Assembly: GCA_963920705.1 (NCBI GenBank)
Contig: OY987230.1
Location: 12,735,320-12,799,319 of the forward strand
Source: Odiellus spinosus
Lineage: Eukaryota > Arthropoda > Arachnida > Opiliones > Phalangiidae
Length of the DNA: 64,000 nucleotides
Direction: 5' to 3'
In this document: piece after piece, positions 1 through 64,000 of the stretch
Layout: each line of letters begins with the position of its first letter
How positions within the stretch are numbered: position 1 is the first letter of the stretch
The notes under the pieces: generated by a model
What the model was told of the DNA's origin: nothing
The model's database searches: none
The model's input: the letters and a program-made list of their open reading frames with translations, nothing else
Position numbers and translations under genes: made by a program

Positions 1-573
1 GTGAAAATTGCGGCGAACTATACCAGCGGTGGAGGGAACGCGCTTAGCGATTTTGTTTGTTTGGAAGGAAAATTTGGAGTCTGGACGCATCAGTACCCCG
101 AGGTCGCGCTCTGAGACAGAGTCCGGGATGGGGGCCCCATTAATGGAGTAGGGGTAGTTGGGGTTCCGGCCGCCTAACCTAAGGACAGCACATTTCTCGG
201 GGTTGTACGCGAGGCCTCGAGTGTCAGCCCAATGGACGGCGGAGTCAAGGTCACTCTGGAGGTTGAAGGAATCGGTTGGGGTGCTGATGGGGCTATATAG
301 TTTGGAATCGTCGGCAAATAGGAGTATATTGGCAAACGTAATCGCGGCGGGGAGAGAGTTGATGAGGATATTGAAGAGAAGGGGTCCAAGGACCGAGCCT
401 TGTGGGACACCGCGACCGACATCAGCCCATTCGGAGGATGAACCGTGGAGGACTACACGTTGCTTGCGGCCGTCCAAGTAGGCCCGTAGCCAAGAGAGAG
501 CCTTACCCTGGACGCCCGCTTGTTCGAGAGCATGCAGGAGGAATCGAGATGGGATTTTATTGGCCGCTGAATA
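1..573 (-). mobile_element. LINE reverse transcriptase fragment (CR1/Jockey-like), runs off the window edge
   Basis: The minus strand is open with no stop from about base 573 to base 1. It reads as the palm and thumb of a non-LTR retrotransposon reverse transcriptase. Visible motifs are GVPQGSVLGPLLFNILIN (RT motif with the PQG turn, around bases 360-400) and LLFADDSKLY, the catalytic FADD box (around bases 297-330), followed by the SERDLGVLM region typical of CR1/Jockey/L2-type elements. The expected upstream SKAFD-type motif is damaged: the reading goes from YSAA straight to NKIPSR, so a few residues are missing. Homology ends near 573-580, which looks like a 5' truncation. The fragment continues beyond the left window edge, so its 3' end is not seen. 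Clade assignment within the LINEs is by motif resemblance only. Confidence 0.9.
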
Positions 574-585
574 ACTGACCTTATT

Positions 586-1076
586 AGTCATTCCGAATTT
601 TATTTCGCACACTCTCACTTTACATGAAAATCCACCCAAAATTTGGAATGTTATAGTCACTCTAATATTATATTTTTTTTTAATTTGTTTATACATTATT
701 TACGATTTAGGCCCATATATACAAACGTGTGAAGTCAAAAATTTTAAAAGTACATCAAATCACGGTGAATTTTAAATACTGGTAAAAAAACCATGGCGAG
801 TAAAACATTTTGGGTGGTGGGTGTAATTTAACGAAATAAGAAAAGAGATTAACTTTTAATTACAAACATAACGCGTAATGAAGAAACTTAGCTACGCACC
901 AGTACCAAGTTTTTCAAATGCGTCGAATAAATTCACTTTTTCGACTTTGTGTTTTTAAGTACAAAAATTTAATACAAATATTTCCGATAGCAAAATGACG
1001 AAAATATTTCTTGCATCACTGTTTTTATTATTATTATTAGTTATTGCGTCGAATTCGAATACCAACGCAAAACTTT
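586..1076. other. AT-rich spacer between LINE fragment and the GOLIM4-like gene
   Basis: AT-rich sequence with no supported coding exon on either strand and no recognisable repeat. It forms the 3' flank of the minus-strand gene that ends at 1162. Confidence 0.5.
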
Positions 1077-1082
1077 TTATTT
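1077..1082 (-). terminator. Poly(A) signal AATAAA for the GOLIM4-like gene
   Basis: Plus-strand TTTATT reads AATAAA on the minus strand, about 80 nt past the TAG stop at 1162-1164. The spacing suits a short 3' UTR. A second AATAAA lies at about 1023-1028. Confidence 0.6.
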
Positions 1083-1161
1083 CCCTCATTCATGGCACCT
1101 TTTATGTTTTTGTCTTCTCATTACAATTTTATTTGGAAGTTTTTCAATGCTTTTTATCCAA

Positions 1162-4100
1162 CTATTTTGGTTGAACAACAACTCCTTCGTGACCCTCTTC
1201 TTTCGCGTGATTTTGATCAGCATCATCCTGAAAAAAAATATTAATAAAATTTTTTGAACCACCGAGTCCATCGTCAATTTGTGGGAAAGTCTGGAAATTG
1301 GTACTTCAAAATCGTGGTCTTGAAACCTCTTCTCGTGTGGTTTATTATCACCAGCTGGAAGTCCTTCTTCACCAGCGTCTTCTTCCGCCGCGTCATCATC
1401 ACCACCTATAAGAACGATTGGACTTGCAAATAAAATTGGATTCAAAGTGGTAACTTCTTAAATTATTGTTACCTTCTTCCCCGCGGTAATCCTCCTCTTC
1501 ATTTGGATGATTACCTTGCTGTCCCGCTAAAGGGTTAAGTTGAGGACCTCGTTTTAAGTTACCCTCCCATCGACCAACGCCATTACTTTCCTTCTGAGGT
1601 AATGCTGGCTCCCCATCTAATTAACAAAAAATTACCTTTGTTGTTTCTAGTTCAGTTGAAAGTTACTAATACTAGGATGGGTCTTATTTAAAATTAACAT
1701 GAGATTCTAATAGAGTTCTATAAACAATTAACTACAGAAGCGAAAACAAGTAGTCGCGTAACTACCGTGGCCCTTATGGTTCAGCTAGTTTTTCCTATAA
1801 TTGTTTTACGCTTTTCCCGTAAAAAAGTTAATTGATATGCCAGATTCGACCAATCATACTGCCCTAAATACCTCCAGTTATTAATTTGAATTCGCCCTGA
1901 AGACATGTATTTCTAAAAACACATTTTAACGAGTCTTAAACCATTATGATTCTACTCTTAAGATGATCGCATGGTGCACTCCTCTTCCCTGAATATACTG
2001 GTAATAATGAACTTGAATTTAATTAATAAGACCTGGCCCTTATTATTATACCTTCGTCTCGATGATCAATTCCGACTGGGTTTTCTTGAATGACATTATT
2101 TGGTTGAGGTAAAACTTGGTTTTCTTCTTCTTTTACCGAATTCTCAGATCTCGGTTTTGGTAGAGGAACTTGATTATCGGCGTTTTTAATCGTCGAGCTA
2201 ACAACCACTTTAGGCTTTGATAATGTTTGCGCAGAATTTTTCTATAATATAATTGCTGATTAATGTTCAAAAGGTGGTATAAAATCATCTCAAAACGCAA
2301 CAACAAACAAGTTAACCCCCCCCCCCTTTATTAGATAATTCAATTACTGGAATTACTTATCCAAAATTAATTTATAGGAAAGGAATTGGTTATACTACAA
2401 TTACGCAGTTGCGGTGAATAGTCAATCTGCTTGAAAATTTGACTTGCAATGCCTTTGATGGTATAAAATAAGACCCCCCCCCCCCCCATTATAAATAACA
2501 TGGATCCCTTTAAAACAAAACATCTTACTCAACCAAGGCATATAGGAGAGTTACTTTGTGGTAGAACAAACTAACTTAACACACTTCTCTCCAAGTGTAG
2601 TTGGTCCTGGCTACTTTACCTTAGTATCAATGTAGCTTTTTTCTATTATGCCAACTGTTCTTGAACAGATTTATAAACAAATATAATGTTATAATCCACG
2701 CCACCCAAGATGAAAGGATGATAACTGCCTTGGGGTGGATTACTGTCCCACGTTCAAACTATAGTTACGAAGAAAACACTGCCTGCTCTAACCAATTAGG
2801 CGTTGTATAAGGTCATATATGATATAGTATGAGTTTGTATGGCCTCAGTAGCTCAGTTGGTTAGAGCGTGGAGCAGTTGTCATTTTTTCACCCTGGGTGC
2901 CACGTGACTTTCCCTATTTGAATTGATAGGGTCAAATGCATGATGCTGCCGATTCCCTATTGGAACTATGAAAAACCTTTAAAGGGAAACAAGCTGAGGC
3001 CTCGGCTCCTGTTTGAAAAAAGTCACAGGGGCGTCGAAAGAGGGCGGCAGGGTGGACTAAAGCCCCCTCGACCGTCGAAACTGGAGTAACTGACTCCCAT
3101 ATAATTTGGTCTTGGCCAACATGTTTAGCCCACTCACTTAAAAATAACGTCCAACGCCCCTGGGTAGCTTGACTGAGTTAACTTCGTTGGTTTCTCTTGT
3201 TAAGCCACTGCTGGTGCTAGGTAGTTCCCAACATCACCATTCGTGACGTTACTCTTGTGCCCCTTTAAAGGCACATAATACATGATAGCAACCATTTGAT
3301 CTTAAATCAACAGAATTATCATTAAATGCAATTGTAAATAAATACAATAATAATTATTAATTAGCAATGTGGGCCACCACTCTCAATAAATATTTAAAAT
3401 TTTCAAGCTACCTCCGTCAATTATTGCGTAGGAGTGTACTATTAAAAATTTTGGTTAATAAGTCGACGATTACAACTAAATCCTTTTTAGAAATAAGAAG
3501 TTTAATATTGCATTTTAGGAAAGAGCCATTGATTTACGAACAAATGTTTGCTACCCTGCCTCTAAGCAAGTGGCAGAACCTTGATGTGCCATGTGAAAAT
3601 CTCATGGTACACCCCAAATTCGGCTGGCCAAAGGCAGGAACCAATGGGACGTGATACTGTTATAAGCCCCCCCCTAACCTACTGCCTTTGGTAAGGTAAA
3701 TCTACTGTGTTGCAAAGAAGGGGCGCTATCAAGCCCGCCACTTGCTTTACGTCACTAAAGATTTTCATAGAACTAGAGACACTTGAAACCGTTTTCAAGT
3801 GATCAAATCATTTTTCAAGCTAAGGATACCATTTCTTGACTCCCTAACTGTACAATTTGATCTTTACAAAACGGTTTTAAATTCTCTAGCGTGAACGAGG
3901 CTATTAGTGAAAAATGTTTAACCTTATTATCTGGTTGTTGAAGTTGCATTTTAGACTCTTCCGCTTTATTGACATCATTGGATTCTATTTTTTCGTTATT
4001 GTTTCCCGGGTTGTTATTAAGGGAGTCACCTTCACCTTCATTCCCTCCACCACTCTTTGCGCTATCACCACCAGTGTTAGTTAGATTGTTCTGAGGAACA

Positions 4101-7100
4101 TTTTGATTAGATCCGTCCCCGGGAGACGAGATATCATTAAGACCACCACCACTGTCCCCGTTGATTTTCACATTATCAGCCTCCGCAATGCCCTGTTATA
4201 AGAAAATCCCAGTTAGGAGTTGTACTAAATTAGCGATTAAAATAAGAACAATCACCCTAATTACAAAAGCTCTAATAACAATAGTATCATGACCAAGATG
4301 AACAACGCGCTAGCGGGTAATAGCAAAAAGGTTTAAGCGTATCAATATCCACTCCCCGAATAAAAAAAATTGTAAAAATAATTAGCAATGCAAAAATTCT
4401 AAAGCAATGGTCTAAATTTCGGTAAAGTTCGACCAAAAAAAAATATAATGGAAACTAGGATAAAAATAAAATTTATTTCTTTTAAAAAATATAAAATACT
4501 GACAATATATTAACTATTTTGATCAATTATATTATTTACATAAACCTCACCCTTAAAATTTAAACAATAAAAGATAAATATTAATTAGCAATGTAAAAAT
4601 TTTAAAGCAAAGGTCTAAATTTAGGTATAAAAATTATAAAGAAAACTAGAATAAAAAAAATATATTTCCTCTCGAAATATATAAAATAATGACAATATAA
4701 ATTAACCAATTTAATCAAATATCTTATTTACATAAACTTCTCCTTTAATTTATAAATCACAGATTAATGCGTGAATAAAATTAAAAAGCTTTAAAAGGAA
4801 ACTTGGAGCTAAACATGGAACAGCTTTTAAATTTATTTTCAGAATCACCATGAGAATTTTTTAGAAATTTTTTAGACACGTTTTTGTTGTTTAAAGTAAA
4901 TTCTAAAGTTTGGCAAAATTTGAAAAAAAAAGTGAATATAAATTCGAGACAATCATTAATTCAGTCTAAAGGCTGATTGGCCTAAGATCTTGGCCGTCAA
5001 ACGCTGGCCTATTCTTTTAATGTTAGGACATTACAAGCGCTGTTAAAGCCGGAAATAATTATTTTTTGGCACTGTGATTCCGAAAATAATTAAACAGCTG
5101 TCCTATTTTTACCTCTAAGTTTCCCTTTAAGGTCATACTAAAATGTAATATAAGTATAGGAATGTCAGATTTAATCAATCAGGCCTTGCAAAATAACATG
5201 ATGTCAATTTGTTCTAAAAAGGAATGAAGCGAGGAGAAAAGGATGTTTCTTTAGTCCTTCAAATTAATTACAATATTTCAATAACAAAAACTTCAAGGAG
5301 GGTTCAGGCACTTGCCAGCCCATTCAGTTTACAAAAATTTGAGATTACTGAATTTCTAAGCTAATTCTAGAAGAAATTGACACTTTAAAACCAAATTCTA
5401 AAAGGTATTTTGAGATTATAAAACTAAATTAGTAAATTCGTGGAAAACTATATTTTAAACTGAATTAAAACTGAATTCTACGCGAAAATTTGTTTTAAAA
5501 CAGAATTCTAATAGAGATTGCTTGATTATAAGAATCGTTTTAAAAAAGTTGCGTAAAAATTATACTGCAATTTTAACAGCTAAAATGGAATTTAAAAAAT
5601 TCAAAATCTAATTTAAAATGTCTTATTTGGCCCCAATCTCAAATAAATTTACCAAGAATATGATAGATAATTTACATTACTGTTACCCAATTCAGCTGAA
5701 ACCCGTCGCAGGTGGAGGGAGCCAAACACCTTTTGCTAATGTCAATCCACATGACAGGCTTCGTAAGCCAATCAGATGGTTTGACATTTTAGTGTAAAAA
5801 CTAGAAGAGTGCGAGCCATAAATTGCAGGCTTCGAGCCGAGCTCGAGCTCTTGAAAAATTTTCTTATCAAGCTGGGAGTCGAGCTCGAGCCCAGAAAATT
5901 CTTCCTTATCAAGCTCGAGCCCTGGATTTTGCTAATCAAGTTTTTAGGCTTTGTTATAATTTTACTAAGCCTTAAAATTAGTTATTTCAAGCGTTTAGCG
6001 AGCTAAAAACATTTTTTGCAAGCATTGTAGAATAAAAAATAAGAGGTAAAAAAACTGCACGCTGACAATACAAGATGAAATTTGAGAAAAATATATTTTC
6101 TTGTGATAAGGTTGTCTTTGTTCAGTGCTCGCCCGGCTTTTATCGAGCTCGAACCCTGACGAGCTCTAGACTTTTGGACTCTGACAAGCTTTTGAAAAAC
6201 TCTTATCGCTCGAGCTTCAAGCTGAGCGCTCGGCTCGAAGCTCGAGTGCTCGAAATTTTTCGAGCGTTCGCACACCTCTAGTAAAAACGTATGGGGTCAT
6301 CATTAGCCCAAAAACCCCACCTATGATGGGTTTGTTCCTTTTAGGGCTAGGTTCCATCTATCATATTCTTGGTTTTAAAGTTTTTCTATAGAAATCTATC
6401 TATTAATAATATGACCTCTTATAATTTTAAGGCCTTGGTAATCGTGAGCTAGGTCCGGAACAGACCTCTTTTCTTTCTGTTTAGAATTTTTATCATGTAT
6501 CTCCATTCCCAGGGAATTTCCCCCTTCTACGTCATTGGAAAAGCGTAATCCTTTTCTTTCCAAATCTTTAGCGTGATAATTTTCGAGACCCGGGTGATCG
6601 ATACCAGGCATATTTACGGTATCTCTTTGTAAATTATGATGATAAGTATTTAAATCGAGATGGGGTGGTTTATAGTTTATTGGCTGTCCAAAATTGTTTG
6701 GTGGACTAATTGGGTGAGCCGGTAACAGAGCCCCGTGGTTATTTTGCAAGGCTGATTCGGGTAAATGCCAAGGCGGGGGAAATTGACTATTTAGGTTATG
6801 ATAAGGCATTGGAGGAGGCGCTTGATTACGATTCAAATTATGATGAAAATTAACGTGAGGATCATCGTCGTATCCTAAGGCAGGATTTTTTTCATTGACA
6901 TAAACAACACCAGCGGTAGATAATTTGCTAGCTGAAATTGTTCTTTTAACCTATAAATTTACCGTAACGTCTTAGTGCCCACTTTTTATTCTTTAAAATT
7001 AGGCATTTCTAGAATGCAAGATGAAATAATGAAACAAGTTGGGTTGTTTTGTTAAACTATGCTTGCTTAGCAAAAAACGCTGGCTACAACAATTTCTACA

Positions 7101-10100
7101 GTCAAATTGGTCGATTTTAGAGCAGATAAGGTCTTTAAAGGCGCTATCTGCTATAGAATCCAGCTTTTGAAAAAAGCGCAGACTAGCTTTGGACTAAGCA
7201 ATCTGCTTGGCAAGAAAAGGCGACTTTAAAGAGGCTCTAAAAATAACAGATAGTACCTTTAAAGCAAGTGACAGGTCCTGTGAAAGTCTCTTCCAGGTGC
7301 ACATCAAATTTAGCTTGGCAAAGTCAAGCACCAATGGGACCTGCCACTTGCTTTTAAGGAGTATAAAGATTCATAATTATGTCTAGTTGCTACCATGATG
7401 CCTAAATGATTGCTAAAACTCATTGGTTACGTTAGGAATAAGTGACGGGGCCAAACTGATATTGAGGTTTAACCGATATATCTGTCGCGCGTCTATTATA
7501 TTGATATGTTACGAGAGATGGTACTCATGACCTCAATTTTTGGCAGTGACACTTCAATTCCACGTAAAATTTTAAAGTTTTGAAATTTTTGCCCAAAATG
7601 TCATTAAAAAAGCAACGACAAACCCAAATGTATCCGTTTTGATTTATCAGTTTCGTCATATCTCTTAAAATATCAGCTAAAGCTTGATATCGGGATAGGC
7701 AAAATTACGAGATTAGCCAACACAAGTTAAAGCCCGAGGATTTATTCACTGGTCTATACTCTTTTTTAAAATGCAACTTAACAGAACATCCCGTTAATAG
7801 TTTTTGAAAGAATCTTCAAAGCGTTAAATTTTAGGAATGAATGAGCATCATTGAAAATGAAAGTTTTTTAAATTACAGATTTTCATTTGAAAATTGTGTG
7901 ATAATTTCTATGAAAAAAGACTTGTTTCAAATAGAAGCGAGCAACTTGTTTCACTATTGCATTTTATCTTTAACAAGCATTTTACCATTTACGCAAAGGA
8001 GTTTATCTAAATTTTTGTTAGTTATACCTATGATCTGTTTACTTGGGTTGAGACACGAGATGGCGCTTCGGCGTCATTAAGGCGGGGATAAAGTCACCCT
8101 AACCAAAGGGGTTAAGTTCATTAGGCGGTGACGTAAGCCACATCATTGTAAGACTGTATGTTATACCTGAAATGTCATATGGCCTAAACAAAGTAGGGGA
8201 TATTTCTGAAGCAGCTCCTCGTGTCACAATCCAATACTAGTCAACAGACCCTGACGATACCTGGTTAATGAAACTAGAATAAGATGTGATAGGGACATTA
8301 TCTTTGCAAGGTTTATATTAACCTAACTTCTTTATATCAAACGTTTATAAGAGAAAAGTTATTAAAGTGGGAAAGGGGCGCCAAATTATCCCATAAAAGC
8401 CTTTGGAGGAAATCCTGGCCCTTGAAATTTTTTACCCCCTTTATTTTCCAACTTTTAATTCCCTGAATCAGTAAAGTAACGTAATGCGCATATAACAAAA
8501 TTTTGAGGGGGTCTTAAAGGCCCTATCTGCTCTGAAACTTGCCCCTTTAAAATGCTCTTCCCTTACGCACGCAGCCTAGCTTTGACTGTACAATTTGTTT
8601 TGTACAATGTCGTCTGCTAAGCTAGGAAAGAAGGCGACTTTAAAGGGGATTTGAAAATCGTAGATAGTCCTTTTAAAGCAACTGGAGGCTCTGGAGTAGC
8701 CTCTGTGAAAGTCTCTTCCCTGATGCGCGCTAAATATGCCTTGTCAAAGGTAGGATCTAATTTGACCCACATACTTATCCTTCCGCCTTTGGTAAGGTAA
8801 ATTGTGTAGCAGAAAAGAGGGCATTTAGGAACTACTCTAGAGCCGCCACTTGCTTTAATTACTCCCTGTTATCAATCTATGTTGTCTTTGTAACTAATTG
8901 ATATGCTGTATTTTTAAATGACTTGGGTTTAATTTAAGTTTTACCTAGGACGTATTTATAATAGATAAAGATGAATAACGAAAACTAGAAATCGTAAGCG
9001 CCCTTTAACACCAAAAGATAAGTTTGCAAAGATAAAACCACTTCATGATTCTTTCTATTTAAAATATCAAGTGAAAAATCTAAATCAGATATTAAACGCG
9101 GCCTTAAACAATGTTTTATTTAGTAAAACTGAAACTGATACATGCAAAAGGAAAGAGAATCTTTACCAAGCCCAAAAACTTTTAAAAGCGATAGTTTCAA
9201 ACACCTAAGCTTTTTAACCAACCTGATTGGGTGGTTTATTAGCTTTGGCATTTTCTCCATTTTTTGTAGGATCTTGATTATTAACCGCATTTGATTCAAG
9301 CGCAATTGCGTGATCATGATTGTTGATATTTTTCTCAAGAGGTTGCTGAGCTTGCGCCTTTTGTAACAGCTGCGTGTTGAGAAGTTGTAACGAATTCAAT
9401 TTTTCCTGTTCAAATTTAAAAAAGGTCTTAACTATTACTGATATTTTGAATGAAATGTCGTTCAACTCTTACAGTCAATTGGGCTAAATCTTTCTCCTGA
9501 TTATTGTAGTTTTGTTTCAGCTGTTCGTTAGACAAAACTAAGCCACTTAATTTACCTAGACATTATAGGTATAATTATAGAAATATCAAATTATACGATG
9601 GATTAATTAATAAAAAGCTTACTGTTTAAGTTTTTTATTTCAGTCTCTTTGTTTTGACCCAAACTTTCAGCTTCCTCTTGATATTTACGGAAATTTTCTT
9701 CCAATTGGTTTGATTTTTCTTTTAAGTGCGTATATTTATCCTGTAATATCAAGTTTCAGTCGTTTAAACTTTGAATGAGTGGGAATCTGATTATTATCAT
9801 TAATCTTACCTGAAGTGATTGATATTCTTGTTGTAAACTAGCGTACTTTTCTTCCGCATCTTTCTAAACAAATTAAGCAACAATTAGAAAATTTTAAGTA
9901 CACTTAAATTTGGTTTCATGCACCTTTTCTTTATCAATGTCTAATTTTGCTCGGATATTGTCTTGGAAATCTAATTGAACAAAATGATTAAGTCATATCT
10001 TTGCCAATACGCTTAGATGGTGTTACGTACCATCCTTTGTTTTCTTATGATCGAGTTTCTCCTTTTGTAATGACTTTTCAACTCTACTCTTTTGTTCGTA

Positions 10101-10343
10101 AACGACTGGAAGTTATAATTCAGTTATTTCATGATCGTAATTTTGAAAACAACATTAAAATTCACCTTGAAGCTGCGCTAATAGGGAGTCCTTCTGTTGC
10201 AAGCAAATATCATAGGCACCTTTAACAGTTTTTAATTTAGTGTGGGTATTACTTAAAAGATATATCGTCAGGACCATCCCGCATATAACACAACCATATA
10301 CTAAAAATTTCATTTTAGAACTTCGCATATTTATGCTATTCAT
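1162..10343 (-). CDS. GOLIM4: GOLIM4/GPP130-like Golgi integral membrane protein, 12 exons found
   Basis: Probably a Golgi type II membrane protein that cycles between Golgi and endosomes. Minus-strand exons: 10166-10343, 9924-9970, 9810-9863, 9623-9740, 9473-9555, 9223-9405, about 6466-6950, 3923-4192, 2052-2241, 1473-1616, 1305-1405, 1162-1227. The first six exons and the last five each keep frame across GT-AG junctions. Exon 1 encodes a short cytosolic N-terminus, one membrane segment (about residues 13-32) and DSLLAQLQ, matching the QESLSAQLQ region I recall for human GOLIM4. Exons 2-6 are heptad-rich coiled coil; the rest is a low-complexity, Pro/Asn/Asp/Glu-rich luminal tail. Estimated length is about 640-655 aa, near the roughly 700 aa of vertebrate GOLIM4. 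The start is the first ATG (10341-10343); a TTG two codons upstream is not used. The exon 7 donor is unresolved: AG/GTCTGT at 6465 gives phase 2 and G/GTCATA at 6415 gives phase 1, but exon 8 needs phase 0, so a small exon is probably missing. CASC4/GOLM1 relatives are the alternative. Confidence 0.85.
2841..3360 (+). mobile_element. Possible tRNA-derived SINE
   Basis: Bases 2848-2867 (TAGCTCAGTTGGTTAGAGC) match a tRNA D-arm and an RNA polymerase III A box. No cloverleaf follows: there is no anticodon arm or clear B box at tRNA spacing, so this is not a functional tRNA gene. A tRNA-headed SINE is the simplest reading. It would end in the AATAAATACAATAATAAT stretch near 3335-3360. The right end and family are uncertain. 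It lies in intron 8 of the GOLIM4-like gene, on the opposite strand. Confidence 0.45.
3564..3749. mobile_element. Small inverted-repeat element, family with AAGCAAGTGGC ends (copy 1)
   Basis: The left end TAAGCAAGTGGCAG is inverted at the right end (CCGCCACTTGCTTTA). It shares internal blocks (TGCCTTTGGTAAGGTAAAT, then a GTGTTGCAAAGAAGGGG-like stretch) with the copy at 8674-8858 and its terminal repeats with the copy at 7259-7357. It is non-coding. No target-site duplication was defined. Confidence 0.65.
4375..4765. repeat. Two-copy tandem duplication (~200 bp unit) in GOLIM4 intron 7
   Basis: A segment starting near 4380 (AATTAGCAATGCAAAAATTC) recurs near 4583 (AATTAGCAATGTAAAAATTT). The block between follows in the same order (GACAATAT, then TTATTTACATAAAC). 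The copies are clearly diverged, so the event is old. Confidence 0.65.
5802..6280. mobile_element. hAT-type MITE with 8-bp target-site duplication
   Basis: A 479-bp non-coding element flanked by a perfect 8-bp direct repeat GTAAAAAC (5794-5801 and 6281-6288). Its ends are imperfect inverted repeats, TAGAAGAGTGCGA and TAGAGGTGTGCGA (read inward from the right). The subterminal regions are packed with GAGCTCGAGC-type motifs on both sides. An 8-bp duplication with a TAGRGGTGTGCGA-like terminus is the hAT signature. It lies in intron 7 of the GOLIM4-like gene. Confidence 0.88.
7115..7262. mobile_element. Small inverted-repeat element, 'TTTAAAG..CTATCTG' family (copy 1)
   Basis: The left part (GTCTTTAAAGGCGCTATCTG) is inverted at the right part (ACAGATAGTACCTTTAAAG). 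The internal sequence with CTTGGCAAGAAAAGGCGACTT matches the copies at 8508-8680 and, in reverse, 57815-57952. It is non-coding and abuts the AAGCAAGTGGC-family copy at 7259. Confidence 0.6.
7259..7357. mobile_element. Small inverted-repeat element, AAGCAAGTGGC family (copy 2)
   Basis: The left end AAAGCAAGTGACAGGTCC is inverted as GGGACCTGCCACTTGCTTTT at the right end. About 100 bp, a shorter version of the copies at 3564 and 8674. It overlaps the end of the neighbouring element by a few bases (TTTAAAG shared). Confidence 0.65.
7358..8507. other. Intron 6 sequence of GOLIM4-like gene without recognised content
   Basis: AT-rich intronic DNA. The 79-codon open stretch at 7841-8080 has no recognisable motif, splice context or composition bias. 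I see no exon here on either strand. Confidence 0.5.
8508..8680. mobile_element. Small inverted-repeat element, 'TTTAAAG..CTATCTG' family (copy 2)
   Basis: GGCCCTATCTGCTC..CCCCTTTAAA on the left is inverted on the right as TTTAAAGGGG..GTAGATAG. It contains GCCTAGCTTTGAC and its inverted counterpart GCTAAGCTAGG. It is directly followed by an AAGCAAGTGGC-family copy, the same pairing as at 7115-7357. Confidence 0.6.
8674..8858. mobile_element. Small inverted-repeat element, AAGCAAGTGGC family (copy 3)
   Basis: The left end AAAGCAACTGGAGGCTCTGG is inverted on the right as CTCTAGAGCCGCCACTTGCTTT. It shares the internal CGCCTTTGGTAAGGTAAATT block with the copy at 3564-3749. Non-coding. Confidence 0.65.
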
Positions 10344-10379
10344 ATCCAAAATGACTAATTTTACAGCTAAATATATTTA

Positions 10380-10514
10380 GAGAATAACAATAAAGAGGAA
10401 GATATAAAATCGAACTAATTTGCGTATTCGGGTGGACCGTCACCTAATTTTCCCAAATGTTTTTGCAAACCTGTCGCAAGTTTGCTATGGGCACTAATTT
10501 ACGCAAATTGTTTT
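10380..10514. other. Intergenic start of GOLIM4 upstream region, with ~55-bp repeats of AAACCTGNCGCAAGTTTGC type
   Basis: GCAAACCTGTCGCAAGTTTGC (10465-10485) recurs beyond the neighbouring transposon as GCAAACCTACCGCAGGTTTGC (11670-11690) and again in part near 11727. The transposon at 10522 therefore landed inside a small tandem repeat. No promoter motif could be assigned. Confidence 0.4.
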
Positions 10515-10521
10515 ACACTGC

Positions 10522-11664
10522 CAAGAAGGATCAGATAAGGAGAAGAAAAGTGGGGACGGCGCGGTTCCTACTGCGTCGGCCTAAACTCCCACTCTGGGAG
10601 AACGCGGGTAGAGACGTCTCGTGGTAAAATGTTGTCACGTGGGTAAAACGGATCCTTTATCAGCTTCATAGTAGCCAACGACGCTAGTGACCACGTGACA
10701 ACAGTTTACCTCGAGAATTTCCTATCCTCCCTTTCCACCCGAGTGGGAGGTTGGCTCTTCTCTCTCTAACTCTTTTTCTTTTCTTTTCTTTTCTTTTTCT
10801 TTTTCAGTAAGAGCTAGGGCCATAAGGCCATAACAGCTCTGGAGACATGTGACGAATAGGGGTTTTAACAAAATATTATAAGAGAGGGGAATTGAAATAA
10901 AATTTTAGAAGTTAAAATTAAATTAAATAGAGGATCAAATTAGAAGTTAAATGATATTAAAAGCTATTAAATTAAACTAGAGTTTTGTAATTAAACTTTT
11001 GGATTTTGGGTAGAAAAATGTTCATTGAGTTTAACTAGTTAAATGCTATTAAATTGAGAATCAAATTAGAAGTTAAATGCTATTAAATACTATTAAATTA
11101 AACTAGAATTATATAATTAAACTTTTGAATTTTGGGAATAAAAATGTTCATTGAGCTTGACTTTGAAAAGCTTAATAGATTTAGATTCAACTATGTCAGA
11201 GGGTAGAGAATTCCAGAGGGGTGAAACACGGAAAAAGAAGGATTGTTTAACAGCGTTTAACTTGGGTCGTTTGATAAATAGTTTACGAGAGTGGCCACGC
11301 GTGACTCCTGAATTCAGGGTAAAATATTCTTGGGAAGGGTCGGCAAGGATATTGTAAAGGTGAATCAGATCCACCATGTCCCAACGCGTAGAAAGGGAGG
11401 GCCATTGAAGGGACTGCAACCTATCTTGACGGGGCCTACCTCTCAAAGACGGAGGAATCTTGGTGGCACGGTGTTGGATCGATTCCAACGTAGAGATATC
11501 CTTTACAAGGTGGGGGCGCCAGACCGGTGAACAGTATTCTAGGATGGGCCGTACGTACGCGTTATACAAAGTGGTTAGGGATGATGGATTTAGATAGGTA
11601 AAGTTTCTATTTAGGGCACCGACAACGCAGCCCCACTTTTCCTCTCCTTATCTGATCCTTCTTG
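10522..11664. mobile_element. TIR element (CAAGRAGGATCAGA family, copy 1) with 7-bp duplication, interrupted by a LINE
   Basis: It starts CAAGAAGGATCAGATAAGG and ends with the inverted CCTTATCTGATCCTTCTTG. A perfect 7-bp direct repeat ACACTGC flanks it (10515-10521 and 11665-11671). The left 251 bp match the intact copy at 41710-41990 in reverse orientation, including the CTCCCACTCTGGGAG and TTGTCACGTGG segments. After ...CTCTCTAAC-TC (10772) the match stops and resumes at AACGCAGCCCCAC (11624), so everything between is a later insertion. Non-coding. Confidence 0.9.
10773..11623 (-). mobile_element. 5'-truncated LINE (CR1/Jockey-like) inserted into the TIR element
   Basis: The minus-strand reading frame ends at the stop at 11117 and encodes the C-terminal part of a non-LTR reverse transcriptase. 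Visible are VGALNRNFTYL, YNAYVRPILEYCSPVWRP, LESIQHRATK, TRGHSRKL, FFFRVSPLWNSLP and FKVKLNEHFY, the usual order in CR1/Jockey/L2 elements. It is followed by an AT-rich 3' UTR and an AAAAG-type tail (plus strand CTTTT repeats at 10775-10806), as expected for LINE 3' ends. The catalytic FADD region is missing, so the copy is dead. The 3' UTR carries an internal ~133-bp tandem duplication (about 10934-11040 and 11068-11165) that includes the end of the ORF. Confidence 0.9.
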
Positions 11665-11820
11665 ACACTGCAAACCTACCGCAGGTTTGCAAGGACCCTA
11701 ATTTTCGCAAATTTTTTTCCCTCAAACCTGGCGCAAATTTTAGCCATGCAAAAACCAACATAAATACATCGTCTTTTTTAACTATAAAGGCGTTTTTAAC
11801 TCAAAACAAGTTTATTCTAC

Positions 11821-12124
11821 CACGGACCGTGTATATACCGGACGAGAAAAGCAAGCGTTTTTCTGCCCCGTGCACCGACTCTCAATAGAGCCCAGAAAAT
11901 AATCGTACAAGGTCATTTATTAAATTCAAATTGGCGCGTGTCTTTAAGTCGCTAGGATAGCCCTTTTGAAATTTCGCTCTCACGTGACACAAGAGTCACG
12001 AGAAAAAATAAAAAATGACCTTGTACCTCTATTTTCTCTCTCGCTTCAGAGCCCAATGCTCGGGGAAGTTTTTTTGTACAGTGGAAGGCTGGCGAAATCT
12101 CGTCCGGTATATACACGGTCCGTG
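11821..12124. mobile_element. TIR element (CACGGACCGTGTATATACCGG family) with 7-bp duplication
   Basis: A 304-bp non-coding element. Both ends read CACGGACCGTGTATATACCG and onward to GGACGAGA in inverted orientation, about 27 bp perfect. It is flanked by the 7-bp direct repeat ATTCTAC (11814-11820 and 12125-12131). It sits at the left edge of the satellite block. Confidence 0.9.
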
Positions 12125-12131
12125 ATTCTAC

Positions 12132-12480
12132 AATATTTAATTTATTTATTTATTTATTTATTTATTTCAAGAATGTTATTAATAGTTAAAAATTTGATAT
12201 TATTTATTTTACAGGGGGTGTATTTGATATTATTTATTTTACAGGGGTGTAATATTTTTTTACAATATTTGTCAAAATTTTGATTTTACAGGGGGTGTAT
12301 TTGATATTATTTATTTTACAGGGGGTGTATTTGATATTATTTATTTTACAGGGGTGTAATATTTTTTTACAATATTTGTCAAAATTTTGATTTTACAGGG
12401 GGTGTATTTGATATTATTTATTTTACAGGGGGTGTATTTGATATTGGATTTTTCTACAATAAAAAAATCTAATTTTTTAC
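12132..12480 (+). repeat. ATTT microsatellite and leader array of ~31-bp units
   Basis: A TTTA/ATTT run (12137-12168) leads into about eight units with TTTTACAGGGGGTGTATTTGATATTATTTA-like structure. These are related to the large arrays at 22-34 kb but carry TTGATATTATTT instead of TTATGATTTTTA. A ~120-bp superunit occurs twice (around 12236-12300 and 12355-12420). Confidence 0.85.
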
Positions 12481-12544
12481 AAGGGGTACCCTTTGTAAAA
12501 AAATCCTAAAAAAAATCTAATTTTTTACAGAAAAAATCCAAAAA
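12481..12544. repeat. Short palindromic A/T spacer
   Basis: Contains a near-perfect palindrome, TTTTTTACAAGGGGTACC followed by CTTTGTAAAAAA (about 12474-12503), then poly(A). It separates two different satellites. Confidence 0.5.
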
Positions 12545-13240
12545 AAAAAAAAAAAAAAATCTCAATTTTTCTCAATCTCAATTTTTCTCAATCTCAATTT
12601 TTCTCAATCTCAATTTTTCTCAATCTCAATTTTTCTCAATCTCAATTTTTCTCAATCTCAATTTTTCTCAATCTCAATTTTTCTCAATCTCAATTTTTCT
12701 CAATCTCAATTTTTCTCAATCTCAATTTTTCTCAATCTCAATTTTTCTCAATCTCAATTTTTCTCAATCTCAATTTTTCTCAATCTCAATTTTTCTCAAT
12801 CTCAATTTTTCTCAATCTCAATTTTTCTCAATCTCAATTTTTCTCAATCTCAATTTTTCTCAATCTCAATTTTTCTCAATCTCAATTTTTCTCAATCTCA
12901 ATTTTTCTCAATCTCAATTTTTCTCAATCTCAATTTTTCTCAATCTCAATTTTTCTCAATCTCAATTTTTCTCAATCTCAATTTTTCTCAATCTCAATTT
13001 TTCTCAATCTCAATTTTTCTCAATCTCAATTTTTCTCAATCTCAATTTTTCTCAATCTCAATTTTTCTCAATCTCAATTTTTCTCAATCTCAATTTTTCT
13101 CAATCTCAATTTTTCTCAATCTCAATTTTTCTCAATCTCAATTTTTCTCAATCTCAATTTTTCTCAATCTCAATTTTTCTCAATCTCAATCTCAATTTTT
13201 CTCAATCTCAATCTCAATTTTTCTCAATTTTTCTCAATCT
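12545..13240 (+). repeat. 16-bp satellite array (CTCAATCTCAATTTTT)
   Basis: About 43 nearly perfect head-to-tail copies of a 16-bp unit. The last ~60 bp are irregular (CTCAATCTCAATCTCAA) and grade into the adjoining 15-bp satellite, which shares the CTCAATTTTTC core. The two satellites probably derive from each other. Confidence 0.95.
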
Positions 13241-16200
13241 CAAAAATCTATTTTCCAAATCTCAAAAATCTCAATTTTCCAAATCTCAAATCTCAATTTT
13301 CCAAATCTCAATTTTCCAAATCTCAATTTTCCAAACCTCAATTTTCCAAACCTCAATTTTCCAAATCTCAATTTTCCAAATCTCAATTTTCCAAACCTCA
13401 ATTTTCCAAACCTCAATTTTCCAAACCTCAAATTTCCAAACCTCAAATTTCCAAACCTCAAATTTCCAAACCTCAATTTTCCAAACCTCAATTTTCCAAA
13501 CCTCAATTTTCCAAACCTCAATTTTCCAAACCTCAATTTTCCAAACCTCAATTTTCCAAACCTCAATTTTCTAAACCTCAATTTTTCAAACCTCAATTTT
13601 TCAAACCTCAATTTTTCAAACCTCAATTTTTCAAACCTCAATTTTTCAAACCTCAATTTTTCAAACCTCAATTTTTCAAACCTCAATTTTTCAAACCTCA
13701 ATTTTTCAAACCTCAATTTTTCAAACCTCAATTTTTCAAACCTCAATTTTTCAAACCTCAATTTTTCAAACCTCAATTTTTCAAACCTCAATTTTTCAAA
13801 CCTCAATTTTTCAAACCTCAATTTTTCAAACCTCAATTTTTCAAACCTCAATTTTTCAAACCTCAATTTTTCAAACCTCAATTTTTCAAAACTCAATTTT
13901 TCAAACCTCAATTTTCCAAACCTCAATTTTCCAAACCTCAATTTTCCAAACCTCAATTTTCCAAACCTCAATTTTCCAAACCTCAATTTTCCAAACCTCA
14001 ATTTTCCAAACCTCAATTTTCCAAACCTCAATTTTCCAAACCTCAATTTTCCAAACCTCAATTTTCCAAACCTCAAAAATCTCAATTTTCCAAATCTCAA
14101 AAATCTCAAAAATCTCAATTTTCCAAATCTCAATTTTCCAAATCTCAATTTTCCAAATCTCAATTTTCCAAACCTCAATTTTCCAAATCTCAATTTTCCA
14201 AATCTCAATTTTCCAAACCTCAATTTTCCAAACCTCAATTTTCCAAACCTCAATTTTCCAAACCTCAATTTTCCAAACCTCAATTTTCCAAACCTCAATT
14301 TTCCAAACCTCAATTTTCCAAACCTCAATTTTCCAAACCTCAATTTTCCAAACCTCAATTTTTCAAACCTCAATTTTCCAAACCTCAATTTTTCAAACCT
14401 CAATTTTTCAAACCTCAATTTTTCAAACCTCAATTTTTCAAACCTCAATTTTTCAAACCTCAATTTTTCAAACCTCAATTTTTCAAACCTCAATTTTTCA
14501 AACCTCAATTTTTCAAACCTCAATTTTTCAAACCTCAATTTTTCAAACCTCAATTTTTCAAACCTCAATTTTTCAAACCTCAATTTTTCAAACCTCAATT
14601 TTTCAAACCTCAATTTTTCAAACCTCAATTTTTCAAACCTCAATTTTTCAAACCTCAATTTTTCAAACCTCAATTTTTCAAACCTCAATTTTTCAAACCT
14701 CAATTTTTCAAACCTCAATTTTTCAAACCTCAATTTTTCAAACCTCAATTTTTCAAACCTCAATTTTTCAAACCTCAATTTTTCAAACCTCAATTTTTCA
14801 AACCTCAATTTTTCAAACCTCAATTTTTCAAACCTCAATTTTTCAAACCTCAATTTTTCAAAACTCAATTTTTCAAAACTCAATTTTTCAAACCTCAATT
14901 TTCCAAACCTCAATTTTCCAAACCTCAATTTTCCAAACCTCAATTTTCCAAACCTCAATTTTCCAAACCTCAATTTTCCAAACCTCAATTTTCCAAACCT
15001 CAATTTTCCAAACCTCAATTTTTCAAACCTCAATTTTTCAAACCTCAATTTTTCAAACCTCAATTTTTCAAAACTCAATTTTTCAAACCTCAATTTTCCA
15101 AACCTCAATTTTCCAAACCTCAATTTTCCAAACCTCAATTTTCCAAACCTCAATTTTCCAAACCTCAATTTTCCAAACCTCAATTTTCCAAACCTCAATT
15201 TTCCAAACCTCAATTTTCCAAACCTCAATTTTCCAAACCTCAATTTTCCAAACCTCAAAAATCTCAATTTTCCAAATCTCAAAAATCTCAAAAATCTCAA
15301 TTTTCCAAATCTCAATTTTCCAAATCTCAATTTTCCAAATCTCAATTTTCCAAACCTCAATTTTCCAAATCTCAATTTTCCAAATCTCAATTTTCCAAAC
15401 CTCAATTTTCCAAACCTCAATTTTCCAAACCTCAATTTTCCAAACCTCAATTTTCCAAACCTCAATTTTCCAAACCTCAATTTTCCAAACCTCAATTTTC
15501 CAAACCTCAATTTTCCAAACCTCAATTTTCCAAACCTCAATTTTTCAAACCTCAATTTTCCAAACCTCAATTTTTCAAACCTCAATTTTTCAAACCTCAA
15601 TTTTTCAAACCTCAATTTTTCAAACCTCAATTTTTCAAACCTCAATTTTTCAAACCTCAATTTTTCAAACCTCAATTTTTCAAACCTCAATTTTTCAAAC
15701 CTCAATTTTTCAAACCTCAATTTTTCAAACCTCAATTTTTCAAACCTCAATTTTTCAAACCTCAATTTTTCAAACCTCAATTTTTCAAACCTCAATTTTT
15801 CAAACCTCAATTTTTCAAACCTCAATTTTTCAAACCTCAATTTTTCAAACCTCAATTTTTCAAACCTCAATTTTTCAAACCTCAATTTTTCAAACCTCAA
15901 TTTTTCAAACCTCAATTTTTCAAACCTCAATTTTTCAAACCTCAATTTTTCAAACCTCAATTTTTCAAACCTCAATTTTTCAAACCTCAATTTTTCAAAC
16001 CTCAATTTTTCAAACCTCAATTTTCCAAATCTCAATAATCTCAAAAATCTCAATTTTCCAAATCTCAATTTTCCAAATCTCAATTTTTCAAATCTCAATT
16101 TTTCAAATCTCAATTTTTCAAACCTCAATTTTTCAAACCTCAATTTTTCAAACCTCAATTTTTCAAACCTCAATTTTTCAAACCTCAATTTTTCAAACCT

Positions 16201-19200
16201 CAATTTTTCAAACCTCAATTTTTCAAACCTCAATTTTTCAAACCTCAATTTTTCAAACCTCAATTTTTCAAACCTCAATTTTTCAAACCTCAATTTTTCA
16301 AACCTCAATTTTTCAAACCTCAATTTTTCAAACCTCAATTTTTCAAACCTCAATTTTTCAAACCTCAATTTTTCAAACCTCAATTTTTCAAACCTCAATT
16401 TTTCAAACCTCAATTTTTCAAACCTCAATTTTTCAAACCTCAATTTTTCAAACCTCAATTTTTCAAACCTCAATTTTTCAAACCTCAATTTTTCAAACCT
16501 CAATTTTCCAAATCTCAATAATCTCAAAAATCTCAATTTTCCAAATCTCAATTTTCCAAATCTCAATTTTTCAAATCTCAATTTTTCAAATCTCAATTTT
16601 TCAAACCTCAATTTTTCAAACCTCAATTTTTCAAACCTCAATTTTTCAAACCTCAATTTTTCAAACCTCAATTTTTCAAACCTCAATTTTTCAAACCTCA
16701 ATTTTTCAAACCTCAATTTTTCAAACCTCAATTTTTCAAACCTCAATTTTTCAAACCTCAATTTTTCAAACCTCAATTTTTCAAACCTCAATTTTTCAAA
16801 CCTCAATTTTTCAAACCTCAATTTTTCAAACCTCAATTTTTCAAACCTCAATTTTTCAAACCTCAATTTTTCAAACCTCAATTTTTCAAACCTCAATTTT
16901 TCAAACCTCAATTTTTCAAACCTCAATTTTTCAAACCTCAATTTTTCAAACCTCAATTTTTCAAACCTCAATTTTTCAAACCTCAATTTTTCAAACCTCA
17001 ATTTTTCAAACCTCAATTTTTCAAACCTCAATTTTTCAAACCTCAATTTTTCAAACCTCAATTTTCCAAACCTCAAAAATCTCAATTTTCCAAATCTCAA
17101 AAATCTCAAAAATCTCAATTTTCCAAACCTCAATTTTCCAAATCTCAATTTTCCAAACCTCAATTTTCCAAACCTCAATTTTCCAAACCTCAATTTTCCA
17201 AACCTCAATTTTCCAAACCTCAATTTTCCAAACCTCAATTTTTCAAACCTCAATTTTTCAAACCTCAATTTTTCAAACCTCAATTTTTCAAACCTCAATT
17301 TTTCAAACCTCAATTTTTCAAACCTCAATTTTTCAAACCTCAATTTTTCAAACCTCAATTTTTCAAACCTCAATTTTTCAAACCTCAATTTTTCAAACCT
17401 CAATTTTTCAAACCTCAATTTTTCAAACCTCAATTTTTCAAACCTCAATTTTTCAAACCTCAATTTTTCAAACCTCAATTTTTCAAACCTCAATTTTTCA
17501 AACCTCAATTTTTCAAACCTCAATTTTCCAAACCTCAATTTTTCAAACCTCAATTTTTCAAACCTCAATTTTTCAAACCTCAATTTTTCGAACCTCAATT
17601 TTTCGAACCTCAATTTTTCGAACCTCAATTTTTCGAACCTCAATTTTTCGAACCTCAATTTTTCGAACCTCAATTTTTCGAACCTCAATTTTTCGAACCT
17701 CAATTTTTCGAACCTCAATTTTTCGAACCTCAATTTTTCGAACCTCAATTTTTCGAACCTCAATTTTTCGAACCTCAATTTTTCGAACCTCAATTTTTCG
17801 AACCTCAATTTTTCGAACCTCAATTTTTCGAACCTCAATTTTTCGAACCTCAATTTTTCGAACCTCAATTTTTCGAACCTCAATTTTTCGAACCTCAATT
17901 TTTCGAACCTCAATTTTTCGAACCTCAATTTTTCGAACCTCAATTTTTCGAACCTCAATTTTTCGAACCTCAATTTTTCGAACCTCAATTTTTCGAACCT
18001 CAATTTTTCGAACCTCAATTTTTCGAACCTCAATTTTTCGAACCTCAATTTTTCGAACCTCAATTTTTCGAACCTCAATTTTTCGAACCTCAATTTTTCG
18101 AACCTCAATTTTTCGAACCTCAATTTTTCGAATCTCAATTTTTCGAATCTCAATTTTCCGAATCTCAAAAATATCAAAAATTACAAAAATCTCAAAAATT
18201 CCAAATCCCAATTTTCCCAATCCCGATTTTCCCAATCCCGATTTTCCCAATCCCGATTTTCCCAACCCCGATTTTCCCAATCCCGATTTTCCAAATCCCA
18301 ATTTTCCAAATCCCAATTTTCCAAATCCCAATTTTCCAAATCCCAATTTTCCAAACCCCAATTTTCCAAACCCCAATTTTCCAAATCCCAATTTTCCAAA
18401 TTCCAATTTTCCAAATCCCAATTTTCCAAATCCCAATTTTCCAAATCCCAATTTTCCAAATCCCAATTTTCCAAATCCCAATTTTCCAAATCCCAATTTT
18501 CCAAATCCCAATTTTCCAAATCCATATTTTCCAAACCTCAATTTTCCAAACCTCAATTTTCCAAACCTCAATTTTCCAAACCTCAATTTTCCAAAGCTCA
18601 ATTTTCCACATCTCAATAATCTCAAAAATCTCAATTTTCCAAATCTCAATTTTCCAAATCTCAATTTTCCAAATCTCAATTTTCCAAACCTCAATTTTCC
18701 AAACCTCAATTTTCCAAGCCTCAATTTTCCAAGCCTCAATTTTCCAAGCCTCAATTTTCCAAGCCTCAATTTTCCAAGCCTCAATTTTCCAAGCCTCAAT
18801 TTTCCAAGCCTCAATTTTCCAAGCCTCAATTTTCCAAACCTCAATTTTCCAAACCTCAATTTTCCAAATCTCAATAATCTCAAAAAATCTCAATTTTCCA
18901 AATCCCAATTTTCCAAATCTCAATTTTCCAAACCTCAATTTTCCAAGCCTCAATTTTCCAAGCCTCAATTTTCCAAGCCTCAATTTTCCAAGCCTCAATT
19001 TTCCAAGCCTCAATTTTCCAAGCCTCAATTTTCCAAGCCTCAATTTTCCAAGCCTCAATTTTCCAAGCCTCAATTTTCCAAACCTCAATTTTCCAAACCT
19101 CAATTTTCCAAGCCTCAATTTTCCAAGCCTCAATTTTCCAGGCCTCAATTTTCCAAGCCTCAATTTTCCAAGCCTCAATTTTCCAAGCCTCAATTTTCCA

Positions 19201-22020
19201 AGCCTCAATTTTCCAAGCCTCAATTTTCCAAGCCTCAATTTTCCAAGCCTCAATTTTCCAAGCCTCAATTTTCCAAGCCTCAATTTTCCAAGCCTCAATT
19301 TTCCAAGCCTCAATTTTCCAAGCCTCAATTTTAAAAAGCTCAATTTTCCAAAGCTCAATTTTCCAAAGCTCAATTTTTCAAACCTCAATTTTCCAAATCT
19401 CAATAATCTCAAAAATCTCAAAATTCTCAATTTTCCAAATCTCAATTTTCCAAATCTCAATTTTCCAAACCTCAATTTTCCAAGCCTCAATTTTCCAAGC
19501 CTCAATTTTCCAAGCCTCAATTTTCCAAGCCTCAATTTTCCAAGCCTCAATTTTCCAAGCCTCAATTTTCAAAGCCTCAATTTTCAAAGCCTCAATTTTC
19601 CAAGCCTCAATTTTCCAAGCCTCAATTTTCCAAGCCTCAATTTTCCAAGCCTCAATTTTCCAAGCCTCAATTTTCCAAGCCTCAATTTTCCAAGCCTCAA
19701 TTTTCCAAGCCTCAATTTTCCAAGCCTCAATTTTCCAAGCCTCAATTTTCCAAGCCTCAATTTTCCAAACCTCAATTTTCCAAGCCTCAATTTTCCAAGC
19801 CTCAATTTTCCAAGCCTCAATTTTCCAAGCCTCAATTTTCCAAGCCTCAATTTTCCAAGCCTCAATTTTCCAAGCCTCAATTTTCCAAGCCTCAATTTTC
19901 CAAGCCTCAATTTTCCAAGCCTCAATTTTCCAAGCCTCAATTTTCCAAGCCTCAATTTTCCAAGCCTCAATTTTCCAAGCCTCAATTTTCCAAGCCTCAA
20001 TTTTCCAAGCCTCAATTTTCCAAACCTCAATTTTCCAAATCCCAATTTTCCAAATCCCAATTATCCAAATCCATATTTTCCAAACCTCAATTTTCCAAAC
20101 CTCAATTTTCCAAGCCTCAATTTTCCAAACATCAATTTTCCAAACCTCAATTTTCCAAACCTCAATTTTCCAAACCTCAATTTTCCAAAGCTCAATTTTC
20201 CAAAGCTCAATTTTCCAAATCTCAATAATCTCAAAAATCTCAATTTTCCAAACCTCAATTTTCCAAGCCTCAATTTTCCAAGCCTCAATTTTCCAAGCCT
20301 CAATTTTCCAAGCCTCAATTTTCCAAGCCTCAATTTTCCAAGCCTCAATTTTCCAAGCCTCAATTTTCCAAGCCTCAATTTTCCAAGCCTCAATTTTCCA
20401 AACCTCAATTTTCCAAACCTCAATTTTCCAAATCTCAATAATCTCAAAAAATCTCAATTTTCCAAATCCCAATTTTCCAAATCCCAATTTTCCAAATCCC
20501 AATTTTCCAAATCTCAATTTTCCAAACCTCAATTTTCCAAACCTCAATTTTCCAAGCCTCAATTTTCCAAGCCTCAATTTTCCAAGCCTCAATTTTCCAA
20601 GCCTCAATTTTCCAAGCCTCAATTTTCCAAGCCTCAATTTTCCAAGCCTCAATTTTCCAAGCCTCAATTTTCCAAGCCTCAATTTTCCAAGCCTCAATTT
20701 TCCAAGCCTCAATTTTCCAAGCCTCAATTTTCCAAGCCTCAATTTTCCAAGCCTAAATTTTCCAAGCCTCAATTTTCCAAGCCTCAATTTTCCAAGCCTC
20801 AATTTTCCAAGCCTCAATTTTCCAAACCTCAATTTTCCAAATCCCAATTTTCCAAATCCCAATTATCCAAATCCATATTTTCCAAACCTCAATTTTCCAA
20901 ACCTCAATTTTCCAAGCCTCAATTTTCCAAACATCAATTTTCCAAACCTCAATTTTCCAAACCTCAATTTTCCAAACCTCAATTTTCCAAAGCTCAATTT
21001 TCCAAAGCTCAATTTTCCAAATCTCAATAATCTCAAAAATCTCAATTTTCCAAACCTCAATTTTCCAAGCCTCAATTTTCCAAGCCTCAATTTTCCAAGC
21101 CTCAATTTTCCAAGCCTCAATTTTCCAAGCCTCAATTTTCCAAGCCTCAATTTTCCAAGCCTCAATTTTCCAAGCCTCAATTTTCCAAACCTCAATTTTC
21201 CAAACCTCAATTTTCCAAATCTCAATAATCTCAAAAAATCTCAATTTTCCAAATCCCAATTTTCCAAATCCCAATTTTCCAAATCCCAATTTTCCAAATC
21301 TCAATTTTCCAAACCTCAATTTTCCAAGCCTCAATTTTCCAAGCCTCAATTTTCCAAGCCTCAATTTTCCAAGCCTCAATTTTCCAAGCCTCAATTTTCC
21401 AAGCCTCAATTTTCCAAGCCTCAATTTTCCAAGCCTCAATTTTCCAAGCCTCAATTTTCCAAGCCTCAATTTTCCAAGCCTCAATTTTCCAAGCCTCAAT
21501 TTTCCAAGCCTCAATTTTCCAAGCCTCAATTTTCCAAGCCTCAATTTTCCAAGCCTCAATTTTCCAAGCCTCAATTTTCCAAGCCTCAATTTTCCAAGCC
21601 TCAATTTTCCAAGCCTCAATTTTCCAAGCCTCAATTTTCCAAAGCTCAATTTTTCAAACCTCAATTTTCCAAATCTCAATAATCTCAAAAATCTCAATTT
21701 TCCTAATCTCAATTTTCCAAATCTCAATTTTCCAAATCTCAATTTTCCAAATCTCAATTTTCCAAATCTCAATTTTCCTAATCTCAATTTTCCAAACCTC
21801 AATTTTCCAAGCCTCAATTTTCCAAGCCTCAATTTTCCAAGCCTCAATTTTCCAAGCCTCAATTTTCCAAGCCTCAATTTTCCAAACCTCAATTTTCCAA
21901 ACTTCAATTTTCCAAGCCTCAATTTTCCAAACCTCAATTTTCCAAACCTCAATTTTCCAAACCTCAATTTTCCAAACCTCGATTTTGCAAGCCTCGATTT
22001 TCCAAGCCTCGATTTTCCAA
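13241..22020 (+). repeat. 15-bp satellite array (CAATTTTCCAAACCT), ~585 copies with higher-order structure
   Basis: Head-to-tail 15-bp units fill 8.8 kb. Unit variants occur in homogeneous blocks: TTTTCCAAACC, TTTTTCAAACC, TTTTTCGAACC (only 17585-18150), TTTTCCAAATCCC (18190-18530) and TTTTCCAAGCC (from 18710 rightward). Off-register junction motifs recur at fixed distances: CCTCAAAAATCTC at 14071, 15253 and 17071; CTCAATAATC at 16031 and 16514 (483 bp) and at 20221 and 21023 (802 bp). These mark higher-order repeats. Because 15 is divisible by 3 and no stop occurs on the minus strand, reading frames of up to 1645 codons appear. They encode only iterations of [15 protein letters not shown] and are not genes. 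Confidence 0.97.
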
Positions 22021-22024
22021 ACCT

Positions 22025-25000
22025 TTTTTTACAGGGGTGTATTTATTATTTTTATTATTTACAGGAGGGTATTTATGATTTTTATTTTTTACAGGGGGTG
22101 TATTTATGATTTTTATTTTTTACAGGGGGTGTATTTATGATTTTTATTTTTTACAGGGGGTGTATTTATGATTATTTTTTACAGGGGGTGTATTTATGAT
22201 TTTTATTTTTTACAGGGGGTGTATTTATGATTTTTATTTTTTACAGGGGGTGTATTTATGATTTTTATTTTTTACAGGGGGTGTATTTATGATTTTTATT
22301 TTTTACAGGAGGTGTATTTATGATTTTTATTTTTTACAGGGGGTGTATTTATGATTTTTATTTTTTACAGGGGGTGTATTTATGATTTTTATTTTTTACA
22401 GGGGGTGTATTTATCATTTTTATTTTTTTACAGGGGGTGTATTTATGATTTTTATTTTTTTACAGGGGGTGTATTTATGATTTTTATTATTTTACACGGG
22501 GTGTATTTATGATTTTTATTTTTTTACAGCGGGTGTATTTATGATTTTTATTTTTTTACAGGTGGTGTATTTATCATTTTTATTTTTTTACAGGGGGTGT
22601 ATTTGATTTTTATTTTTTACAGGGGGTGTATTTATGATTTTAATTTTTTACAGGGGGTGTATTTATGATTTTTATTTTTTACAGGGGGTGTATTTATGAT
22701 TTTTATTTTTTACAGGGGGTGTATTAATGATTTTTATTTTTTACAGGGGGTGCAATTGATTTTTATTTTTTTACAGGGGGTGTATTTATGATTTTTATTT
22801 TTTTACAGGGGGTGTATATATGATTTTTATTTTTTTACAGGGGGTGTATTTATGATTTTTATTTTTTACAGGGGGTGTATTTATGATTTTTATTTTTTAC
22901 AGGGGGTGTATTTATGATTTTTATTTTTTACAGGGGGTGTATTTATGATTTTTATTTTTTACAGGGGGTGTATTTATGATTTTTATTTTTTTACAGGGGG
23001 TGCAATTGATTTTTATTTTTTTACAGGGGGTGCAATTGATTTTTATTTTTTTACAGGGGGTGTATTTATGATTTTTATTTTTTTACAGGGGTGTATATAA
23101 TTTTTATTTTTTACAGGGGGTGTATTTATGATTTTTATTTTTTTACAGGGGGTGTATTTATGATTTTTATTTTTTTACAGGGGGTGCAATTGATTTTTAT
23201 TTTTTTACAGGGGGTGTATTTATTATTTTTATTTTTTTACAGGGGTGTATATATGATTTTTATTTTTTTACAGGGGGTGTATTTATCATTTTTATTTTTT
23301 TACAGGGGGTGTATTTATGATTTTTATTTTTTACAGGGGGTGTATTTATGATTTTTATTTTTTACAGGGGGTGTATTTAAGATTTTTATTTTTTACATGG
23401 GGTGTATTTATGATTTTTATTTTTTACAGGGGTGTATTTATGATTTTTATTTTTTTACAGGGGTGTATATATGATTTTTATTTTTTTACAGGGGGTGTAT
23501 TTATCATTTTTATTTTTTTACAGGGGGTGTATTTATGATTTTTATTTTTTACAGGGGGTGTATTTATGATTTTTATTTTTTACAGGGGGTGTATTTAAGA
23601 TTTTTATTTTTTACATGGGGTGTATTTATGATTTTTATTTTTTACAGGGGTGTATTTATGATTTTTATTTTTTACAGGGGGTGTATTTATGATTTTTATT
23701 TTTTACAGGGGGTGTATTTATGATTTTTATTTTTTACAGGGGGTGTATTTATCATTTTTATTTTTTTACAGGGGGTGTATTTATGATTTTTATTTTTTTA
23801 CAGGGGGTGTATTTATGTTTTTTATTTTTTTACAGGGGGTGCAATTGATTTTTATTTTTTTACAGGGGGTGTATTTATGATTTTTATTTTTTTACAGGGG
23901 GTGTATATATGATTTTTATTTTTTACAGGGGGTGTATTTATCATTTTTATTTTTTTACAGGGGGTGCAATTGATTTTTATTTTTTTACAGGGGGTGTATT
24001 TATGATTTTTATTTTTTTACAGGGGGTGTATATATGATTTTTATTTTTTTACAGGGGGTGTATTTATCATTTTTATTTTTTACAGGGGGTGTATTTGATT
24101 TTTATTTTTTACAGGGGGTGTATTTATGATTTTTATTTTTTACAGGGGGTGTATTTATGATTTTTATTTTTTACAGGGGGTGCAATTGATTTTTATTTTT
24201 TTACAGGGGGTGTATTTATGATTTTTATTTTTTTACAGGGGGTGTATATATGATTTTTATTTTTTTACATTGGGTGTATTTATGATTTTTATTTTTTACA
24301 GGGGGTGTATTTATGATTTTTATTTTTTACAGGGGGTGTATTTATGATTTTTATTTTTTACAGGGGGTGTATTTATGATTTTTATTTTTTACAGGGGGTG
24401 TATTTATGATTTTTATTTTTTTACAGGGGGTGCAATTGATTTTTATTTTTTTACAGTGGGTGTATTTATGATTTTTATTTTTTTACAGGGGTGTATATAA
24501 TTTTTATTTTTTACAGGGGGTGTATTTATGATTTTTATTTTTTTACAGGGGGTGTATTTATGATTTTTATTTTTTTACAGGGGGTGCAATTGATTTTTAT
24601 TTTTTTACAGGGGGTGTATTTATTATTTTTATTTTTTTACAGGGGTGTATATATGATTTTTATTTTTTTACAGGGGGTGTATTTATCATTTTTATTTTTT
24701 TACAGGGGGTGTATTTATGATTTTTATTTTTTACAGGGGGTGTATTTATGATTTTTATTTTTTACAGGGGGTGTATTTAAGATTTTTATTTTTTACATGG
24801 GGTGTATTTATGATTTTTATTTTTTACAGGGGTGTATTTATGATTTTTATTTTTTTACAGGGGTGTATATATGATTTTTATTTTTTTACAGGGGGTGTAT
24901 TTATCATTTTTATTTTTTTACAGGGGGTGTATTTATGATTTTTATTTTTTACAGGGGGTGTATTTATGATTTTTATTTTTTACAGGGGGTGTATTTAAGA

Positions 25001-26940
25001 TTTTTATTTTTTACATGGGGTGTATTTATGATTTTTATTTTTTACAGGGGTGTATTTATGATTTTTATTTTTTACAGGGGTGTATTTATGATTTTTATTT
25101 TTTACAGGGGGTGTATTTATGATTTTTATTTTTTACAGGGGGTGTATTTATGATTTTTATTTTTTACAGGGGGTGTATTTATCATTTTTATTTTTTTACA
25201 GGGGGTGTATTTATGATTTTTATTTTTTTACAGGGGGTGTATTTATGTTTTTTATTTTTTTACAGGGGGTGCAATTGATTTTTATTTTTTTACAGGGGGT
25301 GTATTTATGATTTTTATTTTTTTACAGGGGGTGTATATATGATTTTTATTTTTTACAGGGGGTGTATTTATCATTTTTATTTTTTTACAGGGGGTGCAAT
25401 TGATTTTTATTTTTTTACAGGGGGTGTGTTTATGATTTTTATTTTTTTACAGGGGGTGTATATATTATTTTTATTTTTTTACAGGGGGTGTATTTATCAT
25501 TTTTATTTTTTACAGGGGGTGTATTTGATTTTTATTTTTTACAGGGGGTGTATTTATGATTTTTATTTTTTACAGGGGGTGTATTTATGATTTTTATTTT
25601 TTACAGGGGGTGTATTTATGATTTTTATTTTTTACAGGGGGTGTATTTATGATTTTTATTTTTTACAGGGGGTGTATTTATGATTTTTATTTTTTACAGG
25701 GGGTGTATTTATGATTTTTATTTTTTACAGGGGGTGTATTTATGATTTTTATTTTTTACAGGGGGTGTATATATGATTTTTATTTTTTTACAGGGGGTGT
25801 ATTTATCATTTTTTTTTACAGGGGGTGTATTTGATTTTTATTTTTTACAGGGGGTGTATTTATGATTTTTATTTTTAACAGGGGGTGTATTTATCATTTT
25901 TATTTTTTTACAGGGGGTGTATTTATGATTTTTATTTTTTACAGGGGGTGTATTTATGATTTTTATTTTTTACAGGGGGTGTATTTAAGATTTTTATTTT
26001 TTACATGGGGTGTATTTATGATTTTTATTTTTTACAGGGGTGTATTTATGATTTTTATTTTTTACAGGGGGTGTATTTATGATTTTTATTTTTTACAGGG
26101 GGTGTATTTATGATTTTTATTTTTTACAGGGGGTGTATTTATCATTTTTATTTTTTTACAGGGGGTGTATTTATGATTTTTATTTTTTTACAGGGGGTGT
26201 ATTTATGTTTTTTATTTTTTTACAGGGGGTGCAATTGATTTTTATTTTTTTACAGGGGGTGTATTTATGATTTTTATTTTTTTACAGGGGGTGTATATAT
26301 GATTTTTATTTTTTACAGGGGGTGTATTTATCATTTTTATTTTTTTACAGGGGGTACAATTGATTTTTATTTTTTTACAGGGGGTGTATTTATGATTTTT
26401 ATTTTTTTACAGGGGGTGTATATATTATTTTTATTTTTTTACAGGGGGTGTATTTATCATTTTTATTTTTTACAGGGGGTGTATTTGATTTTTATTTTTT
26501 ACAGGGGGTGTATTTATGATTTTTATTTTTTACAGGGGGTGTATTTATGATTTTTATTTTTTACAGGGGGTGTATTTATGATTTTTATTTTTTACAGGGG
26601 GTGTATTTATGATTTTTATTTTTTACAGGGGGTGTATTTATGATTTTTATTTTTTACAGGGGGTGTATTTATGATTTTTATTTTTTACAGGGGGTGTATT
26701 TATGATTTTTATTTTTTACAGGGGGTGTATATATGATTTTTATTTTTTTACAGGGGGTGTATTTATCATTTTTTTTTACAGGGGGTGTATTTGATTTTTA
26801 TTTTTTACAGGGGGTGTATTTATGATTTTTATTTTTAACAGGGGGTGTATTTATGATTTTTATTTAATACAGGGGGTGTATTTATGATTTTTATTTTTTA
26901 CGGTTGGTGTATTTATGATTTTTATTTTTATTTATTTTAT
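22025..26940 (+). repeat. ~31-bp satellite array, forward orientation
   Basis: About 160 head-to-tail units of roughly 29-32 bp, consensus TTTTTTACAGGGGGTG then TATTTATGATTTTTA. Length varies mainly in the T run before ACAG. Minor variants include GGTGCAATTGATTTTTA, TATATATGA and ACATGGGG. Higher-order repetition is visible: the block at 23091 recurs 1400 bp later (24491), and the block at 23689 recurs at 25119 and 26079. Short open frames encoding FIFYRG/LQGVYL iterations are by-products. Confidence 0.97.
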
Positions 26941-29900
26941 ATTTGTAAAAAATAAAAATCATAAAAACACTCCCTGTAAAAAAATAAAAATCATAAATAA
27001 ACCCCCTGTAAAAAATAAAAATCATAAATACACCCCCTGTAAAAAATAGAGATCATAAATACACCCCCTGTAAAAAATAAAAATCATAAATACACCCCCT
27101 GTAAAAAAATAAAAATCATATATACACCCCCTGTAAAAAAATAAAAATCATTTATACACCCCCTGTAAAAAATAAAAATCATAAATACACCCCCTGTAAA
27201 AAAATAAAAATCATATATACACCTCCTGTAAAAAAATAAAAATCATATATACACCCCCTGTAAAAAAATAAAAATCATAAATACACCCCCTGTAAAAAAA
27301 TAAAAATCATAAACACATCCCCTGTAAAAAAATAAAAATCAAATACACCCCCTGTTAAAAAATAAAAATCATAAATACACCCCGTGTAAAAAATAAAAAT
27401 CATAAATACACCCTCTGTAAAAAATAAAAATCATAAATACACCCCCTGTAAAAAATAAAAATCATAAATACACCCCCTGTAAAAAATAAAAATCATAAAT
27501 ACACCCCCTGTAAAAAATAAAAATCATAAATACACCCCCTGTAAAAAATAAAAATCAAATACACCCCGTGTAAAATAATAAAAATCATAAATACACCCCC
27601 TGTAAAAAAATAAAAATCATATATACACCCCCTGTAAAAAATAAAAATCATAAATACACCCCCTGTAAAAAAATAAAAATCATATATACACCCCCTGTAA
27701 AAAAATAAAAATTATTTATACACCCCCTGTAAAAAATAAAAATCATAAATACACCCCCTGTAAAAAAATAAAAATCATATATACACCCCCTGTAAAAAAA
27801 TAAAAATCATAAATACACCCCCTGTTAAAAAATAAAAATCATAAATACACCCCGTGTAAAAAAATAAAAATCATATATACACCCCCTGTAAGAAAATAAA
27901 AATCATAAATACACCCCCTGTAAAAAAATAAAAATCATAAACACATCCCCTGTAAAAAATAAAAATCAAATACACCCCCTGTAAAAAAATAAAAATGATA
28001 AATACACCCCCTGTAAAAAAATAAAAATCATAAATACACCCCCTGTTAAAAAATAAAAATCATAAATACACCCCGTGTAAAAAATAAAAATCATAAATAC
28101 ACCCCCTGTAAAAAATAAAAATCATAAATACACCCCCTGTAAAAAATAAAAATCATAAATACACCCCCTGTAAAAAATAAAAATCAAATACACCCCGTGT
28201 AAAATAATAAAAATCATAAATACACCCCCTGTAAAAAAATAAAAATCATATATACACCCCCTGTAAAATATAAAATTCATAAATACACCCCCTGTAAAAA
28301 AATAAAAATCATATATACACCCCCTGTAAAAAAATAAATATCATTTATACACCCCCTGTAAAAAATAAAAATCATAAATACACCCCCTGTAAAAAAATAA
28401 AAATCATATATACACCCCCTGTAAAAAAATAAAAATCATTTATACACCCCCTGTAAGAAAATAAAAATCATAAATACACCCCCTGTAAAAAAATAAAAAT
28501 CATAAATACACCCACTGTAAAAAATAAAAAGCATATATACACCCCCTGTAAAAAATAAAAATCATAAATACACCCCCTGTAAAAAATAAAAATCATAAAT
28601 ACACCCCCTGTAAAAAAATAAAAATCATAAATACACCCCCTGTAAAAAATAAAAATGATAAATACACCCCCTGTAAAAATAAAAATGATAAATACACCCC
28701 CTGTAAAAAATAAAAATCATAAATACACCCCCTGTAAAAAATAAAAATGATAAATACACCCCCTGTAAAAAATAAAAAAGATAAATACACCCCCATTAAA
28801 AAATAAAAATGATAAATACACCCTCTGTAAAAAATAAAAATTATAAATACACCCCATGTAAAAAATAAAAATGATAATTACACCCCTGTAAAAAATAAAA
28901 ATAATAAATACAACCCCTGTAAAAAATAAAAATAATAAATACACCCCCTGTAAAAAAATAAAAATGATAAATACACCCCCTGTAAAAAAATAAAAATGAT
29001 AAATACACCCCCTGTAAAAAAATAAAAATCATAAATACAACCCCTGTAAAAAAATAAAAATCATAAATACACCCACTGTAAAAAAATAAAAATCATAAAT
29101 ACACCACCTGTAAAAAATAAAAATCATAAATACACCCCCTGTAAAAAATAAAAATCATAAATACACCCCCTGTAAAAAAATAAAAATCAAAAATACACCC
29201 CCTGTAAAAAAATAAAAATCATAAATGCACCCCCTGTAAAGAAATAAAAATCATATATACACCCTGTAAAAAATAAAAATCATAAATACACCCCCTGTAA
29301 AAAAATAAAAATCATAAATACATCCCCTGTAAAAAAATAGAAATCAAATACACCCCCTGTTAAAAAAATAAAAATGATAAATACACCCCCTGTAAAAAAA
29401 TAAAATCATAAATACACCCCCTGTTAAAAAATAAAAATCATAAATACACCCCGTGTAAAAAAATAAAAATCATAAATACACCCCCTGTAAAAAAATAATC
29501 ATATATACACCCCCTGTAAAAAATAAAAATCATAAATACACCCCCTGTAAAAAAATAAAAATCATATATACACCCCCAATAAAATAAAAATCATAAATAC
29601 ACCCCCTGTAAAAAAATAAAAATCAAATGCACCCCCTGTAAAAAAATAAAAATCATAAATACACCCCCTGTAAAAAAATAAAAATCATAAATACACCCCC
29701 TGTAAAAAAATAAAAATGATAAATACACCCCCTGTAAAAAAATAAAAATCATAAATACACCCCCTGTAAAAAAATAAAAATCATAAATACACCCCGAGTA
29801 AAAAAATAATCATAAATACACCCCCTGTAAAAAAATAAAAATCATAAATACAACCCCTGTAAAAAAATAAAAATCATAAATACACCCACTGTAAAAAAAT

Positions 29901-32900
29901 AAAAATCATAAATACACCACCTGTAAAAAATGAAAATCATAAATACACCCCCTGTAAAAAAATAAAAATCATAAATACACCCCCTGTAAAAAATAAAAAT
30001 CAAAAATACACCCCCTGTAAAAAAATAATCATATATACACCCATGTAAAAAATAAAAATCATAAATACACCCCCTGTAAAAAAATAAAAATCATATATAC
30101 ACCCCCAATAAAATAAAAATCATAAATACACCCCCTGTAAAAAAAATAAAAATCAAATGCACCCCCTGTAAAAAAATAAAAATCATAAATACACCCCCTG
30201 TAAAAAAATAAAAATCAAATGCACCCCCTGTAAAAAAATAAAAATCATAAATACACCCCCTGTAAAAAAATAAAAATCATAAATACACCCCCTGTAAAAA
30301 ATAAAAATCATAAATACACCCCCTGTAAAAAAATAAAAATCATAAATACACCCCCTGTAAAAAAATAAAAATGATAAATACACCCCCTGTAAAAAAATAA
30401 AAATGATAAATACACCCCCTGTAAAAAAATAAAAATCATAAATACACCCCCTGTAAAAAAATAAAAATGATAAATACACCCCCTGTAAAAATAAAAATGA
30501 TAAATACACCCCCTGTAAAAAATAAAAATCATAAATACACCCCCTGTAAAAAATAAAAATCATAAATACACCCCCTGTAAAAAATAAAAATGATAAATAC
30601 ACCCCCTGTAAAAATAAATGATAAATACACCCCCTTTAAAAAATAAAAATGATAAATACACCCTCTGTAAAAAATAAAAATTATAAATACACCCCATGTA
30701 AAAAATAAAAATGATAATTACACCCCTGTAAAAAATAAAAATAATAAATACAACCCCTGTAAAAAATAAAAATAATAAATACACCCCCTGTAAAAAAATA
30801 AAAATGATAAATACACCCCCTGTAAAAAAATAAAAATGATAAATACACCCCCTGTAAAAAAATAAAAATCATAAATACAACCCCTGTAAAAAAATAAAAA
30901 TCATAAATACACCCACTGTAAAAAAATAAAAATCATAAATACACCACCTGTAAAAAATAAAAATCATAAATACACCCCCTGTAAAAAATAAAAATCATAA
31001 ATACACCCCCTGTAAAAAAATAAAAATCAAAAATACACCCCCTGTAAAAAAATAAAAATCATAAATGCACCCCCTGTAAAGAAATAAAAATCATATATAC
31101 ACCCTGTAAAAAATAAAAATCATAAATACACCCCCTGTAAAAAAATAAAAATCATAAATACATCCCCTGTAAAAAAATAGAAATCAAATACACCCCCTGT
31201 TAAAAAAATAAAAATGATAAATACACCCCCTGTAAAAAAATAAAATCATAAATACACCCCCTGTTAAAAAATAAAAATCATAAATACACCCCGTGTAAAA
31301 AAATAAAAATCATAAATACACCCCCTGTAAAAAAATAATCATATATACACCCCCTGTAAAATATAAAAATCATAAATACACCCCCTGTAAAAAAATAAAA
31401 ATCATATATACACCCCCAATAAAATAAAAATCATAAATACACCCCCTGTAAAAAAATAAAAATCAAATGCACCCCCTGTAAAAAAATAAAAATCATAAAT
31501 ACACCCCCTGTAAAAAAATAAAAATCATAAATACACCCCCTGTAAAAAAATAAAAATGATAAATACACCCCCTGTAAAAAAATAAAAATCATAAATACAC
31601 CCCCTGTAAAAAAATAAAAATCATAAATACACCCCGAGTAAAAAAATAATCATAAATACACCCCCTGTAAAAAAATAAAAATCATAAATACAACCCCTGT
31701 AAAAAAATAAAAATCATAAATACACCCACTGTAAAAAAATAAAAATCATAAATACACCACCTGTAAAAAATGAAAATCATAAATACACCCCCTGTAAAAA
31801 AATAAAAATCATAAATACACCCCCTGTAAAAAATAAAAATCAAAAATACACCCCCTGTAAAAAAATAATCATATATACACCCATGTAAAAAATAAAAATC
31901 ATAAATACACCCCCTGTAAAAAAATAAAAATCATATATACACCCCCAATAAAATAAAAATCATAAATACACCCCCTGTAAAAAAAATAAAAATCAAATGC
32001 ACCCCCTGTAAAAAAATAAAAATCATAAATACACCCCCTGTAAAAAAATAAAAATCAAATGCACCCCCTGTAAAAAAATAAAAATCATAAATACACCCCC
32101 TGTAAAAAAATAAAAATCATAAATACACCCCCTGTAAAAAATAAAAATCATAAATACACCCCCTGTAAAAAAATAAAAATGATAAATACACCCCCTGTAA
32201 AAAAATAAAAATGATAAATACACCCCCTGTAAAAAAATAAAAATGATAAATACACCCCCTGTAAAAAAATAAAAATCATAAATACACCCCCTGTAAAAAA
32301 ATAAAAATGATAAATACACCCCCTGTAAAAATAAAAATGATAAATACACCCCCTGTAAAAAATAAAAATCATAAATACACCCCCTGTAAAAAATAAAAAT
32401 CATAAATACACCCCCTGTAAAAAATAAAAATGATAAATACACCCCCTGTAAAAATAAATGATAAATACACCCCCTTTAAAAAATAAAAATGATAAATACA
32501 CCCTCTGTAAAAAATAAAAATTATAAATACACCCCATGTAAAAAATAAAAATGATAATTACACCCCTGTAAAAAATAAAAATAATAAATACAACCCCTGT
32601 AAAAAATAAAAATAATAAATACACCCCCTGTAAAAAAAATAAAAATGATAAATACACCCCCTGTAAAAAAATAAAAATGATAAATACACCCCCTGTAAAA
32701 AAATAAAAATCATAAATACAACCCCTGTAAAAAAATAAAAATCATAAATACACCCACTGTAAAAAATAAAAATCATAAATACACCACCTGTAAAAAATGA
32801 AAATCATAAATACACCCCCTGTAAAAAAATAAAAATCATAAATACACCCCCTGTAAAAAATAAAAATCAAAAATACACCCCCTGTAAAAAAATAATCATA

Positions 32901-33700
32901 TATACACCCATGTAAAAAATAAAAATCATAAATACACCCCCTGTAAAAAAATAAAAATCATATATACACCCCCAATAAAATAAAAATCATAAATACACCC
33001 CCTGTAAAAAAAATAAAAATCAAATGCACCCCCTGTAAAAAAATAAAAATCATAAATACACCCCCTGTAAAAAAATAAAAATCAAATGCACCCCCTGTAA
33101 AAAAATAAAAATCATAAATACACCCCCTGTAAAAAAATAAAAATCATAAATACACCCCCTGTAAATAAATAAAAATCATAAATACACCCACTGTAAAAAA
33201 ATAAAAATCATATATACACCCCCTGTAAAAAATAAAAATCATAAATACACCCCCTGTAAAAAAATAAAAATGATAAATACACCCCCTGTAAAAAAATAAA
33301 AATCATAAATACACCCCCTGTAAAAAAATAAAAATCATAAATACACCCCCTGTAAAAAAATAAAAATCATAAATACACCCCCTGTAAAAAAATAAAAATG
33401 ATAAATACACCCCCTGTAAAAATAAAAATGATAAATACACCCCCTGTAAAAAATAAAAATCATAAATACACCCCCTGTAAAAAATAAAAATCATAAATAC
33501 ACCCCCTGTAAAAAATAAAAATGATAAATACACCCCCTGTAAAAAATAAAAATGATAAATACACCCTCTGTAAAAAATAAAAATGATAAATACACCCCCT
33601 GTAAAAAATAAAAATGATAATTACACCCCTGTAAAAAATAAAAATAATAAATACAACCCCTGTAAAAAATAAAAATAATAAATACACCCCCTGTAAAAAA
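26941..33700 (-). repeat. ~31-bp satellite array, inverted orientation
   Basis: About 215 units that are the reverse complement of the array at 22025-26940 (AAAAATAAAAATCATAAA then TACACCCCCTGTA). Orientation flips at about 26935-26945 with no unique spacer. A block of about 1840 bp is repeated almost exactly (for example 30183-30602 and 32023-32442; 30881 matches 29041). Variants such as ACACCCCCAATAAAAT and CAAATGCACCCC are absent from the forward arm, so the arms have evolved separately. Confidence 0.97.
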
Positions 33701-33702
33701 AG

Positions 33703-34444
33703 ATTTGAGATTTGGAAAATTGGAAAATTGAGATTTGGAAAATTGAGGTTTGGAAAATTGAGGTTTGGAAAATTGAGGTTTGGAAAATTGAGGTTTGGAA
33801 AATTGAGGTTTGGAAAATTGAGGTTTGGAAAATTGAGGTTTGGAAAATTGAGGTTTGGAAAATTGAGGTTTGGAAAATTGAGGTTTGGAAAATTGAGGTT
33901 TGGAAAATTGAGGTTTGGAAAATTGAGGTTTGGAAAATTGAGGTTTGGAAAATTGAGGTTTGGAAAATTGAGGTTTGGAAAATTGAGGTTTGGAAAATTG
34001 AGGTTTGGAAAATTGAGGTTTGGAAAATTGAGAGTTGGAAAATTGAGGTTTGGAAAATTGAGGTTTGGAAAATTGAGAGTTGGAAAATTGAGAGTTGGAA
34101 AATTGAGAGTTGGAAAATTGAGAGTTGGATAATTGAGAGTTGGAAAATTGAGAGTTGGAAAATTGAGAGTTGGAAAATTGAGAGTTGGAAAATTGAGAGT
34201 TGGAAAATTGAGAGTTGGAAAATTGAGAGTTGGAAAATTGAGAGATGGAAAATTGAGAGTTGGAAAATTGAGAGTTGGAAAATTGAGAGTTGGAAAATTG
34301 AGAGTTGGAAAATTGAGAGTTGGAAAATTGAGAGTTGGAAAATTGAGAGTTGGAAAATTGAGAGTTGGAAAATTGAGAGTTGGAAAATTGAGAGTTGGAA
34401 AATTGAGAGTTGGAAAATTGAGAGTTGGAAAATTGAGAGTTGGA
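33703..34444 (-). repeat. 15-bp satellite, inverted copy (GGAAAATTGAGGTTT)
   Basis: About 49 units that are the reverse complement of the 13.2-22.0 kb satellite. The first ~22 are GGAAAATTGAGGTTT. The rest switch to GGAAAATTGAGAGTT, a variant not seen in the large array. Both plus-strand frames with [10 protein letters not shown] and RFGKL iterations are periodicity artefacts. Confidence 0.95.
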
Positions 34445-34530
34445 ACCTTTTGAAATTAAAACAACCTTTTGAAATTAAAACAACCTTTTGAAATTAAAAC
34501 AACCTTTTGAAATTAAAACAACCTTCCAAA
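34445..34530. repeat. 19-bp array (CCTTTTGAAATTAAAACAA), ~4.5 copies
   Basis: Four full and one partial head-to-tail copies mark the right end of the satellite block. Confidence 0.9.
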
Positions 34531-34659
34531 AATAAAAAAGAGCTGACAAGGATATGGAAAAAATAAGCTTAATAAATGCTCGGTGCTCACGAGCGCTATG
34601 AGCTTTACAAACTATGACAGCAATGTTTCTAAGTAACCTCCTCCTCTTTTATGATAGCA

Positions 34660-35125
34660 ACTATTAATAATTCTTGTAATGTTCTTTGCCGATGGTTGAG
34701 GAAACTTTTAGCCTAGTAAATTAGCATTATATACAGGCTTGGAAATAAGGCACTAGTCACGGCATTTGACTACTAAAATAAATGTCCTGACTACTAAATT
34801 TAATAGAAATCAGGGGGATAACTAGTCAATTTGATTAGTTAAACATTTACTTAAATTTTAGTATTTATCAAACCCAAAAAGGAGAAAAACGAGATTATAC
34901 GCGAGTGGGAAAAGCAGAAATTTAGTCCTCGCGAATAAGACTTACGAGATGGGTAAAGCATAATATTAATACTGTCTTTCCTTCTTGTTTCATACCCCAA
35001 TTTTTACCCCCAGTAGTCAGTGACTACTAAAATAAATTAAGATAGGGGGCTAACTAGTCAGTCTATAATCTAAGCCTGATTATATACTTATATGCCTTCA
35101 TTATTGGATTGAAAAATACAATTGA
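34660..35125. repeat. Diverged copy of a DNAJC21 intron-8 segment, split by a hAT element
   Basis: The stretch ATTAATAATTCTTG..GATGGTTGAGGAAACTTTTAGCCTAGT (34665-34725), with CATTATTGGATTGAA (35098-35112), resembles 36665-36775 inside intron 8 of the downstream gene. The two halves are separated by the transposon at 34734-35078. It is therefore a partial segmental duplication next to the satellite block. Confidence 0.7.
34734..35078. mobile_element. hAT-type MITE with 8-bp duplication ATTATATA
   Basis: It begins CAGGCTTGGAAATAAGG and ends, read inward, CAGGCTTAGATTATAGAC. It is flanked by perfect ATTATATA copies (34726-34733 and 35079-35086). Inside, the motif TGACTACTAAAATAAAT..GGGGG..AACTAGTCA occurs near both ends. 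Non-coding, 345 bp. Confidence 0.88.
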
Positions 35126-35409
35126 GTTTGCCATTTTCTGTGATTTTTTGGAGATTTTAGAGCTCATTTGAGATTTTTCAATCCCATTTTCTTCCACTTC
35201 ATTTTCCTGTTCACCTACCTTTTAATATGTGAAAATTAGTAACTTTGTAAATTATTTGCCGATTTTAAAGGTCATGTTCTCACTTTAGTGAGTTCTATTT
35301 ATATCTCTTGACAACCAAAATTGTAAAAATCCCTTCAATTTAAATGGGATCCGTCTATTAAATAAATAGTATTGTATTTAAAAGAATCAAATACAAAATT
35401 AACAAATTA

Positions 35410-38400
35410 TTATCCATCAAATAAATTATTTTCATCTTCCATTACACTTTTAAGGATGTTGAAATTTTGTACATGCTTCTTAGATTTTTCGTGATTTAAT
35501 TTTCTTCATAAAAATGTAATTTATTAACTCGATTAAGCCTTAAAATTAAGTACCTAATGAAAGAACTTACGATTTCTCAGATTTGAATGCTTTATCGCAC
35601 GCTACGCAGTAAAGCGAGTCGTCATTTTCAGAATCATCATCATCATCATTCCCTATAAATTAAGCGAAAGTTTAGTTTTAGGCTTACACAGAACCGCGAC
35701 ACCTGTTCTGTCAAATTAACTTTACACCTATATCGCGTTATCTGCTCTTATTGTGACACCCGTGACTAGAAGTATCTTTGTATATTTTTAATCATTCCAG
35801 TGGCAAAGCCTGTTCACCTATTCTTAATCCCTTTAAAAAGACAAGAAGGAAGAGCGTTACCGTTTCAACCTTTTTGTGGGATCACTTAAGGAAGATTATT
35901 GACCAAAAATTTGACTAGGTTTTTACTTTTTCCCTAGTTTTTATTAATTAAATATTATCTCTGAAATTTCTCCCAATTTTTTGATCAATTATTTCAATTA
36001 GATATAAGAAATTTTTTTAGGCTTGTCACTGGGCTTATATTTTAATGAAGTGACTCCCCGACCAATCATAGGCTAAAATCTATCCCGCGATGTTTTAGAT
36101 CAGAGAATTATTGAGATAGTAAGGTTATCGATATTGCGGAGCTTTTACAGATCCAGTTTGGTGTATTAACGAGGATTTTCCATCAATATATTAAAAGAAA
36201 ACTGATGAAAAGTTTATAATTTGTAAAAGTAAATGTCCATTTTTTCGCTAAGCCTTACTTTGAAATTGGAAACAGAGGGGCTAAACGTCATGGAAACGCG
36301 TGCCATGAGGAAATTTCATTATATTTCCTTATGAAATCAAAAGAAAAAACTCTCAGACCACTGACTGGATGTTATTCCTATACTTTGTCCCAAAAGTATT
36401 GGATTTTCCGATTTATAGTAATATCTATTACTATTTCAAAAATTATGAAAAAATCAGTGGAGCATATTTTTAGTTTTTTACATAAGGAATCAGAAAAAAT
36501 TCGACTAATAATATCCCTTAGATCTCTGATGAAACCTTGTCTGGCTTGTGTGTGAGAATAATTAAATACGTGACTCAGTTTTAAAGTAAACCTCAATTAA
36601 GTGTGTAATAAAAGCAACGAATTATTTATGAAACTAAAAACGACCCTGTCCTTTCGCTGTCTTAATTAATAATTCTTGCTAGTGTTCTTTGCGGATGGTT
36701 GAGGAAACTTTTTAGCCTAGTCAATTAGCAACATATATTGAGATGCGTTCGTTATTGGATTGAACAATCGGGAATCACAATGAAACCGTTGCAAACTAAA
36801 CTTCTAAATGAGTAATAGCTTACCATCATCGACTGTTGTTTCCGATTTACCAAAACTTTCGTCAATTTCCGTCTCCATGGCTTTTAATTGCTCTTCCAAT
36901 TCTTCCAAGGATACAAATTCGGCAAATTTTTCATTTGCTAAATTTCTGGATTTAATTTGGGTACATTGTACGTTAGATAATCTATCAGTTTTCTGATCTC
37001 GATGTTTAAATTAAAAGTGTATTAAAAATAGACTTAACTGCTTTCTTTCCCTTATAGACTTTTCTCTTTGTTCTTGAACTTTTCTGGCATTGACTTCCGC
37101 TTTCTCTTGAAGTTTTTTCTATATTTTTTGGATGATTTTAAAGCATAATTACTCATTAAATGGAGAATGCAACCATGGAGGAAAGTACAGAGAGTCAACT
37201 CGGCTTTTTTTTTCTGTAAAGTAACACGTTGTCATATGGTAAAAAAAATATCGCGGTGTCCAATTTTTGCTCTCTTTTCATTGTTAAAAAGCTTGTTAAG
37301 ACCAGTATCGCCACTGTAAAACAGAGCAAACATATTGGACCGAGACAATTTTTATTACATACGACAGCTAGTCGCTCTTCATCGCTCTCAAAGGCGTAGT
37401 TGGTTCTTCACGATGCAATCCAACAACAAGTGAATATCTATGGATTCCTTTTCGTTAAAATAAGCCTAATCCCAATGCGAAGTGAATCTGTTGCAAATCC
37501 GCACCAGCGGTGAAATTTTTTTACTAGTGTAATAAGCTTGATAAGGAATATATAGAAAATTACTGGTTGTCAGGATGCATTCTCACTTTAATTACGCACT
37601 CTTATTCTTACCCTATAAGCCAAAACTCTTTTATCCCTTTTTCTGACAAATTCCACCAATTTCTGAATTTTTACATAAATATAATAATAGGTTAAACACT
37701 AATATATAATATAAATACACGTATACCAAATGAAATGACCTGAATTCAACCAAAATGGACAAAAGAAATTTAAAAATTTTAATAAACTTTCAGGTTCTTT
37801 CATAATTAGGTCAATTAAGTCGAATTCTGTTGAAATTTTCCAATTTGGACCATTTTTTGACCTAATGAGGCATTTTTCTTCACTGGGAAAGCTGATTACT
37901 TTCATTATTCTATGAGAGCACATTGAAATGAAAAGTAAAACCGACGTGACTCAGTTATAAAAACAGCCAGAAAAATTTCTAAGGATTCAATTCAACAAGG
38001 CTCGTATCGCGTCAGGTTGCTTGTCTATTATAAATTTTCATTAGGGAAAAACCCAATTAAAAGTAGGTCAATTGACGAATTCGAAATTTCCATAAGGTTA
38101 AATTCAACAAGGCTCGTATCGAGTCAGGTTGCTTGTCTATTTAAAATTTTCATTAGGGAAAAGCCCAATTAAAAGTAGGTCAATTGACGAATTCGAAATT
38201 TCCATAAGGTTCAATTCAACAAGGCTCGTAGCGAGTCAGGTTGCTTGTCTGTTTTAAATTTTCATTAGGGAAAAGCCCAATTAAAAAAGTAGGTCAATTA
38301 ACGAATTCGAAATTTCCATAAGGTTCAATTCAACAAGGCTCGTATCGAGTCAGGTTGCTTGTCTATTTTAAATTTTCATTAGGGAAAAGCCCAATTAAAA

Positions 38401-41046
38401 GTAGGTCAATAGACGAATTCGAAATTTCCATAAGGTTCAATTCAACAAGGCTCGTATCAAGTCAGGTTGCTTGTCTATTTTAAATTTTCATTAGGGAAAA
38501 GCCCAATTAAAAAAGTAGGTCAATTAACTAATTCAAAATTTACATAAGGCTCAATTCAACAAGGCTCGTATCGAGTCAGGTTGCTTGTCTATTTTAAATT
38601 TTCATTAGAGAAAAACCTAATTAAAAGTAGGTCAATAGAGTAGTATCGCTCCATAGCATTGACCATGGCGGCCATTTTGGCAGCAACTTTTTTCTTATAG
38701 GAATAGCGTGGGTGACGTCGCGCCATGTCACACCGATATTACTCTATTGACGAATTCGAAATTTCCATACTCATAAACCAACTTCCAGGGGCTACAGCAA
38801 TTGGAGTACAAATATAATGATGAATTATCACAATAGACGGCGAGCCTGCGCCTCACTATCTCTCGCTCTCGTACCTATCCATGTATTACACAAGTTGCTA
38901 ACGGAAAGTGCGAGGGGAGGGGTTACCGCCTAATTTGAATTTCTCATGTCATAGCTTAGCCAATCAGAATAGGATTAGAATGGGAACTACGATAGCGACA
39001 TCTCTTAATAGATAGGCGCGTAAAGAGTGTACCGCTGCCCCTGCGAGTTTCTCTTCAATTTCGAATTCGTCTATAGTCTGGGAAAATATATAACTGAAAA
39101 TCCAACATCAATCTTGATAAGAATGGCTCGTAACTAATTTTAAACTACGTTATTTCCGCTTGTTAGATGGGAAGCGATAGTTGAAGAATTCATACATCTT
39201 ATCTTACCCTAACTTCTTCATTTCGCTTTTTCCTCGCTGTATCTTTGATCTTTTTATTTTCTCGCTCCATAAGCTTCAAAACTCTATGATTTGGAGCTTC
39301 GAGTATGTTGTATTTGTCCAGCCAGGAGTAAGTTTTACTCGTGCAGTAACATTGCCAACTTGAGTAAAAATCATGCACAACCTGGAGAAAAAGCTTGTTA
39401 GAACTAAGGTTATTGATTTTTTAAGCATAGGTATATAAAAAAAAAAAAAAAAAAAGGTCTCGGAAGGGACTGGCAATCCTGCCCTGCTAGTAGAAAACAG
39501 TGAAACACCATCTTTAAGACACGTGATATAGGCAGCAAGTAAAAATTCATTTCGATAAGTTAATCTTTCTTGGGTAATATCTTGTTTCTGAAAGCTCACG
39601 GTGTAGCGTAGGCAGAAGGATTAAAAATTCTCTCTGCATGCCCACAGACACTATTTTATAGCGGATGCGACTCACAAAGACCATTCTTAAACTTTGTAAT
39701 TTAATTTATTTTTGGTCAGACTATGATATTTCCTGGTTTCATGAGCCCTGGGGCAACTCGAGCAATATTTGGCGCATACTACCAACAGTAAATAGAAGTG
39801 AGTCTGTTTCTTCCCTAAAATGCTGCGATGCCTTGTTAGAGGGGATATGGAATAGAGCTAGACTAGACTTGCTTCAACCCTCCCCCCTCCTAGAATAACC
39901 GAATCACCACTTTTGGGAACAAAACGTAGCTCGAATGAAAGTTTTTATTTATCCCGGCGTCGTATGCTTATTTCTCGTTTTATTATGGAGGGGATGCAAC
40001 GTGCTAATATTGAAGGGGATTCCTCAGGGATTACATGACCAAATATCTCAATTTAGCTTCCATCCAGAGCCGCAGAGCAGAGGTGGGCAAATTCGCAAAC
40101 TTTCTCGCGAGTGACCAGGCTTGGCTGTACAAAGTCACTCGCGAATTGCCCAGCACTGCCGCAGAGTGTGTTAACTGACCAAGGCTTAGAGTTGATAAGC
40201 ATAAGCCTATGATATCATGAGTTTTTACAGGTTTAAAGTTAAATATTTAATATAAAAATTTACTTGGGTGCCCTGATTTGTCCGCTTAAGTTTAGAATCA
40301 AGCATCACGTTAAAAGATACAAAAAAAAAAAAAAAAAAAAAAAAAAGTAGACGCATCGATGATCGATAGCAAAATTTGGGGAATAAATTAATGAGAAAAA
40401 GATAATTTTTCCTTACCTCTTCATAAATGCTATCGCTTTTCCCAAACATTGGCATTTTCTCCGCCGCTTCTTCTTGAAAAGGTTCATCTTCTCGAGCGAT
40501 TTTAGAGAAAACATCTCGAAATACAGTGTAGAAACCCTGTAGAGTTATAAACATTAAACCCTCAACTGGTCAAAAGACAATTGAAGCTCTCACATTTTCC
40601 GAGTCATTGAAACCATTGTAACAGCTAGAGTTAAAATATTGAAAAACATTGAGACTATCGTCTTTGTAATCTTCGTCAAGACCTACAACATGATTTTGCA
40701 AGGATTAGATTTTAAATAAATTGATAAATTATACCAGAAACTGACCTCCTCTTAATATGGCTTCCCGGTGTTTGTCGTACCACGCTCGTTCTTGGGGATC
40801 GCTTAAAACATCGTACGCTTGTTGGACGAGTTGAAACTGCAATTTCGTTTCAGCTTCATTTTCCAGATTTTTATCTAAACGATGAAACTCGTCAACTTTA
40901 AATATCTAAAGCACTACGCGACTCATTGTAAACTTACCTGGATGCCATTTAAGGGCCAATTTACGATAAGATTTCTTGATTTCATCCGCTGAAGAATCTT
41001 GTTCAAGTTCCAACACTTCATAGTGACATTTCATAACTTTCGCCAT
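35410..41046 (-). CDS. DNAJC21: DNAJC21 (JJJ1-type J-domain zinc-finger cochaperone), C-terminally short
   Basis: Hsp70 cochaperone of late 60S ribosome assembly (nucleus/cytosol) in characterised family members. Minus-strand exons: 40938-41046, 40746-40874, 40594-40682, 40417-40536, 39208-39381, 37612-37662, 37039-37118, 36824-36981, 35571-35652, 35410-35503. All junctions are GT-AG and phases close, giving 361 aa. The J domain covers residues 1-73, with the HPD triad at 35-37 split by intron 1. [16 protein letters not shown] (exon 2) and the [20 protein letters not shown] region (exon 5) are diagnostic. A charged helix with [17 protein letters not shown] and FVRKRDKRV follows, then an acidic stretch and a C2H2 finger (C319, C322, H335, H341; LNHEKSKKH). 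The frame then stops at TAA 35410-35412. Human DNAJC21 has about 170 more residues including a second finger; none was found here. The start ATG has a good context. Introns carry a 112-bp tandem array and several MITEs. Confidence 0.95.
37172..37405. repeat. Dispersed repeat family B, copy 1 (DNAJC21 intron 6)
   Basis: Shares ordered blocks with 45893-46110: GGAAARTAYRGAGAGYCAACTCRG, CTTTTTCTGTAAA, TTTTTGCTCT, CCAGTATC and CAGTCGCTCTTC, ending GTAGTTGG. Probably an old interspersed repeat; its class is not recognised. Confidence 0.6.
37985..38768. repeat. 112-bp tandem array (~7 copies) in DNAJC21 intron 5
   Basis: The motif CAACAAGGCTCGTATCGAG recurs at 37993, 38105, 38217, 38331, 38443 and 38557, giving 112-114-bp units that include GTCAGGTTGCTTGTC and GTAGGTCAATTGACGAATTC. 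The seventh unit is interrupted by the small element at 38636-38746; its remainder continues to about 38768. Confidence 0.95.
38636..38746. mobile_element. 111-bp inverted-repeat MITE inside the 112-bp array
   Basis: The ends are TAGAGTAGTATCG and, read inward from the right, TAGAGTAATATCG. Comparison with intact neighbouring array units (GGTCAATTGACG) shows a clean insertion between GGTCAA and TTGACG. No convincing target-site duplication is visible beyond a possible TA. Confidence 0.8.
38769..39207. other. Intron 5 sequence of DNAJC21, possible further insertion
   Basis: GC-richer than its surroundings (for example GGCGAGCCTGCGCCTC, GTGCGAGGGGAGGGG). It is bracketed by ACAATAGACG and an inverted CGAATTCGTCTATAG, hinting at another inverted-repeat element around 38830-39075. 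No coding signal. Confidence 0.35.
40078..40158. mobile_element. 81-bp hAT-type MITE with 8-bp duplication CCGCAGAG
   Basis: Ends CAGAGGTGGGCAAATTCGC and, read inward, CAGTGCTGGGCAATTCGC. The interior folds further through CGCGAGTGAC and GTCACTCGCG. Perfect CCGCAGAG copies flank it (40070-40077 and 40159-40166). It is essentially two termini with almost nothing between. Located in DNAJC21 intron 4. Confidence 0.88.
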
Positions 41047-41709
41047 TTACTTTATTTTGTTATTTTTATCGAGGGTATTGACGATTTCGCAAACAAAAAA
41101 AGTTTGTCTAAATGGGGTGATTAATTTTGGCTCAATAAGATGCAAGCCCTTTCTTTCAAGGAGTTGGCTACTTTAGTTCAGCCTACTTCCTCGGGTCTTT
41201 GCCGAAGACTCTCTGTCTCTGAGTCTGAAACTCTGAACGTCTGAAGTTCAAGTTTTCAGCTGTTAAGCCTTAGCTTAGGACCACAAGACAATAACGTCAG
41301 AAAAGTAACTTATAACGTTAACTTAACCGTTAAATTCACAGTATTAAAATATTTACATTAACCTTAATAAAATTAATTACGAATAAAACAGTAGCACCAA
41401 CTAATTTCTCAACCCCCAGTACCAGTAGTCCCGTTTCGTACACGCGTTTTCACACTTCCTCCGAAAATAAATCGTCTGCTACTCTTTCTTTGTAAAAGGA
41501 TAAATATGAAGCTGTAGTTGCATAGAGACTTTTAATATAGGGAGTAGAAACTCCTGCCTTTGGCAAGGCAAAACGAGATGTAGCTCCCCAAGCAACCTTT
41601 GCCAATGCTAATAACTGGCCGGGCCAACTTCCGGTCACATGACATCACCCCGCGTTAGAGGAAAGCTATACCGGAAATCAACCCGGCCTTTTACAACGGT
41701 TGTTTTGAG
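41047..41709. other. 5' flank of DNAJC21
   Basis: No TATA box or recognisable promoter motif. The 62-codon open stretch at 41450-41638 shows no family resemblance. I see nothing else of note before the transposon at 41710. Confidence 0.45.
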
Positions 41710-41990
41710 CAAGGAGGATCAGAGAAGGAGAGGAAATGTGGGGCTGCGTTGAGTTAGAGAGAGAAGAGCCAACCTCCCACTCGGGTGGAAAGGGGGGATA
41801 GGAAATTCTCGAGGTAAACTGTTGTCACGTGGTCGCTAGCTAGCGCGTCTCATAAAGGATTCGTTTTACCCACGCGACAACATTTTACCACGAAACGTCT
41901 CTACCCCCGTTCTCCCAGAGTGGGAGTTTAGGCCGACGCAGTAGGAACCGCGCCGTCCCCACATTTCCTCTCCTTCTCTGATCCTCCTTG
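41710..41990. mobile_element. TIR element, CAAGRAGGATCAGA family, intact copy 2 (281 bp)
   Basis: Starts CAAGGAGGATCAGAGAAGG and ends in its inverted complement; the terminal repeat runs about 37 bp. It is flanked by TTTTGAG (41703-41709) and TTTTGAA (41991-41997), a 7-bp duplication with one mismatch. The interior shows nested inverted motifs, for example CTCCCACTCGGG..CCCAGAGTGGGAG and TTGTCACGTGG..CCACGCGACAAC. Copy 1 at 10522 is the same element in opposite orientation. Confidence 0.92.
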
Positions 41991-41997
41991 TTTTGAA

Positions 41998-43122
41998 CTA
42001 CATCTTCGCCTCAACTTTCCACTCCCTATATTAAAAGTCTCTATGGTAGTTGCGGCTCCAAAACTTTATTCACGAGAGTTTCCGGTTAGCTTATTACAGT
42101 CAGAACCAGAAGTTTCTCTGTACTGCACTCCATTTCTTATCTGCCCTCTCTGTTCTCTTTGGTGACGATAATATCATCGTGTTATCGAGAGGCTACAGAA
42201 TAGTGCTATCAAGAATATATATATAAGAGTATTACCTATTCAATATAATGCATATGAATATTTGGTTTTTTAAAACAATTTTGAGAATTAACAAATAATT
42301 ATTTTCCTAAAAATAATCGGTAACCTTAACGCTGTCCATGGGAATGTTTCAGTGGCGAATAGAAATAGCAAACCATTTTTATCGTTTTATCTCCAAGGGT
42401 TCAATCAGGGTCAGATTTAGGGGGAGGAACAACCACATGGAACTAAACTTCGAGCAGTCCTTTTATAAAACAACCCCCAATTCGATTGGGCATTCCCTGT
42501 GTAATTTTTGATAGAAGTATAAAATGTAATTTAAGGGACAAGTCAAATTTCAAATAAAGATTAATTTATTTTAATCCACAGTGCCTAAGCATTAATTTAC
42601 ACGAAATAAAGACAAATGCTCAGACATTTTAAGTGTAATTTTTCTTTTTTTTTTTCATTCTGACAATAGCAATTATTTTATAGGTAGCCTAGTAAAGTTT
42701 CCTGAAATTTTGGTGTTATTTTGAATACAAATAATGCCTTTTCATTAGCAAAAGAAACGCTTTTAGAGAGAAACAAAAAAAAGGGAATTATTTCGTAGTA
42801 TACAAACTGTCAAATGAATTAGATTTGATAATGCACGGAGCAATTTCTTTTTAAGAGAATTCTTACAACTCATCTAAACAAATTAAAATTTTAAGTTTGA
42901 AGGCTCAAAAGGATATATTTTTGAGAAATTAATATTAGATTTAAACCCTCGTATTGAACCTTCATTTAGTAGTTTATGAAAAAAAAAAAAAAAATCCCAG
43001 AGTAACAATAATTGGAATTAAGTTTCAAGGAGAATTTTAGAATGGGGCGGTGATTTTTTTTTTTTTTTTTAATTTTGTTTTTGAAACCCAGGGGGTGGAT
43101 TGGTGATGATGATAATGTAAAA
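41998..43122. other. Intergenic sequence between DNAJC21 and RAD23
   Basis: AT-rich, with homopolymer A/T runs near 42978 and 43056. No exon, RNA gene or defined element found. Confidence 0.45.
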
Positions 43123-43128
43123 TTTATT
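43123..43128 (-). terminator. Poly(A) signal AATAAA for RAD23
   Basis: Minus-strand AATAAA about 70 nt downstream of the RAD23 TGA stop at 43197-43199. Confidence 0.65.
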
Positions 43129-43196
43129 TCTTCAAATATTTTCTTATTTTTTTCTTTCATTCTTTCTTTTAGTTTTAAATTGCGCCTGGCTATCTC

Positions 43197-46100
43197 TCAA
43201 TCGTCAAAAGTTTGAGAAAGTAAAAAATTGGCAGCCAAATTTTCGTTCTTATCACACGCAAAATAAGCTTGAATGACCAAATATTCTGGAAACCCTAAAG
43301 CTTTTAGCTACAAAAATAAAAAAGATTTAAAGAAAGCTCGTTAGCCTCATACCCTTTTATAGCTTAAAATGGAAAATGCAACATAATAAGTTCTGTTATT
43401 TTCTACTGACTCCTTATCCACGGTTTGTACAAACTCAGGATGACCAAAATAGATCCATTACTATTGTTATCTCGGAGACTGAGCTTTCTCAATGACCCGT
43501 TGAGCTGGCTCAACGACTCGTTGAGCTGGCTCAACAATCCATTAGATACTCGCAAATACGAAAGAAGCTTTGAGATATGTCAAAGAGGCAAAGCAAATAT
43601 AGCAATATACTATTAAGTGTTCAGTTTCAGAGGCTCTTTAACTTTTAAATTGCCAAACTCTGTAAAGATTAAACTACTCTATGTAAAAGTTAAGGTTCAG
43701 CTAGAATGCTTAGAATCCCAAAAAAAAAGAAGACTCGCACCCAATATTATCAGTTACATTCTCAACTTTAAATTACCCTAATCTTTGAAGAGTCAAAACT
43801 TTCTTACCCTTTCAATGGCTTCCTTATCTTGAGGACTAATTTGACCGACATTACCATCTAAGGGAGATAATCCAGCTGGTAAAGCTCCTCCCGCGCCACC
43901 CCCGGCTCCGGCTAAAAGTCCTCCACCGCCTCCCGTACCACCTCCTCCGGCTGGTTCATTTAACATCCTAACAAAAGCCTCTTGATTTTGAGAAATTAGC
44001 GTCAACAGTTGGGGATTGCTTTGGCCAATTTGCTGGAGCACCGTATTCAGTAATTGCGGATTTTGTTGGATAACTTGACGCATTTGCTGAAACTGAGGTT
44101 GAGACCTCAAAAACGCCAAAGGATCTTCTAGGGCAAAGTCATTTATATGAAATAAAAGCTGAAATCAGAGTACATAGATTCCCAACGAAGAAATATTACC
44201 TCCTTCAGCTGATAATGGTTCATTTCCACCAGCTGGAGCACCGGCACCACTTTCTACAACACCAGCGGCTGGGTTTTCAGCTCCAGGAGCTTCTTGGGGC
44301 GTTGGAGGTATTCCCTATAGATATGAAAGATGTTCAAATACTACAATCAATTTTATATTTTTACATATATAATCCCATTTGGATTAAATTCCAAAATCTA
44401 TATAAGAAATTAACATTTAAATCCCAAAATTTGTACAGGAAATTAATCTCTTATATAAAATTCAGAGGGATTTGAAAATCCTATTTAGGAAATTTCTTAG
44501 TGAAATATAGGAACAAATTGGGAGAAATGCATTTAAAAAATAAGATAAAATAGGTAGAAATTTGAGTAAAATGGCTACGTTCGGCGAGGCATACCCGAAA
44601 TAAAATGGTAGCCCAAGACCACTCTTGAATAAGAAGGAAAAACCAAGAACTCACGTTTCCTAAAAATTTATCCCCCCCCCCCCATGCGCAAGATTTCATT
44701 AAAAAGTAGGCAACGCTAAAACATTGTTCCTAACCAATCACAAATGATATTGTCCTTATAAACCACTATTTAACCTTATTTTAAAATAGTTAAAGATCAT
44801 AAATCAAGCTTAAATTTTATAAAATATTCATGGCTTAACACTCAAAACAAAATTTAGTACTAAGCCTAGGCTCCATATCAATAGCCATAGTTTTTTGGCC
44901 TTTTAGACTAAAACCGTGATATATCGTTCTCTAAAAGAGAATTAAAATTGAAAAAAAAAAAAAATCTTTGAAAAGATGTGTTAAGTATTACATTAAAGTG
45001 AGGCCGTCACTATTTTGTTTGAATGCCGATGGATTATATTTTAAGCTTTATCATACTATTAAAAGGGCATATTAAAAATTTTATCTATCTGGGTTGTCGA
45101 GTTCTTAGGAAACTTCAAAAATTAATTAACGATAATTTTCAAACGAAAATTATGACTTTCTGGATTTAGTACTTTTACGAAAATGACAACGCGTAAGCGA
45201 ACTTATCACGTGCCAGAAGGTGTGAGAAGCAACTGTAGGCTCTACAATAGCCACGCGACAATAGCGATGATAAAATCTACATATATTATCAATCTATTTT
45301 TAAAGATCTCACCAACAATGATATTAATTTTCCATTTGAAGTTCATCAAAAATACGTAACAGCCTCACTTTAAGATTAGAAAGTATGCCCTATTTTGGAT
45401 TTTCTAATAAGTTAGAAACTAAAAGCGAGGTTTTCTAAAGCCTCAAAAATACACATTCAATTGAAATATTGATAAAGGAAAGCCTCCTTATCTGCCATAG
45501 ATAAACTAGTTATATCTGATGTAATAATTCTGTAATCAAAGTTCGATAAAATACTTCAACCGAGGTATTTAAAATTTTCGACTCGTACCTTAAAAGGGTT
45601 ACTTTTACAGGCTTAAGCCGTGACATCTTTATTATATATTAAGAAAAACTTACGGTAATAAGGTACTCTACGGCTCGGTCTGGATTATTAAAGCTGGCCC
45701 TGAGTGCTCTCTCAACTTGCTCTTTCTCGTATCCCATTTCCATAATCTGAGCGACTGTTTGTTGATATTCATCGCCTAACAATAGAGCCGATTCAGCTGT
45801 TGTAATATTCAAGGAACTCAAGTTTACTGAAGGATCTCTGATCAAGAAATTTTCGAAAAAAATTAAATCATTATTTTTTATTACGATAATACCACGAAGG
45901 AAAATATGGAGAGCCAACTCAGCCTTTTTCTGTAAAATGACTGGTGGCCGCACCCTATTTTTGCTCTATTTATATTATGAAAAATGTAGATACAGCCAGT
46001 ATCAACCTTTTTCACACTAAAACATTAAGCAAAATTAAGGGGAATTTATTTAGGCATGCAGTCGCTCTTCCAAAACAGCCTTACACCTCTTAGGGGTAGT

Positions 46101-47652
46101 TGGGTCTCTGGACTTTCCTTCATTATGATAATAACCAATTTAAGGCACGACCGTAAACGGAACCACTACTAAATAACTATTGTTATGGCCTATAGTAAGG
46201 ACCTGGGGAGTTCAGAAAAACTACTAAAAACAACTCTGACCAGCGAAAGTTTCAGAAAAACGTATCTGAAATATTAATTTTCATATTAAAATCCCATAGA
46301 TTACTTATAAACCAATTCAAATTTCCCCTTGTAGATTTTAGCAGTTTCGCTGAACTCCCTGGGTGGGGTCTGTTTATGGTCATTTCCCCCAATTGGCAAT
46401 TGATTCAAATGAAAATCTTACACAATTGAAGATTCTTCTCTCCTCTCGCTCAAAGGTGTCAAACTAGCTGTACCAGAGGTCTTCTCTTCGGTAGTTTTCC
46501 TAGCACTATCGGATTTATCGCTATCTTCCGTTTTACCAGAGGCTTCGCTAGCAGTAGCTGCCTCGGAACTGGTTCTAGTTCCTGCGGCTGCTGCGGATGT
46601 ACTTTTAGAAGCTTCAACTTCACCTCCCTTTGGCTGCATAAGCGGAAATTGAATTTTTTTTACCATTAATACAAAATTTTTAAAAATTGATTATTATATA
46701 CCAACCTTTGTGACCATAATAACGACAAATTTCTTTTCATCTATATTATATTCGCTAACTTTATTATCGTCAACCAGAATTTTTCCTAGAAAAGTTATTT
46801 AAAATTAACTTCTCTATAGATCATCGCATCAACTCTATCATATAAATTAAATTGTATTACGAATTACGTAACCTACCTGCATATATTAATTTCTGACATG
46901 AAGCTGGGTAATCTTTTCCCTTGTCAGCTTCGATTTTCTCTTTAAGAGTTTTAACCTTTAATTAAAAATGAAGAGCTATAATAGGTAGTCACGTAACCAA
47001 AAATTACGTTACTTCAGTACAGTACATCAAGTTATACCCTCTTCAGAGAAGTCGTAATTAGCCAGTTTAATCAGACATGAGGTTTACGTAGCCTTCTCAG
47101 TTCTATAAACCTCGGTTAAATCTGAATAAACTGGGCTAATTACGCCTCGTCTGAAGAGGGTATTAGGTCCGGTCAAATTCATTGTTATTGGCTTTTCACT
47201 AAATATGCCATGCTGACTAAAATGATTTTTAAAATAAGATTCTTACAGATGTATATCGTAACGTCACATTTTCAGTTATTTCATTAACTATTAATATAAA
47301 TTGTTAATAATTTAACGAAAGCCGACTCTGCAACACTATACACCATTTACCCAATTTATTAATACTATTTTGAATAAAAAATTAATGGTTAAATCCGGTT
47401 CTTATCCAATTTTATTATACTAATAAACTATTCTATGTTTAATCTTGGGCCTAGGTTCTAAAATATTTGCAAAAATGCTAAGTCAAGGTGTCAACTTCAA
47501 GCCAAGCTTTGAAGAATTGGGGAATTTCTAAGATTATTAAGCCTCGGTTTACACTGACGAAGCACAAAATCTATAATAATAATTACCGTCTCTGTGGCAT
47601 CTATCTCAACTTGAAAACTATGTTGCTGTAATGTCTTTAAAGTGATAATCAT
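43197..47652 (-). CDS. RAD23: RAD23 UV-excision repair / proteasome shuttle protein
   Basis: Ubiquitin receptor that ferries polyubiquitinated proteins to the proteasome and stabilises XPC in nucleotide excision repair. Minus-strand exons: 47587-47652, 46877-46955, 46706-46785, 46422-46633, 45654-45837, 44200-44314, 43808-44127, 43197-43307. All phases close, giving 388 aa (human RAD23A 363, RAD23B 409). The UbL domain is residues 1-75 (starts [13 protein letters not shown], includes [11 protein letters not shown]). A Ser/Ala/Glu-rich linker follows, then UBA1 at about 169-206 ([19 protein letters not shown]), a Pro/Gly/Ala linker, the XPC-binding/STI1 region at about 246-303 ([16 protein letters not shown]), a Gly-rich loop, and UBA2 to the C-terminus ([19 protein letters not shown]). 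All four domains look intact. Introns 1, 4 and 5 carry MITEs and a dispersed repeat. Vertebrate A/B paralogue status cannot be assigned. Confidence 0.97.
44997..45369. mobile_element. TTAA-flanked TIR element (373 bp)
   Basis: Ends AGTGAGGCCGTCAC and, read inward, AGTGAGGCTGTTAC. TTAA flanks both sides (44993-44996 and 45370-45373). TTAA targeting points to piggyBac or Kolobok-type transposition; without a transposase I cannot choose. Located in RAD23 intron 5. Confidence 0.8.
45893..46110. repeat. Dispersed repeat family B, copy 2 (RAD23 intron 4)
   Basis: Matches 37172-37405 block by block in the same orientation, from GGAAAATATGGAGAGCCAAC to CAGTCGCTCTTC and GTAGTTGG. The two copies are diverged, with small indels. 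Confidence 0.6.
46199..46372. mobile_element. Inverted-repeat element in RAD23 intron 4
   Basis: GACCTGGGGAGTTCAGAAAAAC on the left pairs with the inverted GTTTCGCTGAACTCCCTGGG on the right, followed by a GGGGTC extension. About 170 bp, non-coding, no clear target-site duplication. Confidence 0.55.
47033..47164. mobile_element. MITE with TATACCCTCTTCAGA ends (RAD23 intron 1)
   Basis: About 130 bp folding into two ~57-bp arms: ATACCCTCTTCAGAGAAGTC on the left; the right arm read inward is ATACCCTCTTCAGACGAGGC. The arms also share GTAATTAGCC and GAGGTTTA. A TA flanks each end, fitting Tc1/mariner-like insertion. A half copy is present at 63692-63765. Confidence 0.7.
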
Positions 47653-48015
47653 TATTTCAAACTTAAACTGAGCAGATTAAAAATAAATTGGATAATATTA
47701 AAACAACTCAAAAATATCCGACTGAATGATGTGGACCTCGAGTGAAAGATACCTTGATGGTTAGCTTTGCGGCAGGACACCAAGAAGCAATAGCGGCATT
47801 CAGTTTGGAATTGAAACTTATTTCGGTTCAGTTTTGATGTCATTGTTAGTTTTATGAATATTCTGTGCACTGCGCATATCCTCCATTAAATTAAGTCTAC
47901 TGAATCATTGATCGCGATTAATTTTTCGTAGTTTTTTATTTCCATGGAGCCATTAATCTGCAATATGTATTTCTCCATGGTCTAAAAGAACTCTATGACA
48001 TCATAATCATAGCGC

Positions 48016-48038
48016 TTTATTACGGAAATTAGTTTATT
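48016..48038 (-). terminator. Poly(A) signals for the ISOC2-like gene
   Basis: Two minus-strand AATAAA hexamers (48033-48038 and 48016-48021), 105-127 nt past the TAA stop at 48143-48145. Confidence 0.55.
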
Positions 48039-48142
48039 AATTACGGGTACAGATTTAAATCATGGCATAATTGTTAAAAAAACATTTTAAGAGGAAAACA
48101 GCGACTACACAAGGAGCAATATTTTTCATTGCCCCGTGGTGT

Positions 48143-50177
48143 TTATAGGGTTTTTTTGGGCAGCAAGGAAAGAAGACCACTATCGGGTGCCGACTTCATT
48201 ATAAGCTTCTGAACGTCTTTAAATTTGGGGTGACTTGAATCTCCTAGGAGTGCCAAAATGACACTTTCACTGGTAGTAAGCCAGGCACCACTAGCTTTCA
48301 GGCGTTCAAAAGCATAAAGTCTGCAAAAATGTTTCAAGTATAGATAACATAAAACCATAAGCCTACTAATTCCCCCCGTATGTTACAAACGAGGTTCAAA
48401 TTAATAGGCTTATGATAAAACCCAATGTTATTTCACAAAGACCTATAAAGGTTGCCTAGCCCAAGAAAATGCTCTTTCTCAATCTCAATCAACGTGTCTG
48501 CTTTTCCGACCCGTTTTTCAAGTGGGGCTTCTTAACATCATTGGTACCCTTGGATTTGGAGGAAGGAAACACCTTCTTTCCTCAAACCTTGGATACGCCA
48601 ATTTTACAATCAAAAGAGAAATAAGACATCATTGATATCTCAATACACCATTTAGCCATTACTTGGGGCGCGATAGCGGCATAGGGCGAACTTTCACTTG
48701 GTGAAAATGCCAGAGAAAAAAACCTGCACGGGATACTACGCGCGCCTCACCAAGTGAACGTTTTTTTTTTTTTTCGCCGCTAGTAAGCGTTTCGAGCGCG
48801 GACATGCGCACAGTGGAAGAGCAAAGTGGTGTATTCAACCAGAAAAATCACATTTTGTTTAGTTTTCAGCCCCCCTTGGATAACATATGGGTAAAACTAG
48901 GGTCCGTTTACTAGGGTATGTAACGAAGGAGAAACTTGGAAAATATCTGATACTTTAGAGGCGAATTTCTCTCTTGACCACCAAAACGATCAGGAAAAGG
49001 GGGTGACGTTAGCTACACCATTGTTAAATTTGCCGTTCAAGTGCTTGAACAGGGTTCGTACAAAATTTTCGAATTGAATTTCCCTGACTTTTCCAGGTTT
49101 TCCCTGACCATTTTTCAATAAATTCCCAGACCATTTTTCAACAAATTCCCTGACCATCTCCATATTCTAATATTTTCGACATGCACTCTCTATTATACGA
49201 TTTGGCAGAAGGTGGGAATCAACTCAAATGATGGGGATGACTATTGACTAAGCCTAGTAGAAAAACAAATTGCGCGTTAAATTGATGTGTTGAGAGAAAA
49301 AAGAATTCCGTATAAAACATTTCAGCTAAATATATTACCCACTTCGCAACTGCTTCAAATCATCACCGTTTTCCCTGACTTTCACCCAAAAAATATATTT
49401 CCCTGACTTTTCCAGGTTGTGTACGAGCCCTGTTGAATTATCAGATAATCAGCAAGGGGATATTTTCGGTGCTCCTGCACAAGGAGTAATCCCATCTTGG
49501 CTAAACCACCGTTTTCATTTCTACAATTTCTACCTGTCCACCATGGAGCGGCTTGAACAGGCATCAACCACAATGTGAACGTCATATCCATTTTCGAGTA
49601 GAGCCAGAGTTGTTCCTTGGATGCATACATGCGTTTCGATACCACACAGAACGACTGATTTACAATTTGGCGCGACATTTTTAAGGGCATTGAATAGGTC
49701 AGGGGTGAGCATAGAAAATTGGGTCTTCGCAAAAGGTTTGACATCTGGATATTGTTGTACACCAAGTTCTGGAACAGTAGGTCCTAAACCTAAGGAAAAG
49801 TTTAAGATTATTTTCCCTTGTTGAACTACCGCTCTTTCTATCGGTATGCATCGCTGAACTAGCCATCATTCGAAAATGGTAATTTAACAGAGGTCTGTTT
49901 TATTACATAGAAATAACTTAGTCGGAGGATTATCGATCAAATTGTCTGCTAAGTTATTAGGCCTTTGCATAGCATAATTATTTTTATTACCCTTAGGGTA
50001 TTGCTCGGTGACAAAAACAGGGATTTCCAGTATTTTAGCCGTTTTTAGAAGTCTAGATGATACTTCAACAATCTCGGGAAAATATTGTATAGTTGACCGA
50101 AACTTTTCTTGCATGTCGCAGAGAAACACAGCTGTTTGACTGGCGATTATCTTACCCAATCTACAAGATGATGCCAT
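48143..50177 (-). CDS. ISOC2: Isochorismatase-domain protein (ISOC2-like)
   Basis: Cysteine-hydrolase-fold protein of the isochorismatase-like family; the metazoan substrate is not firmly established. Minus-strand exons 49991-50177, 49534-49789 and 48143-48320 join in frame to 206 aa, the size of human ISOC2 (205). Expected catalytic residues are visible: Asp21 ([10 protein letters not shown]), Lys84 (FAKTQFSM) and the nucleophile Cys118 (LCGIETHVC). Other conserved strings are [23 protein letters not shown] and [11 protein letters not shown]. The start is the ATG of MASSCRLGK; upstream in-frame sequence is hydrophobic and non-homologous. No signal peptide is evident, so cytosolic or mitochondrial. 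Intron 2 holds two transposons. A scrap of exon 1 (50134-50163) recurs at 57055-57084. ISOC1 is the alternative but usually has a longer N-terminus. Confidence 0.95.
48673..48783. mobile_element. Inverted-repeat element in ISOC2 intron 2
   Basis: TAGCGGC..GGGCGAACTTTCACTTGGTGA on the left is mirrored by TCACCAAGTGAACG, poly(T), then CGCCGCTA on the right. About 110 bp, non-coding. The target-site duplication is not resolved. Confidence 0.6.
49050..49432. mobile_element. TIR element CAGGGYTCGTAC with TTGAA flanks (383 bp)
   Basis: Ends CAGGGTTCGTACAAA and, read inward, CAGGGCTCGTACACAA. A 5-bp direct repeat TTGAA flanks it (49045-49049 and 49433-49437). Subterminal sequence repeats TTTCCCTGACTTTTCCAGG and CCCTGACCATTTTTCAA on both sides. 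The CAGGG terminus resembles hAT elements, but the 5-bp duplication is not the usual 8 bp. Confidence 0.85.
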
Positions 50178-50977
50178 GGAAGATGCTAAACTTATAAAAG
50201 TGACTAAGAAAAAACAAAATATAATATAATTTAATATTATAATCAAAGAGCTAAATAGTGGCTTTAGCCATAGACCTATAACATAACATATATAAGAACT
50301 GACTTCAGTTAGAAGTTCCCCTCGGTTTACGTTCTCTTGACCTTGCTTTTGGGTCATACGAAGGAGAAATATGTATGAGTTATAATAGGCTTGTAACCCG
50401 TCTAGGACTATCTTGAAAATCGAGATCTCGGCTATTGAATATAGGAGAGGGGCTAGTGGGCTATTGGGGTTCGCGCGTGCTGTGAACTTAAGGTGTAAAC
50501 TAATAGCTAGTTTTCATAGTGCTATCGTATTATAGAAGTTGACTGCACTACATAAACATAAATTGCGAGGCCTCACACTTATGCCAATCACACAAAATGT
50601 CCTAACAAAAGTGGCAACAACATTGGCTGAACAAACATGTCTTGTAATCTTTTCCGAAATTATGAAAATATAAGAACTGTATATCGCCTAAAATACATGT
50701 ATAGTACAAAAATATTTGATAAAAACCAGTTAAACTAGAAAAATACACAAACTTAGATTATTCCCAGGGCCCACTGACGTATAAAGTCAATTAAGCTTTA
50801 TTGCACCTGGTACGGTTGGTTTGATCAGCTTTGCTGAGTAATTTTTTCTTTATATTTAGTACTTAAATCAAGAGTCTCTCCAGGCTCAAGGATGATTTCT
50901 GGCAGCGCGTAAACAGAACTACTAATCGAGTAAGTTTTGGTTTCCAGTTTCGCCTCGAGCATTTGACGTTTCGAAAG
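50178..50977. other. Divergent intergenic region between ISOC2-like and secreted-peptide genes
   Basis: About 800 bp between the two oppositely oriented starts. Parts are duplicated elsewhere: 50620-50781 at 57087-57263 and 50782-50965 at 63409-63595. A possible TATA-like run TTTATATTTAG lies at 50850-50860, about 120 bp before the peptide ATG, but I cannot place the cap site. Confidence 0.5.
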
Positions 50978-51190
50978 ATGAGTTCAACCGCAAGGTTCAC
51001 CATTTTTGTCATCTTCCTCATCATAGTTGAGAACGTCACATCTACTTTCGGTATTTTCTGGAGATTATTCCAGCTATATCGACCGAGACCAGTACCCATA
51101 AGCTATCAAATTGGTACAGGTTACCAGAGCAGTGGAGGACAATATTTGCCCAATTTGGACGTCAGACCAATCGGTATAATCCCTGGATAA
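50978..51190 (+). CDS. Small predicted secreted peptide, 70 aa, unknown family
   Basis: A single-exon ORF from ATG (50978) to TAA (51188-51190), with an AATAAA at 51266-51271, so it could be a complete short mRNA. Residues 1-24 form a classic signal peptide: polar start MSSTAR, hydrophobic core FTIFVIFLIIV, then a small-residue region ending near TSTFG. The mature part, about 45 residues, has no cysteine. It holds RPRPVPI, GTGYQSSGGQYLPN and RPIGIIPG, i.e. Pro/Gly-rich like some antimicrobial or cuticular peptides. I recognise no family. The TTG five codons upstream of the ATG is not taken as the start. A chance ORF is possible, but signal peptide plus poly(A) signal argue for a real gene. 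Confidence 0.55.
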   Translation: MSSTARFTIFVIFLIIVENVTSTFGIFWRLFQLYRPRPVPISYQIGTGYQSSGGQYLPNLDVRPIGIIPG

Positions 51191-51265
51191 TTTAATCGTG
51201 CGTGCTCATTCGTAAAAAACGAATGTATCGAAATTATGTTCTTTAAAATTTGGATTTTTTCATTA

Positions 51266-51271
51266 AATAAA
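51266..51271 (+). terminator. Poly(A) signal AATAAA for the secreted-peptide gene
   Basis: Plus-strand AATAAA 75 nt past the TAA stop, followed by GT-rich sequence (GTGAGTCGTTTTTGTC). Confidence 0.5.
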
Positions 51272-51299
51272 ATGTGAGTCGTTTTTGTCAATCAAGTTT

Positions 51300-54200
51300 A
51301 ATATTTATTTTTCTTTATTCTTACGAACCATATTGGTTAATTAAATATTTAATAATACCGAAGGAAATGAACCCCACCTTAGGTATAACGAAGAGTATAC
51401 AAGAGCCATCCATTGGGAATAAGTATGAAAGCACCCATACCACAAGCTTATAATAACGCCCATTGGGTAGAAGTATGAAACGTGAAAAACGCGTAATAAC
51501 ATAATAGAGAGCAATGGCGTTCCGTATTTTGTTTTCCTTCGAACAAAGTCTATAGGAAAAACGTTTAATTTTTAGTTTAAAAAGTTATGTAGTGTTCATT
51601 TATCGTAAGCAAGATTTCAGTGCCTCAACTTTTTAATATTTAAGATATGTCATTATACTTTTGGTCTAAACATCAGGAATAATCTGATTTGTTGAACTAG
51701 ATTTTGAAGGTGCGATTTGCCTAATTTTTGAACAAGTTGAAAGATCCCGCCTTATTTTTTTGGTTTAGTGCAAACATAAGTTTATAACGTTATCAACTTA
51801 TGGTACAAATAAGTTTTTTTAGGTGTCTTCTAAATATACATGTACACGAGTGGAACCTTGATCACGTGTAGCTGGGAAGGGACACGACTTGTCTTTACTA
51901 TGGAATATAAAATATTTTTGCTGGTTACTCAATGTGAACACAAATAATATTAACAATTTATTCAGGATATGAATAATTGGAAATTTTCCCCAGAAAAATA
52001 TAAGATGGTAAATAACTGTGTCTAACTCACGTTCTGGTGTTAAGAATTGATTTCTAAACGCCTCTAGCCTTTATAAAACATCAATCCGCACCTTTCACTT
52101 CATCAGTTCTATTTTCTCAGACACACTACAATATTTCTTCTGCATACTCTAGAATTGTAAGTCCCTCTCTAGAATTCCACGTTTATATTTTAAATAGGAA
52201 AACGCTGGGAATCTCGAAAATGTTCCTTATTTGGAATTAACTCCCGACTTTCTATTAACTAAACCAGCTAGCTTTAAAACAACGGAATATTACCGCGATC
52301 GAAGTCACCATTACCAAAGGCTAAGAGATCCCGTTTAGGTCACACCTTTTAGACTCGTCCAAAAGAGAAGAATGGTATATGGTAGAAAACGCAGTGATGG
52401 GGTTTTGAAAACGGGGTCCCAAACATTCGCGCATAATTACCACCGTTTAAAGGAAATGTAGTATGCAGTAGGAGGGTTATTTTAGGGTTAGCTCTCGGCG
52501 AACCAACAGCTAGGGAAGTAAGGATGGAATTCGTCAATTGGGGGTCACGCGGGGTTGGGCTCCGTCACCCTATACCCTCTTTCTCCTACGCGCTTCTAGT
52601 AAACGAAATGAGGAATGACTTAGTCGTAATACTCGAGAATGGGCCCATGGAAAATCTGGGTGTACACCGAGCGCCTTCCCAAATTTTAAATTGAAATAAC
52701 GGCTTCCTTGAAAATTGGGTAGGAGGGATGGGCAAGACTATATACGAATGGAGTATACGGAAGTACTAGGGATATGTTAAACTATAAAAAGGGATTATTT
52801 AATACCGAAATTTTCATATATAACATTTAATTTGGTGGTAACACGACCTAAGACACACTTTACCCAAATCAAAGTCCTTTGAATTTCTCTTTAAAATCCG
52901 CAATTACCTCCGACCAATGAGATAAAAGTGACAATGTCACCTTTAAACCGTGTAGAGATTTTTTTCCCACGCCTAGCTCAAAAAGGTCTAAATCATTAAA
53001 CGTTTAAACTTAAATTCAAAATGTTGGAACAACTTCGGTTACTATTTTAGAAATATTTCAGCTAAAGCATAACAATATCTCCATTCTCCCCCAATTATTT
53101 GGACTCGTTAAGTCGTGTTGACTACATTTTGATATTCAACTCCACTTGTGACTGAGCTCATAATATTTACCGTGTAAGCTCTCAAAACCAATCCAGGTGA
53201 TTATAGTATATATCGTCCTTGGGATGGCAAAAATCAAAAGAGAGGTGTCGCTAGTCTAGCGCGAGATACCAGTCTAGAGAATGAGGCAAACGTCATTAAT
53301 CTCGCTTCAATCACGTGAGCATTTCCCTCTAACGTTAGGTTCCCAATCTCCCTAAGACCAGTCACGGGCTGCTATGGTAGCTGTAACTGAACTAGAGAGG
53401 GGATATTTTGTCTTATGATAAACGTTTACTCTCGACTATGCCAAACTCGCGGCGGCGCTTTTTTGCCATTCTTGAGTACAGCGAGTTCCCCGTTTTCTCC
53501 GAGATGGGTGTAAGCTTCTACGGTATATTAGGGGGCTTCATTATAACAACGTACGCTACATTTAAGCTAGAACTCTTCCCCTTCCCCACCCTTTTCCGTT
53601 TTGCCAAAGTATCAAAAGCTCATTTGAGCCTAGAGCTCATTAATTGTGGAATGTCATAGTATGTAGGACGAATTCCAGCCCAATCAACTGACTCTCGAAT
53701 ATTATTGGAACCCCTACTACCTTTTCCAAGTCGCCCTCTCCCCATTATTCCGCTTCTGGTTGAGCTTGGGCTGGTCTCCTCTCCGGAGAATTTTAACTTA
53801 AAGGCGAATGGATTTTGAATTTTATAATTTACAGTATTTCGAACCCTTGTCCTCACCCTACTCTCTTTCACCCCAAGACCGTTATTTTCCAAAAGTTAAC
53901 GTCCAAATCAAATAACGCGTATAAATTAAACATATAGGAGTTAGGGAGGGCGACAGTTAGCTTAAGCATAAAATTCGAGGTGTTATGTAAGGTTAATGTT
54001 TGAAATTTAAAGAAGTTTTATATATTAGGAGAGAATGTTAAAATTTGGTCATTTTTGGCTCCATCAGAAAAGTGGGAAATTTTTTTTCAACTAATAGAAG
54101 TACCTTATACGCTGAACATTAAGTTATGATTGTTAAGAGTACAACTGATGGGAAGATAATGAAAAACATTCCAAAACAAGCATATAGTTGTAAGTCACTT

Positions 54201-54352
54201 ACACAGTAGAGGAACAAATGAAAAGTTGTATGATGAAATTATTTTTCTCCTTTTCAGGTTGAAGGTCAAAAAACACCAATTTTAACATACTCTTTTTGAT
54301 TTGAATCTTTAATTAATCTAATATCTAGGGCTATTAACAATGTGCCCCTATC
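51300..54352. other. Intergenic region without a supported gene
   Basis: Mixed-composition DNA. The longest open stretches (53408-53659 plus, 53620-53892 minus) overlap antisense and have neither recognisable motifs nor splice context. No RNA gene or defined repeat seen. Confidence 0.45.
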
Positions 54353-54526
54353 TTAGTAACAAAACCTGTGGTTCATAAGCGTCCTCTAACGGCAAACAGC
54401 AGCAAAAGTGCACCTCTGCATATTCTTTATTCATAGGCTAGCAGCCACATACCAGGTTTTGTTAGTTACAACTTTTGCCACTATTTGCGGTGGAGGACAT
54501 TTATGAACGCCAGGATTTGTTATTAA
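54353..54526. mobile_element. Palindromic MITE (174 bp)
   Basis: Two ~56-bp arms pair: TTAGTAACAAAACCTG..GTTCATAAGCGTCCTC..CAAAAGT on the left; read inward from the right, TTAATAACAAATCCTGGCG..TTCATAAATGTCCTCC..CAAAAGT. The central loop contains another ACCAGGTTTTGTTAGTTA copy. TA-type insertion is possible. Confidence 0.7.
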
Positions 54527-55925
54527 TTTTTATCTTGTCCGTTGTTATTAGTCCTAGGTCTAATAGACAAATTTTAGTACTCATTAAGTACCTTAGAACA
54601 TGCCCCCAATCAGATACCATCATGAAATACTTTGCAGCAAAAACTTTTGTTTGATTTTTGATTTTTCAGTCACAACTCTTGTCTGGGCTATCCAACCTAT
54701 AAATAAGAGTTTTAAAGCAGATCTTCGAACCTTTATTACAAATATTTTATTGTAAGTACAATATGTCCTGCGTTTCTGAATATTTTGCGAAATACTGGTA
54801 GGCGTATATAGGTTAGAAAAATTAAACCCTGATTTGACATTAGGAGGAGAGAAAAGAGCGATTGGGCGATATAATTTTTAAAAAAAATGTGAACTTGGGT
54901 CCATCAAAGGCTACACAGGAAAGAATACAATAGTCTTATCGACGAAGCGATGAGGAGGAAAGTGAAAGCGCGGGAGAGGCTGAAAACGCGGGAAAGAAGA
55001 GATCCCGGTGGGGGAAAAAAAGAGAAAGAGATTTAGCGCGATCTAATAAAAGACTGTTGTAGTTGCAGTGTTGTATGTGTTAAAAAATAAAAAAATAGCA
55101 AAAGCTTCACGCTCGCTTGATGCGATGGCCTCCCAAGATACGATAACCAAATGAGACGATATGAACGGACGCTTGCTTTTTTTTGCGGGTTTTGCCATTT
55201 ACCCTACCCTCCATTCTCCGAGTTTCGCTTTACGATTGCATCAAGTTCAAAGCTAAGGACTCCTATTTTCCTATAAGCAACGACTTCATAATAATGGAGT
55301 TCAGCTTTGTATATCCCACCTTAATTCCTTAGTAATTTAATAAACTATTTCAAAAATTAAGTTCAACGGAGTTTAAAAAAATTGTACCTCTGATTAAATA
55401 TTTTTTCCCACCTTCTATGTCCCTTGAATCAGTTTAGTCCCTTCTAACGATCCAAAGTGAACGTATTTTGGTCAGATGCGCGTCAGGAATGAGTTAACTA
55501 ATAATCTGAAGGCAGTATGATACCCAATGTTGAATTCCATTAAGAAACCAGGAGTTTATGTAGCAAGATGGGGATCTCGACGAGTTTGCATTCGTTTGGA
55601 AACTTAAGTTTGTCCAGGGGTCAAGGATGAATGGATGAAGCACGGGATATTGGAGTGTACCGATTTCTAAGCGATAGATTACCAGGTTTATTTACTCAGA
55701 TGGGCCATGAAAAGGAAAATAATGATTTTAATTGCATTCTTTACCTTACTAAAAAAATAAAAAATAAAAAATAAAAAAAGGTTATATTTGGAATCTTTTA
55801 CATAAAAAAAGTAATATTCCACTTCCATGCCCCATATGGTATACTTAGAGGTTTTAATTTACTTATGGTATCTTTTGATCATATATTTCTCTCAACCATG
55901 AGCAAGAATTGAAGCTTCAAGGAAC
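54527..55925. other. Intergenic region without a supported gene
   Basis: No exon or defined element. A purine-rich GAAAGCGCGGGAGAGG stretch at about 54960-55035 stands out in composition but lacks a supported reading frame. Confidence 0.4.
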
Positions 55926-56087
55926 CGAGGGGCTGAACACTCGCGAACTCAGGTGTTACAAAATTTTTAAACTATTTGCACTATCAAAGCTGAACTCAAG
56001 AGTTCATGAGAGTTTGAACTCGCACTGTCAAAGCAGAACTTAGTGAACTCAGGTGTACACAAAAATACAAGAATGTCTGACCCCTCG
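55926..56087. mobile_element. hAT-type MITE with 8-bp duplication CAAGGAAC (162 bp)
   Basis: Perfect CAAGGAAC copies at 55918-55925 and 56088-56095. The termini are CGAGGGGCTGAACACTCG and, read inward, CGAGGGGTCAGACATTC. The interior repeats GAACTCAGGTGT and AAAGCWGAACT motifs. Non-coding. Confidence 0.85.
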
Positions 56088-56095
56088 CAAGGAAC

Positions 56096-57054
56096 AGTAA
56101 TGGAAAGTACTTCAGTCAATAGCCTTCACTACTGTAAAGTAAAAAGGCATTTGCTTATCTCTTGGCCATTCACGCCTCACAACGGCTAACTTAGATGAGC
56201 TCTTCTTAGCATATATAGCGAGGGGCTAACCACTTCCCTAAAATCTGTACACCGATTGCGGAAAATAATACCGGCTTTGGTAGTAGTAAAAACGTAGTCA
56301 GTTACGTAATCACTTTAGAACAATCAAAGCTATAGGCTTGAACACCGATTACGTCGAGTGGTCAGTCTCTCGGCATATGGCGTTTCACTATAAAGTATCC
56401 CATGATGATTTAAAAGGCTAACGCTGTCTATCAAGTTTCTAGGTGACTTAAATTCGTTCTTACCACGTGTACTAAATCCTGTTAATTAACGTATGAAAAA
56501 CTAAGCTGTTTCTTACGCTTTGATATATGCCAGTCAGTATAAGGTACAAATATTTTACGTGTAGTCATTCCCTTTGACTATATGGTGTCAATTTTTCACG
56601 TTTCCTTTAACATGGCTTTTCCATATTCGACTTTGTTCATCGCGATAACTTTCCAGGGTGAGACTAAACAAGGCTATTAAGGGAACTTCCCCTCGCTTTC
56701 GTTTACACCCTATATTCTCTTCGATGGGTAAATTAATAGCGTTCGTCTTCCTAGTTTCTGAACATCCGTCGCCAACAATCCTTGTTTCCTACGCTATGGT
56801 ATACCAGAATAAACTCTTGTAAAAAGCACCGTCATTCTAGCTTCCCCTCGCGCATCTGAACAGAAGATAGTGGTAATGAGGAAAGGTTTACGCCATGTTT
56901 AGGGAGGGAATGGGTGCGATATATGTATCGCCTGGTATTCCGACACCACAAAGTAAGGAATTCGAAATTACAACTGCCTATTTTGATAAGGTTTTTTTTA
57001 CAACACGGACAATCAAACGTGAAAAAAGTATGTTTAGGGTATATATGTTTAATT
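56096..57054. other. Intergenic region without a supported gene
   Basis: No convincing exon, RNA gene or element. Overlapping 60-70-codon open stretches at 56895-57129 run into the duplicated segment and are not supported as coding. Confidence 0.4.
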
Positions 57055-57263
57055 TTGACTGGCGATTATCTTTCCCAATCTACTAGAACATTGGCTGAAC
57101 AAACATATATTACTGTTTATGGCTTGTAATCTGTCCCGAAATTATGAAATTATAGGAATTGTATATCGCCTAAAATACACGTTTAGTACAAAAATATTTG
57201 ATAAAAACCAATTAAACTAGAAAAATACACAAACTTAGATTATTCCCATGGCCCACTGACGTA
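57055..57263. repeat. Rearranged duplicate of ISOC2 exon-1 scrap plus upstream DNA, left part
   Basis: 57055-57084 matches 50134-50163 (inside ISOC2 exon 1, one mismatch). From 57087 the sequence follows 50620-50781 (ACATTGGCTGAACAAACAT through CCCACTGACGTA) with small differences. The intervening ~450 bp of the parent are missing. The homology resumes at 63409. Confidence 0.85.
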
Positions 57264-58824
57264 TTATATCAAAAATGTCTTTGCGAACAAAGACCCAGAA
57301 GGACATGTTATGGCCTTGAATGTCTGAAGTGACAGATATTATATCAAAAATGTCTTTGCGAACAAAGACCCAGAAGGACATGTTATGGCCTTGAATGTCT
57401 GAAGTGACAGATATTTAATTTTCTTTTAAAACATTAAATTTAAATACAATTAAATTTTCTTTTAAAACATGAAATTTAAATACAATTAGATTTTCTTTTA
57501 AAACGAAATTTAAATATAATCACAATCTGGCACGATTTAGAGTTTCAAATTTCAATACAACTGATTTTATTCACTCGGAAATATTTAAGAAAAACATAAC
57601 AGACGATTTTCTCCCATTGACGCTTAACATTAAATTTCGCTTGATTATTTTTCAGGGAAAACGTGTATTGAACTGTTATTTTTCAGTATAACGTGAGTCC
57701 ACTTTATGTTTTCTTAGTTTAACCCGAATTTCCACGACTCGCAATTGAACGGATCGTTAAAAATACTCCCGGTTTATTGGAATGGGTATATGATAAAGGG
57801 AAATGTGTTTTTTAAAGCCCGTTTAAAGTCACCTTCTTTTCTAACTTAGCAGACGACGCAAACCATAACAATTTGTACTTTCAAAGCTATATTGCGCGCG
57901 CGAGGGAAGAGAATTTCAAAGCGACGAATTTTAGAGCGGATAAGGTTTTTAAATAAATTGTAATACTTTCATTTTTCTTTTCATTAAAACCGTACAATTA
58001 AAATGATGATTTCCATAAGGGACCACTAATTAGTTATTAGGAGTTATATTTTTATTCCCTTTAAATTCCTTGTATAAGCATCCGTAAGCTAACATGAACG
58101 AATTGCCTCGACTAAAGTCGAGGAGTTGTAATAAAACATTATCCATGGATTAGGTTTGTTCGTTTGCAACCTAGATTAAAAATTAAAATATAGGGAATTT
58201 TTTCCCTTTAAATTCCTTGATAAGCATTCATAAGCTAACATGAACGAATTGCCTCGACTAAAGTCGAAGAGTTATAATAAAGCATTATCCATAGAAAACA
58301 TTATCCAATTCAGGTATGAGATCAGATCATAGAACTTTGAGTCTAGCCTAAAGCCAAAGCTAAATTAAGTATATTTTTCTATCGAACGAAAAGTTTCCTT
58401 TTGTTTGACACGTAATCCCTGAAAAATAATCAAGCGAAATTTAATGTTAAGCGTCAATGGGAGAAAATCGTCTGTTATGTTTTTCTTAAATATTTCCGAG
58501 TGAATAAAATCAGTTGTATTGAAATTTGAAACTCTAAATCGTGCCAGATTGTGATTATATTTAAATTTCGTTTTAAAAGAAAATCTAATTGTATTTAAAT
58601 TTCATGTTTTAAAAGAAAATTTAATTGTATTTAAATTTAATGTTTTAAAAGAAAATTAAATATCTGTCACTTCAGACATTCAAGGCCATAACATGTCCTT
58701 CTGGGTCTTTGTTCGCAAAGACATTTTTGATATAATATCTGTCACTTCAGACATTCAAGGCCATAACATGTCCTTCTGGGTCTTTGTTCGCAAAGACATT
58801 TTTGATATAATATCTGTCACTTCA
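57264..58824. mobile_element. Long-TIR element (~390-bp arms) with tandem 75-bp terminal subrepeats
   Basis: The left arm begins with two direct 75-bp units (TTATATCAAAAATGTCTTTG.. at 57264 and 57339). It runs through AATTTTCTTTTAAAACATTAAATT repeats and TTTAAGAAAAACATAACAGACG to about 57655. The right arm (about 58425-58824) is its reverse complement, again ending in two 75-bp units plus ATATCTGTCACTTCAG. The middle holds a reversed copy of the TTTAAAG..CTATCTG MITE (57815-57952) and a ~136-bp tandem duplication (58062-58310). No transposase reading frame is present. Confidence 0.85.
58062..58310. repeat. Two-copy tandem duplication (~136 bp)
   Basis: TAAGCTAACATGAACGAATT followed by a CGACTAAAGTCG hairpin occurs twice (about 58087 and 58221) with matching flanks up to AAAGGAATTT-like spacers. 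It lies in the core of the long-TIR element. Confidence 0.75.
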
Positions 58825-58869
58825 GTCTAACACGAAAGTGTTAACTTCTATATTAAAAGACTAGCCCTT

Positions 58870-60894
58870 TAAAAAGTGATTCAGTCAAATCTCTACATTT
58901 TTACCATTGCCCTTTAATCCCAATTAAAATTAATTTTTTCATTATTTTTGATGTTAATAGCTGCGGCAGCCGCACTTGATTCAGTCAAATCTCTACATTT
59001 TTACCATTGCCCTTTAATTCCAATTAAAAAAAATTTTTACATTATTTTTGATGTTAATAGCTGGGGGAGCCGCACTTGATTCAGTCAAATCTCTACGTGT
59101 TAACATTGCCCTTTAATCCCAATTAAAATTAATTTTTACATTATTTTTGATGTTAATAGCTGGGGCAGCTGCACTTGATTCAGTCAAATCTCTACATTTT
59201 TACCAGTGCCCTTTAATCCCAATTAAAATTAATTTTTACATTATTTTTGATGTTAATAGCTGGGGCAGCCGCACTTGATTCAGTCAAATCTCTACATTTT
59301 TACCATTGCCCTTTAATCCCAATTAAAATTAATTTTTTCATTATTTTTGATGTTAATAGCTGCGGCAGCCGCACTTGATTCAGTCAAATCTCTACATTTT
59401 TACCATTGCCCTTTAATTCCAATTAAAAAAAAATTTTACATTATTTTTGATGTTAATAGCTGGGGGAGCCGCACTTGATTCAGTCAAATCCCTACATTTT
59501 AACATTGCCCTTTAATCCCAATTAAGATTAATTTTTTCATAATTTTTGATGGTAATACCTCCGGCAGCCGCACTTGATTCAGTCAAATCTCTACATTTTT
59601 ACCATTGCCCTTTAATCCCAATTAAAATTAATTTTTACATTATTTTTGATGTTAATAGCTGGGGCAGCCGCACTTGATTCAGTCAAATCTCTACATTTTT
59701 ACCATTGCCCTTTAATCCCAATTAAAATTAATTTTTACATTATTTTTGATGTTAATAGCTGGGGCAGCCGCACTTGATTCAGTCAAATCTCTACATTTTT
59801 ACCATTGCCCTTTAATCCCAATTAAAATTAACTTTTTCATAATTTTTGATGTTAATAGCTGGGGCAACCTCACTTGATTCAGTCAGATCTCCAAATTTTT
59901 ACCATTGCCCTTTAAACCCAATTAAAATTAATTTTTTCACAATTTTTGATGTTAACAGCTGCGGCAGCCGCACTTGATTCAGCCAGATCTCTACATTTTT
60001 ACCATTGCCCTTTAAACCCAATTAAAATGATTTTTTTCACAATTTTTGATGTTAACAGCTGGGGCAGCCGCACTTGATTCAGTCAGATCTCTACATTTTT
60101 ACCATTGCCCTTTAAACCCAATTAAAATTAATTATTTCACAATTTTTGATGTTAATAGCTGGGGCAGCCTCACCTGATTCAGTCAAATTTCAACATTTTT
60201 ACCAGTGCCCTTTAATCCCAATTAAAATTTATTTTTTCATTATTTTTGATGTTAATAGCTGTGGCAGCCTCACTTGATTCAGTCAAACCTCTACATTTTT
60301 ACCAGTGCCCTTTAATCCCAATTAAAATTAATTTTTTCATTATTTTTGATGTTAATAGCTAGGGCAGCCGCACTTGATTCAGTCAAATCTCTACATTTTT
60401 ACCATTGCCCTTTAATCCCAATTAAAATTATTTTTTTCATTATTTTTGATGTTAATAGCTGCGGCAGCCGCACTTGATTCAGTCAAATCTCTACATTTTT
60501 ACCATTGCCCTTTAATCCCAATTAAAATTAATTTTTACATTATTTTTGAAGATAATAGCTGGGGCAGCCGCACTTGATTCAGTCAAATCTCTACATTTTT
60601 ACCATTGCCCTTTAATTCCAATTAAAAAAATTTTTTACATTATTTTTGATGTTAATAGCTGGGGGAGCCGCACTTGATTCAGTCAAATCTCTACATTTTA
60701 ACATTGCCCTTTAATCCCAATGAAAATTAATTTTTACATTATTTTTGATGTTAATAGCTGGGGGAGCCGCACTCGATTCAGTAAAATCTCTACATTTTTA
60801 CCAGTGCCCTTTAATCCCAATTAAAATTAATTTTTTCATAATTTTTGATGTTAATAGCTGCGGCAGCCGCACTTGATTCCAGTCAAATCTCTAC
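58870..60894 (+). repeat. 100-bp satellite array, ~20 copies
   Basis: Monomer from TTGATTCAGTCAAATCTCTA through CCATTGCCCTTTAATCCC, ATTATTTTTGATGTTAATAG and CTGSGGCAGCCGCAC; the start recurs every 100 bp (59574, 59674, and so on). Monomers differ at a few sites (ATTGCCC/AGTGCCC, GGGGCAG/GCGGCAG/GGGGGAG). No open reading frame persists. Confidence 0.95.
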
Positions 60895-61044
60895 ATTTTT
60901 ACTAGGGCTGGGCGAGTAGTACTTTTAGGGTACCGAGTCGAGTATCGAGTACCAAAAATTTTCGTTGTCGAGTACCGAGTCGAGTATTAAATGTTGTGTC
61001 GAGTATCGAGTAGTTGGGCCTTGGTTAATTTTCATGCACTCGAG

Positions 61045-61153
61045 TACTCGCGAGTATTTAAGCCTACTACTCGCGAGTATTTAAGCCTACTACTCGCGAG
61101 TATTTAAGCCTACTACTCGCGAGTATTTAAGCCTACTACTCGCGAGTATTAAC
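61045..61153. repeat. 23-bp subterminal repeat, ~4.7 copies
   Basis: Units start at 61045, 61068, 61091, 61114 and 61137; each contains the palindrome ACTCGCGAGT. Such subterminal arrays are often transposase-binding sites in hAT elements (inference). Confidence 0.85.
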
Positions 61154-61544
61154 TAATTAAGGAGTGAGCTTAGGTTTAACCATTCCACATTAACAATAAC
61201 AATATAAAGAAAATCATATTTTTAACTTTTACAACTGTTAACGCTTTTTGTGTTATATCACATTACATGAAGTAGAGATCAGTCAGAACAAAAGTTAGAA
61301 AATTTCACTGTTTAGATTCAGGAACTTTTATATTTTCATGTAGAAATAATAAGTGTTTGCAAAGAAAGTTCCAGTTTCCCATCTTACGACCCAAAAGTAA
61401 AAATCCAAAAGAATATAAGCTCCATTGCCTGCAGGCTTTGTATTAAAACTTCAGAAGACAGAAATCCAAACTAAAACGCTTGCAGGGTCCAGGCAGGTCC
61501 TATCCCGCCAAGAAATTCCATTTCGCCGCCTGGAGAGATAAGAA

Positions 61545-61709
61545 AGTCTAGAGAGGGGTTGTCAGGTGGCAGTTATAATTTTTAGTAAAAATTGATGGAG
61601 CAGACGACGCGATAGAGGCGCTGTTTTCAAATAGCCTCTATCACGTCGTCCGCACCATCAATTTAAAAAAAATATATAACTGTGCTACATGACAACCCCT
61701 CTCTAGACT
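61545..61709. mobile_element. Palindromic element nested in the hAT element (165 bp)
   Basis: AGTCTAGAGAGGGGTTGTCA on the left is perfectly inverted on the right. Inner arms also pair (GATGGAGCAGACGACGCGAT with its counterpart). The target-site duplication is ambiguous because the flanking bases are themselves palindromic. Confidence 0.75.
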
Positions 61710-62055
61710 TTTGTACCTCTGCAGGCGGCGAAGAGCCAGCCTGAGCGTTTTTATTATTATTACAATTATTTTCAATTATTACAATTATTACAATTATTAC
61801 AATTATTTTCTTAACTTTCTTTTGTGTACGAATTCGATATTAATTTCTATTTACTAGCCTTGCCGAGTTTCTAATGGGTTCCGCGAATTTTTATCGCGAA
61901 TGCTTATCGAGTAGTTTGTCGAGTAGTAAAACCAATACTCGATACTCGTCACGAGTAGTAAAATGAGGTCGATCGAGTACCGAGTCGAGTACTCGACTCG
62001 GTACTCGATCGAGTTACTCGAATCAATCGAGTACTCGCCCAGCCCTAATTTTTAC

Positions 62056-62480
62056 CAGTGCCCTTTAATCCCAATTAAAATAAATTTTTTCATAATTTTT
62101 TATGTTAATACCTCCGACAGCCGCAGCGAAATCATTATATTTTCCCCATTGCCCTTTAAACCCAATTAAAATGAATTTTTTGATCAATTTTGATGTTAAT
62201 ACCTCCGAGAGCCGCAGCGAAATCATTATATTTTCCCCATTGCCCTTTAAACCAAATTTAAATTAAATTTTTCATCAATTTTGATGTTAATACCTCCGAC
62301 AGCCGCAGTGAAATCTTTATATTTTCCCCATTGCCCTTTAAACCAAATTTAAATTAATTATTTCAGCAATTTTGATGTTAATACCTCCGACAGCCGCAGC
62401 GAAATCTTTATATTTTCCCCATTGCCCTTTAAACCAAATTCCAATTAATTTTTTCATTATTTTTGATGTTAATACCTTCC
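62056..62480 (+). repeat. Diverged ~91-100-bp satellite monomers (CCTCCGACAGCCGCAGCG type)
   Basis: Continues the 58.9-60.9 kb satellite beyond the hAT insertion, but as a distinct subfamily: TACCTCCGACAGCCGCAGCG replaces AGCTGSGGCAGCCGCAC and TTTTCCCCATTGCCC replaces TTTTTACCATTGCCC. About four copies. Confidence 0.88.
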
Positions 62481-62567
62481 TTATTGCCGTTCGGAATGGC
62501 AAGTCGTTCGGAATTTCACTCATTTTTAAAAAGGAGAGTACTTTTAAGGCGGAGAAATTGAAAATTA

Positions 62568-63073
62568 ATGTTATTCTATGAGATTTAGATTTTTTGCAAG
62601 AGACTTACCTTTCAGATTTATTTTCTAATGCTTCCAAATATTTTACAGGCTTTATTTTAAGACTAATTTCATAATTTTATACCGATTAGTTTGGTCACAG
62701 TCTATAAACGGCAAAAATATGAAGAAGGAGAAATTAAGTCATTAGAGTTCAACACCCATAGCCTCCAAATCAAGCGCGCGCGCTCGTGCTCGTGATTTTA
62801 AAAAGCCATATAAAACCTAAGCCTAATTTGTCAAATTAGGCTTAGGTTTTTGGCGAATCTATTTCTCCGCCTTACTTTTTCCTCCGTTTTCATGAATAGA
62901 CTGTGGGCCAACTAATCGGTGTAAAATTATGAAATTAGTCTTAAAATGAAGCTCGAAACTTAATTCATACCACACGGAAAATCCAAGTTTGAAAAATATC
63001 CGGAAGTATTAGAAAATAAATCTGAAAGGTAAGCCACTTTCAAAAAACCAAATCCCATAGAATAACATTACGA
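62568..63073. mobile_element. Large inverted repeat (~190-bp arms) with central perfect palindrome
   Basis: AATGTTATTCTATGAGATTT at 62568 pairs with AAATCCCATAGAATAACATT at 63054-63073. The pairing continues through TTACCTTTCAGATTTATTTT and AAGACTAATTTCATAATTTT. The centre (about 62813-62855) is the palindrome AACCTAAGCCTAATTTGnCAAATTAGG and so on. Non-coding; probably a foldback or MITE-type element. Confidence 0.75.
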
Positions 63074-63408
63074 ATTTGGCCATGCGCGAAACCAGCTAAG
63101 TACCAAAAAAAGGGTCAACTTCAGAATTAATTTTAAAATACTTAGACTTAATATTTTTAAATGAAACTTGAAAAGTTCAACATTCGAACCTTGCTCTACC
63201 ACTTAAAATTGATTTTAACCGTAACAAATAATTCCTCTTTTAGTTCTGCGATGCAAGGGACATGTCCTCGAAAGAGTCGATTTTAATGTTATTTCAATGG
63301 GGAAATGGAGCGTTCTGATTGGCTAAAGGTCCATTTTTTTAAGGAAATCAAAATAACATTACAGATGATGATGGGCCCAATACATAGAACCCTACCGGGT
63401 TCTAAGAA

Positions 63409-63595
63409 TAAAGCCAATTAAGATTTATTGCACCTGGAACCGTTGGTTTGATCAGCTTTGCTAAGTAATTTTTTACTCTATATTTAGTTCTTAAATTAAC
63501 AGTCTTTCCAGGCTCAAGGATGATTTCTGGTAGATTCAAAGCGCGTAAATAGAACTACTATAATCAAGTATGTTTCGCTTCGAGCATTCAATGTA
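63409..63595. repeat. Right part of the duplicated secreted-peptide upstream region
   Basis: Follows 50782-50965 (AAAGYCAATTAAGMTTTATT, GGTTTGATCAGCTTTGCT, CCAGGCTCAAGGATGATTTC) and stops just before the position of the peptide ATG. The duplicate therefore has the upstream DNA but no reading frame. Confidence 0.88.
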
Positions 63596-63691
63596 TCAAA
63601 TTTTAAATTAAATTGATCTAGGCAAAAAGCATCCATCTCTTAAAAACTCCTCCCTAATAAGGGTTCACTTCGCCCGGCTAAAATTAAACCT

Positions 63692-63765
63692 GTAATACAC
63701 TCTTCAGACGAGGCGTAATTAGCCTTTTTAATCAGATTTAACCGAGGTTTATTGCACAGAGTAGG
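63692..63765. mobile_element. Half copy of the TATACCCTCTTCAGA MITE
   Basis: TAATACACTCTTCAGACGAG..GCGTAATTAGCC..AATCAGATTTAACCGAGGTT matches one arm of the element at 47033-47164. The other arm is not seen. Confidence 0.65.
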
Positions 63766-64000
63766 CTATACCTGCGTTCATACTAGGCTTTGGAATCGAT
63801 TTAAACAAACTTCAAAACGTTTCGCTAGAGTCGTGTGAATAGGAAACCATCTTTTTCCAATCCATTTTATTCAAGATCTCGAAACTGCTTCGGGAACCAG
63901 TTTCGTACCGATTCGGTTTCAACAACCGATAGATGAAGCTACAATAATAGACCCTTAAAAATATTTCGCCTGCATGTTTTCTTTCCTGTAGTAGTAGAGG
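63766..64000. other. Window-end sequence without recognised content
   Basis: No exon or repeat identified up to the window edge. Confidence 0.4.

What the first reader, a model, noticed from the sequence alone, without database searches (positions are those of the whole stretch)
12132..34530. 22-kb compound satellite organised as a giant inverted structure
Two unrelated-looking satellites (15-bp and ~31-bp) occur in the order 15-mer, 31-mer, then inverted 31-mer, inverted 15-mer, with the flip at about 26.94 kb and no unique spacer. The arms are unequal (8.8 and 4.9 kb against 6.8 and 0.74 kb). Such a structure could extrude a hairpin or cruciform, give double-stranded RNA if transcribed, or mark a breakage-fusion or centromere/heterochromatin-like site. 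Function is inference; the layout is seen directly.
Basis: partly seen in the sequence, partly recalled or inferred. Interest (0 to 1): 0.75.

Follow-up and report, generated by a model that had tools for sequence, protein, structure and literature searches.

The report
Mirrored satellite DNA, repeated genome-wide
The window holds a 22-kb stretch of short repeats whose second half mirrors the first, and the same mirrored design with the same direction recurs at many other places in this probably arthropod genome.

Summary
The layout is real: 15-mer(+), 31-mer(+), 14-nt AT spacer, 31-mer(-), 15-mer(-), at the stated places and sizes. It is not a one-off. The window lies in a 443-Mb genome with TTAGG chromosome ends. 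Exact-core pattern searches give 300 matches for flips of this polarity (88+212) against 34 for the opposite (10+24), controls 0. Ten further flip loci, about 20 kb read of each, follow the same design as far as read. In the 11 loci 5851 of 5869 repeat cores of three families point to the centre; only the 31-mer had been used to find the loci. Flip sequences differ between loci, arms diverge separately, and at three loci tested no shared ends or target-site duplications were found. A 61-bp TA-flanked unit may be the seed of the G-rich repeats. Closest known kinds: Tribolium macro-dyad satellites and foldback elements; it fails part of each definition, so I call it a new variant of a known kind. 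Favoured mechanism, inferred, about 0.5: spread of an already inverted compound, then separate turnover of each arm. No function is shown.

The parts
12192..12458 (+). 30-mer relative of the 31-mer satellite, about 8 units, G-type strand pointing to the centre
   Evidence: BLAST hits to both 31-mer arms at roughly 70-80%
12473..12503 (.). imperfect palindrome TTTTTTACAAGGGGTACCCTTTGTAAAAAAA ('K' motif) of the outer zone, shared with other loci
   Evidence: same motif family near outer edges of C2_0.61, C3_16.23, C6_17.13, C11_14.59
12560..13228 (+). 16/22-mer array (TCTCAATTTTTCTCAA), by eye a relative of the 15-mer
   Evidence: 42 exact units, all +
13229..22018 (+). 15-mer satellite, left arm (CAAACCTCAATTTTC and variants)
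22025..26929 (+). 31-mer satellite, left arm (TACAGGGGGTGTATTTATGATTTTTATTTTT)
26930..26943 (.). AT-rich 14-nt spacer at the flip (centre of the dyad)
   Evidence: sequence between the flanking cores differs at the other 10 loci
26944..33701 (-). 31-mer satellite, right arm, inverted
33702..34445 (-). 15-mer satellite, right arm, inverted
34444..34537 (-). 19-mer x4 at the right edge; by eye a diverged relative of the outer 18-mer (TTTTATTTTCAAGGGG) of other loci, not tested against it; its alignment to the 61-bp unit is not above chance
   Evidence: negative (447 of 500 shuffles reach the score)

Best explanation
This is one locus of a dispersed family of mirrored compound satellites (macro-dyads). 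SHOWN: in the 11 loci read, tandem arrays of several families point to one main flip, the polarity is strongly biased genome-wide, and in the window the arms are diverged, non-identical mirror partners with homologous 15|31 junctions. INFERRED: the compound was already inverted when it spread (foldback-like dispersal, perhaps seeded by a 61-bp TA-flanked unit with CCCCTTGTAAAA ends, whose end-to-end junction has the same polarity). After arrival the arrays of each arm expanded and were homogenised separately, and the centre, an unstable palindrome, was trimmed differently at each locus. I propose no host function; the structure is most simply a by-product of this turnover.
For: Eleven loci incl. 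the window on six contigs (C2, C3, C4, C6, C7, C11) have a main flip 31+ to 31-; where other layers (15/16/24/48-mer, 17/18/19/22-mer) lie within the roughly 10 kb read on each side they are mirrored too. Cores pointing to the centre: 31-mer 2579 of 2594, 18/22-type 617 of 619, 15/16-type 2655 of 2656; only the 31-mer flip was used to find the 10 extra loci. Genome-wide exact-core matches: 88+212 of this polarity, 10+24 of the other, all controls 0. L054, fetched beside a one-sided array hit, is mirrored too, with the flip between a 24-mer(+) and a 31-mer(-). The two 15|31 junctions of the window share phase (CC or TC, then TTTTTTTACAGGGG) and a rare first-unit variant (5 of 125 and 8 of 177 units); this 15>31 form recurs in both arms of C6_22.05, in C6_17.13 L and in C4_18.37 R, and a 31>15 form recurs in both arms of C6_22.05 and of C6_17.13. 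Sister arms agree at 0.93-0.99 in 5 of 11 loci; 0 of 5000 random pairings reach the observed mean of all 11. Divergence is somewhat higher at both ends of an arm than in the middle (quartile means 0.81, 0.61, 0.68, 0.84 over 21 arms), as I would expect of unequal exchange within arms. The 61-bp unit matches 1078 places at up to 3 mismatches, controls 0.
Against: No shared terminal sequence and no convincing target-site duplication at the three loci tested (best direct repeats 8 nt at C3, 10 nt at C11, none of 7 or more at the window; not at matching edges). The sequence at the flip differs at all 11 loci, which independent inversions would also give. In 6 of 11 loci the sister arms do not agree (-0.40 to 0.48), only 11 of 22 arms have their sister as best match, and arms of different loci reach 0.96. 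Junction forms of C2, C7 and C11 loci are different ones (42 distinct forms in 72 matches). By eye only 5 of 14 edges with unique flank stop at tip + TA of the 61-bp unit, one of them with an extra base. The 15-, 16- and 24-mers show no alignment to that unit. No transposase was sought.
Confidence: 0.5

Rival explanations
1. Independent inverted duplication at each locus: a single-orientation compound array is copied back on itself by fold-back priming or template switching of one particular strand, or both 3' ends of a break are extended and then joined, so that the polarity is set by the chemistry and the junction is unique each time.
For: Sequence between the flanking cores (gaps 8-91 bp) differs at 11 of 11 loci; among the 50 listed of 88 short-gap flips most sequences differ by eye, though some recur, e.g. 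copies at C3:27.05 Mb and a 17-mer type on C3 and C6; the flip can fall between different layers (L054); polarity is biased.
Against: Growth from the centre should leave the youngest repeats there: divergence is not lowest at the centre (rank correlation with distance positive in 11 of 21 arms; quartile means 0.81, 0.61, 0.68, 0.84). Requires the same kind of event, at the same end, many times.
Confidence: 0.32
2. The dyad is maintained by selection as a chromosomal structure (centromere-like unit, chromatin domain, replication or pairing site), as proposed for Tribolium.
For: Biased polarity and one main flip per locus; precedent in print (PMC13081366, passages seen).
Against: No conserved inversion site, which the Tribolium authors stress; arm lengths in the window very unequal; no kinetochore, transcription or chromatin data can be had here.
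Confidence: 0.1
3. Assembly artefact: palindromic read chimeras or misjoined arrays.
For: Satellite arrays are hard to assemble; near-exact copies inside each arm (623 and 818 bp) could hide errors; no reads are available here.
Against: The arms are not copies of one another (153 bp longest shared); a polarity ratio of 300 to 34 matches is not expected of random misjoins; no SMRTbell-like adapter within 6 substitutions in the window (adapter letters recalled).
Confidence: 0.04

Closest known systems
Macro-dyad satellite DNA of Tribolium (T. madens, T. freemani, T. castaneum), PMC13081366 (abstract and passages seen)
   Same: Multi-kb satellite arrays of two families in inverted subarrays, mostly two per array; reproducible transitions between families; hairpin potential over tens of kb.
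   Different: There the inversion sites are conserved in sequence, T. madens repeats derive from a ~110-bp unit (704-bp minor monomer), and the regions are multi-Mb, putatively (peri)centromeric; here monomers are about 14-63 bp, the flip sequence differs between loci, flips are scattered along contigs, this one beside genes, and outer layers of further families occur. The paper states that such symmetries had been documented only in Tribolium.
Foldback elements (Drosophila FB, recalled; Tetris: PMC4079207, abstract and sections 10 and 17 seen; Tm1 of root-knot nematodes: PMC3169594, abstract seen)
   Same: Long inverted arms containing tandem repeats of variable copy number, non-coding middle; a route from transposon to satellite has been described for Tetris.
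   Different: No common flanking domain, no terminal repeat and no 8-10 bp target-site duplication found at the loci tested here; far larger; no transposase known.
TA-target MITEs (Tc1/mariner-like, recalled) turned into tandem arrays
   Same: The 61-bp unit has 12-bp inverted ends CCCCTTGTAAAA and neighbours share a TA.
   Different: No isolated single copy among the 7 places fetched for it; superfamily unknown; a search for the end and unit letters in papers gave two hits with unrelated titles.

Membership tests
Tribolium-type macro-dyad satellites | satellite arrays with a change of monomer orientation giving multi-kb inverted subarrays | tested here: met
Tribolium-type macro-dyad satellites | two satellite families with reproducible transition sequences | tested here: met
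   15>31 and 31>15 forms recur between arms and between some loci, mainly C6 and C4; other loci have other forms (42 distinct in 72 matches of the 15>31 kind)
Tribolium-type macro-dyad satellites | inversion site conserved in sequence between loci | tested here: not met
   different at 11 of 11 loci
Tribolium-type macro-dyad satellites | location in multi-megabase (peri)centromeric regions | tested here: inconclusive
   flips are spread along contigs; window has gene exons near; centromeres unknown
Foldback transposable elements | long inverted arms of tandem repeats | tested here: met
Foldback transposable elements | conserved terminal domain shared by copies | tested here: not met
   outer edges that were reached differ; only motif families are shared
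Foldback transposable elements | target-site duplication of 8-10 bp | tested here: not met
   3 loci tested, none convincing
Foldback transposable elements | mobilising transposase | not tested
   no search made
TA-target MITE (61-bp unit) | terminal inverted repeats | tested here: met
   CCCCTTGTAAAA / TTTTACAAGGGG in the units listed
TA-target MITE (61-bp unit) | insertion flanked by TA | tested here: inconclusive
   5 of 14 edges with unique flank stop at tip + TA, one with an extra base (by eye)
TA-target MITE (61-bp unit) | isolated copies in unique DNA | tested here: inconclusive
   7 of 1078 places fetched for this, all 7 in arrays; empty sites not searched
Centromeric or heterochromatic satellite | association with kinetochore or heterochromatin marks | not testable with these tools
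   no chromatin data

The most novel reading that the evidence does not exclude
A genome-wide system of mirrored satellites in which repeat families, at least two of them without detectable kinship, obey one orientation rule towards a single centre at scores of loci, made de novo at each locus by a strand-specific process such as fold-back priming or two-sided 3' extension at recurrent breaks, so that each dyad records a break-repair history.
Probability: 0.25. Interest if true: 0.85.

Novelty: new variant of a known kind. Interest (0 to 1): 0.66.

Why it matters
Large inverted satellite symmetries are described in print as known only from Tribolium (PMC13081366). Here they occur in a genome with TTAGG telomeres (Tribolium has another telomere repeat, recalled), with tiny monomers, in this case beside genes, and with a polarity bias that can be counted. 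Many loci of one genome, with different centres and arms, make it possible to ask directly how giant palindromes arise, whether arms exchange sequence, and whether the symmetry or the sequence is what persists.

Tried and rejected
Centre-out growth (youngest repeats at the flip): tested and not supported (one of 22 arms, C7 left, had fewer than 30 usable units and was dropped). Recent hairpin duplication or chimeric read as source of the window: not supported, the arms have separate higher-order repeats. Coding repeats (long open frames): rejected, several frames on both strands are open because the 15-mer lacks stops. Telomeric fusion: the ten contig ends of 1.5 kb that I fetched, one starting and ending in N, hold none of the 31-mer or K cores. 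Flip polarity from the first DNA search is ascertained by its query; the pattern searches of both polarities replace it. Chromosome-specific variants: the TATGATT unit is among the top three in 8 of 8 arms on C6 and 0 of 14 elsewhere, but L054 on C2 has it too, so I do not claim specificity. Exact-pattern or BLAST searches elsewhere found nothing: viral contigs, genome contigs, plasmids; Rfam and tRNA none. Letters of the 31- and 15-mers in papers: 4 hits with unrelated titles. The polarity ratio counts matches, not loci: overlapping matches and higher-order copies inflate both sides. By eye, with 50-kb clustering, the 50 plus-strand sites listed of 212 fall in 28 clusters on C1-C3, and the 24 opposite sites in 18 clusters genome-wide, 8 of them of the 61-bp-unit type.
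Full report
What is there. TRF and direct reading confirm a compound satellite at 12.19-34.54 kb. From the left: a 30-mer related to the 31-mer, a short zone with a palindrome around AAGGGGTACCC, a 16/22-mer, 8.8 kb of 15-mer, 4.9 kb of 31-mer, a 14-nt AT spacer, 6.8 kb of inverted 31-mer, 0.74 kb of inverted 15-mer and four copies of a 19-mer. Orientation is pure in each arm. Base composition shows the flip as a sign change of GC and AT skew between the 26-27 and 27-28 kb bins.

The arms are mirror partners but not copies. Higher-order repeats are private to each arm: exact matches reach 623 bp within the left and 818 bp within the right 31-mer arm, 153 bp between them; 5 unit types are shared, covering 76 of 116 left and 73 of 138 right units in the split. 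Yet the two 15|31 junctions agree in phase and in a rare first-unit variant. I read this as common origin followed by separate turnover.

Genome context. The window is C6:12735320-12799319 of a 443-Mb, 286-contig genome. Five of five right contig ends examined are TTAGG arrays; the five left ends show none, one of them starting and ending in N. TTAGG is recalled as typical of arthropods; the window also holds RAD23, isochorismatase-domain and reverse-transcriptase fragments. The species is not known to me.

Recurrence. A DNA search with the flip hit many places; I fetched 10 flip loci on C2, C3, C4, C6, C7 and C11, about 20 kb each. Each has a main flip of the same polarity. Layers seen are 31-mers (29-32), 15/16/24/48-mers, 17/18/19/22-mers, and 61-63-bp units near some outer edges. 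How far the mirror can be checked varies: C3, C11, C2_0.61 and the window were read to both edges or nearly so, while the right 9.9 kb of C6_10.79 and the left 9.9 kb of C2_14.41 hold 31-mers only. Further small flips occur: opposite ones in the outer 61-63-bp units of C11, C2_0.61 and C3 and one at the C3 centre; same-polarity ones in the outer units of C3 and a second at its centre. Because the query contained the flip, its polarity in these 10 loci is ascertained. Pattern searches of both polarities give 88 (gap 0-30) and 212 (gap 31-61) matches of this polarity against 10 and 24 of the other, controls 0. Families not used in the search are oriented equally strictly: 2655 of 2656 cores of the 15/16 type and 617 of 619 of the 18/22 type point to the centre; 31-mer 2579 of 2594. 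These counts cover the 11 loci only. Two arrays not picked by a flip hit were also sampled: L054 is mirrored; L055 shows one side only in 3.6 kb.

Centres and arms. The sequence at the flip differs at all 11 loci. Sister-arm unit spectra agree closely in 5 of 11 loci and not in 6; 11 of 22 arms have the sister as best match, and some arms of different loci are as close (up to 0.96). Unit divergence is somewhat higher at both ends of arms than in the middle. This fits homogenisation within each arm, with exchange between arms or recent common origin at some loci only.

Possible seed. A 61-bp unit with ends CCCCTTGTAAAA, repeated with a single TA between copies, matches 1078 places at up to 3 mismatches (361 + and 717 -, controls 0). 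Of 31 exact copies 24 lie on C1 and C45. The 31-mer aligns to it better than nearly all shuffles (0, 3 and 1 of 500 for three versions), as do two 18-mers and the 22-mer (0, 3 and 3 of 500). Two 17-mers and a 19-mer of other loci are weaker (95, 38 and 38 of 500), one 17-mer scores on the other strand (2 of 500), and the 15-, 16- and 24-mers and the window's 19-mer do not match (141, 80, 394 and 447 of 500). Edges that stop at tip + TA: 5 of 14 read by eye, one with an extra base. The palindrome at such a junction has the polarity of the dyads. This is suggestive only.

How it most likely works. I favour spread of a compound that was already inverted, followed by separate turnover of arms and trimming of the centre (0.5); independent inverted duplication by a strand-specific process is the chief rival (0.32). 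Both explain the biased polarity; neither is shown. No function is shown. Naked-strand folding across the flip is very stable but says nothing about cells.

Known kinds. Macro-dyads in Tribolium (PMC13081366; abstract and passages) match in organisation but not in conserved inversion site, monomer size or putative centromeric place. Foldback elements (PMC4079207, abstract and sections 10 and 17; PMC3169594, abstract) match in arms but not in termini or target duplications. In the listings I saw no title or abstract start that reports these repeats or such dyads outside Tribolium; most listed papers were not opened, and subscription journals are mostly not in that library. PMC13427858 uses the term only in its reference list (passages).

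Noticed in passing
window 57262-58825: Inverted repeat with 405-nt arms (100% by the repeat finder, 99.5% by BLAST), partly built of tandem 75-mers and 36-mers, 741 nt apart; a second, small case of tandem repeats in inverted arms.
   Followed up: partly
window 11820-12125: MITE-like element with 27-bp inverted ends and, by eye, ATTCTAC on both sides, directly left of the satellite.
   Followed up: partly
window 58877-60902 and 62048-62477: 100-mer (20 copies) and related 91-mer (about 5 copies) arrays, about 74-79% alike over longer pieces.
   Followed up: no
window 37973-38639: 112-bp tandem repeat, about 6 copies.
   Followed up: no
window 43796-45965 and 49533-50513: RAD23-like (XPC-binding, UBA) and isochorismatase-domain exons, minus strand.
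   Followed up: no
L030, L032, L034, L036, L038: TTAGG arrays at the right end of five of five contigs and at none of the five left ends; L036 also has a CTTAGGTTAG variant.
   Followed up: partly
C1:1.10-7.9 Mb and C45: 24 of 31 exact 61-bp units lie on C1 and C45; C1:4147276 and two C45 places share the same opposite flip, so C45 may be an allelic or duplicated copy.
   Followed up: no
L051 from 445 and L053 from 208: Tandem 61-bp units start at a tip beside TA directly in unique DNA; L053 then passes into a 24-mer array.
   Followed up: partly
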